Origin: Eubacteriales bacterium
Lineage (GTDB): Bacteria > Bacillota > Clostridia > Lachnospirales > Lachnospiraceae
Direction: 5' to 3'
Assembly (NCBI GenBank): GCA_030531555.1
Contig: JAUNNI010000018.1
Span: 1 to 37,864, forward strand
DNA length: 37,864 nt
Positions 1 through 37,864 of the stretch are shown here, piece after piece; positions within the stretch are counted from its first letter, which is position 1, and the number at the start of each line of letters is the position of its first letter. Both the position numbers and the translations under genes were made by a program. The notes under the pieces were generated by a model that was not told where the DNA came from, made no database searches, and saw only the letters and a list, made by a program, of their open reading frames with translations.

Positions 1-1595
1 TTAGCTTTAAAGGGGCACCGATTGTTCCATCAGATTTTCATTCTGCAGGAACCGGATTTAGTGTTGCAGCCAATTACACTTATGCGGTGCAGCCTGTTTT
101 CGTATGGAATGGTCTTTTCCTTTTACTTTATGTGGTTGTTTTGTTCCGATTGCCGGTTGCCAAACATGCGGGTTGGAAGATTCGAGCGCTGATTTTGGCG
201 CTGATACTTCTCGCTTCCTCCGTTCTTGGTTATTTTGTTGTGGAACAGAAAACATTAAAGAGTGTAGGCATTAAAAATAATGTTTGGGATCAGAAAAAAG
301 GATACGCGAAAAATGGCTTTTTCTTTGGCTTTGTATTAAATATGAATTCTCTTATTCAGGAAAAGCCGGATGATTATTCCATCGAAGCGGCCAAGGATAT
401 TGCAGAGCGTTATGAAGAAAAATACGCGAACGAGGAGAAAAAAGGCCGCGGTAAGCTGCAGCCAAAGAGTGGTAAAAAACCAAATGTGATTGCGATTATG
501 AATGAGGCATTTTCGGATCTTTCTGTGGTGAATCCAATTGAGACCAATGTCGATTATATGCCATTTATTCATCGTTTGAATAATAATACTATTAAAGGAA
601 ATCTGTATATGTCCATTTTTGGCTCCGGAACCTGTAATTCTGAGTTCGAATTTTTAACAGGTAACACGGTGGGCTTCCTTCAAAATGGTATTATCGCCTA
701 TACTCAGGTTGTAAAAGATGTCCTTCCAAATATAACATACAATCTGAAGGATCAGGGCTATGCCGGAAATCTTGCTTTGCATCCATATCTGGCATCTGGC
801 TGGAATCGTGTGGAAGTTTACGAGGAAATGGGATTTGATCATTTTTACAGTGAGGCAGATTTCACCAATCCATTAATGTACCGCAAATACATTTCAGACC
901 AGTCTGATTTTGAAAAAATTGTGGAACTTTATGAAAACAGAGAAAATAAAAAAGATCCATTTTATCTATTCAATGTAACCATGCAAAATCATGGTGGTTT
1001 TGATAAACAATATAGCAACTTTACCCATGATGTCTGGACCACAGATAACCATATCAGTGAACAGGCCAATCAATACCTTTCCTTGGTAAAGAAGACAGAT
1101 GAGGCTTTTCAGTATCTGGTGAAATATTTTGAAAAAGTGGAAGAACCAACCATCATTGTAATGTTTGGTGATCATCAGCCAGCCATCGAGAGTGCATTTT
1201 ATGACAGTTTGTTTGGCAAATCTTCTGGACAATTGAAACCAGAAGAAATGATGAGAAAATACGAGACACCATTTATCATCTGGGCAAACTATGATATAAA
1301 AGAAGAAACCATTGATCAGATGAGTGCCAACTACCTTGGAGCTTATGTCATGACAGAGGCCGGTCTTGAAACCAGCAGCTATCAGAAATTCCTCATGGAG
1401 CTTTATGAGGATCTTCCGGTCATCAATGCCATGGGAGCCATTGATTCCGAAGGAAATTATTATGAGAAGGGGCTGAATTCTCCTTATAAAGATAAGGTGA
1501 AAGAGTACCAGATTCTCCAATATAATAATCTGATTGATACTAAACATACGGTGGACTCCTTCTTCTATCTTCCAGAGAAGTCCATCCAAAGATAA
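1..1595 (+). CDS. LTA synthase family protein (membrane sulfatase-fold phosphotransferase), 5' end outside window
   Basis: The reading frame is open from the first bases of the window (frame of position 3), so the start codon is upstream; the GTG at 87 is internal. Visible N-terminal residues include hydrophobic segments (FLLLYVVVLF, then ILALILLASSVLGYFVV), followed by a basic linker and an extracellular alkaline-phosphatase/sulfatase-fold domain. Seen motifs are PNVIAIMNEAFSD (metal-binding Glu), GSGTCNSEFEFLTG (the Thr sits where LtaS has its catalytic threonine), NVTMQNHGGF and MFGDHQPAIES (metal-binding Asp/His). LtaS-family enzymes transfer glycerol-phosphate from phosphatidylglycerol onto envelope glycolipid. 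The exact polymer made here is unknown, and a phosphoethanolamine-transferase-like role is a less likely alternative. A GH3 lipoprotein gene follows after 15 nt, so the two are probably co-transcribed. Confidence 0.87.
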   Translation, partial: SFKGAPIVPSDFHSAGTGFSVAANYTYAVQPVFVWNGLFLLLYVVVLFRLPVAKHAGWKIRALILALILLASSVLGYFVVEQKTLKSVGIKNNVWDQKKGYAKNGFFFGFVLNMNSLIQEKPDDYSIEAAKDIAERYEEKYANEEKKGRGKLQPKSGKKPNVIAIMNEAFSDLSVVNPIETNVDYMPFIHRLNNNTIKGNLYMSIFGSGTCNSEFEFLTGNTVGFLQNGIIAYTQVVKDVLPNITYNLKDQGYAGNLALHPYLASGWNRVEVYEEMGFDHFYSEADFTNPLMYRKYISDQSDFEKIVELYENRENKKDPFYLFNVTMQNHGGFDKQYSNFTHDVWTTDNHISEQANQYLSLVKKTDEAFQYLVKYFEKVEEPTIIVMFGDHQPAIESAFYDSLFGKSSGQLKPEEMMRKYETPFIIWANYDIKEETIDQMSANYLGAYVMTEAGLETSSYQKFLMELYEDLPVINAMGAIDSEGNYYEKGLNSPYKDKVKEYQILQYNNLIDTKHTVDSFFYLPEKSIQR

Positions 1596-1610
1596 AAGGA
1601 GATAGGATTT

Positions 1611-2825
1611 ATGAAACATTTGAAAAAGTCCTTTATCATACTTTTTGCTCTGATTCTTATTTTGGCAACCGGATGTTCCAAAAGTAAGAAGGAAGACAAT
1701 ACTGAAGAAAGAAAAAGTACAGAAGCTTCCAAAGAGAATCTTGATGAAATCACTTTAGATGGCATGGCATCCGATGTTTTGAAAACCATGTCTTTGGAAG
1801 AAAAAATCGGGCAGTTATTCATCGTGTGTACTGATTCCATGGACTTCGATGGAGTGACAGAAGTAACAGAAACCATGCGTCAGAATTTTGAACGTTATCA
1901 GCCAGGTGGGATGATCCTTTTTTCCATCAATATGAAAAATCCGGATCAAACCCGTAGCTTTATTGCGGATATGCAGTCCAGTGTGAAGATACCGATGTTT
2001 ATGGGCGTTGACGAAGAAGGCGGCAGAGTGGCTCGTATTGCCAACAACGAGAATATGGGGACGACCCAATTTCCATCTATGCGTATGATTGGAGATAGTG
2101 GAGACCTGGATATGGCAGCGGAAGTAGGATCTACCATCGGAAAAGAAATCCATGCTCTTGGATTCAATCTTGATTTCGCTCCGGTTGTTGATGTTATGAA
2201 CAATGAGACAAACATGGAAATAGGGGATCGAAGTTTTGGAAATGATCCGGAGTTGGTCTCTTCCATGGCGGTAAAAGTGTTAAAAGGTTTGCAAAGAGAG
2301 AATGTCTGCGCTACTTTGAAACATTTTCCAGGTCAGGGCAGTAGCACAGAAGATACGCACAAAGGTTATGTGAATCTGGAAGCCAGCATTGATCAGCTTC
2401 GAAAAGTGGATTTTCTTCCTTTTGAAGCAGGAATCAAAGCGGATACCGATTTCATCATGGTATCCCATGTTTCGGTAGGAAATGTCACAGGCAATGATGT
2501 GCCTGCCACATTATCCAACATTGTGGTAAAACAGATTCTTCGAAATGAGTTGAAATATGAAAATATCATTATCACAGATGCCATGAATATGAAAAGCATC
2601 ACCAAATTCTATGATCCAGACGAAGCAGCGGTAAAAGCTTTTCTGGCAGGAAATGATATGATCCTCATGCCGGATGATTTTGAACAGGCAGTTGAGGGCA
2701 TTCAGGAAGCAGTGGAAAGTGGTAAGATTGAGAAGAAGGACATCAATGATGCGGTAAAACGTATTCTCAAGATTAAAATTAAACGCGGAATTATTCCATC
2801 GGATGCGGAATTTTTTAGCAAATAG
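1611..2825 (+). CDS. nagZ: Glycoside hydrolase family 3 beta-N-acetylhexosaminidase, lipoprotein (NagZ-like)
   Basis: A 404-residue secreted lipoprotein. It opens with a basic, hydrophobic signal peptide ending in the lipobox LATGC (Cys22), followed by a Lys/Glu-rich linker. The GH3 barrel begins near residue 55. Seen motifs are GVDEEGGRVARI, KHFPGQG, the catalytic Asp-x-His dyad in EDTHKG (D248, H250) and the nucleophile in ITDAMNM (D323). This matches Bacillus-type NagZ, which removes GlcNAc from muropeptides, but the second GH3 domain of the long Bacillus form is missing. The start ATG has the upstream site AAAGGAG. Together with the upstream LTA-synthase-like gene it suggests a cell-wall maintenance unit. 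Substrate specificity is inferred from the family. Confidence 0.88.
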   Translation: MKHLKKSFIILFALILILATGCSKSKKEDNTEERKSTEASKENLDEITLDGMASDVLKTMSLEEKIGQLFIVCTDSMDFDGVTEVTETMRQNFERYQPGGMILFSINMKNPDQTRSFIADMQSSVKIPMFMGVDEEGGRVARIANNENMGTTQFPSMRMIGDSGDLDMAAEVGSTIGKEIHALGFNLDFAPVVDVMNNETNMEIGDRSFGNDPELVSSMAVKVLKGLQRENVCATLKHFPGQGSSTEDTHKGYVNLEASIDQLRKVDFLPFEAGIKADTDFIMVSHVSVGNVTGNDVPATLSNIVVKQILRNELKYENIIITDAMNMKSITKFYDPDEAAVKAFLAGNDMILMPDDFEQAVEGIQEAVESGKIEKKDINDAVKRILKIKIKRGIIPSDAEFFSK

Positions 2826-2972
2826 AATAGATTCGGGCAAAACTATCGAAGATTAATAGTGTACAAATGCCTGCAAATATGTTAAAAGATATATTGAGAT
2901 GATTTTGATTTTTAATTATTTAAGCTTTCCGGGTCCTTTTCATACGGATTTTGGAAAAAGGAGGATAGAATT

Positions 2973-4391
2973 ATGTATGATAGATATCAAAGCCCATTAT
3001 CAGAACGTTATGCCAGTAAAGAGATGCAGTACATCTTCTCCCCTGACAAAAAGTTTAAAACATGGAGAAAACTTTGGATTGCATTAGCTGAGACAGAATA
3101 CGAGCTCGGCCTTGAAAGCATCACAAAAGAACAGATTGAAGAATTAAAAGCTCACGCAGAAGAAATCAACTTTGAAGTTGCAAAAGAAAGAGAAAAAGTA
3201 GTAAGACATGATGTTATGTCCCACGTATATGCATATGGTCTTCAGTGTCCTAATGCAAAAGGAATTATTCATCTTGGCGCAACTTCCTGCTACGTTGGTG
3301 ATAATACAGATATCATTATCATGACAGAAGCTTTAAAACTCGTTCGTAAAAAATTAGTGAATGTTATCGCAGAACTTTCCAAGTTCGCTTTGAAACATAA
3401 AGATCTTCCAACTCTTGCATTTACACATTTCCAGCCTGCACAGCCAACAACTGTTGGAAAACGTGCGACTCTTTGGATCAATGAGTTAATGATCGATTTA
3501 GAAGACCTTGATTATGTTATTTCCACAATGAAATGAACAACAGGTACACAGGCCAGCTTCCTTGAACTTTTCAATGGCGACCATGAAACAATCAACCAGA
3601 TTGATAAGAAGATCGCTGAGAAGATGGGATTTGAAAGCTGTCATCCAGTTTCCGGACAGACTTACTCCCGCAAAGTGGACAGCCGTGTGATCAACGTATT
3701 AAGTGGCATCGCTCAGTCCGCTCACAAATTCTCCAATGATATCCGACTTCTTCAGCATTTAAAAGAAATCGAAGAACCATTCGAGAAAAACCAGATTGGT
3801 TCCTCTGCTATGGCATACAAACGTAATCCAATGAGAAGTGAGCGTATCGCTTCCCTTGCAAATTATGTGATGGCGGACGCAATGAACCCAGCCTTAGTAG
3901 CTTCTACCCAGTGGTTTGAAAGAACTTTAGATGATTCTGCCAACAAGAGACTTTCTGTACCAGAAGGCTTCCTTGCAATCGATGGTATCCTTGACCTTTA
4001 CTTAAACGTAGTAGATGGTCTTGTAGTATATCCAAAGGTTATCGAAAGCCGTCTTATGAAAGAACTTCCTTTCATGGCAACAGAAAATATCATGATGGAT
4101 GCCGTAAAAGCAGGTGGAGACCGTCAGGAACTTCATGAAAGAATCCGTATTCATTCCATGGCAGCAGGTAAAGTTGTAAAAGAAGAAGGAAAAGAAAATG
4201 ACCTTCTTGAACGCATTGCAGCGGACCCAGCATTCAACATGACAATGGAACAGCTCAACAAGATCATGAAACCAGAGAACTTCGTTGGAAGATCCCCAAT
4301 TCAGACAGAAGAGTACATCAGAGATTACGTACAGCCAATCCTTGATGCAAACGCTGAAGATCTTGGTATGACAGCTGAAATTAACGTATAA
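2973..4391 (+). pseudogene. purB: Adenylosuccinate lyase, interrupted by an in-frame TGA at 3534-3536
   Basis: Two same-frame halves (2973-3536 and 3537-4391) together make a near full-length adenylosuccinate lyase, which releases fumarate from SAICAR and adenylosuccinate in purine synthesis. The first half has the family N-terminus and the [13 protein letters not shown] block. The second has TTGTQASF, GQTYSRK, the signature SSAMAYKRNPMRSE and ELPFMATENI. At the join the frame reads STMK-TGA-TTGTQASF, whereas homologues such as human ADSL have about six residues (FRGVKG) between these blocks. The TGA plus a 15-nt in-frame loss explains this exactly: T from a TTy/TTC Phe codon joins GA from a GGA Gly codon. 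The start at 2973 has AAAAAGGAGG upstream. The second half could only restart internally, for example at ATG 3624. A real pseudogene or an assembly artefact are both possible. Confidence 0.85.
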
Positions 4392-4414
4392 TATCATAAT
4401 CGCGAAAGCATTCA

Positions 4415-4447
4415 AAGAAGTGTGTTATGGAATATAACGCACTTCTT
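4415..4447 (+). other. Hairpin between purB and the flippase gene
   Basis: A 14-bp stem (4415-4428 with 4434-4447) closed by a 5-nt loop, with one G-T wobble. It is not followed by a clear T tract, and the flippase ribosome-binding site begins about 10 nt later. It may be a weak terminator for purB, an mRNA stabiliser or a translational control element; the sequence alone does not decide. Confidence 0.6.
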
Positions 4448-4470
4448 GTGATGATAAAAGGGGAACAATT

Positions 4471-6141
4471 TTGGAAAAGAAAAAAGAAAAAGAAGAAAAT
4501 ATATTGGCGCAGGCCTCAATCTTAATGGTTGCAGGAATCGTGACAAGAATCATTGGTCTTTTATATCGAAGTCCTGTGACAAGTATCATCGGGGACGAAG
4601 GAAACGGATATTATAGTATCGCGGTAAATATTTATACCATGGTACTTTTGATCTCTTCCTACAGTATTCCGATGGCTGTTTCAAAGGTTGTATCCGGAAA
4701 GCTTGCGTTAAAACAATACAGAGATGCACATAAAGTATTTGTCTGTGCCCTTCTTTATGTATTGGTTGTGGGAACTCTCGGTATGGGTGTCACCTTCTTT
4801 GGAGCACCTTTTCTTGTTGGAGAGTCACAGGCCAATGCCATTCCGGTATTACGTATCCTCGCACCTGCTATTTTTATCTCTGGATTTTTAGGAGTACTTC
4901 GTGGATATTTCCAGGCACATGGCAGTATGGTGCCTACTTCTGTCTCTCAGATTTTAGAGCAGATCATCAATGCGATCATTTCCATTGGTGCAGCAGTACT
5001 TTTTATCCGTCTTTTTGCAGGAGGAAGCGAGAAAAAAGTGCCTGTATATGGAGCGATGGGCTCTGCAGCAGGTATCGTTGGTGGTGTAATCACCGGGCTC
5101 TTATTCATGCTGATTCTTTATCTGTCCAATGCAAGCTATTTTAAAAAGCGAAGAAAGAAAGACAAATCCGGTGTGGATAGTTCTTATCGATCTATTTTTG
5201 CTACCATTTTTCTCATGGTAACACCAGTTATTTTAAGTACTTTTGTATACAATATCAGCACGATCATTGACCAGACACTCTTTATTGATGTCATGGCATT
5301 TAAAAGAATGGAAAGTAGAGCGGCGGCAGCTCTTTATGGTGTTTTCTCCGGAAAATATTATGTTTTAATCAATGTGCCGGTTGCTCTCGCAAATTCCATG
5401 TCCACTGCTATGATTCCGGCAGTTTCCGGAAACTATGCGCTTAAGAATTACAAACGTTGTGGACAGAAGGTAAGAGAAGCAATTCATTTTACCATGATGA
5501 TTAGTATTCCTGCTGCCGTAGGACTTGCTGTTTTGGCATCTCCAATCATGCAGGTATTATTCCCACAAAGAGAAACCATCCATCTTGCGACATCTATTTT
5601 ACGCTTCGGTGCAATCAGTGTTGTATTCTACAGCTTATCCACTGTATCCAATGGTGTTCTTCAGGGGATTGGTAAGGTGAACATTCCGCTTCGAAATGCT
5701 GCAATTTCGCTGATCCTTCATTTGATGGTATTGGCACCGCTGTTATATTTTACAGACCTTAATCTTTATGCTCTGGTAGCAGCAACCTGCTTCTACTCAT
5801 TTTCTATGTGTCTGCTTAACAGCATAAGTGTTAGAAAATATCTTGGATATCATCAGGAGATTCGAAAAACATTCCTTATTCCTGCCATTAGTGCGGTGAT
5901 TATGGGTCTCTTCTGTGGTCTTTTCTATGAAGGACTCAATACAATCCTTATGGCAATTCTTGGTTCCGTTCTTCCAATCCGTGTTATCATCCTTTGTGCG
6001 ATGGGACCGGCCATCCTTTTTGCTGTGGTAATTTATTTTGTTGCTGAGCTGAAATTAAGAGGTGTTACCGAGAATGAATTGATCAATTTTCCGAAAGGAA
6101 GAACATTGGTCCGTGCAGCAAAAAGATTTCATTTACTGTAG
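4471..6141 (+). CDS. SpoVB/MurJ-like polysaccharide or lipid II flippase (MOP superfamily)
   Basis: A 556-residue polytopic membrane protein with about fourteen hydrophobic segments after a charged start (KKKEKEEN). N-terminal blocks typical of the SpoVB/polysaccharide-biosynthesis family are visible: ASILMVAGIVTRIIGLLYR and GDEGNGYYSIAVNIYTMVLLIS. Further on come STIIDQTLF and VSNGVLQGIGK. The family moves lipid-linked cell-wall precursors across the membrane; SpoVB itself acts in spore cortex formation. The start is TTG at 4471, chosen because AAAAGGGG lies 7 nt upstream; the next in-frame ATG (4525) would remove part of the first helix. A terminator-like hairpin follows. The true substrate is not known. 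Confidence 0.85.
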   Translation: MEKKKEKEENILAQASILMVAGIVTRIIGLLYRSPVTSIIGDEGNGYYSIAVNIYTMVLLISSYSIPMAVSKVVSGKLALKQYRDAHKVFVCALLYVLVVGTLGMGVTFFGAPFLVGESQANAIPVLRILAPAIFISGFLGVLRGYFQAHGSMVPTSVSQILEQIINAIISIGAAVLFIRLFAGGSEKKVPVYGAMGSAAGIVGGVITGLLFMLILYLSNASYFKKRRKKDKSGVDSSYRSIFATIFLMVTPVILSTFVYNISTIIDQTLFIDVMAFKRMESRAAAALYGVFSGKYYVLINVPVALANSMSTAMIPAVSGNYALKNYKRCGQKVREAIHFTMMISIPAAVGLAVLASPIMQVLFPQRETIHLATSILRFGAISVVFYSLSTVSNGVLQGIGKVNIPLRNAAISLILHLMVLAPLLYFTDLNLYALVAATCFYSFSMCLLNSISVRKYLGYHQEIRKTFLIPAISAVIMGLFCGLFYEGLNTILMAILGSVLPIRVIILCAMGPAILFAVVIYFVAELKLRGVTENELINFPKGRTLVRAAKRFHLL

Positions 6142-6159
6142 ATCTTTACTTTATTCAAA

Positions 6160-6185
6160 GGGCTGTCATGTGTTCATGACAGCCC
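6160..6185 (+). terminator. Probable intrinsic terminator after the flippase gene
   Basis: A perfect 11-bp stem (GGGCTGTCATG, 6160-6170, with 6175-6185) and the loop TGTT. The following sequence ACCTTGATATTTATTG has only a weak T tract, so termination may be partial. Confidence 0.6.
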
Positions 6186-6215
6186 ACCTTGATATTTATT
6201 GATAGGGAGGTAACT

Positions 6216-7238
6216 ATGAAAATTCTTTCTATTGCAATCCCGAGTTATAATTCTCAGGATTACATGAGAAATTGTATTGAAAGTCTTCTTCCTGGGGGAG
6301 AAGATGTGGAAATTCTGGTTGTTAATGATGGTTCAAAAGACAATACAGCAGCAATCGCCGATGAATATGAAGCCAAATATCCTGGAATCGTTCGTGCGAT
6401 TCATCAGGAAAATGGTGGACATGGAGAGGCTGTGAATGCAGGTCTTAGGAATGCAACTGGAATGTTTTATAAAGTAGTAGACAGTGACGATTGGGTGGAT
6501 CTGGATGCCTATCGTGACATTCTTGATTTTTTAAAAGAAGCCGCCAAAGAAGAGGAGCCTCTCGATGCACTGTTTTCTAACTATGTATATGAAAAACAAG
6601 GAGCAAAACATAAAAAGGTAATTGAGTACCGTGGAATTCTTCCGCAGGATCAGTATTTCAGCTGGAATGAGATTGGTACTTTTAAAGCCAGCCAGAATAT
6701 TCTCATGCACTCTGTTATTTATCGTACAGAGCTTTTACGCACATGCGATTTTATGCTTCCAAAGCATACTTTTTATGTTGATAATATTTTCGTATATTGG
6801 CCACTTCCATACCTTAAGAAAATGTATTATATGGATGTGGATTTCTATCGTTACTTTATTGGCCGAGAGGATCAGTCCGTCAATGAAAAGGTAATGATGT
6901 CACGTATTGATCAGCAGATTCGTGTAAACAAGATTATGATTGATACCTACGCAAAACATGAAGGAAGCTATTATTCTGAAAAGTTAGAGGATTATATGCT
7001 TCATTATCTGTCCACAATTCAGCTGGTAAGCTCCGTGCTTCTTATGAAGATCAATACACCAGAAGCGAATCAGAAACGTGATGAATTATGGGCATATTTA
7101 AAAGAAAAATCCCCAAGTGCCTATTCTTCTTTTAAGAAATCTTTCCTTGGAAGAAGAGCCAGTGCTCATGGTAAATTAAATTATTCCTTCACAATGGGAG
7201 GCTACAAGATTGCACAGAAATGGATTGGATTCAACTAA
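6216..7238 (+). CDS. Family 2 glycosyltransferase
   Basis: A 340-residue GT-A fold glycosyltransferase. It opens with ILSIAIPSYNSQDYMRNCIESLL, then shows VVNDGSKDNT (nucleotide-sugar binding), NGGHGEAVNAGL, and the acidic DxD-like VVDSDDWVDLDAY for the metal. No transmembrane helix is obvious, so it is probably a cytosolic or peripheral enzyme. ATG 6216 is preferred over upstream starts because AGGGAGG lies 5 nt before it. It sits behind a flippase gene, which fits assembly of a surface or wall glycan, but donor and acceptor cannot be read from the sequence. Its last 29 bases overlap the next gene. Confidence 0.85.
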   Translation: MKILSIAIPSYNSQDYMRNCIESLLPGGEDVEILVVNDGSKDNTAAIADEYEAKYPGIVRAIHQENGGHGEAVNAGLRNATGMFYKVVDSDDWVDLDAYRDILDFLKEAAKEEEPLDALFSNYVYEKQGAKHKKVIEYRGILPQDQYFSWNEIGTFKASQNILMHSVIYRTELLRTCDFMLPKHTFYVDNIFVYWPLPYLKKMYYMDVDFYRYFIGREDQSVNEKVMMSRIDQQIRVNKIMIDTYAKHEGSYYSEKLEDYMLHYLSTIQLVSSVLLMKINTPEANQKRDELWAYLKEKSPSAYSSFKKSFLGRRASAHGKLNYSFTMGGYKIAQKWIGFN

Positions 7239-7629
7239 TCAGGAGTATACAAAAAGAAAAGGATTTCGTTTTCGTAATGACATTCTTTTAATATTCACCC
7301 TCCTTCTTATAGCTGCAATCAGCCTTTTTATAATGAAGGTTCAACAGAAAGAAGGGGCGATAATTGTTGTAACCATTGATGGGCAAGAATATGGAAGATA
7401 TTCTCTGGCAGAGGAACAGGAGATTTCCATTCAGGGAGATGATTTTGTCAGCAGTCTTTCCATTTCCCATGGTAAGGCTGATATGACGGAGGCAGATTGC
7501 CCTGATCAGATTTGTGTCAAGCATAAACCAGTCTGCCATGATGGGGAGACGATTGTCTGTCTGCCACATAAAGTGGTTGTGACGGTGGAATCAGAAGAGA
7601 AAGATAACATTGATATCATTGCAAAATAA
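7210..7629 (+). CDS. NusG domain II-containing membrane protein
   Basis: A 139-residue protein with a basic N-terminus, one membrane segment (DILLIFTLLLIAAISLFIM, about residues 23-41) and an extracellular NusG-domain-II-like beta domain. The diagnostic stretch is ADCPDQICVKHKPV...ETIVCLPHKVVVTVE, with three conserved cysteines. Stand-alone NusG_II proteins are common in Clostridia, often near FMN-binding or isoprenoid genes, and their role is not established. The start is TTG 7210, inside the preceding glycosyltransferase gene; GGGAGG at 7196-7201 is correctly spaced for it. A second TTG at 7225 is a weaker choice. The overlap implies translational coupling. Confidence 0.78.
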   Translation: MHRNGLDSTNQEYTKRKGFRFRNDILLIFTLLLIAAISLFIMKVQQKEGAIIVVTIDGQEYGRYSLAEEQEISIQGDDFVSSLSISHGKADMTEADCPDQICVKHKPVCHDGETIVCLPHKVVVTVESEEKDNIDIIAK

Positions 7630-7663
7630 GCATGGATGAAGAAAGAGATGGAGGAATCATTTT

Positions 7664-8134
7664 ATGAGATGCCCATTTTGTGGAATGGATAATACAAGAG
7701 TAATTGACTCACGCCCTGCGGATGAAAATTACTCCATTCGAAGAAGAAGATCTTGTGATGGATGTGGAAGAAGATTTACTACGTATGAGAAAGTAGAGGC
7801 GATTCCGCTGACTGTCATTAAAAAAGACAGATCCAGAGAAGTCTATGATCGTAATAAAATTATGGGCGGCGTTCTTCGTGCGTGCCATAAACGTCCAATC
7901 CCTGTTGAGAGGATTGAGGAGACCGTGGATGCCATAGAAAATGATATCTTCCGTATTGAATGCAAGGAAATCGACTGCAATGATATTGGTGAGATCGTTA
8001 TGAATCATCTGAAGGATTTAGATCAGGTTGCTTATGTGAGATTTGCTTCTGTATATCGCCAGTTTAAAGATGTAAATACTTTTATGAGCGAACTGAAAAA
8101 AATGTTTGATAGCAGCGATAATCCTTCTATATAG
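7664..8134 (+). CDS. nrdR: Transcriptional repressor NrdR
   Basis: A 156-residue protein with the complete NrdR layout: an N-terminal zinc ribbon (C3, C6, C31, C34 in MRCPFCG and RSCDGCG) and then an ATP-cone domain ([20 protein letters not shown] through [15 protein letters not shown]). NrdR senses ATP/dATP and represses ribonucleotide reductase operons by binding NrdR boxes. No nrd gene is in the window, so it acts elsewhere on the chromosome. The ATG has GGAGG (7650-7654) upstream. A strong terminator follows. Confidence 0.96.
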
Positions 8135-8157
8135 GGAAAGAAAAATAAGAATATATG

Positions 8158-8196
8158 CTGCCAGTGGAGAGGAAAATCCATTGGCAGTTATTTTTA
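8158..8196 (+). terminator. Intrinsic terminator after nrdR
   Basis: A 10-bp stem (CTGCCAGTGG 8158-8167 with CCATTGGCAG 8178-8187, one G-T wobble), followed directly by TTATTTTTAT. Confidence 0.85.
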
Positions 8197-8247
8197 TACA
8201 TAAAATATACTTAAATAATAGAAAATAAATAAAAAATATATTTATAC

Positions 8248-8276
8248 TTGAAAAATATGGGAATATATGTTAATAA
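8248..8276 (+). promoter_or_regulatory. Candidate sigma-A promoter for comM-dprA
   Basis: TTGAAA (8248-8253), a 17-bp spacer, then TAATAA (8271-8276). It lies just after the nrdR terminator and about 80 nt before comM. Confidence 0.55.
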
Positions 8277-8357
8277 TAAGGTGAATATATCATATTATAC
8301 AAAAGATAGCACTACAAAAGAAGAAAAATATGAGGATGTAGATATCGAGGTTTTTGA

Positions 8358-9905
8358 ATGGTTACAGAAGTATGTAGTGGAATGGTACTTGGAATTGAAG
8401 GAACTCTTGTGACAATACAATCCGACATCAGTGATGGACTTCCTGTTTTTCATATGGTGGGTCTTTTATCTTCCGAAGTGAAGGAGGCAAAAGAGCGAGT
8501 TCGAACGGCCTTTAAGAATACAGGGATTCGTTTGCCTCCGAAACGAATTTCTGTAAATCTGGCTCCTGCTGATTTACGCAAAAGAGGGACTGGTTTTGAT
8601 TTGGGAATTGCAGTGGGACTTTTGATTGCCATGGGATTGATTCCCGAGGAAGAGGCATCTGACTTTTTCTATCTGGGAGAACTTGCACTTGATGGAAGTA
8701 TCTGCAAAGTGCAGGGAACTCTTCCTATATTAAGGGAGGCGCAGAGACAAGGATACCATAAATGTATGATACCGGAAGAAAATTTACAGGAGGCAACTCT
8801 TTTATCAGGTCTGGAGCTTTATACTTTTTCTTCTTTGCTTGATGTATATGATTTTTTTCGGGGAGAATTGGCAAGAAGTGAAAATGGGGAGATCTTACCT
8901 TTTTTGTGTGATGGGAAAGTGAAGAAGACGGAAAACAATCATAGGTCAAGGATTGATTTTTCAGAAATTAAAGGCCAAAAGCTGGCGAAAAGGGCATTGA
9001 TGATTGGGGCAGCCGGTTTTCATAATGTTTTTTTGGATGGACCTCCCGGAGTAGGGAAATCCATGTTGGCTTCTGCAGTATCTGGAATTCTGCCGGAAAT
9101 GACCCAGGAAGAGATCATTGATGCCACCATGATCTATAGTGTAAAAGGCTTACTGAATGAGGAAGTGCAATGGATTGGTGAGCGACCATTTCGTAATCCC
9201 GGTCATGCCATTACCAAGATTGGACTTTTTGGCGGAGGAAGTGATCCAAAACCAGGAGAAATATCTTTGGCCCATCATGGGGTTCTGTTTTTGGATGAAT
9301 TTAGTGAGTATAAAAAAGACATTTTGGAAATGCTTCGTATTCCTTTAGAAGAACACCAGATTCTGTTGGTTCGCAATGAACGAACCATATCTTACCCGGC
9401 TGATTTTTTATTGATTGCTGCTTCCAATCCTTGTCCTTGTGGATATTATCCGGATTTGTCTCTCTGTCATTGTGGAAGCAATCAGATCAGTCATTATCAG
9501 AATAAACTCAGTGGACCGATTCTTGACCGCATGGATTTATTTGTTCGATGTGAAAGAATGGATTATCGGGCAATCACGCAAGAAAAGGAAGAGGAGACCA
9601 GTGGTCAGATTCGGGAGAAGATTATGTTGGCCTGGGAACTGCAAAAAGAAAGATTTACCGGGAAAAAAGAGTATTTTAATGGCAGAATGTCCCCACAGGA
9701 TATAAACAAATACTGCAAGCTATCTTCTGCCGACAATCGTATTTTGGAAAGGGCTTTTGAGACCTATGGTATGACAGGCAGAGGACTGAATCGTGTTTTA
9801 AAAGTTGCCAGAACTATTGCAGACTTAGATGGCAAAGAACAGATTGCCACAGAGCATTTAGAAGAAGCATTGTTATATCGACGATCTTCAAGATGGGAGA
9901 GATGA
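8358..9905 (+). CDS. comM: YifB/ComM family Mg-chelatase-like AAA ATPase
   Basis: A 515-residue protein with an N-terminal lon-protease-like S5 fold domain (GIEGTLVTIQSDISDGLPVFHMVGL, SVNLAPADLRKRG), a central AAA ATPase and a C-terminal Mg-chelatase extension. The Walker A motif GPPGVGKS starts at residue 228, and LFLDEFSE is Walker B. The cysteine cluster NPCPCGYYPD...CHCG is typical of YifB. In transformable bacteria ComM is a hexameric helicase that extends branch migration of incoming single-stranded DNA. dprA lies 4 nt downstream, a classic pairing in recombination and competence. Whether this organism is naturally transformable cannot be told here. Confidence 0.92.
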   Translation: MVTEVCSGMVLGIEGTLVTIQSDISDGLPVFHMVGLLSSEVKEAKERVRTAFKNTGIRLPPKRISVNLAPADLRKRGTGFDLGIAVGLLIAMGLIPEEEASDFFYLGELALDGSICKVQGTLPILREAQRQGYHKCMIPEENLQEATLLSGLELYTFSSLLDVYDFFRGELARSENGEILPFLCDGKVKKTENNHRSRIDFSEIKGQKLAKRALMIGAAGFHNVFLDGPPGVGKSMLASAVSGILPEMTQEEIIDATMIYSVKGLLNEEVQWIGERPFRNPGHAITKIGLFGGGSDPKPGEISLAHHGVLFLDEFSEYKKDILEMLRIPLEEHQILLVRNERTISYPADFLLIAASNPCPCGYYPDLSLCHCGSNQISHYQNKLSGPILDRMDLFVRCERMDYRAITQEKEEETSGQIREKIMLAWELQKERFTGKKEYFNGRMSPQDINKYCKLSSADNRILERAFETYGMTGRGLNRVLKVARTIADLDGKEQIATEHLEEALLYRRSSRWER

Positions 9906-9909
9906 GAAG

Positions 9910-11076
9910 ATGAATCAGCACGATCAGGAATTTTACTGGTATTGGTTTGTGAATATCCCTTCCATCGGAAACTATACCAGGGTAAAACTAATGGAACTAT
10001 ATGGCCATCCTTCTCGTATCTATCAATGCAGTTTTCAGGATGTGGAAGGATATATGACTGCAAAACAATGGGAGGAATTTGACCGTTCCAGAAATTATCG
10101 CTTGCAGGAAGAGGGACTTCGTAGATTGAAAGATTCTGGCATTGTTTTTTATCATTGGGAACAGAAAGAGTATCCCTCTCGTTTTCGCAATCTTTATGAT
10201 CCACCTTACGGATTTTATCTGAAAGGAAGACTTCCCGATCCTCAAATGCCTGCAGTAGGGATTGTTGGATCTAGAAAGGCAAGTCCATATGGAAAAAAGA
10301 TGGCAGAACGCTATGCGCAGGAACTGGCAGAGGCGGGCGTTTCTGTCATTAGCGGGATGGCTGCAGGAATTGACACTGAGGCCCATAAAGGAGCACTTTC
10401 AGTGGGTGGCAGCACTCTAGGGATTCTTGGCGGGGGAATTGATACCATGTATCCTAAGAGTAATTGGAATCTATATCTTGATATGTACCAATCAGCTGGA
10501 ATCATGTCGGAGTATAATATTGGAATTTCGAATCTGTCAGGACTCTTTCCCATGAGAAATCGTCTGATCAGTGCTCTGTCCGATTCCATTCTTGTTGTGG
10601 AAGCCGGATGGAAAAGCGGTTCTTTGATTACAGCCGATCAGGGGATGGAACAAGGAAAGGATATTTTTGCCATACCGGGAAGAATCACGGATCCTATGAG
10701 TCAGGGCTGCAATCATTTGATTGCACAGGGAGCTTTTATCACAGAAAGTCCCAAAGATATTTTGGAAAATCTCAGAGATCGATTTGGTATATGGAATCAA
10801 GAGGATTCGATAGACAATAAAATGGAGACTCATGATTGGCGGGATACCAATGCTATGGGGGATGGAAGAAAAGATTTTGACGGCCCGGTTGGTCTTAGTT
10901 CAAAAGAGAAAGCAGTGTATGACCTTCTAGATGAGATTCGACCCGTTGGATTTGAAATATTATTACAGTCATCCCTATGTGATTTTCAGGAATTACAACA
11001 TATTCTGATGTCCTTAGAGTTGAAATCTTATATTCAGCAACCACAGCAGAATATGTATGTTAAAAAAATATTATAA
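9910..11076 (+). CDS. dprA: DNA-processing protein DprA (Smf)
   Basis: A 388-residue protein. The N-terminal helical region is followed by the Rossmann-like DprA domain: GIVGSRKASPYGKKMAE, VISGMAAGIDTEAHKGAL, ILGGGIDTMYP, FPMRNRLIS, VVEAGWKSGSLITA and DIFAIPGRI. The C-terminus (from about residue 325, SSKEKAVYDLLDE) resembles the winged-helix DprA extension. DprA protects incoming ssDNA and loads RecA. ATG 9910 sits just after the comM stop, and GAGATGAGAAG serves as the ribosome-binding region, so translation is probably coupled. The comM-dprA-topA order is common in Firmicutes. Confidence 0.94.
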   Translation: MNQHDQEFYWYWFVNIPSIGNYTRVKLMELYGHPSRIYQCSFQDVEGYMTAKQWEEFDRSRNYRLQEEGLRRLKDSGIVFYHWEQKEYPSRFRNLYDPPYGFYLKGRLPDPQMPAVGIVGSRKASPYGKKMAERYAQELAEAGVSVISGMAAGIDTEAHKGALSVGGSTLGILGGGIDTMYPKSNWNLYLDMYQSAGIMSEYNIGISNLSGLFPMRNRLISALSDSILVVEAGWKSGSLITADQGMEQGKDIFAIPGRITDPMSQGCNHLIAQGAFITESPKDILENLRDRFGIWNQEDSIDNKMETHDWRDTNAMGDGRKDFDGPVGLSSKEKAVYDLLDEIRPVGFEILLQSSLCDFQELQHILMSLELKSYIQQPQQNMYVKKIL

Positions 11077-11083
11077 ATTTTTC

Positions 11084-11112
11084 TTGCAAGGCAGGAACTT
11101 TTAGTGTATTAT
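11084..11112 (+). promoter_or_regulatory. Candidate promoter for topA
   Basis: TTGCAA (11084-11089), 17-bp spacer, TATTAT (11107-11112), about 100 nt upstream of topA. A small inverted repeat (AAATGTT / AACATTT) follows in the leader. Its role is not known. Confidence 0.45.
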
Positions 11113-11211
11113 TTGTAAATGTTTTGAGAATTCCAACATTTGCTTATGAATTATGGCAAATATGACGAAATTATAGAGAATGAAGCTTAAAATATATGAG
11201 GAGTTTTTAAC

Positions 11212-13278
11212 ATGTCAAATAATCTTGTTATTGTTGAGTCCCCTGCCAAGGCAAAAACAATACAGAAATTTTTAGGAAAATCATATAAAGTTATTGCTTC
11301 CAATGGTCACGTGCGAGATCTTCCAAAGAGTACTCTTGGTGTATCTCCAGAGAATGGTTATGAGCCAAAATACATTACCATTCGTGGGAAAGGAGAAATT
11401 CTTGCACAGCTTCGTAAAGAAGTAAAAAAAGCAGATAAGATATATCTTGCAACTGACCCGGACCGTGAAGGAGAAGCAATTTCATGGCATTTGACACACG
11501 CTTTAAAATTAGAGGATAAAAATTATCATCGTATTACCTTTAATGAGATCACAAAGGATGCCGTAAAGCGTTCCATTAAGAATTGTCGTGACATCGATAT
11601 GGATTTGGTGGATGCACAGCAGGCCAGACGTGTTCTTGACCGTGTGGTAGGTTATAAGATCAGCCCAATTTTATGGTCTAAGATTAAAAGAGGATTGAGT
11701 GCCGGACGTGTTCAATCTGTTGCTTTACGAATCATTAATGATCGTGAGACAGAAATCAATGAGTTTATCCCAACAGAGTATTGGTCTTTAGATGCAGATC
11801 TTCAGGTGGATCAGGGAAAGAAACCGATTGAAGTTCATTTCCTGGGGGATAGCAATGGAAAAATGGAGATCCACAACCGAGAAGAGATGGATCAGCTGAT
11901 CAAAAACCTGGAAGGACTTCCGTTTGAGATTCTTTCCATCAAACATGGTGAAAGAAAGAAAAAGTCACCACTTCCATTTACAACAAGTACTTTACAACAG
12001 GAAGCAGCGCATAAGCTGAATATGTCAACACAAAAAACCATGCGTTTAGCACAGGAACTTTATGAGGGTGTCACCATCAAAGGCAGAGGTACCGTTGGTT
12101 TGATCACATACCTTCGTACTGATTCGACTCGTATCTCCGAGGAGGCAGATGCCAACTGTCGTAAATACATTGGGGAAGCTTATGGGGAAGAGTACATTGG
12201 TCAGGGAAGTACAAAAAAGGCTTCCACTGGAAAGATTCAGGATGCTCATGAAGCCATTCGTCCAACGGATTCCTCTTTGTCACCAGCTGTTGTGAAGAGT
12301 CAGCTGTCAAGAGACCTTTTCCGTTTATATCAGCTGATTTGGTCCCGTTTCCTTGCAAGTCGTATGGCAGAAGCGGAATATGAGACATTATCGATTAAGA
12401 TTGGTGCAGGTGACTATCGCTTTAGCGTTGCTACATCCCATTTGAAATTTGCCGGATTTATGACGGTATATCAGGATGAAGCTGAAAAATCAAAAAATAA
12501 TGCAGCACTTAATAAACTGACTACAGAATCTAAGCTGACGTTACAGGAATTAAAACCTGCCCAGCATTTCACCCAGCCGGCTCCACATTATACGGAAGCC
12601 TCTTTAGTTAAAACACTGGAAGAACTGGGAATCGGCCGCCCTAGTACTTACGCGCCAACCATCACAGTCTTACTTGCAAGACACTATGTGGTAAAGGAGA
12701 ATAAGAATCTTTACATGACAGAGCTTGGTGAAGCGGTCAATGAAATGATGACAGAAGCTTTCCCATCGATTGTGAATGTAAACTTTACAGCCAGTATGGA
12801 ATCCTTATTGGATGGTGTAGAGCTTGGTAAAGTAAAATGGAAAACGATCGTTGAGAATTTCTATCCAGATTTGATTGACGCCGTGGAAAAAGCGGAGGCA
12901 GAGCTTGAGAAAGTCAAGATCGCTGATGAAGTCAGTGATGAAATCTGTGAAGAATGTGGCAGAAATATGGTAATCAAATACGGACCTCATGGTAAGTTTT
13001 TGGCTTGTCCAGGATTCCCTGAATGCCGTAATACAAAGCCACACTATGAAAAAATCGGAGTTCCATGTCCAAACTGTGGCAAAGATATCGTCTTCAAAAA
13101 GACAAAAAAAGGTAGAAAATTCTATGGCTGTATCAACAATCCGGAATGTGATTTTATGAGCTGGCAGAAACCTTCTGCAACTCCTTGTCCGGAATGTGGC
13201 AGCTATATGGTAGAAAAAGGTAAAAAACTGGTATGCTCTAATCCAGAATGTGGTTATGTGACCCAGAAGAACGAATAG
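11212..13278 (+). CDS. topA: DNA topoisomerase I (type IA)
   Basis: A 688-residue enzyme that relaxes negative supercoils. The TOPRIM domain is N-terminal (VIVESPAKAKTI and ATDPDREGEAISWHL). The active-site tyrosine is Y300 in GLITYLRTDSTRIS. FTQPAPHYTEASLVKTLEELGIGRPSTYA is also diagnostic. Three C-terminal topoisomerase zinc ribbons are visible after about residue 580, with CEECG...CPGFPEC, CPNCG...CINNPEC and CPECG...CSNPEC. Length and motifs are complete. The start has GAGGAG 8-9 nt upstream. An intrinsic terminator follows. Confidence 0.97.
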   Translation: MSNNLVIVESPAKAKTIQKFLGKSYKVIASNGHVRDLPKSTLGVSPENGYEPKYITIRGKGEILAQLRKEVKKADKIYLATDPDREGEAISWHLTHALKLEDKNYHRITFNEITKDAVKRSIKNCRDIDMDLVDAQQARRVLDRVVGYKISPILWSKIKRGLSAGRVQSVALRIINDRETEINEFIPTEYWSLDADLQVDQGKKPIEVHFLGDSNGKMEIHNREEMDQLIKNLEGLPFEILSIKHGERKKKSPLPFTTSTLQQEAAHKLNMSTQKTMRLAQELYEGVTIKGRGTVGLITYLRTDSTRISEEADANCRKYIGEAYGEEYIGQGSTKKASTGKIQDAHEAIRPTDSSLSPAVVKSQLSRDLFRLYQLIWSRFLASRMAEAEYETLSIKIGAGDYRFSVATSHLKFAGFMTVYQDEAEKSKNNAALNKLTTESKLTLQELKPAQHFTQPAPHYTEASLVKTLEELGIGRPSTYAPTITVLLARHYVVKENKNLYMTELGEAVNEMMTEAFPSIVNVNFTASMESLLDGVELGKVKWKTIVENFYPDLIDAVEKAEAELEKVKIADEVSDEICEECGRNMVIKYGPHGKFLACPGFPECRNTKPHYEKIGVPCPNCGKDIVFKKTKKGRKFYGCINNPECDFMSWQKPSATPCPECGSYMVEKGKKLVCSNPECGYVTQKNE

Positions 13279-13311
13279 TCATATCAGGAATACAATTCAA
13301 TCCAAGAGGAC

Positions 13312-13362
13312 AAAGCTGTCAATTTTTTTCGAAAGATTTTGAAAAGGGTTGACAGCTTTTTT
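13312..13362 (+). terminator. Intrinsic terminator after topA
   Basis: An 11-bp stem AAAGCTGTCAA (13312-13322) with TTGACAGCTTT (13349-13359), ending in a T run to 13362. The long AT-rich loop may pair further. Confidence 0.85.
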
Positions 13363-13446
13363 ATGAGAATTGCGGCTAATTGTCGAATATTATATACCTG
13401 GCTGATGAATTGTATATATAATCTCTGTATTTTCTAAATATTCACA

Positions 13447-13461
13447 AAATTTGTGAAAATA
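13447..13461 (+). promoter_or_regulatory. CodY-box-like operator upstream of codY
   Basis: AAATTTGTGAAAATA matches the published CodY consensus AATTTTCWGAAAATT at 12 of 15 positions by direct comparison. It overlaps the inverted repeat TTCACAAA/TTTGTGAA (13441-13456) and lies a few bases upstream of the putative -35. Autoregulation by CodY is inferred. Confidence 0.5.
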
Positions 13462-13464
13462 TTA

Positions 13465-13493
13465 TTGTGAATGACAAATAACTATGATAAAAT
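13465..13493 (+). promoter_or_regulatory. Candidate promoter for codY
   Basis: TTGTGA (13465-13470), 17-bp spacer, extended -10 TGATAAAAT with its hexamer at 13488-13493. The site is 54 nt before the codY start. Confidence 0.6.
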
Positions 13494-13546
13494 GATAGTT
13501 AGTGAAATTGTCTGTAAAATTAGATTTTATGCATGGAGGGGATCCC

Positions 13547-14317
13547 ATGAGTGTCCAATTACTTGATAAAACCAGAAAAATAAACAAATTATTACACAAT
13601 AATAACTCTCACAAAGTTGTGTTTAATGATATTTGTGAAGTGCTGAGTGAGATTCTTGTGTCAAACGTTCTTGTCATCAGCAGGAAAGGAAAAGTCCTCG
13701 GAATTAAGAACCGATCTGATATCAAGGCAATCGACCATCTCATTACAAATGAAGTGAGAAAGTATGTCGATCCTATGCTGAATGAACGTCTTCTTGGTGT
13801 GTTATCCACCAAAGAGAATGTAAATATGCGTACTTTGGGCTTTGAATTGGATGACAGCAGCCATTATCAGGCGATAATTAATCCAATTGATATCGCAGGA
13901 GAACGTCTGGGTACTGTTTTTATGTACCGAACAGAAAAGTTCTATGATGTCGATGATATTATTTTGGTTGAATATGGAACAACAGTAGTGGGTCTTGAGA
14001 TGATGCGCTCCGTGAATGAAGAAAACGCAGAAGAGAACCGTAAAGTTTCCATCGTAAAATCAGCAATTTCCACTTTATCCTTCTCGGAATTAGAAGCAAT
14101 TCAGCATATTTTTGAAGAACTGGATGGAGAAGAGGGCATATTAGTTGCTAGTAAGATTGCCGATAGAGTCGGAATCACCCGCTCCGTTATTGTAAATGCA
14201 CTGCGTAAGTTTGAGAGTGCAGGTGTAATTGAATCCCGTTCCTCCGGTATGAAGGGAACCTATATTAAAGTACTTAATGATGTCGTATTCGATGAATTGA
14301 AAAAAATGAAACACTAA
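13547..14317 (+). CDS. codY: GTP-sensing global transcriptional repressor CodY
   Basis: A 256-residue protein of standard CodY length. The N-terminal GAF-like domain (LLDKTRKINKLL to about residue 155) binds branched-chain amino acids. The C-terminal winged helix contains ASKIADRVGITRSVIVNALRKFESAGVIESRSSGMKGTYIKVLN, the family DNA-binding signature. CodY represses nutrient-scavenging and amino-acid synthesis genes when GTP and isoleucine are high. The ATG at 13547 is chosen because GGAGGGG lies 5 nt upstream; an earlier in-frame start at 13502 has no such site. A CodY-box-like sequence overlaps its promoter region. The DUF262 gene follows by 27 nt with no terminator between. Confidence 0.96.
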   Translation: MSVQLLDKTRKINKLLHNNNSHKVVFNDICEVLSEILVSNVLVISRKGKVLGIKNRSDIKAIDHLITNEVRKYVDPMLNERLLGVLSTKENVNMRTLGFELDDSSHYQAIINPIDIAGERLGTVFMYRTEKFYDVDDIILVEYGTTVVGLEMMRSVNEENAEENRKVSIVKSAISTLSFSELEAIQHIFEELDGEEGILVASKIADRVGITRSVIVNALRKFESAGVIESRSSGMKGTYIKVLNDVVFDELKKMKH

Positions 14318-14344
14318 TTCATACATGTGGAGGATCATATAAAA

Positions 14345-16117
14345 ATGGCAGATAACTATAAGATAAATCAATTTTCCGTTGCTAATATTTTGAACCTGGT
14401 AGAAAGCTCGCAGATTGCAATTCCTGAAATTCAGCGTCCATTTGTATGGAAAGGAAAAGAAGTTTGTGCGCTCATTGACTCACTCTATGAAGGATATCCA
14501 ATTGGTTACCTGATTGTATGGCAGAATTCACAGGTTCGCATTCGCGGATTTGGAAAAGGTGGCACAAAGAAGATTCTGATTGATGGACAGCAGAGAATCA
14601 CCGCTCTTATGGCAGCACTTCTTGGAAAAGAAGTATTGAATGATTCTTATCAGTCTCAGCATATTAATATTGCATTTAATCCGATTGTTTCGGATGGGGA
14701 AGAACATTTTGCAGTATCTGATGAGAAATACGTGGAAGATCCAGAATGGATCGAGGATATTTCCGTATTATTCCGCAGAGATTTTTCCTATCGAAAATTT
14801 GAAAAAGAATATAAAGACCGCAACCCAGGAAAAGATTTATCCAATTTAGAGAAAAACATTGACCGTTTAAAAGGAATCTTGAAACATCAGGTTGGGATCA
14901 TCGAATTGTCCTTCCTTTTAGATATTGATGTGGTTTCTGAAATCTTTATTCGAATCAACCTTCAGGGAAAACCTCTGAATCAGGAAGATTTCGTTATGTC
15001 TAAGATTTCTGTAAATGAGCAGTATGACGGTGATCGTATACGTAACTGTATTGACTATTTCTGTCATCTTTTACAGGAGCCATCTTTCCTTAATATTATC
15101 CAACAAAATGAAGCAGATTTTATGGCAACGGAATATGGTCAGAAACTAAAATGGGCCGGTTCCATTACAAAACCGATGTATGTTCCAACCTATGCAGACA
15201 TGTTAAAAGTAGTGATGATTGTCTGTTTCGGCAAAACAAAAGTCGGAGATTTGGTTCATTTATTATCCGGCAAGCTTTCCAGCCGCGGAGAAGTTTCTAA
15301 AAAATTATCAAAAGAATCTTTTGAGAAACTTGGAATGGGTGTAAAAGAATTCGTGGCAGAAGAAAATTTCCAGGGCTTCCTGAATGCTCTTAAGACATAT
15401 GGATATGGTTGTGATCGTCTTCTTTATTCGCAGGCTGTCCTTAATTATTGTTATGCAATGTACTTAAAGATGGGCCTTGAAGGAATCAAAGGGGAAGAAA
15501 GAGACCGTCTTATGGCTCGCTGGATGACCATGGCTCTTATCACCGGTCATTATCAGAGTTCTCCAGACAGTACAGTGACAAAAGATTGTACAGTGATTGA
15601 TGAAGAAGGTTTCCGTTCTTACTTAAAACAGATCGAGGAATTGAAACTGACCGACGAATTCTTCGAATCCATTTTATCAGAGAAATACTCTACCACAACA
15701 CTTCGTACTGCACCATTCTTAGCATATATGGCAGCACAGTGCGCAGGAGGAGAAAAATCATTATATAGTGATACTCCAATTGGAGAACTTTACGAAGCGA
15801 AAGCAGAATCTTATCAGATTCTTCCAAAAGCTTATCTGGAAAAATGTGGTTTCAAAACAAGAGAAACCTATGGACAGGCAGCAAATATCACATTTATCTC
15901 AAAAGATGTTAAGAGTATCGTGAAGAAGAAATCCCCAGCAGATTACGCGGATGCTTTGAAGGCAAAAGTTGAGGAAGATATGATTGCAAATACTTTAAGA
16001 GCCAATGCGATTCCAGAAAACATCTTCGAAATCACAGAAAAAGATGTGGAAACGTTCCTCTTAGAAAGAAGAAAACTGATGGCTGCCAAAGTAAAGGATT
16101 ACTATTTTGGTTTATAA
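14345..16117 (+). CDS. DUF262 (GmrSD N-terminal-like) protein with degenerate C-terminal HNH region
   Basis: A 590-residue protein. The N-terminal DUF262 domain shows IPEIQRPFVWKGKEVCALIDSL (residues 26-47) and the ParB-like nucleotide motif IDGQQRITAL (D80-R84), then EIFIRINLQGKPLNQEDF. DUF262 occurs in type IV restriction enzymes (GmrSD, BrxU) and other phage-defence proteins, usually with a C-terminal HNH/DUF1524 nuclease. Here the C-terminal block reads YQILPKAYLEKCG...YGQAANITF, where as I recall them related proteins have HHIFPKAYL and NQIANF. The catalytic His pair is replaced by Y490-Q491 and the Asn by G510, so nuclease activity looks lost. The ATG has GGAGG upstream. It shares the codY transcription unit and has a strong terminator. 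Function unknown. Confidence 0.8.
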   Translation: MADNYKINQFSVANILNLVESSQIAIPEIQRPFVWKGKEVCALIDSLYEGYPIGYLIVWQNSQVRIRGFGKGGTKKILIDGQQRITALMAALLGKEVLNDSYQSQHINIAFNPIVSDGEEHFAVSDEKYVEDPEWIEDISVLFRRDFSYRKFEKEYKDRNPGKDLSNLEKNIDRLKGILKHQVGIIELSFLLDIDVVSEIFIRINLQGKPLNQEDFVMSKISVNEQYDGDRIRNCIDYFCHLLQEPSFLNIIQQNEADFMATEYGQKLKWAGSITKPMYVPTYADMLKVVMIVCFGKTKVGDLVHLLSGKLSSRGEVSKKLSKESFEKLGMGVKEFVAEENFQGFLNALKTYGYGCDRLLYSQAVLNYCYAMYLKMGLEGIKGEERDRLMARWMTMALITGHYQSSPDSTVTKDCTVIDEEGFRSYLKQIEELKLTDEFFESILSEKYSTTTLRTAPFLAYMAAQCAGGEKSLYSDTPIGELYEAKAESYQILPKAYLEKCGFKTRETYGQAANITFISKDVKSIVKKKSPADYADALKAKVEEDMIANTLRANAIPENIFEITEKDVETFLLERRKLMAAKVKDYYFGL

Positions 16118-16162
16118 AATATAAAATGGAATAATATCCGGTATTTGATTAGAAAGCAAACT

Positions 16163-16216
16163 GGCCTTGCAAAAAAGATGGAAAAAATGAAATCTTTATC
16201 TTGCAAGGCCTTTTTA
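16163..16216 (+). terminator. Intrinsic terminator of the codY-DUF262 unit
   Basis: A perfect 10-bp stem GGCCTTGCAA (16163-16172) / TTGCAAGGCC (16201-16210), extended by an inner AAAGAT/ATCTTT pairing, then TTTTT. Its right arm also supplies a possible -35 for rpsB. Confidence 0.88.
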
Positions 16217-16229
16217 TGTGTGTTATACT
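16201..16229 (+). promoter_or_regulatory. Candidate promoter for rpsB-tsf, overlapping the preceding terminator
   Basis: TTGCAA (16201-16206), 17-bp spacer, TATACT (16224-16229) preceded by TGT, an extended -10. Transcription would begin near 16236 and include the structured leader. Confidence 0.55.
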
Positions 16230-16235
16230 ACCATA

Positions 16236-16343
16236 GGTAAAAAATAAATCACACTGTCCGATTCTGTCGGTCGTTGTGCCCTTTCCGGGTGGCTTGAGGA
16301 ATATGAAGACAGTGGAAGACTCAAACAAAAAAGGAGAAAAATC
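16236..16343 (+). ncRNA. Structured 5' leader of rpsB, probable r-protein autoregulatory element
   Basis: A closing stem CACTGTC (16252-16258) / GACAGTG (16308-16314) encloses a hairpin CCGA-TTCTG-TCGG (16258-16270; C16258 can serve only one stem) and a second hairpin GTGCCC/GGGTGGC (about 16276-16293). TTGAG (16294-16298) can pair with CTCAA (16320-16324), giving a possible pseudoknot that ends just before the ribosome-binding site AAAGGAG. Binding of S2 to its own leader is known in other bacteria. I do not recognise this exact structure, so both boundaries and function are inferred. Confidence 0.5.
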
Positions 16344-17066
16344 ATGAGTGTTATTTCAATGAAACAGTTACTCGAAGCAGGTGTTCATTTCGGACATCAG
16401 ACAAGAAGATGGAACCCTAAAATGGCTCCATACATCTACACAGAACGTAATGGTATCTACATCATCGACCTTCAGAAATCTGTAGGTAAAGTTGACGATG
16501 CTTACAACGCAATCAAAGAATGTGCAGCTAATGGTGGAAACATCCTTTTCGTTGGTACAAAAAAACAGGCACAGGATTCCATTGCTAATGAATCTAAGAG
16601 ATGTGGTATGTACTATGTAAACCAGAGATGGTTAGGTGGTATGCTTACTAACTTCAAAACAATCCAGAGCCGTATCGCTCAGCTTAAGAAAATCGAAGCT
16701 ATGGCTGAAGACGGAACTTTCGATGTACTTCCAAAGAAAGAAGTTATCGCTCTTAAGAAAATGCAGGAGAAGTTAGAAAAGAACCTTGGTGGTATCAAAG
16801 ATATGCCAGCAGTTCCAGATATGATCTTCGTTGTTGACCCAAGAAAAGAAAGAATCTGTATTCAGGAAGCACATACACTTGGTATTCCTTTAGTAGGTAT
16901 CTGTGATACTAACTGTGACCCAGAAGAATTAGATTACGTTATTCCAGGTAACGATGATGCAATCCGTGCTGTAAAATTAATCGTTTCCAAGATGGCAGAC
17001 GCTGTTATCGAAGGAAATCAGGGACAGGATGCAGAAGTTGCTGAAGAAGAAGCAGTAGAAGAATAA
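16344..17066 (+). CDS. rpsB: 30S ribosomal protein S2
   Basis: A 240-residue, full-length S2 with the family blocks [62 protein letters not shown] and [15 protein letters not shown]. The C-terminal tail is very acidic. S2 joins the small subunit late and bridges head and body near S1/S21. The ATG has AAAAGGAG upstream. tsf follows after 125 nt, the usual bacterial order. Confidence 0.98.
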
Positions 17067-17122
17067 TTCTTACGTTTCCACAAAGGAAAAATACAGAGAT
17101 TAGTGCTAAATGTTAATTGGTT

Positions 17123-17154
17123 ATTCGAATATCCTGTAGAAAGGATATTCGAAT
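17123..17154 (+). other. Intercistronic hairpin between rpsB and tsf
   Basis: A perfect 12-bp inverted repeat, ATTCGAATATCC (17123-17134) and GGATATTCGAAT (17143-17154), with loop TGTAGAAA. It extends to 15 bp with one bulged T. There is no T tract, so it is more likely an attenuator, RNA-processing site or stabiliser than a terminator. Confidence 0.65.
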
Positions 17155-17191
17155 ACCTGTTTATTATGACAAACAATGGAGGAATAAAACC

Positions 17192-18268
17192 ATGGCAATT
17201 ACCGCAAAAATGGTAAAAGAATTAAGAGAAATGACCGGTGCTGGTATGATGGACTGTAAAAAAGCCCTCACAGAAACCGATGGTAATATGGAAGCAGCTG
17301 TTGAACTTCTTAGAAAATCTGGAGCAGCTAAAATGGCTAAGAAAGCAGCTAGAATCGCAGCAGAAGGTATCTGCCGTGTAGCATTAGCTGATGGAAAAGC
17401 TGTTGTAGTAGAAGCAAACTCTGAAACAGACTTCGTTGCTAAGAATGAAGTATTCCAGGAATTCGTACAGTCTGTAGCTGATACAGCACTTGCATCTGGT
17501 AAAGAAGGCGGACTTAACGGTGAAGACGTTCAGGAACTTCTTGATGCTGGTCTTACAGAAGAAATCGCTGACAAGACTCTGAAGATTGGTGAAAAACTCT
17601 CCTTCAGAAGATTCGCTAAAGTTGAAGGCGAATGTGTAGCATCTTACATCCACGGTGGTGGAAGAATCGGTGTTGTTGTTGCAGCTGACGGTGCAGCTGA
17701 TGATGATGCTAAAACAGCACTTACAAACATTGCAATGCAGATCGCAGCTATGAACCCACAGTACATCGCAAGAGAAGATATCTCTGCAGAAGAACTTGCT
17801 AAATTAAGAGAAATCACAATTGACAGTGCTCTTAATGATCCAGCATCCCTTCCAAAACCAATCCTCAATGGTCTTTTTGCAAAAGCTCTTGAAGGAAAAT
17901 TCGCAGAAGAAGATGTTGCAGCATACAACGAACAGAAAAACAACAAATACCTCTTCAACTTCCTTTCTGATGCAGCAAAAGCTGCACTTGCAGAAATCGC
18001 AATGGGTGACAAAGCAGAAATCTGTGCTAACAAGATCTTTGCAGGTCTCGTAGAAGGACGTGTTTCCAAACAGCTTAAAGAAATCACACTTCTTGAACAG
18101 GCATATGTAAGAGCAGAAGATGGAAAACAGACAGTTAAGGCTTACCTTGCATCTGTAAACAAAGCTCTTAAGCTTACAAAGATGGTTCGTTTCGAAGTAG
18201 GCGAAGGTATGGAAAAGAAGAACGAAGACTTCGCAGCTGAAGTTGCAGCTCAGATGGCTGGTAAATAG
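17192..18268 (+). CDS. tsf: Translation elongation factor Ts
   Basis: A 358-residue EF-Ts, the guanine-nucleotide exchange factor of EF-Tu. The N-terminal UBA-like domain (MVKELREMTGAGMMDCKKAL) and the core signature EANSETDFVAKN are intact, as are SYIHGGGRIGV and the C-terminal ending RFEVGEGMEKKNEDFAAEVAAQM. Compared with the roughly 300-310-residue clostridial forms I recall, it carries about 50 extra residues in the second core subdomain, between SALNDPASLPK and ANKIFAGLVEGR. ATG 17192 is chosen over an upstream in-frame start because TGGAGGA lies 8 nt before it. A terminator follows at once, and pyrH and frr, often next in Firmicutes, are absent. Confidence 0.96.
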   Translation: MAITAKMVKELREMTGAGMMDCKKALTETDGNMEAAVELLRKSGAAKMAKKAARIAAEGICRVALADGKAVVVEANSETDFVAKNEVFQEFVQSVADTALASGKEGGLNGEDVQELLDAGLTEEIADKTLKIGEKLSFRRFAKVEGECVASYIHGGGRIGVVVAADGAADDDAKTALTNIAMQIAAMNPQYIAREDISAEELAKLREITIDSALNDPASLPKPILNGLFAKALEGKFAEEDVAAYNEQKNNKYLFNFLSDAAKAALAEIAMGDKAEICANKIFAGLVEGRVSKQLKEITLLEQAYVRAEDGKQTVKAYLASVNKALKLTKMVRFEVGEGMEKKNEDFAAEVAAQMAGK

Positions 18269-18325
18269 GCTTAAGCTAATTTGACAAAAGTTATTCTATT
18301 TCAAAACATAACTTAAGAATTAAAG

Positions 18326-18386
18326 ACCCCGGATGGTCGCATGATTGTTGAAAAACAAGTATTTATGCGGGTTTCCGGGGTTTTTT
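18326..18386 (+). terminator. Intrinsic terminator after tsf
   Basis: An 8-bp GC stem ACCCCGGA (18326-18333) / TCCGGGGT (18374-18381), an inner stem CGCAT/ATGCG and a T6 run. Confidence 0.9.
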
Positions 18387-18406
18387 ATCGTAATTAAGCA
18401 AGAATA

Positions 18407-18467
18407 CCCCATCCGACAAATGGTTCAATCTTTTGATTGAATAGATTCTTTGTATTGTCGGTTGGGG
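18407..18467. repeat. Left-end palindrome of the IS200/IS605 element
   Basis: CCCCA-T-CCGACAA (18407-18419) pairs with TTGTCGG-T-TGGGG (18455-18467) with a single T-T mismatch. An inner hairpin TTCAATC-TTTT-GATTGAA (18424-18441) is nested in the loop. TnpA of this family recognises imperfect hairpins with an unpaired T. Confidence 0.7.
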
Positions 18468-18495
18468 ATGAATTGCCCGGACAGTGATAAACAGA

Positions 18496-18951
18496 TCATT
18501 GTCCTTTCTTTTTGGAATATTTTCCTGTTTTTTCATATTTTCTTTTGTGTTCTTCGGTATGCTGGCTTTCTATGTAATGCTTTACATTTTCCAAAACAGT
18601 TGTCCCTGTTGTAGCAATGAAATAGCTGCTGCTCCAGAAAGCATCTCCCCATAGCTGCTTTTCTATCTCTTCCCGGTAAAGGGAACGAACTTCTTTCGAC
18701 AGCTGTGTTTTCAGTGTGGTCACCAGCTTGGAAGGTGCCACATCCGGAGGCATGGATACCAGCATATGAATATGATCCCGGTCTGTTTCTGCAGAAAGCA
18801 TCTCTCCGTCAAATCTTCCACAGAGATAGGCTGCGTGGTTCTTCATATAGTTACCAATCTCATTGGTGATCACTGGACGCCGGTATTTTGTAACAAAGAC
18901 GATATGGTAAGTCAGCAGATATACGGAGTGAGCCTTGTGATTGTAATCCAT
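18496..18951 (-). CDS. tnpA: IS200/IS605-family Y1 (HUH) transposase TnpA
   Basis: A 151-residue protein, full length for the family. It begins HSVYLLTYHIVFVTKYRRPVI, has the metal-binding HUH pair in DRDHIHMLVSMPP, and the nucleophile tyrosine in ENVKHYIESQ. It cuts and rejoins single-stranded DNA at the element ends during replication. The start ATG at 18951 has AAAGGGGATAT upstream on the - strand. It is divergent from tnpB with about 290 nt between. No stop or frameshift is seen, so it looks active. Confidence 0.95.
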   Translation of the reverse strand: MDYNHKAHSVYLLTYHIVFVTKYRRPVITNEIGNYMKNHAAYLCGRFDGEMLSAETDRDHIHMLVSMPPDVAPSKLVTTLKTQLSKEVRSLYREEIEKQLWGDAFWSSSYFIATTGTTVLENVKHYIESQHTEEHKRKYEKTGKYSKKKGQ

Positions 18952-19158
18952 AAATATATCCCCTTTCCTTTTACATTTACCCTTTCATTCTTTTTTTCAC
19001 TGGTCTTAAATATTGTGTGCGGAAGTAAATTCAACAGGTATGGAATTTACTCTTACATTAGCTAAAAAAGAAGAATTTAGTTTTTTATTTGACTTTTAAA
19101 ATTACATATAATTTTTTTCTTTTTAAAAAAAACTTATTAAATCAAACAGAACAAATGT

Positions 19159-19187
19159 TTGTCAATACGTAGAAAACGTGTTATAAT
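19159..19187 (+). promoter_or_regulatory. Promoter for tnpB
   Basis: TTGTCA (19159-19164), 17-bp spacer, perfect TATAAT (19182-19187) with an extended TGT before it. It is the best sigma-A promoter match I found in the window. Confidence 0.75.
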
Positions 19188-19238
19188 ATAATTGTAACAC
19201 AGACATATCATAAATTTCAACCGACAGAAAGAAGGGGT

Positions 19239-20627
19239 ATGATGTACCGTACGAGGCAGATCCGTATCAAAAAGGGACACCGGTTCTATCCTTACTGTAA
19301 GGAGATGTGCAGTGCCTCGACAGCGCTCTATAATCGTGGGACTTATCTGATCCGTCAGTATGCTACGTCTGAAAAACGCCTGGAAGAAGGGCAGGAGCTG
19401 ACGGAAAACCAGAAAGAAGCAATAGAGCTGATCCGGAAAGTAACTTTGGGGACAAAGTACTTTCCAAAGAAGAGATGGCTGACTTATGGGCAGCTGGATT
19501 TTGTATTAAAGACTACGGACGATCCCGCATACAGAGGGCTGCCGTCCCAGGCGAACCAGCAGATCTTAAGAAGCATCCTGAGAAATTTCAAGTCTTTTTT
19601 TGAAGCATTGAAAGAATATCAGAAGCGGCCGGAATGTTTTACGGGAAGACCGAAGATGCCCGGATATAAAAAGAAAGGCAGTATGACGACAGCCGTTCTG
19701 ACAAACCAGATCTGTACCGTGAAGGAAGGGAAGTATATTCGCTTTCCGGGAACGGCACAGCGTATCAACATCGGAAAGGTGGAAAAGGATGAGCGTCTGA
19801 AGGAGGTAAGGATCAAACCCCATGCGGACAGTTTTGTCATTGATATCGTCATGGAGAAAACTGACCCTGTAAACGTGCGGGAGAATCCACTGTCAGGGAT
19901 GGATATGAAAACATTAAAAGCACATCTTGCTTCCCTTGAAAAGAATCCGTACCGTGTGGCATCCATCGATCCGGGAACCAATAACATCTGTGCGGTCACC
20001 AATAATTTTGGAGAACAGACATTTTTAGTAAAAGGCGGGATCCTGAAGTCGGAAAATCACTATTACAATAAAAAACTGGCGAAGTATCGCTCGGAAGCAA
20101 AGATATGCAATGATGTCCATTATACGAAAAGGATCAGCCGTCTGCATGACAAAAGGAACCGGATCGTAAAAGACCAGATGCATAAGATCAGCCGGATCAT
20201 AACGGACTGGGCCGTGAAGAACAGGGCAGACCTGGTGGTCTATGGACATAATATCTTTCAGAAGCAGTGTATCCGTCTCGGACATGGGAATAACCAGAAA
20301 TTTGTGCAGATACCATTTCAGGTATTGGCAGACATGCTCCGATACAAACTGGAAGAGAAGGGGATCGCTTTTCTGGAAACAGAAGAAGCCTATACTTCCC
20401 AGGCGGATTACCTTGCACAGGATGCAATCCCGGAATATAACAAAGGCAAAGAAAAAACCGAGATGTCTGGAAAAAGGAGAACAAGAGGACTGTATCATCA
20501 CAAGGATGGAACAATCAGTAATGCAGATATCAATGGAGCCGCAAATATCATGAGAAAAGTATTCCCAAACGTGTCAGAATGGGATAGAGGTCTTGTGGAC
20601 AGACCATATGCCGTAAGGATCGCATAG
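19239..20627 (+). CDS. tnpB: RNA-guided nuclease TnpB of the IS200/IS605 element
   Basis: A 462-residue TnpB, ancestor-type of Cas12. The N-terminal helix-turn-helix-like region begins TRQIRIKKGHRFYPYCKEMCS. The RuvC triad is present: D244 in VASIDPGTNNICAVTN, Glu383 in LETEEAYTSQ and D430 in SNADINGAANIMRK. Between RuvC-II and -III, the usual CxxC zinc finger is replaced by ADYLAQDAIPEYNKG, a feature I associate with one Firmicutes subgroup. TnpB uses an omega RNA from the element's right end to cut matching DNA, which favours element retention. GAAGGGG is the ribosome-binding site. Its codons are more GC-rich than the neighbouring genes. It appears intact. Confidence 0.93.
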   Translation: MMYRTRQIRIKKGHRFYPYCKEMCSASTALYNRGTYLIRQYATSEKRLEEGQELTENQKEAIELIRKVTLGTKYFPKKRWLTYGQLDFVLKTTDDPAYRGLPSQANQQILRSILRNFKSFFEALKEYQKRPECFTGRPKMPGYKKKGSMTTAVLTNQICTVKEGKYIRFPGTAQRINIGKVEKDERLKEVRIKPHADSFVIDIVMEKTDPVNVRENPLSGMDMKTLKAHLASLEKNPYRVASIDPGTNNICAVTNNFGEQTFLVKGGILKSENHYYNKKLAKYRSEAKICNDVHYTKRISRLHDKRNRIVKDQMHKISRIITDWAVKNRADLVVYGHNIFQKQCIRLGHGNNQKFVQIPFQVLADMLRYKLEEKGIAFLETEEAYTSQADYLAQDAIPEYNKGKEKTEMSGKRRTRGLYHHKDGTISNADINGAANIMRKVFPNVSEWDRGLVDRPYAVRIA

Positions 20628-20704
20628 CGATATTTACGGGGACTGGCACTCCGTGCCAGCATAGAAACCACATCCGACGTAGTCGGTTGTAGGAAGTTCA
20701 TCAA
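20560..20704 (+). ncRNA. Probable omega RNA (TnpB guide RNA scaffold) at the element's right end
   Basis: In this family the guide RNA overlaps the 3' end of tnpB and runs through the right end, so the flanking DNA becomes the guide. Two hairpins are visible after tnpB: CTGGCAC-TCC-GTGCCAG (20643-20659) and the right-end hairpin 20670-20690. The scaffold would end near 20704, making 20705-20720 the guide. The 5' boundary is a guess. Confidence 0.55.
20670..20690. repeat. Right-end hairpin of the IS200/IS605 element
   Basis: ACA-T-CCGAC (20670-20678), loop GTA, GTCGG-T-TGT (20682-20690). The paired core and T-T mismatch match the left-end palindrome. Confidence 0.7.
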
Positions 20705-20946
20705 ATTATCACATCAGCTTGGATAATTCACCCATGTGATATACTCAGCATCCACTCCGTGCTGCAGGTTATAAGCCACTTTATTGATATAGCCCCTTTT
20801 CAATTTTCATTGAATTTTTCTTTTCAAAAAATCCTATTCTTTTTTGTTTTCTGATTCGTATAACAATCTATATGTAAAAAAGTTTTTGATGATTTTAGTA
20901 TCTATTTACTATTATTCATTATAAATCAGTAAAAGGAGGAATCATC
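20705..20946 (+). other. Gene-free region between the element and ade, with small inverted repeats
   Basis: There is no gene here. Visible structure includes TATCACAT/ATGTGATA (20707-20714, 20734-20741), CAGCA/TGCTG (20746-20750, 20760-20764) and TTCAAT/ATTGAA (20799-20814). The 10-mer CACTCCGTGC at 20753-20762 is also in the omega RNA hairpin (20647-20656), hinting at an older element remnant. The ade ribosome-binding site AAAGGAGG closes the region. I saw no purine riboswitch. Confidence 0.5.
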
Positions 20947-22638
20947 ATGAGGACATTATTAAAAAATGGAAATATCATCAATGTATTTTTAGACCAGATT
21001 ATGGAAAGTGATATTCTGATCGAAGATGATCGAATCATCGGTCTTGGTTCCTATAATGAAGAGGATGCAGATGAAATGGAAGATATCACTGGAAAGTACG
21101 TATGTCCAGGTTTTATTGATGGACATGTTCATATTGAAAGCTCCATGCTTTCCCCTGAAGAGTTTGTCAGGGTCTGTTTGCCTCACGGTACCACCACTGT
21201 TATTGCGGATCCCCATGAGATTGCCAATGTGGCTGGTATCAATGGAATTGGATATATGATTGAAGCGACGGAACATGTTCCTATGGGAGTGTATTTTATG
21301 GTCCCTTCCTGTGTTCCGGCAACACAATTTGACGAAAGTGGTGCTGTTTTGACCTCCTATGAGATTCAGTCATTTTTTCATCATCCACGAATTCTTGGCC
21401 TTGGTGAAATGATGAATTATCCTGGTGTTATTTTCAAAGATGAAGATGTATTAAGCAAAATTGATATTACTAAGAAGTATGGAATGATTACCAATGGGCA
21501 TGCTCCTATGCTTAGTGGACATGATCTTGACCGTTATATTGCAGCGGGTATTTATGATGATCATGAGTGTTCCACCATTGAAGAAGCGAGGGAAAAGATG
21601 CAAAAAGGTCAGTGGATTATGATTCGTCAGGGTACGGCTGCCAGAAATCTAGATGCATTGATTGATCTTTTTGACGAACCATATAATCGCCGCTGCATGT
21701 TAGTAACGGATGATAAACATCCAGCAGACTTATTACAACATGGTCATATTGATAATATCATCCGTCTGGCTGCATCCAAAGGGAAATCAGTACTGGCTGG
21801 TATTCGAATGGCAACCTTACAGGCGGCACAACATTTTGGATTGAAGGAGATTGGAGCGATTGCTCCGGGATATGTTGCCAATCTTTTGATTTTGGATGAT
21901 TTGGTAAATGTTCAGATACGAGATGTCTATTATAAAGGAAAACTTGTAGTAGAAAATGGTATGACTCATCCATTTCAGACGAAAAAAGTTCGTGGTGATT
22001 TTTGGAAAGCTGTTCGTAACTCTTTCTATCTTAAAGCACTGACCGCAGAAAGTTTTCACATTAAGCCAGAAGAAGGAGACTGCCGTGTGATTCGCGTCAT
22101 TCCAAAACAATTGCTCACAAAGGAAGAGATTCTTCCACTTAATTTTATAGAATCCAATGGGATTGATGTGTCCAAGGACATCCTGAAAATAGCAGTAGTT
22201 GAAAGACATATGGATTCTGGACATATAGGCCTTGGATTTATTATAGGAATGGGGCTTCGTGAAGGAGCAATTGCTTCCTCTGTTTCCCATGATTCCCATA
22301 ATCTGATCGTTGCAGGATGTAATGAAGAAGATATGGCCCTTGCTGGAAATTGTGTACGTGAAATGGGTGGAGGACTAGCCGTCGTACGAAATGGTCAGAT
22401 TATATCCGCTATGGCGCTTCCTATTGGCGGATTAATGGGCAAGAAAAGTGCGGCAGAGATGGCCAGGCAAAATCAAGAGATTCGTGAAGCAGTAGCAGAA
22501 ATTGGTTCAGCAGAAGGCATTGACCCATTTATGAACCTGGCATTTGTAAGCCTTCCAGTTATTCCAGATTTAAAATTAACTACATTTGGTTTGGTTGATG
22601 TCAATAAACAAGAACTTGTCCCATTATTTGTAAAATAA
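20947..22638 (+). CDS. ade: Adenine deaminase
   Basis: A 563-residue enzyme converting adenine to hypoxanthine and ammonia in purine salvage. The amidohydrolase metal motif DGHVHIESS, followed by ADPHEIANV, is characteristic of the Ade family. GEMMNYPGV, ITNGHAPMLSGHDLDRYIAAGI and the C-terminal block GGLAVVRNGQIISAMALPIGGLMG also fit. Length is normal. The ATG is preceded by AAAGGAGG. It stands alone downstream of the insertion element. Its position in a genome whose purB copy appears broken may matter for adenine use, but that link is inference. Confidence 0.95.
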   Translation: MRTLLKNGNIINVFLDQIMESDILIEDDRIIGLGSYNEEDADEMEDITGKYVCPGFIDGHVHIESSMLSPEEFVRVCLPHGTTTVIADPHEIANVAGINGIGYMIEATEHVPMGVYFMVPSCVPATQFDESGAVLTSYEIQSFFHHPRILGLGEMMNYPGVIFKDEDVLSKIDITKKYGMITNGHAPMLSGHDLDRYIAAGIYDDHECSTIEEAREKMQKGQWIMIRQGTAARNLDALIDLFDEPYNRRCMLVTDDKHPADLLQHGHIDNIIRLAASKGKSVLAGIRMATLQAAQHFGLKEIGAIAPGYVANLLILDDLVNVQIRDVYYKGKLVVENGMTHPFQTKKVRGDFWKAVRNSFYLKALTAESFHIKPEEGDCRVIRVIPKQLLTKEEILPLNFIESNGIDVSKDILKIAVVERHMDSGHIGLGFIIGMGLREGAIASSVSHDSHNLIVAGCNEEDMALAGNCVREMGGGLAVVRNGQIISAMALPIGGLMGKKSAAEMARQNQEIREAVAEIGSAEGIDPFMNLAFVSLPVIPDLKLTTFGLVDVNKQELVPLFVK

Positions 22639-22662
22639 AAGCATGGTAACACAGGAAAAAAG

Positions 22663-22671
22663 TGATAAAAT
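22663..22671 (+). promoter_or_regulatory. Candidate extended -10 promoter for the DegV gene
   Basis: TGATAAAAT, the same extended -10 as at codY; no clear -35. A hairpin ATAGTT/AACTAT (22670-22687) begins at the -10 and could be an operator. Confidence 0.35.
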
Positions 22672-22774
22672 AGTTATGAACAACTATAACCATTTCTCAT
22701 GATAATTACATATCAATACGTAGTTACAAAAACTATGTTTATAAGAGAAATAGGAAATAATAGGGGGTAGACAT

Positions 22775-23638
22775 ATGTCTTATATTACATTTACTGACGG
22801 AAGTGCTAATTTGAATAGAAAAATCGCAGAAGGAATCCAAATTCTCCCATGTGATTATTACGTGGATGACAAAGCCCTGATTTATGATGGGGACTTGGAT
22901 CATTTTGATTATCATGCTTATTATGAAAAACTTAGAAATAACAGTATGATTCGAACGTCTCTTTTGAATACCCAGAGATTTATCGATGCATTTGAGCCGG
23001 TTTTAAAAGAAGGAAATGACGTGATTTATATTGCCATGGCATCCGGAATCAGTGGAACTTATCAAGCAGCGAAATTAGCTGCCAGTGAATTAATGGAAGA
23101 TTATCCGGATCGTTTTGTTCACATTGTAGATTCTAAAACCTGTGGTTTAGGAAGTGGAATGCAGGCTATCAAGAGTGCAGAGCTTAGTCGACAAGGCATG
23201 ACTGCTACTGAAGCAGCTTCAATTCTGGATGAATATGCGGAGCATTGTTGTTCTTATTTTACGGTGGATGATCTGAACTTTTTAAAAAGAACGGGACGTG
23301 TGAGTGGGGCAACCGCTCTCATTGGAACTGCCCTCAGCATCAAACCGATTCTTTACGGGACATCCGAGGCTGTAATCGTATCTTGTGAAAAGGTGCGCGG
23401 CAGAAAGAAAAGCATTACGGCATTAGCGAGTATTTATAAGAAGAAAGCGATAAATCCGGAAGAAAATATTGTTTACATTTCTCATGGTGATTGCGAGGAA
23501 GAAGCAAATATTCTGGCAGAAAAAGTTCGGGCTGCACATCAGCCAAAAGATATTGTAATCTGTCCTCATGAACCATTTTCCGGTGCTCATGTTGGGCCAG
23601 GGATGTTGGGAATATTCTTCTATGGGGAAGAAAGATAA
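22775..23638 (+). CDS. DegV family fatty-acid-binding protein
   Basis: A 287-residue DegV protein. Seen features are FTDGSANLN near the N-terminus, MIRTSLLN, the lipid-carboxylate-binding region VIYIAMASGISGTYQAA, VDSKTCGLGSGMQ and VDDLNFLKRTGRVSGATALIGTALSIKPIL. The family (FakB) presents bound fatty acids to the kinase FakA, or stores them. No fakA is in the window. GGGGG lies 7 nt before the start ATG. This copy's ligand is unknown. Confidence 0.9.
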   Translation: MSYITFTDGSANLNRKIAEGIQILPCDYYVDDKALIYDGDLDHFDYHAYYEKLRNNSMIRTSLLNTQRFIDAFEPVLKEGNDVIYIAMASGISGTYQAAKLAASELMEDYPDRFVHIVDSKTCGLGSGMQAIKSAELSRQGMTATEAASILDEYAEHCCSYFTVDDLNFLKRTGRVSGATALIGTALSIKPILYGTSEAVIVSCEKVRGRKKSITALASIYKKKAINPEENIVYISHGDCEEEANILAEKVRAAHQPKDIVICPHEPFSGAHVGPGMLGIFFYGEER

Positions 23639-23755
23639 AAAAACTTAAAATAAAGAAAAAATATATTTTATTAGCCTTCTCTTAAAATAGTTCGGATCAA
23701 TTAATATATAACAAGAGAAATTGATATTGACATAAAAAGGGAGGTGAGAAATAAT

Positions 23756-24274
23756 ATGGACTTTCAGATATTGTATGCTATTCAGAGCGTACATTCACCA
23801 ATATTGGACCAGCTCAATCTTGTAATTACTAAAATTGTAGGTAGTTATGGACAGATTTGGTTGATTCTTGCCATTGCACTTTTGATATTTAAAAAGACGA
23901 GAAAGACTGGTTTTTGTATCATCTTATCATACATTTTAGTACTTGTTCTTGGGCAATTTGTTTTGAAAGATCTCATTGCAAGACCGCGTCCATGTCATTT
24001 GGATGAAAGCATCAAACTATTGGTGACACGTCCAGATAGCTTCTCTTGTCCATCGACCCATACAGCATGGTCATTTGCGGCGGCAACAGCAATCTTTTTA
24101 AACCATAAAAAAGCGGGTATCCTTGCTTTGATCGCAGCGATTATCGTCGGATTCAGCAGATTATATCTGTTTGTACATTTCCCTAGCGATGTATTGGTTG
24201 GAATGGTTATGGGAATTCTTTTAGCGGTTATCTCAGTGAAATTAATCAATCAACGGATACCGCAAAAAAAATAA
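23756..24274 (+). CDS. PAP2-family membrane phosphatase
   Basis: A 172-residue integral membrane protein with the three PAP2 motifs: KDLIARPRPCH, CPSTHTAWSF (PSxH) and SRLYLFVHFPSDVLVG. About five hydrophobic segments surround them. Members dephosphorylate undecaprenyl pyrophosphate or phosphatidic-acid-type lipids on the outer membrane face. ATG 23756 is chosen over an upstream GTG at 23744 because AAGGGAGGTG is correctly spaced. A cell-wall lipid-carrier recycling role is likely but not proven. Confidence 0.88.
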   Translation: MDFQILYAIQSVHSPILDQLNLVITKIVGSYGQIWLILAIALLIFKKTRKTGFCIILSYILVLVLGQFVLKDLIARPRPCHLDESIKLLVTRPDSFSCPSTHTAWSFAAATAIFLNHKKAGILALIAAIIVGFSRLYLFVHFPSDVLVGMVMGILLAVISVKLINQRIPQKK

Positions 24275-24343
24275 ACTTCTAGAATCCAATAATGAATAAT
24301 AAAATATATTTTTAAGGAGAAACTACTATGAGAAAGAAAATTC

Positions 24344-24352
24344 TTTTTTTTT
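24344..24352 (+). repeat. T9 homopolymer that breaks the signal peptide frame
   Basis: Nine T residues follow codons MRKKIL of a gene starting at ATG 24328. With ten Ts the frame would read MRKKILFFLMTSVLALSMTAC, a complete lipoprotein signal peptide. With nine it stops at TAA 24352-24354, which overlaps the restart ATG 24354 as TAATG. Confidence 0.75.
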
Positions 24353-24353
24353 A

Positions 24354-25079
24354 ATGACATCTGTTTTAGCATTATCAATGACTGCCTGCGCTACCAGCGG
24401 CAGTGGAGCTTCAGAGAAATCCACAGAAGCAAGTACACAGGCAACTGCACAGGCAGATTTACCAGAAGATCCTAATATCAATCCAGATACGGCTCAGTAT
24501 TGGAGAGAGACACTTCAGAACTATCGCAAAGATGATAATGTAAAACAGATTCTTTTAGTAAGATATACTGGTGGATGCAGTGCCAATGCATTCTTCTATG
24601 AAAAATCCGAACATAATAATGCATGGGAACTTACTTTAGAATCTGATGTATATGTTGGAAAACATGGAATTGATAAAACAGGTGAAGGCGATGCGAAAAC
24701 ACCTACCGCTGATTTTGGTGTAAGAAGAGCCTTTGGTATTCTTCCAAATCCTGGTGCTAAGTTGGATTATCTTGATGTAACAGAAAATACTTATGCCTGT
24801 GATGAAGATTGCGAGTATTATAACCAGATCATTGATTCTAAAGAAACGGGTCATGAATGTACAGGAGAAGATATGTATACCTTTACTCCTGAGTATAATT
24901 ACGGTATTGAAACAAGCTTTAATGATGCAAATCATTATCCAGATGGATCTGCTGTTTTCTTACATTGTAAAGGTGCCAAAGCATTTACCGGTGGTTGTGT
25001 TGCCTTTGATCAGAAAGACATGGAATATATCATTAAACATGCAGAAAAAGGTATGAGAGTGGTTATTGGTCCAAACTAA
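24354..25079 (+). CDS. L,D-transpeptidase-like (YkuD fold) lipoprotein, signal peptide frame broken upstream
   Basis: A 241-residue product from the restart ATG; the intended start is probably ATG 24328, which has AAGGAG upstream. The restart leaves a short hydrophobic N-terminus ending in TAC before a Ser/Thr-rich linker, so lipidation may be weak. The catalytic domain shows GKHGIDKTGEGDAKTPTADF, typical of the YkuD substrate loop, then FLHCKGAKAFTGGCVAF with the nucleophile Cys215. L,D-transpeptidases crosslink peptidoglycan or attach proteins to it. The His-Ser-x-Gly-Cys motif is atypical (FTGGC), so the exact activity is uncertain. See the T9 tract. Confidence 0.78.
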   Translation: MTSVLALSMTACATSGSGASEKSTEASTQATAQADLPEDPNINPDTAQYWRETLQNYRKDDNVKQILLVRYTGGCSANAFFYEKSEHNNAWELTLESDVYVGKHGIDKTGEGDAKTPTADFGVRRAFGILPNPGAKLDYLDVTENTYACDEDCEYYNQIIDSKETGHECTGEDMYTFTPEYNYGIETSFNDANHYPDGSAVFLHCKGAKAFTGGCVAFDQKDMEYIIKHAEKGMRVVIGPN

Positions 25080-25124
25080 TCGTATTTTTTATGAAACTAA
25101 AAGATTAAAAATAATAAGATAATG

Positions 25125-25162
25125 AAGGGCGGGGAATTCGAAAAGAATCTCTGCCCTTTTTT
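25125..25162 (+). terminator. Intrinsic terminator after the L,D-transpeptidase gene
   Basis: The stem AAGGGCGGGGA...TCTCTGCCCTT, with G-T wobbles, is followed by T6. Confidence 0.82.
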
Positions 25163-25190
25163 AATTATTTAGATATCTGATAGAAAAAGA

Positions 25191-25219
25191 TTGGCGAATA
25201 ATGGAAAATAGAATAAAAT
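25191..25219 (+). promoter_or_regulatory. Candidate promoter for the aminotransferase gene
   Basis: TTGGCG (25191-25196), 17-bp spacer, TAAAAT (25214-25219). Confidence 0.5.
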
Positions 25220-25270
25220 AGAAGACAATGAAAAATCCTTTAATATTTCGTGAAAAAAGGAGGAATGAAT

Positions 25271-26455
25271 ATGCCACAGATTAGTGATCGAGTACAAACA
25301 TTTACAGATTCTGTCATTCGACGCATGACGAGAATCAGCAATCAATATGGAGCAATCAATCTTTCCCAGGGATTTCCAGATTTTGATCCTCCAAAGGAAG
25401 TGTTGGATCGACTGGAAGAAGTAGCAAAAGAAGGGCCACATCAATATTCTATTACCTTTGGAGCACAGAATCTTCGACAGGCGATTGCAAAAAAACAGGG
25501 AAAAGCCATCGGTCGAGAAATTGATCCGGAAAAAGAAATCGTAATTACCTGTGGAGGTACGGAAGCCATGATGTGTGCCATGATGACAATCTGTAATCCT
25601 GGTGATAAAGTAATGGTCTTTTCTCCGTTTTATGAAAACTATGGGGCAGATGCTATCTTAAGTGGGGCAGATCCTATTTTTATTCCTTTGGTTCCACCGG
25701 AGTATCATTTTGATATTGATCAGATTGAACAAGGATTTAAAGATGGAGCCAAAGCTATCATTGTATGCAATCCATCCAACCCATGCGGAAAGGTATTTAC
25801 CAGAGACGAGCTGATGTCCATTGGTAATCTGGCAGTAAAATACGATGCCTATGTTGTAACTGATGAAGTATATGAACATATGGTTTATGCTCCATATGAA
25901 CACACATATATGTCTGGGCTGCCAGGAATGTATGATCATACTATTACCTGTAATTCATTATCCAAAACTTTTTCGATTACCGGATGGCGATTAGGATATG
26001 TCATAGGTAATCCGGAAGTCATTGAAGCAGCAAAAAAAGTCCATGATTTTCTTACCGTTGGGGCAGCAGCACCTTTGCAGGAAGCGATTCTTGCAGGATT
26101 GAATTTAGGCGACGATTATTATAAAGAATTGCTATTAAAATATACAAAGAAGAGAGATTTCCTGTTAAATAGATTGGATCAGCTTGGCCTTAAACATAAT
26201 GTTCCTCAAGGAACTTATTTTGTTCTGGTTGATATTCAGGAGTTTCTTGATCTTCCTCAGTTTGAAGGATATACAGATCTGGAGTTTTGTGAATGGATGA
26301 TAAAAAATGTTGGCCTGGCAGCCGTTCCAGGATCCAGCTTTTTTAGAGAGCCTGTGAATCGATATATCAGACTTCATTTTGCAAGAGGGGAAGAAGTGTT
26401 AGAAGAAGCTCTTTCCTGTCTGGGAAAAATGGTTGAGCTGTTAAAGAAAGAATGA
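25271..26455 (+). CDS. Fold-type I PLP-dependent aminotransferase (class I/II)
   Basis: A 394-residue aminotransferase. Family features are INLSQGFPDFDPP, TCGGTEAMM (phosphate/PLP loop), VCNPSNPCGKVF, the PLP-ring Asp in VTDEVYEHMVY and the Schiff-base lysine in SLSKTFSITGWRLGYVIG. It resembles the AspC/PatA/MalY-like Iγ group, which moves amino groups from aspartate, aromatic or diaminopimelate-type substrates. Substrate cannot be assigned. ATG 25271 is preferred since GGAGG (25259-25263) is 7 nt before it; ATG 25265 is too close. The YdcF-family gene follows after 6 nt. Confidence 0.9.
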   Translation: MPQISDRVQTFTDSVIRRMTRISNQYGAINLSQGFPDFDPPKEVLDRLEEVAKEGPHQYSITFGAQNLRQAIAKKQGKAIGREIDPEKEIVITCGGTEAMMCAMMTICNPGDKVMVFSPFYENYGADAILSGADPIFIPLVPPEYHFDIDQIEQGFKDGAKAIIVCNPSNPCGKVFTRDELMSIGNLAVKYDAYVVTDEVYEHMVYAPYEHTYMSGLPGMYDHTITCNSLSKTFSITGWRLGYVIGNPEVIEAAKKVHDFLTVGAAAPLQEAILAGLNLGDDYYKELLLKYTKKRDFLLNRLDQLGLKHNVPQGTYFVLVDIQEFLDLPQFEGYTDLEFCEWMIKNVGLAAVPGSSFFREPVNRYIRLHFARGEEVLEEALSCLGKMVELLKKE

Positions 26456-26461
26456 TACGCT

Positions 26462-27217
26462 TTGGAAGAAAGGGGAATGCATTCAAAAGTGGTGATTAAG
26501 ATTATATTGTTTCTTGGAGTAATTTTTATAGCCTACGGTATTCTTGTGTGTACTGTGGGTTCAGGTACAGGATTTTTTGTGTCCTGGCTTGGCTTAGGTT
26601 TATTATTGATATTATTTGCTTTTAGTTTGAAAGTTGGTTTTTGGAAACTAGTTCCTGTTTGGATCAAAGGAATCCTTGCTACCTTGTTTTTAACCGGGCT
26701 GCTGGTGATTATTTGTTTTGAGGGAATGGTTATTCGCGCTTTTGAGCAGGAAGTACCTTCAGGTTTAGATGTGATTATTGTCCTTGGAGCACAGGTTTAT
26801 CAAAATGGGCCAAGTCGTTCTTTACAATATCGCTTGGATCGTGCCATAGAATATCTGGAGGAGAATCCTGAAACCATTTGTATCGTTTCAGGAGGGCAAG
26901 GCTATAATGAACCATTTGCTGAGGCGGTGGGCATGGCAGCATATTTAAAAGACCATGGCATCACAGAAAAAAGAATTCTTTTGGAGGCAAAATCAAAAAC
27001 AACAGAGGAGAATATTCAGTATTGCAAAGACATGATTCCAGAAGGAGCGAGTATTGGCCTTGTGACGAATAATTTTCATATTTTCCGTGCTCTACAGATT
27101 GCAAAAGGGCAAGGATTAAAAGAAGTTTCTGGTATCTCTGCAAAATCAACACCGCTTTTCTTGCCGAACAATATGTTTCGTGAGTTTTTTGGTGAAGTGA
27201 AATATTTGCTATTTTAA
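26462..27217 (+). CDS. YdcF/SanA-like DUF218 membrane protein
   Basis: A protein of up to 251 residues with three hydrophobic segments in the first 90 residues and then a DUF218 domain: DVIIVLGAQVYQNGPSRSLQYRLDRAI, IVSGGQGYNEPFAEAVGMAAYL, LLEAKSKTTEENI and LVTNNFHIFRAL. DUF218 proteins bind nucleotide-like ligands and are linked to envelope integrity (SanA). The start is unclear: TTG 26462 and ATG 26477 are both possible, but AAAGGGG is only 1 nt from the ATG, so TTG is used here. It is likely co-transcribed with the aminotransferase gene. Confidence 0.8.
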   Translation: MEERGMHSKVVIKIILFLGVIFIAYGILVCTVGSGTGFFVSWLGLGLLLILFAFSLKVGFWKLVPVWIKGILATLFLTGLLVIICFEGMVIRAFEQEVPSGLDVIIVLGAQVYQNGPSRSLQYRLDRAIEYLEENPETICIVSGGQGYNEPFAEAVGMAAYLKDHGITEKRILLEAKSKTTEENIQYCKDMIPEGASIGLVTNNFHIFRALQIAKGQGLKEVSGISAKSTPLFLPNNMFREFFGEVKYLLF

Positions 27218-27453
27218 CATAACTGAAATTTCACTGATATTTTTTATACCTCCCTCCTTTTTTCTCGTATTATTAAGTGAAAATAAAAATAATACAAATT
27301 CTTACCAAACATGACGATTTCAGGAGGGAGTTACAAAATGGAGATGAATAAATTTACAGTATCATGAAGAAAATAAAGAAAGGATAGAATCCTTAGTAGT
27401 TTTGTTATATAATAATATATTATGCTTTAAATAGTATAGAAGGAGAATGGGAT
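27218..27453 (+). promoter_or_regulatory. Leader region of the NHLP-type export operon
   Basis: Features seen: CTCCCTCCT (27250-27258), the exact complement of AGGAGGGAG (27322-27330), a ribosome-binding site; an inverted repeat GTATTATT/AATAATAC (27267-27274, 27288-27295) that could be an operator; a 9-codon ORF; a hairpin AAGGAT-AGA-ATCCTT; and a TATAAT (27408-27413) without a good -35. The next gene has GAAGGAG before its ATG. No other gene is here. Confidence 0.5.
27338..27367 (+). CDS. Nine-residue ORF with a strong ribosome-binding site (possible leader peptide or remnant)
   Basis: MEMNKFTVS then TGA, with AGGAGGGAG placed 7 nt before the ATG, a stronger site than many real genes here. 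It may be a leader peptide or the stub of a lost precursor peptide. It shows no similarity that I recognise. Translation is unproven. Confidence 0.35.
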   Translation: MEMNKFTVS

Positions 27454-27642
27454 ATGAACTTAAGAGAATTATTTGATTTTAACACAATTGCATCCAATGC
27501 AGCATTAGATGCAATGATTCAGGATACACTTGGCAGATACGGTGCATGTGACCGCATGGAATTAGATGATGACGATCTTGATTGGGTTAATGCAGCAGGT
27601 TCAGATGCTATGCAGTATGATTTTGACGAGAAGGAGGATTAA
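27454..27642 (+). CDS. Candidate exported peptide precursor with a double-glycine-like leader
   Basis: A 62-residue acidic protein: a helical N-terminal half (MNLRELFDFNTIASNAALDAMI) and then ELDDDDLDWVNAAGS. This matches the C39-peptidase leader pattern: L37 (-12), D41 (-8), L42 (-7), V45 (-4), A47-A48 (-2/-1), with Ala in place of the usual Gly, or cut one residue later after A48-G49. Cleavage would release an acidic tail of 13-14 residues ending DFDEKED. It is the first gene of an operon that includes a C39 ABC exporter, the natural partner. The sigma-factor gene begins 3 nt after its stop, so translation is probably coupled. It could instead be a regulatory peptide. I recognise no named family. 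Confidence 0.6.
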   Translation: MNLRELFDFNTIASNAALDAMIQDTLGRYGACDRMELDDDDLDWVNAAGSDAMQYDFDEKED

Positions 27643-27645
27643 TGC

Positions 27646-28158
27646 ATGGCGGCGGTAACTCTTGATGAAGTTTATACAAAATATTATGAAAAAGTGAAAT
27701 GTTTGGTAAGAAGAAAGATTTCAGATACAAATGAGGTGGAAGATTTTACACAGGATATTTTCCTGAAAATTGCACAAAATATAGAGAAATATGATCCGGA
27801 AAAGGCGTCCTTATCCACCTGGGTTTACACCGTTTCCAATCGTATGATTGTAGATTATTATCGCTCCAGAAAAATATTTGATACCATTCCGGAAGAGAAT
27901 GGGGAAGAAGGTCATTTTCCAAGTCAGCTGATTGATGATCAGGGATTGGATGCAGGTCTTTTAAAAGAGGAGCAGCTTCAGACTTTGGCAGATGCTTTGG
28001 GAAAACTGAAGCAAAAGGAGAGAGATTTGATCATCCTTCATTATTATAGTAACATGACTTTGAAAGAAGTGGCGATACGAATGGGAATGTCTTATGCTAA
28101 TGCTAAGATCATTCACAAGAAAGCAATCGGAAAGTTAAATTTACTGATGTGTGCTTAG
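27646..28158 (+). CDS. ECF-type sigma-70 family RNA polymerase sigma factor
   Basis: A 170-residue sigma factor with only regions 2 and 4. Region 2 is EVEDFTQDIFLKIAQNIEKYDPEKASLSTWVYTVSNRMIVDYYR. Region 4 is LKQKERDLIILHYYSNMTLKEVAIRMGMSYANAKIIHKKAIGKL, with a recognition helix. It probably directs RNA polymerase to this operon's promoter or related ones. GGAGG lies at the end of the preceding peptide gene. A STAS protein and an RsbW-like ATPase in the same operon are likely to control it. No target motif can be called from one site. Confidence 0.88.
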   Translation: MAAVTLDEVYTKYYEKVKCLVRRKISDTNEVEDFTQDIFLKIAQNIEKYDPEKASLSTWVYTVSNRMIVDYYRSRKIFDTIPEENGEEGHFPSQLIDDQGLDAGLLKEEQLQTLADALGKLKQKERDLIILHYYSNMTLKEVAIRMGMSYANAKIIHKKAIGKLNLLMCA

Positions 28159-28191
28159 TGAAAAAGTATGTGAAATAACATGGAGACCAAG

Positions 28192-28671
28192 ATGGCAAAA
28201 GATAAAAAATTAATATTTCGAGAGAAGTCGCTGGATCGTATCTCCTCACCGGAGGAGTTGGATCAATATTTGCAAGTTACAAAGCCAAAAACATGGATTG
28301 TTTTAGGTGCCATTGTAATCTTGCTGATTGGTATCATATCCTGGGGCTTTTTTGGGCGTTTAACCACAAAAATTACTGTGGCAGTTTCCGTTGAAAAAGG
28401 TAGAGCAATCTGTTATATACCAGAAATAAAGGAACAAAATGTTGAAATTAAAGAGATACATATTGGCGATGAAAGTTATTCCTTATATCCAACGGGACTT
28501 GTCAAACTGATGGTGAATGATAATTTACCGTCTGCAGTAAAAGAGTGTGGTCACTTGATTAATGGAGAAGTAGTATTTCCATTGGGAGTAAATGGAGAAC
28601 TGGTCGACGGAATCTATCAGGGAGAAATCATCATAGAGCAAGTTAGGCCGATCCATTTTCTTATGAATTAA
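28192..28671 (+). CDS. Short NHLM-type HlyD-like membrane protein
   Basis: A 159-residue protein with FREKSLDRISSPEELDQYLQVTKPKTWIVL, the N-terminal signature of NHLM bacteriocin-system secretion proteins, followed by one membrane helix (about residues 34-55) and a beta-rich extracellular part (ITVAVSVEKGRAICYIPE..., then GEVVFPLGVNGELVDGIYQG). NHLM HlyD-type proteins bridge the ABC exporter to the outside. Those I know from cyanobacteria are longer with coiled coils. This one lacks the hairpin, so it may be a Gram-positive minimal form. ATG 28192 has GGAG upstream; ATG 28180 is an alternative. Confidence 0.7.
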   Translation: MAKDKKLIFREKSLDRISSPEELDQYLQVTKPKTWIVLGAIVILLIGIISWGFFGRLTTKITVAVSVEKGRAICYIPEIKEQNVEIKEIHIGDESYSLYPTGLVKLMVNDNLPSAVKECGHLINGEVVFPLGVNGELVDGIYQGEIIIEQVRPIHFLMN

Positions 28672-28707
28672 TTGAAAATAACGAAATTAACATATAGGTA
28701 ACATAAC

Positions 28708-30924
28708 ATGAGTACAAAATACAAAATAAAGCAGTGCGTGACAAAAGGAGTTGTAAAAGTTCCCATGATCATGCAGCTTGAAGCGACAGAATGTGGTGCG
28801 GCATCTTTAGCCATGATCATGGCCTATTTTGATAAATGGTTACCTTTGGAACAGACCAGACAGGATTGTTCGATTTCTCGAGATGGATCAAGTGCAAAGA
28901 ATATTTTGAGAGCAGCAAGAAGTTATGGCATGGAGGCTCACGGATATCGAGTTTCTTTGGAGTCTTTGAGAAAAGAAGGTCCATTTCCCTGTATTATTCA
29001 TTGGGGATTTAATCATTTTGTGGTTTTAAATGGATTTAAGAGAAATAAAGCTTACATTAATGATCCGGCTAGAGGATTTGTGAGGGTATCCATGGAAGAA
29101 TTCGATGATAATTTTACAGGAGTCATGATTATTATCGAACCAGGAGAAACTTTTAAACCCTCCGGTAGAAGAAAATCTCTTTTAGAACTTGCAAAACAAA
29201 GAGTAGCAGGCAGTGAAAATGCAATAGTTTTTGTGGCAGTTACCACATTCCTTGCCAGTTTGATCAGTCTTAGTATGCCGGCCTTTTCCAGAGTTTTTAT
29301 GGATCGCTTACTTACGGGACAGAATCCAACGTGGCTTTATCCATTTGTCGGTCTACTTAGCTTTTTAACTTTTTTACAAATTGTGATTCGTTTTATCTCA
29401 GAGAGCTATTGTTTGCGGATTCAGGGAAAAATGGCGACCGTGGGAAATGCAGCTTTCATCTGGAAAGTCCTGCATCTTCCAATGCGATTTTTTGGGCAAC
29501 GTATTTCTGGAGATATCGCCAATCGTAAAACGATGAATGACAGTATTGCCAAAACTATAGTAAATATTTTGATGCCATTGATTTTGAATTCATTTATGAT
29601 GGTATTTTATTTGCTTGTTATGGTTCGATATAGTCCAATTCTTACCCTGGTGGGTGTTTCTTCTATTTTGGTAAATGCATTTTTATCGTGGATAGTATCT
29701 ATAAGAAGAATCAATATTACAAGGATTCAAATGCGTGATGCCGGAAAGTTAGCGAGTTCTACCATTTCTGGCATTGAAACCATCGAAACATTGAAGGCCA
29801 GTGGAGCAGAAGATAGCTTTTTCGAGAATTGGGCAGGTTTACAGGCAGCGGTCAATGCACAGGATGTGGCATTTGCCAGATTAAATCAAGATCTCGGCCT
29901 AATCCCGGAATTAGTCAGTTCACTTACAGATCTTCTGGTACTAGGGCTGGGTCTATGGCTGGTCATTGCCGGTAAATTTACACTGGGTATGGTTATGGCC
30001 TTCCAGGGTTTATTGAACGCTTTTATGACACCCGTTTCTTCAACCGCAAAAACTGGGCAGGCTTTACAGAAGATGGTCAGTCAAATGGAACGTGTGGATG
30101 ATGTTATGAATTATCCGGAGGATAAAATTTTCTGCGCAGAAAAGGGTGTTAGCCATGCGGAACTGGAAGATTCCTTCCAGGAAGAAAATATAGATTATCA
30201 TAAATTAAGTGGTAAAGTGGAAATAAAAAATATTACATTTGGATATTCAAGGCTGGCACCGCCACTGATTCAAAATGTTAGTATGACAGTGGAAGCAGGA
30301 AAAAAAGTAGCTCTTGTTGGGACTTCCGGGTGTGGAAAATCAACATTGGCAAAGCTGATTTCCGGATTATATAAACCTTGGTCTGGACAGATCATATTCG
30401 ATGGGAAAGAAATTTCAGAAATTGATCATCAGGTTTTTACCGGTTCTCTTGTCGTTGTCAATCAAGATACAAATATGTTTGCGGATACTTTGGCGAACAA
30501 TATAAAGATGTGGGATAATTCCATTGAGGATTTTGAGATGATTCTTGCGGCGAGAGATGCACAGATTCATGATGTTATTATGGAAAGAGAAGGCGGTTAT
30601 AATCATATGTTCTTAGAAGGGGGAAAAGATTTCTCTGGAGGACAACTTCAGCGTATCGAGATTGCCAGAGCTTTGGCCCAAGATCCGACCATTGCAATTT
30701 TTGATGAAGCAACCTCTGCACTGGATGCCAAAACAGAATTCCAGGTAGTAAAGAGTATTAAAGATCGTGGGATTACTTGTATTGTGATTGCCCATCGCCT
30801 TTCTACTATTCGAGATTGTGATGAGATTATTGTGCTTGACCATGGTCAGGTTGTGGAAAGAGGAACCCATCAGGAATTATATGAAGCAGGTGGGCTATAT
30901 ACTCGCCTCATAGCAAATGAGTAG
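28708..30924 (+). CDS. NHLP-family peptide export ABC transporter with C39 peptidase domain
   Basis: A 738-residue transporter in three parts. The N-terminal C39 cysteine peptidase has Q23 and C29 in MQLEATECGAASLAM, His in GFNHFVVLNG and Asp in YINDPARG. A six-helix membrane domain follows (about 165-440). The ATPase has Walker A GTSGCGKST from residue 538, signature FSGGQLQRIEIARAL, Walker B IAIFDEATSALD and the H-loop IVIAHRLST. Such proteins cut double-glycine leaders and export the core peptide. It is complete. The second ABC protein follows after 9 nt. The 62-residue peptide at the operon start is the likely substrate. Confidence 0.93.
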   Translation: MSTKYKIKQCVTKGVVKVPMIMQLEATECGAASLAMIMAYFDKWLPLEQTRQDCSISRDGSSAKNILRAARSYGMEAHGYRVSLESLRKEGPFPCIIHWGFNHFVVLNGFKRNKAYINDPARGFVRVSMEEFDDNFTGVMIIIEPGETFKPSGRRKSLLELAKQRVAGSENAIVFVAVTTFLASLISLSMPAFSRVFMDRLLTGQNPTWLYPFVGLLSFLTFLQIVIRFISESYCLRIQGKMATVGNAAFIWKVLHLPMRFFGQRISGDIANRKTMNDSIAKTIVNILMPLILNSFMMVFYLLVMVRYSPILTLVGVSSILVNAFLSWIVSIRRINITRIQMRDAGKLASSTISGIETIETLKASGAEDSFFENWAGLQAAVNAQDVAFARLNQDLGLIPELVSSLTDLLVLGLGLWLVIAGKFTLGMVMAFQGLLNAFMTPVSSTAKTGQALQKMVSQMERVDDVMNYPEDKIFCAEKGVSHAELEDSFQEENIDYHKLSGKVEIKNITFGYSRLAPPLIQNVSMTVEAGKKVALVGTSGCGKSTLAKLISGLYKPWSGQIIFDGKEISEIDHQVFTGSLVVVNQDTNMFADTLANNIKMWDNSIEDFEMILAARDAQIHDVIMEREGGYNHMFLEGGKDFSGGQLQRIEIARALAQDPTIAIFDEATSALDAKTEFQVVKSIKDRGITCIVIAHRLSTIRDCDEIIVLDHGQVVERGTHQELYEAGGLYTRLIANE

Positions 30925-30933
30925 GAGGATGTC

Positions 30934-33117
30934 ATGAGTTGGTTTGACGAGCAGATTCGATACCGCAAGTTAAAAGATGATGAAATCCTCTCAGAGGCTT
31001 ATGTGGAGATCGCCAGTGCAGTGGTAGGCCATCGTCTACAGCAGTCTTGGCAGGATGAAAGCTATGCAGCGAAAACGGCATTGGAAGAGATTTGTAAATA
31101 TTATCATGTGAAGATGAGGGACATTCCACCTGGCATAAAAGAGTTCAATGAACAGCTTGATTATGTATTACAACCTTCCGGCATTGCCCGCAGAAGTGTA
31201 CGTTTAAAAGAAGATTGGTATAAAAATGCAATTGGTGCTATGATTGGAAGTAGAAAATCCGATGGAAAAGTCATTGCATTGATTCCCGGAAAAACGGATG
31301 GCTATATCTATGAAGATTTGGAACAGGGCAAGAGCATAAAGATTAATAAAGAAAATGCCAAACTTTTAGAGGAAGAAGCAATTGTTTTTTATCGTCCATT
31401 TCCTCTTCATTCTATGAGCGAGAGAGATTTATTTCAGTTCATCAGAGAGTGTCTGTCAGGAAGAGACTATCTTTGGTATTTTGTGGCTCTTTCTGTCATA
31501 ACTTTGATTGGTCTGATGACTCCAAAGTTTGGTCATTTGTTATTTTCAGAAGTTGTAGAATACAAAAGAAGTTCTTTGCTGTTGGCAACTCTTTTGTTTT
31601 TCGTATGCGTTACCATCAGCTTACGGCTTCTTGAAGCTACAAAAAGTCTGTTAGTAGCCAGAATAGGTTCTAAATTGAACCTTTCTGTTCAGGCAGCCGT
31701 TATGATGAGACTGTTATCCATGCCGACAAAATTTTTCCGTAATTATACGGTAGGAGAATTAAATCAGCAGATTAAAAAAATGAATCGATTGTGTTCCCTT
31801 TTAGGATCTGCTGTTTTTTCGATGGGATTTACCGTTGTCTTTTCCTTGGTATTTCTGATTCAGATTTTTTATTATGCGAAAGCTTTGGTAATTCCTACGG
31901 TTTTTATTACATTGCTTTCCTTTGCTTTCAGCATTTTATGTATCCTGTTTGAAATGAAACATAATAAAACAGTGATGGAGCTTTCAGGAAATGAACAAGG
32001 GATGGTTTATTCCATGATCACTGGAATATATAAAATTCGTTTATCTGGTGCTGAGAAACGTGCCTTTGCCCGTTGGGGAAAGCTTTATGCAAAAGAAGCG
32101 ACAGAAATGTATCAGTCACCTTGGATTTTAAAATATAGTAATGTGATTACTTCAGCCATTGGATTGTTTGGAAATATATGGATATATTATGTGGCGGTGG
32201 CAAAAGGGATAAGTGTTGCGGATTATTATGCATTTACCATGTGTTATGCTTATATAACCAGCGCATTTTCTTCTTTTTCAGATATGGCTGGAACAATTGC
32301 TACGATTCGACCAATCCTTCAATTGGTTAAGCCAATGTTGGAAACGGAGCCAGAGATTTCTGAGGAGAAAGAAGTTGTAACAAAACTTTCCGGTAGAATT
32401 GAGTTGTCTCATGTATCTTTCCGATATCCAGATTCTGATCAATATTTATTGGATGACGTATCCTTAAAGATTCGCCCCAATCAATATGTGGCGGTGGTTG
32501 GCAAAACGGGATGTGGCAAGTCAACCTTGGTGCGATTGTTGTTGGGATTTGAAACTCCTACGAAAGGAGCCATATATTATGATGGGAAGGATCTCAATAA
32601 ATTGGATAAAAAATCCTTACGTAGAAAGCTGGGAGTAGTATTACAGAATGGAAAATTAATCAACGGAGATATTTTATCCAACATTACAATTTCTGCTCCA
32701 TGGTTACAAGAGAAGGATGCCTGGAAAGCCGCAGAAATTGCTGGCATCGCGGATGATATTCGCCAGATGCCAATGGGAATGCACACGATTATTCACGAAG
32801 GTTCCGGAGTGATTTCCGGAGGGCAGAGGCAAAGAATTATGATTGCTCGTGCGGTGGTGGCGAACCCAAAAGTGCTTTTTTTAGATGAGGCAACGTCGGC
32901 ACTTGATAACATTACACAAAAACATGTATCGGATGCCATGGATCATATGCGTTGTACCCGTATTCTTATAGCTCATCGACTGTCCACAATTAAGCAATGT
33001 GACCGTATTTTAGTGCTGGATCAAGGAAAAATCATGGAGGATGGTTCTTATGAAGAATTGATGGCAGTCAATGGTATCTTTGCTCAATTGGTGGAAAGAC
33101 AAAAAATAGATGAATAA
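30934..33117 (+). CDS. NHLP-family export ABC transporter, permease/ATPase subunit 2
   Basis: A 727-residue protein without a peptidase domain. The N-terminal soluble region (about 1-165) matches NHLM ABC2 partners, with SVRLKEDWYKNAIGAMIG and EAIVFYRPFPLHSMSERDLFQFI. A six-helix membrane domain follows, and then the ATPase: Walker A GKTGCGKST from residue 523, signature ISGGQRQRIMIARAV, Walker B VLFLDEATSALD, H-loop ILIAHRLST. In NHLM systems this subunit pairs with the C39-containing one. Both nucleotide-binding domains look active. GTAGGAGG precedes the ATG. Confidence 0.9.
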   Translation: MSWFDEQIRYRKLKDDEILSEAYVEIASAVVGHRLQQSWQDESYAAKTALEEICKYYHVKMRDIPPGIKEFNEQLDYVLQPSGIARRSVRLKEDWYKNAIGAMIGSRKSDGKVIALIPGKTDGYIYEDLEQGKSIKINKENAKLLEEEAIVFYRPFPLHSMSERDLFQFIRECLSGRDYLWYFVALSVITLIGLMTPKFGHLLFSEVVEYKRSSLLLATLLFFVCVTISLRLLEATKSLLVARIGSKLNLSVQAAVMMRLLSMPTKFFRNYTVGELNQQIKKMNRLCSLLGSAVFSMGFTVVFSLVFLIQIFYYAKALVIPTVFITLLSFAFSILCILFEMKHNKTVMELSGNEQGMVYSMITGIYKIRLSGAEKRAFARWGKLYAKEATEMYQSPWILKYSNVITSAIGLFGNIWIYYVAVAKGISVADYYAFTMCYAYITSAFSSFSDMAGTIATIRPILQLVKPMLETEPEISEEKEVVTKLSGRIELSHVSFRYPDSDQYLLDDVSLKIRPNQYVAVVGKTGCGKSTLVRLLLGFETPTKGAIYYDGKDLNKLDKKSLRRKLGVVLQNGKLINGDILSNITISAPWLQEKDAWKAAEIAGIADDIRQMPMGMHTIIHEGSGVISGGQRQRIMIARAVVANPKVLFLDEATSALDNITQKHVSDAMDHMRCTRILIAHRLSTIKQCDRILVLDQGKIMEDGSYEELMAVNGIFAQLVERQKIDE

Positions 33118-33146
33118 AAATATATCATTATGAGGAGGATTATAAA

Positions 33147-33443
33147 ATGACAATTGACAAAAAAGCAAATGGAAGTGAATTAACTCTTACCTTAGGTGGT
33201 CGTCTTGATACGATGACTGCTCCACAGTTAGAAGCAGAAATTAAAAACAGTCTGGATGGTGTAACAGATTTAACCTTTGATTTTGCAGCACTTGATTATA
33301 TTTCTTCTGCAGGTCTTCGAGTTCTTTTATCTGCCCAGAAGGCTATGATGCGTCAGGGAAGTATGGTACTTCATCATGTTTCAGACGATATCATGGAAAT
33401 TTTTGAAGTGACAGGTTTTACAGATATTTTAAACATCGAATAA
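33147..33443 (+). CDS. STAS-domain anti-sigma factor antagonist (SpoIIAA/RsbV-like)
   Basis: A 98-residue single-domain STAS protein with LGGRLDTMTAPQLEAEI and LDYISSAGLRVLL. S54 aligns with the phosphorylated serine of SpoIIAA/RsbV. Such proteins free a sigma factor by binding the ATPase anti-sigma partner, and are inactivated by its kinase activity. The RsbW-like partner gene lies 43 nt downstream and a sigma factor is upstream in the same operon. GAGGAGG precedes the ATG. Confidence 0.88.
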   Translation: MTIDKKANGSELTLTLGGRLDTMTAPQLEAEIKNSLDGVTDLTFDFAALDYISSAGLRVLLSAQKAMMRQGSMVLHHVSDDIMEIFEVTGFTDILNIE

Positions 33444-33486
33444 TCAGAGAAAAATTGTTTTGCCTATATAGAAAGAAGGAATATCA

Positions 33487-33873
33487 ATGATTCCTAATCT
33501 GGAAAATTATCCAAAGGTTGTTGCTTACATGGAACAAGAATTGGAAAAACAAGAGATTAGTATGAAACTGTCCAATAAGATTAATGTGGCAGTGGATGAA
33601 ATCTATTCAAATATTGCCAAATATAGTCATGCAACATGGGGACAGGTTGTATGTTTTATCGACGATGATTTTATTCGAGTGTCTTTTATGGATAATGGAA
33701 TTCCTTACAATCCTTTGGAAGCCAGGGAACCTGACCTTACATTAAGTGCAGATGAAAGAGATGTTGGTGGTTTGGGTATCTTGTTAACTCGAAAGCTAAT
33801 GGATAATATCACTTATAACCATGAAAATGGATGCAATCATTTGGAGATTTCTTTGTCTCGATCCAAAGGATGA
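33487..33873 (+). CDS. RsbW/SpoIIAB-like ATP-binding anti-sigma kinase
   Basis: A 128-residue HATPase_c_2 protein. The N box is KINVAVDEIYSNIAKYSH, G1 is MDNGIPYNP (Asp-x-Gly) and G2 is VGGLGILLTRKLMDNITY. RsbW-type proteins bind and hold a sigma factor, and phosphorylate the STAS antagonist. Its target here is likely the ECF-type sigma factor at 27646-28158, which would be a less common pairing than sigma-B or sigma-F. Its size matches RsbW-type proteins. It has AGAAAGGAAT upstream. It could also act on a separate regulator elsewhere. Confidence 0.82.
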   Translation: MIPNLENYPKVVAYMEQELEKQEISMKLSNKINVAVDEIYSNIAKYSHATWGQVVCFIDDDFIRVSFMDNGIPYNPLEAREPDLTLSADERDVGGLGILLTRKLMDNITYNHENGCNHLEISLSRSKG

Positions 33874-33935
33874 AAATAGTCAAATAAAAATAGGAATACA
33901 AGAAAGAATCATAGATAAGAAAACGGAGAGAATAT

Positions 33936-35387
33936 ATGAAAAAACATCAGAGTTTACGATTAATCATTGCTTTATTTTTTGGGCTTTTCTTCCTGTCTAT
34001 ATTTCAGATAAAAGCTCATGCGGAATCTATTTTATATTCGCAAGTATACTATGAATATGATGCATCACGTGGCGGCTATGTTGCAACAGGAACTCCGGAA
34101 ACCAATCGTTATATTTCTATATTAGATAAAGTAAATGGAGAACCTGTTGTAGCGATTGATGACTACGCCTTTGCGTTCCATCCTAATTTAAGATCAGTAC
34201 TATTAAATAACCAATTTATTGACATTGGAGAAGGTGCTTTCATGGGATGCAGTTCTTTAGAATCCATAAATCCACCATTTATTAATACGATTCGCAGATA
34301 TACATTTTATGGATGTAGTAGTCTGACATCTTTTCGTTTTAGTTATCAGACAAAATATATTGAAGAAAGCGCTTTTGAAAATAGTGGATTGACTGATGTT
34401 TTTCTAACGGATGAAGTCGTTTCCATTGGAGAGAATGCTTTTCAAGCTCCGAATTTAGAAAAAGCAAAATTTGAAGGATCCCCATCCTACATTGCAAACA
34501 GTGCATTTGATCCAGCAAAAACAATAATTAATGCGGCATCGACTTCTACAGCAGCATCTTGGGCAATGAGAAATCATAGCACGATTATTTATACAGATCA
34601 TCCGGACATCTCGGGAGGTTCAAGTTCTTCAGGCACTTCTAATACAAATACTGGAAGTGGTAATAGCACACCAAATACCCCTGTTGTAACTGGTCCACTT
34701 ACCATAAAGAGAGCAGGTCATGCAACGGTATTTGCAGGAGAATATACCCCAGGTTTTATTATAACAAACAACAAGACAAAAGCAGTTTTTAAAAGTTCCA
34801 AACCAAGTGTTGTTACAGTTTCTTCCACTGGTGCCGTGAGCTTTAAAAAAGCAGGGAAAGCTACAGTTAAAGTTACTGTAGATGGAAAGACTTTCTCTTA
34901 TAAATACACTGTTTTAAAAAGAACACAGGCCAATGTTCTTAAGGTTGTTTACAAATATTATGTTACAAAGAAAATGTCAACAAGAAATAAAGTCATTGCC
35001 GCTGACAGCTTTATTGCAGCAAATGTTACCTACGATATGAGATATTTTAAAGGGAAAAAAATACCTGCCAGAAGCCATACTGCAAAAGGGGCTTTTGAAA
35101 AAGGGGTTGCTGTTTGTGATGGCTATACAAAAGCCTTTAATACAATCATGTCCCATTACAAAATTCCATGCAAAAAAATTGTTGGTAAAGCAAAAAGTTT
35201 TGGATCCTGGGGTTCTCATGCTTGGTCTAAGGTAAAAGTTGGAGGCAAATGGTATTATGTTGATACTACTTGGAATGATCCAATTTATGAGGCTTATTAT
35301 AGCTCTCGACATACAAAGCATTACTCTAGTCAATTATATCTTCTTGTGAGTGCAAGCTATCTTCGCAAAGATCATGCCTGGAAATAA
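33936..35387 (+). CDS. Secreted leucine-rich-repeat, Ig-like, transglutaminase-like protein
   Basis: A 483-residue exported protein. The signal peptide is MKKHQSLRLIIALFFGLFFLS..., probably cut after AHA (residue 29). Next are BspA-like leucine-rich repeats (DDYAFAFHPNLRSVLLN, IGEGAFMGCSSLESI, ESAFENSGLTDVFLT), a Ser/Gly-rich linker (SGGSSSSGTSNTNTGSG), a bacterial Ig-like domain and a transglutaminase-like domain. The triad is visible: C394 (VAVCDGY), H428 (GSHAW) and D443 (YVDTTWND). It may crosslink or cleave amide bonds at the cell surface or act on the exported peptide. It ends the operon and a terminator follows. Confidence 0.82.
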   Translation: MKKHQSLRLIIALFFGLFFLSIFQIKAHAESILYSQVYYEYDASRGGYVATGTPETNRYISILDKVNGEPVVAIDDYAFAFHPNLRSVLLNNQFIDIGEGAFMGCSSLESINPPFINTIRRYTFYGCSSLTSFRFSYQTKYIEESAFENSGLTDVFLTDEVVSIGENAFQAPNLEKAKFEGSPSYIANSAFDPAKTIINAASTSTAASWAMRNHSTIIYTDHPDISGGSSSSGTSNTNTGSGNSTPNTPVVTGPLTIKRAGHATVFAGEYTPGFIITNNKTKAVFKSSKPSVVTVSSTGAVSFKKAGKATVKVTVDGKTFSYKYTVLKRTQANVLKVVYKYYVTKKMSTRNKVIAADSFIAANVTYDMRYFKGKKIPARSHTAKGAFEKGVAVCDGYTKAFNTIMSHYKIPCKKIVGKAKSFGSWGSHAWSKVKVGGKWYYVDTTWNDPIYEAYYSSRHTKHYSSQLYLLVSASYLRKDHAWK

Positions 35388-35405
35388 AAGAAAAAATATA
35401 AAAAA

Positions 35406-35440
35406 GTTCATGAGCCTTGGTGCTCATGGACTTTTTTATT
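35406..35440 (+). terminator. Intrinsic terminator of the NHLP-type operon
   Basis: A 10-bp stem GTTCATGAGC (35406-35415) / GCTCATGGAC (35422-35431) with one G-T wobble, then T6. Confidence 0.9.
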
Positions 35441-35463
35441 TTAAATAGAAAATATTGGAAAAC

Positions 35464-35492
35464 TTGATGCTATTGCCATAGAATGATACAAT
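35464..35492 (+). promoter_or_regulatory. Candidate promoter for the vanZ-aat unit
   Basis: TTGATG (35464-35469), 17-bp spacer, TACAAT (35487-35492), 36 nt before the next gene. Confidence 0.6.
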
Positions 35493-35528
35493 ATTAAAAA
35501 AGATAATATCTCATTTGAAGGTAAAAGA

Positions 35529-36077
35529 ATGAAAAAAGGAAAATATATTTTATTGATTTTGCTGCTTTTTTGGATGGGAGTCATTTTCGCATTTTCTGCA
35601 AAGAATAATGAAGATTCTTCCAGAGAAAGTCATAGAATATCTATGTGGATTGCAGAGATAATCAATCCTCATTTTGAGGATTTTTCTATGGAAGAGAAGG
35701 CAGAATTTATTGAAAAAATGGAGTTTCCTGTACGCAAAGGAGCACATGCTACGGAATATGCGATATTGGGGGGATTGGCTCTTTTTACATTACTCGCTTG
35801 GAGTGATGGTGATCCTTTAAAAAAGATCCTTTATCATAAAAATAATATGGGACAGATCTTATTAAAAAGAGTCATTTTTATCAGCTGGTTTTTTACTATA
35901 GTCTATGCCTGTAGTGATGAATTACATCAGCTTTTCGTACCAGGAAGAGCCGGGATGATACGGGATGTGTGCATCGATTCCCTTGGAGCTTTGTTGGGAA
36001 TTGGTGGAGCCATATTTTTTATTGGATTATGGTCTAAGATAAAAGGAGAATTGTATGCCAGTATATCGTTTAGATAA
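35529..36077 (+). CDS. VanZ-family membrane protein
   Basis: A 182-residue protein with hydrophobic segments at the N-terminus, middle and C-terminus. Typical VanZ blocks are FWMGVIFAFSAKN, FPVRKGAHATEYAILGGL, YACSDELHQLFVPGRAGMIRDVCIDSLGALLGI. Members are widespread, VanZ itself gives low teicoplanin resistance by an unknown mechanism; the housekeeping role is not known. The 3' end overlaps aat by 23 nt, so the pair is coupled. Confidence 0.88.
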   Translation: MKKGKYILLILLLFWMGVIFAFSAKNNEDSSRESHRISMWIAEIINPHFEDFSMEEKAEFIEKMEFPVRKGAHATEYAILGGLALFTLLAWSDGDPLKKILYHKNNMGQILLKRVIFISWFFTIVYACSDELHQLFVPGRAGMIRDVCIDSLGALLGIGGAIFFIGLWSKIKGELYASISFR

Positions 36078-36717
36078 GGATGAAATTGCATTCCCACCTC
36101 CAGAGCTTGCAGAGGAGGATGGTCTTTTGGCAGTTGGAGGCGATCTATCAGTGGATCGTTTATTGTTAGCCTACTGTAATGGGATATTTCCCTGGTATAA
36201 TCCAGGAGAGGATATCCTTTGGTGGAGCCCACGCAAAAGGTTCATCATTCGTCCGTCGAAAATCCATATTTCAAAATCCATGAAGAAATATTTTAGACAG
36301 CATGAGATATCTATTATGGTCAATCGTGATTTTAAGGATACCATGCACCGCTGCCGTGTCATGCGTGAGTCTACGGTTGGAACCTGGATTAGCGATGAGA
36401 TGGAAGAAGCTTATTTTGAATTATGTAAAAAAGGCTTTGCTGTCAGTTTAGAAGCTTACGTGGATGGAGAACTTGCCGGAGGCTTATATGGAGTGATGGC
36501 TGGATTATGCTTTTTTGGGGAAAGCATGTTTTCTGTGCAAAAAAATGGATCAAAAATTGCATTGATTTCTTTGGCACAGGTTTTAGAAAATGCCAGCTTT
36601 GAGATGATTGATTGTCAGTTTCATACGGACCATTTGGAAAGTATGGGAGGAGAATATGTGGAATGGCAAGAGTACAAAGAGATGTTGATCCGTGGAATTA
36701 AATATGAGCCAATATAG
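36055..36717 (+). CDS. aat: Leucyl/phenylalanyl-tRNA--protein transferase
   Basis: A 220-residue enzyme of normal length that adds Leu or Phe from tRNA to proteins starting with Arg or Lys, creating N-degrons for ClpS/ClpAP. Seen motifs: FPPPELAEEDGLLAVGGDLS, AYCNGIFPWYNPGEDILWWSPRKR, GTWISDEMEEAY, VDGELAGGLYGV, CFFGESMFS and DCQFHTDHLESMGG. ATG 36055 has AAAGGAG upstream, inside the VanZ-family gene. Aat is common in Proteobacteria and patchy in Firmicutes. No clpS is in the window. Confidence 0.95.
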   Translation: MPVYRLDKDEIAFPPPELAEEDGLLAVGGDLSVDRLLLAYCNGIFPWYNPGEDILWWSPRKRFIIRPSKIHISKSMKKYFRQHEISIMVNRDFKDTMHRCRVMRESTVGTWISDEMEEAYFELCKKGFAVSLEAYVDGELAGGLYGVMAGLCFFGESMFSVQKNGSKIALISLAQVLENASFEMIDCQFHTDHLESMGGEYVEWQEYKEMLIRGIKYEPI

Positions 36718-36764
36718 TCTTTTATTCCGCAAAAAAATAAATTGTGAAAAATGAAGAGGGAATT

Positions 36765-36959
36765 ATGAGACCACCAGAAATTAATCAATCTACGAAAGAA
36801 GAAAGAGAAGAATATATAAAAGAGGCCTTTCGTTGCAAAGGCAACTGTGATATCTGCGGTAATTGTGCTTTTTTGCGTGGGAAATCTGCTGAGAGTGCTT
36901 ATAAAGATTACATAGAAGGAGAAAAAAGCTTTCTTGATATCAGTCAGGAATTACGATGA
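36765..36959 (+). CDS. Small four-cysteine protein of unknown function
   Basis: A 64-residue protein with one Cys cluster, C24-x3-C28-x2-C31-x2-C34 in RCKGNCDICGNC, inside otherwise charged helices (KEEREEYIKEAF and SAYKDYIEGEKSFLDISQELR). The pattern suggests Zn or an Fe-S site. I associate similar short proteins with Lachnospiraceae but know no function. ATG 36765 is preferred over GTG 36744 since GAGGG lies just upstream. The HD gene follows after 12 nt. Confidence 0.7.
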   Translation: MRPPEINQSTKEEREEYIKEAFRCKGNCDICGNCAFLRGKSAESAYKDYIEGEKSFLDISQELR

Positions 36960-36971
36960 GGGAGAAAAGGA

Positions 36972-37556
36972 ATGGAAGAGCGATTAAAGAAGCAAATGGA
37001 ATTTGCTCTGGAGATAGATAAAGAGAAAAATATCCTTCGCCAGACCCATTTGTCAGGATTTGGAAGAAGAGAAAATGATGCCGAACATGCCTGGCATATG
37101 GCCATCATGGCCTATCTTTTAAAAGAGTATGCCAATGAGCCGGTCGATATTGCAAAAACCATGATCATGTGTCTGATTCACGATGTGGTGGAGATTGATG
37201 CCGGAGATACCTATGCTTATGATGAAGAAGGTTTAAAAGATCAAAAAGAGAGAGAAGATGCTGCAAAAGAAAGGATTTATTCTTTACTGCCAGATGATCA
37301 GAAGGAAGAGTTGATTGCTCTATTTGATGAGTTTGAAGAAGGAAAAAGTCCGGAAGCACGTTTTGCAAAAGCCATGGATAATCTGCAGCCATTGATGCTG
37401 AATCACAGCAATAACGGGGGAGATTGGAAAGAGCATAAAGCAAAGAAAGAAAAAATCTATAAGCGACAGGAAAGGACTAAATTGGGATCCGAAATTCTCT
37501 ATCAGTTGACGGATCAAATCCTGAAAGAGAATATCGAAAAGGGAAATATCGAGTAG
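36972..37556 (+). CDS. HD-domain phosphohydrolase (YfbR/HDDC2-like)
   Basis: A 194-residue protein with the full HD metal set: H39 in DAEHAWHMA, H70-D71 in CLIHDVVEIDAGDTYAYD, and Asp138 in AKAMDNLQPLML. This layout matches the YfbR/HDDC2 group of 5'-deoxynucleotidases that dephosphorylate dNMPs. The nucleotide substrate is inferred from the group. GGGAGAAAAGG precedes the ATG. It is probably in the same transcript as aat. Confidence 0.87.
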   Translation: MEERLKKQMEFALEIDKEKNILRQTHLSGFGRRENDAEHAWHMAIMAYLLKEYANEPVDIAKTMIMCLIHDVVEIDAGDTYAYDEEGLKDQKEREDAAKERIYSLLPDDQKEELIALFDEFEEGKSPEARFAKAMDNLQPLMLNHSNNGGDWKEHKAKKEKIYKRQERTKLGSEILYQLTDQILKENIEKGNIE

Positions 37557-37597
37557 ATCATACATGAAAATTACTGAACAATGAAAGGAGGAGTCTT

Positions 37598-37861
37598 ATG
37601 TTTGAATGCAAAAGCTGTGGGGGCGCCTTACGATTTGATATTGCATCCCAGAAAATGAGATGTTCTTATTGCGACCAATTTTATGATCCGAAACTATTTT
37701 CAGACCAGGGAAATGCAGAAGAAAACAATGATTACGAAGTAACTATTTTTACCTGTCCGCAATGTGGTGGCGAGTTAGGAAGTACGGAGACATCTGCTGC
37801 AGAGTTTTGTTCATTTTGCGGTTCCCCGACCATTTTAGAGAGTCGTTTGAGTCGAATGTAA
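37598..37861 (+). CDS. TFIIB-type zinc-ribbon protein, apparently truncated by an early TAA
   Basis: An 87-residue product with paired CxxC ribbons: C4/C7 with C22/C25, and C53/C56 with C71/C74 (FCSFCGSPTILESRLSRM). Lachnospiraceae homologues I recall continue for a few hundred residues, with lysine-rich sequence such as KRPKYIIPF directly after this point. Here ATG-TAA-CGG replaces a likely ATG-AAA-CGG, a single-base nonsense change. The window ends 3 nt later, so this cannot be confirmed. GAAAGGAGG precedes the ATG. Confidence 0.6.
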   Translation: MFECKSCGGALRFDIASQKMRCSYCDQFYDPKLFSDQGNAEENNDYEVTIFTCPQCGGELGSTETSAAEFCSFCGSPTILESRLSRM

Positions 37862-37864
37862 CGG

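Follow-up and report, generated by a model that had tools for sequence, protein, structure and literature searches.

A C39-type export operon with its own ECF sigma factor and a possible leader-mimic partner of that factor

The export locus and its recurring units

How the production of exported peptides is matched to the capacity of a C39 exporter is, to our knowledge, an open question, and the locus described here raises it through a 62 aa peptide encoded beside a sigma factor at the head of an export operon: is this peptide the exported product, or does it serve the sigma factor? The window (the whole 37,864-nucleotide stretch analysed, contig JAUNNI010000018.1 of a Lachnospiraceae assembly) contains eight open-reading frames at positions 27454–35387, all on the + strand and separated by gaps of 3, 21, 36, 9, 29, 43 and 62 nt. 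The first, PEP (62 aa, 27454–27642), is adjoined by SIG, a 170 aa ECF sigma factor (27646–28158) in which sigma regions 2 and 4 are both present (Sigma70_r2, Sigma70_r4) and which scores 107.6 bits against a TIGR02937 cut-off of 42.9. The exporter follows. A short HlyD-like membrane protein of 163 aa (28180–28671), an exporter accessory, has 46 residues that match positions 1–46 of TIGR03794 at a sub-threshold score (36.6 bits vs. a cut-off of 156.2), and a scan of the named genomes with this protein as query gave no match. ABC1 (28708–30924) is a peptidase-permease-ATPase with Peptidase_C39 (120.5 bits) and ABC domains, which exceeds the TIGR03796 cut-off (904.8 vs. 853.3) and whose catalytic cysteine we take to be that of its ECGAA stretch, whilst ABC2 (30934–33117), a permease-ATPase lacking the peptidase, narrowly misses that of TIGR03797 (699.1 bits vs. 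709.4). The C39 domain of ABC1 matches the solved protease LahT (PDB 6MPZ, E 4.3e-63) with the ECGAAS stretch aligned, which places ABC1 among C39 AMS/PCAT transporters of the LahT kind.

Three further genes complete the locus: a STAS-domain protein of the anti-sigma-antagonist type (33147–33443; STAS, TIGR00377), an RsbW/SpoIIAB-like protein with a HATPase_c_2 match (33487–33873), and a secreted protein with LRR_5, Big_2 and Transglut_core matches and, by eye, a Sec-type N-terminus (33936–35387). No PP2C (SpoIIE) phosphatase of a partner-switching module was found among the eight genes, though STAS and HATPase are present. An earlier reading of the sequence only had described eight tightly spaced genes, including an ECF sigma factor, an HlyD-like protein, two ABC transporters, STAS, RsbW-like and transglutaminase-like proteins; all are present as placed, the family matches bear out an export operon of NHLP/C39 type that includes a sigma factor of its own, and, as that reading had remarked, none of the eight genes was found to encode a modification enzyme. 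The eight genes as one conserved unit are ruled out: among 57 exporter loci (L050–L106, the window's own included), the complete order was seen in the window alone, an outcome which the earlier reading had named as counting against it.

The only block that recurs in these 57 loci is the short HlyD, C39-bearing ABC1 and ABC2; after clustering of the genes, 13 of the loci have STAS, 7 have HATPase and 8 have SIG. STAS or HATPase occurred in 13/54 SIG loci and in 1/26 controls, and the pair would be an accessory input. Open-reading frames with some similarity to the LRR-transglutaminase protein were found in 5/54 SIG loci and 1/26 controls, and those shown look LRR-type; a fixed place for this protein in the locus is unsupported by these counts, and, because of its Sec signal (judged by eye), it is not C39 cargo. 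As judged by these sequence comparisons, what recurs is PEP-SIG on the one hand and HlyD-ABC1-ABC2 on the other, and not the eight-gene order.

PEP and its linkage to SIG

Of 397 Lachnospiraceae genomes, 10 have a match to PEP (E ≤ 5e-8), and exactly these 10 have one to SIG (E ≤ 1e-50); six of them had no part in building either profile. PEP lies ≤2.5 kb from SIG in 48 of 54 loci where SIG scores ≥150 bits, against 1 of 26 loci below 125 bits, and two of the six SIG loci with PEP absent nearby are at contig ends. The two genes need not touch (PEP does not adjoin SIG in genomes G126 and G354), and in one genome (G237) a PEP-SIG pair stands with no NHLP-type exporter in the 17 kb fetched, an exporter of this type lying elsewhere in that genome. 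By co-occurrence and neighbourhood, PEP is linked to SIG more closely than to the exporter and, as would be looked for in an exported anti-sigma factor, it is encoded beside, and co-occurs with, one sigma factor. The variable neighbourhoods around both PEP and SIG would also suit a neutral pair of hitchhikers held by linkage in exporter islands; we consider this very improbable, given the PEP-SIG pair away from an exporter, the enrichment of a promoter motif upstream of PEP (below) and relatives which keep the conserved residues at 26–44% identity to the window's PEP.

This family appears undescribed: it has no match in Pfam or NCBIfam, and no description of it was found in the literature as judged on titles and opening lines of abstracts. 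The window's PEP is an aberrant member in which YQRF is absent. This, together with the SIG loci that have no PEP nearby and the two genomes in which PEP and SIG lie apart, speaks against PEP as a sigma partner. A Nif11/NHLP precursor is ruled out, as PEP matches neither in NCBIfam, and the Nif11 model reached at best E 0.085 across the whole genome (14.9 bits vs. a cut-off of 32.3). Matches of the PEP profile in the PDB, to one repeat protein and weakly to acyl carriers, were judged to be chance. By eye, PEP looks soluble.

PEP residues 1–48 (27454–27597) comprise a conserved N-terminal part and a C39-leader-type end, with leucine at −12 and −7, valine at −4 and AA at −2/−1 where GG is expected (VNAA then G); the window's PEP thus has neither GG nor GA or GS at these positions. 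A tail of 14 aa follows, GSDAMQYDFDEKED (27598–27639). The hydrophobic C39 docking positions −12/−7/−4 are kept in 45/52 PEP members, and AAG was found in all 52 members read by a script which sets the register by AAG; by eye, moving the register by two in L163, L189 and L197 gives GG at −2/−1, and in L179 an extra AAG in the upstream extension put the register wrong. The tail starts with G and diverges in sequence, and its length is at least 14 aa in 51/51 measured (the truncated L202 is left out of the tally) and 14–24 aa in 48, the three long tails having 40, 44 and 54 aa. A G-initial tail of at least 14 aa also fits a released peptide, which counts against PEP as a sigma partner.

PEP could indeed be the precursor of an exported, unmodified signal, near the view of the sequence-only reading, with C39 cutting after AA, a tail of mostly 14–24 aa released and SIG driving expression. 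We regard this as a serious possibility, though less probable than not. The retained docking residues and the narrow length of an unconserved tail, as in strain-specific pheromones, speak for it, and so does co-divergence, since the divergence of the PEP motif part tracks that of the C39 domain at each thinning tried (partial r 0.33–0.46, p 0.0015–0.011, n 12–17). Receptor-like genes point the same way in two SIG loci, L088 and L106, where a response-regulator-like gene stands beside a sensor-kinase-like membrane protein (by eye) upstream of HlyD; relatives of both genes were found in L160 and L205 and in 0/26 controls, but at 2/54 SIG loci such a pair is rare. Also against a signal, PEP keeps to SIG, and 60 of 67 TIGR03797 genomes are outside the PEP genome list, in search sets that may not fully overlap.

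Co-divergence of PEP with SIG was weaker. Measured against ABC2, the partial r was 0.47 (p 0.0005, n 22) before thinning and 0.23 (p 0.05, n 16) after; measured against C39, it was 0.39 (n 17) before and −0.03 (n 12) after thinning, and that of the PEP N-terminal part with SIG fades likewise. In these alignments the PEP-SIG co-divergence is not robust, and the idea that PEP diverges in parallel with SIG, and not with the exporter, is weakened, as this signal fades on thinning while the motif-C39 tie stays. The thinned results lower our confidence in PEP as a partner of SIG.

The promoter motif, the likely cargo and a possible export-coupled switch

Upstream of PEP, at 27249–27279 on the + strand, lies an ECF-like motif composed of CCTCC (27249–27253), 12 nt, CGTAT (27266–27270), 4 nt and AAGTG (27275–27279), with CGTAT separated from the first ATG by 183 nt. 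In held-out scoring it reached p ≤ 0.05 in 19/42 upstream groups (p 0.01 for the window), and we treat it as a putative promoter. It stands before many PEP genes, as would also suit a signal precursor, and before some separate GG-leader genes. The extended site with AAGTG also precedes the second PEP of genome G016 and, in the window's genome, two unlinked genes, encoding a GG-leader peptide and an SH3 protein. Plain CCTCC-N12-CGTAT is no more frequent in two PEP-SIG genomes (6 and 5 copies) than in six genomes where PEP gave no match (2–8 copies), and only the extended form separates the two groups. SIG probably autoregulates.

Strict GG-leader small open-reading frames occur in 19/54 SIG loci and in 0/26 controls, and in related loci they are genes distinct from PEP; that the same loci contain GG leaders, whilst PEP carries AA, argues against PEP as a signal precursor. 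The GG-leader peptide of the window's genome is a separate gene of 71 aa on contig 86, unlinked to the locus and preceded by the same extended motif, with no modification enzyme seen nearby in the 3 kb read. It is probably the cargo in this organism, unmodified. The small peptide of the operon had been proposed as the exported product; this is not simply so for the 62 aa PEP, because it travels with SIG and the GG-leader peptides are separate genes. The accompanying idea of an unmodified cargo gains support, the likely cargo also being away from any modification enzyme seen. As a near-constant companion of SIG across many relatives, PEP may inform gene control about the state of export, instead of serving solely as a secreted signal.

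Our leading, though tentative, reading is that a dedicated ECF sigma factor governs a C39/ABC export operon of the NHLP/LahT type, and that PEP is a leader-mimic partner of SIG, possibly an anti-sigma factor relieved via the exporter in the manner of FlgM. The PEP gene may thus, as far as its linkage suggests, serve mainly to encode a small partner nearly always found with SIG, rather than an exported product. The N-terminal part of PEP would bind and restrain SIG and its C-terminal part would dock on the C39 domain. With the exporter present and free of cargo, PEP would be exported or cleaved and SIG would turn on exporter and cargo genes; with the exporter saturated by cargo, PEP would accumulate and SIG would be off. 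Beside the linkage of PEP to SIG, this reading is favoured by the kept docking positions, the motif-C39 co-divergence, the GG-leader open-reading frames of SIG loci and the motif common to PEP and some GG-leader genes. The AA at −2/−1 puts acceptance by C39 in doubt, so removal of PEP by export may not happen. The same linkage data fit a PEP that is never itself exported and either aids SIG, by stabilising it or as a positive co-factor, or acts as a decoy which occupies the exporter, and AA at the cleavage site could prevent cutting yet keep docking. Nothing specific speaks against such a role, but partners of ECF sigma factors are more often inhibitors than not, and we think it improbable.

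The fullest form of the anti-sigma reading appears rather unlikely to us. Here PEP would be the anti-sigma factor of a new export-coupled switch, a soluble miniature with a C39-leader-mimic end, whose removal by the ABC exporter would report both the presence of the exporter and its free capacity; this would transfer the logic of FlgM to an ABC exporter, in a switch distributed across Clostridia whose regulon would consist of GG-leader peptides, zinc-ribbon-like and LysM mini-proteins among them. How production is matched to capacity can be tested directly on a sigma factor whose near-constant companion would mimic a leader, and the promoter motif provides a handle on unlinked cargo genes, such as the probable one in the window's genome, which escape genome mining by gene clusters.

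Comparison with known systems

FlgM is a small partner of sigma-28 and is carried away by the very export apparatus which sigma-28 serves, and it is this logic, as an analogy, that our proposed model would share, whilst sigma type, exporter and sequence differ. In actinomycete lantibiotic clusters (MibX/MibW), an ECF sigma factor is held by a membrane anti-sigma factor; there, as here, peptide export or biosynthesis genes are under an ECF sigma factor with the partner encoded next door, but PEP is small, soluble-looking and has a C39-leader end. Pheromone precursors of the ComC/BlpC type are short, with a C39-type leader and a divergent tail, and are encoded beside their own regulator. PEP resembles them in this; its regulator, however, is a sigma factor and not, as a rule, a two-component pair, and it has AA, not GG.

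The closest solved C39 domain by sequence to that of ABC1 is LahT of Lachnospiraceae C6A11, and the docking positions −12/−7/−4 of PEP correspond to the LahT recognition pockets described in the available text of PMC6363468. According to that text, LahT cleavage of Nif11-type precursors falls after GG, and that of others after GA and GS, whereas PEP carries AA. The word “sigma” is absent from the main text of the NHLP/Nif11 description (Haft et al. 2010, PMC2887384) and from the available text of PMC13289728. Those NHLP/Nif11 systems (TIGR03794/03796/03797), as set out in that main text, share the block of C39-bearing ABC1, ABC2 and HlyD-like protein, and GG-leader peptides are found near the block in the window's relatives. 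In the window, however, HlyD is a stub confined to the start of TIGR03794, ABC2 falls just below its cut-off, and the operon, lacking an NHLP/Nif11 precursor or modification enzyme, has an ECF sigma factor of its own and a leader-like neighbour.

The exporter locus and its relatives

All eight open-reading frames noted in the sequence-only reading were present on the forward strand (27454–35387), with spacings of 3 to 62 nt. Family searches recognised an ECF sigma factor (SIG), a short HlyD-like protein, a C39 peptidase-permease-ATPase transporter above the TIGR03796 cut-off (ABC1), a second ABC protein without peptidase slightly below the TIGR03797 cut-off (ABC2), a STAS protein, an HATPase_c_2 protein and, as the last gene product, a secreted LRR/Big_2/transglutaminase-like protein; the first gene product, a 62-aa peptide (PEP), had no family match in Pfam or NCBIfam. 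This type of exporter is already known, and the nearest solved relative of its C39 domain, by sequence, is LahT from a Lachnospiraceae strain (6MPZ, E 4.3e-63). The remaining long open-reading frames of the window are, by eye, ordinary-looking chromosomal genes and one mobile element. A divergent pair resembles, by eye, an IS200/IS605 transposase and TnpB (18496–18951, reverse strand; 19239–20627, forward strand). An adenylosuccinate-lyase-like gene (by eye) extends over two reading frames (2973–3536 and 3624–4391), either a broken gene or a sequencing error.

The comparison set consisted of 57 neighbourhoods of ABC2 relatives, including that of the window, drawn from searches of 61 and 299 genomes. 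Their recurring block is short HlyD-ABC1-ABC2; after clustering, STAS occurred in 13, HATPase in 7 and SIG in 8 of the 57. The full eight-gene order was seen in the window alone, so it does not stand as a conserved unit; G016, a second species of the genus, carries PEP-SIG-PEP-HlyD-ABC1-ABC2 with STAS on the opposite strand. The earlier observation that the operon lacks a modification enzyme holds for the window, but a radical-SAM-like gene (by eye) in nine of the 57 loci gives some relatives an apparent one. Its relatives were found at 8 of 54 SIG loci (named-genome loci of at least 150 bits to the SIG profile) versus none of 26 controls (below 125 bits). Locus L106 has such a gene (4961–6400) and also a Nif11-type precursor bearing repeated CxC and glycine runs; at L097 (G034:C34, another genus) a reading frame of ~2100 aa directly follows ABC1-ABC2.

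A small peptide family beside one ECF subfamily

SIG has a small PEP-like gene beside it in a group of its five closest relatives that includes the window; no such gene was seen at L081, L051 and L058, which are more remote SIG loci of the same list. At E ≤ 5e-8 the PEP profile matched 10 of 397 Lachnospiraceae genomes; a further six matches, weaker (4e-4 to 0.01) and in reading frames of at least 447 aa, were treated as noise. The SIG profile matched the identical ten at E ≤ 1e-50, the next three dropping to ~1e-34; six of the ten were used in building neither profile. In two of them (G126 and G354) PEP does not adjoin SIG. All ten have exporter genes (the contig of G383 begins within ABC2); by comparison, of 299 genomes searched with TIGR03797, 67 gave a match at 1e-100.

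From named GTDB genomes the best 80 SIG loci were taken (more exist), some of which overlap the profile-building set (L154 is G016, L172 is G237); among these 80, PEP lay within 2.5 kb of SIG at 28 of 32 loci of at least 200 bits, 12 of 13 at 175–200 bits, 8 of 9 at 150–175 bits and 1 of 26 below 125 bits, none falling at 125–150 bits. In that single locus among the 26 (L211), PEP is almost the same as in L194, and of the six loci of at least 150 bits without PEP, two (L201 and L209) are situated at the ends of contigs. By record titles, Lachnospiraceae and other Clostridia make up most of the upper 54, which also include Oscillospiraceae, a Christensenella and one Bacteroidales-labelled MAG; NHLP-type ABC genes lay within the fetched stretch at 28 of them versus none of the lower set.

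The 46 aligned PEP members share an N-terminal consensus, LxxLFDxQRFxxNxxLxxxIxxTExRY, followed by an acidic stretch and, in most, a leader end of [NSAT]AAG. Positions −12, −7 and −4, counted back from the boundary between AA and G, are hydrophobic in 45 of 52 members, and the tail after AA is 14–24 residues long in 48 of 51, unconserved in sequence and mostly hydrophilic by eye. Other small leader-like proteins, ending in ELS.DDL..V.AAG or the AGG type plus a short tail, adjoin a more distant ECF sigma gene at L148 (8241–8447; sigma gene 8746–9273) and occur in the exporter loci L081 and L060, which suggests that the PEP family may be one version of a more widespread arrangement.

Strict double-glycine (GG) leader small ORFs occur in 19 of the 54 SIG loci versus none of the 26 controls, and all 19 have such an ORF on the same strand as SIG; PEP and candidate cargo are therefore separate genes wherever both are present. 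Cores of GG-motif small ORFs in SIG loci span 6–84 residues (36 counted). Zinc-ribbon-like Cys-pair tails (by eye) are found on GG-leader peptides of L179, L176, L153 (9546–9863) and L193 and on three PEP-leader forms (L157, L163 and L130:8335–8691); scans of six such sequences gave a Nif11 domain above the Pfam cut-off in two and a weak match to Zn_ribbon_8 in one, and the peptides resemble mini-proteins exported through C39 transporters more than modified RiPPs. Two Nif11-like precursors immediately follow PEP-SIG in L124 (1813 and 2063), with amphipathic-looking cores of 14–16 aa and no modification enzyme recognised nearby by eye.

A putative PEP promoter and a candidate regulon

A bipartite ECF-like motif, GCC and TCGTAT separated by 14–16 nt, is enriched upstream of PEP genes. 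When groups of alike upstream regions were held out, 19 of 42 reached p ≤ 0.05 and 14 the smallest possible p (0.01), the window giving p 0.01, in a test that is partly dependent because the motif words derive from the tested set and whose shuffles preserve two-base blocks only. Sites of at least 16 bits also lie elsewhere in SIG loci, control loci having about one third of that rate, and some precede GG-leader genes (L170, L204). The L170 gene, at +708 relative to SIG and behind a SIG-type motif, encodes a short GG leader fused with LysM (56.4 bits to the Pfam model); a similar fusion occurs in L184 (+2026/+2412).

A search for GG-leader ends in the window's genome gave 20 matches, one a convincing small gene by eye, on contig 86, encoding a 71-aa peptide (MMNNGIIEKRNELNNRDLNKVVGG, then a 47-residue core) with weak, below cut-off matches to ComC (Pfam) and TIGR04149 (NCBIfam). 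Nearby are, by eye, a metA-like and a transposase-like gene, and the 3 kb read contained no modification enzyme; as the pattern was narrow and the genome is 95.7% complete, further such peptides may be missed. The extended site CCTCC-N12-CGTAT-N4-AAGTG stands upstream of this gene, of the window's PEP (27249–27279), of the second PEP of G016 and of a contig-135 gene (L287:646–1629) for a two-SH3-domain protein (SH3_3) with a Sec-like start (by eye), which may belong to the SIG regulon as a surface component. CCTCC-N12-CGTAT had 48 matches across eight genomes, of which 32 were inspected for AAGTG: the window's genome had it at 3 of its 6 matches, G016 at 1 of the 4 inspected, and six same-genus genomes without PEP matches at 0 of the 22 inspected. 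Sharing this site, the exporter operon, the unlinked GG-leader peptide and the surface-type protein appear to have one promoter type in common, which we infer to be that of SIG.

Proposed roles of PEP: sigma partner or exported pheromone

Unthinned, PEP leader distances track SIG when ABC2 is controlled for (partial r 0.47, p 0.0005, n=22; reverse test 0.04, p 0.37) and likewise when the C39 domain is (0.39, p 0.0005, n=17; reverse 0.20, p 0.12); the N-terminal part of PEP tracks SIG alone (0.34, p 0.0015; C39 0.07, p 0.36), its motif part both. With loci of alike SIGs taken out, the PEP-SIG value falls in the ABC2 set to 0.23 (p 0.05, n=16) and in the C39 set to −0.03 (p 0.58, n=12); for the N-terminal part the two values become 0.16 and −0.02. 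The motif part against C39 persists at four thinnings (0.34, 0.38, 0.33 and 0.46; p 0.0015 to 0.011) and against ABC2 is borderline (0.22–0.27, p 0.015 to 0.12), all these statistics coming from small samples, linked genes and many tests. The tie that survives thinning gives sequence support for the PEP end working with the C39 domain; the proposal that its N-terminal part would touch SIG draws on co-occurrence and neighbourhood.

PEP is thereby linked to SIG through co-occurrence and neighbourhood, and to the C39 domain through its docking motif and co-divergence, which places it between the two. We favour the reading that PEP is a small partner of the sigma factor and that its level, or its binding to SIG, would depend on the exporter, the first choice being a FlgM-like anti-sigma that would bind SIG, inhibit it and be exported. 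That PEP is instead an exported peptide pheromone stays a serious rival, given its narrow tail length, the motif part following the C39 domain, and receptor-like pairs in four SIG loci: a response-regulator-like gene with a sensor-kinase-like membrane protein (by eye) upstream of HlyD in L088 (14941–17073) and L106 (12809–14853), and related pairs in 2 of the 54 named SIG loci (L160, L205) versus none of the 26 controls.

No description of the PEP family, of its promoter or of its link with a single ECF subfamily was found in Pfam, NCBIfam or the literature searched; all three thus appear to be undescribed, which is weak proof as subscription literature lay mostly outside that scope. In the passages of PMC6363468 consulted, LahT has pockets for leader positions −12, −7 and −4 and cuts after GG, GA and GS, AA not being found among the sites tested there. 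The PEP leader is thus alike in its docking positions and differs from these LahT cleavage sites in bearing AA at −2/−1.
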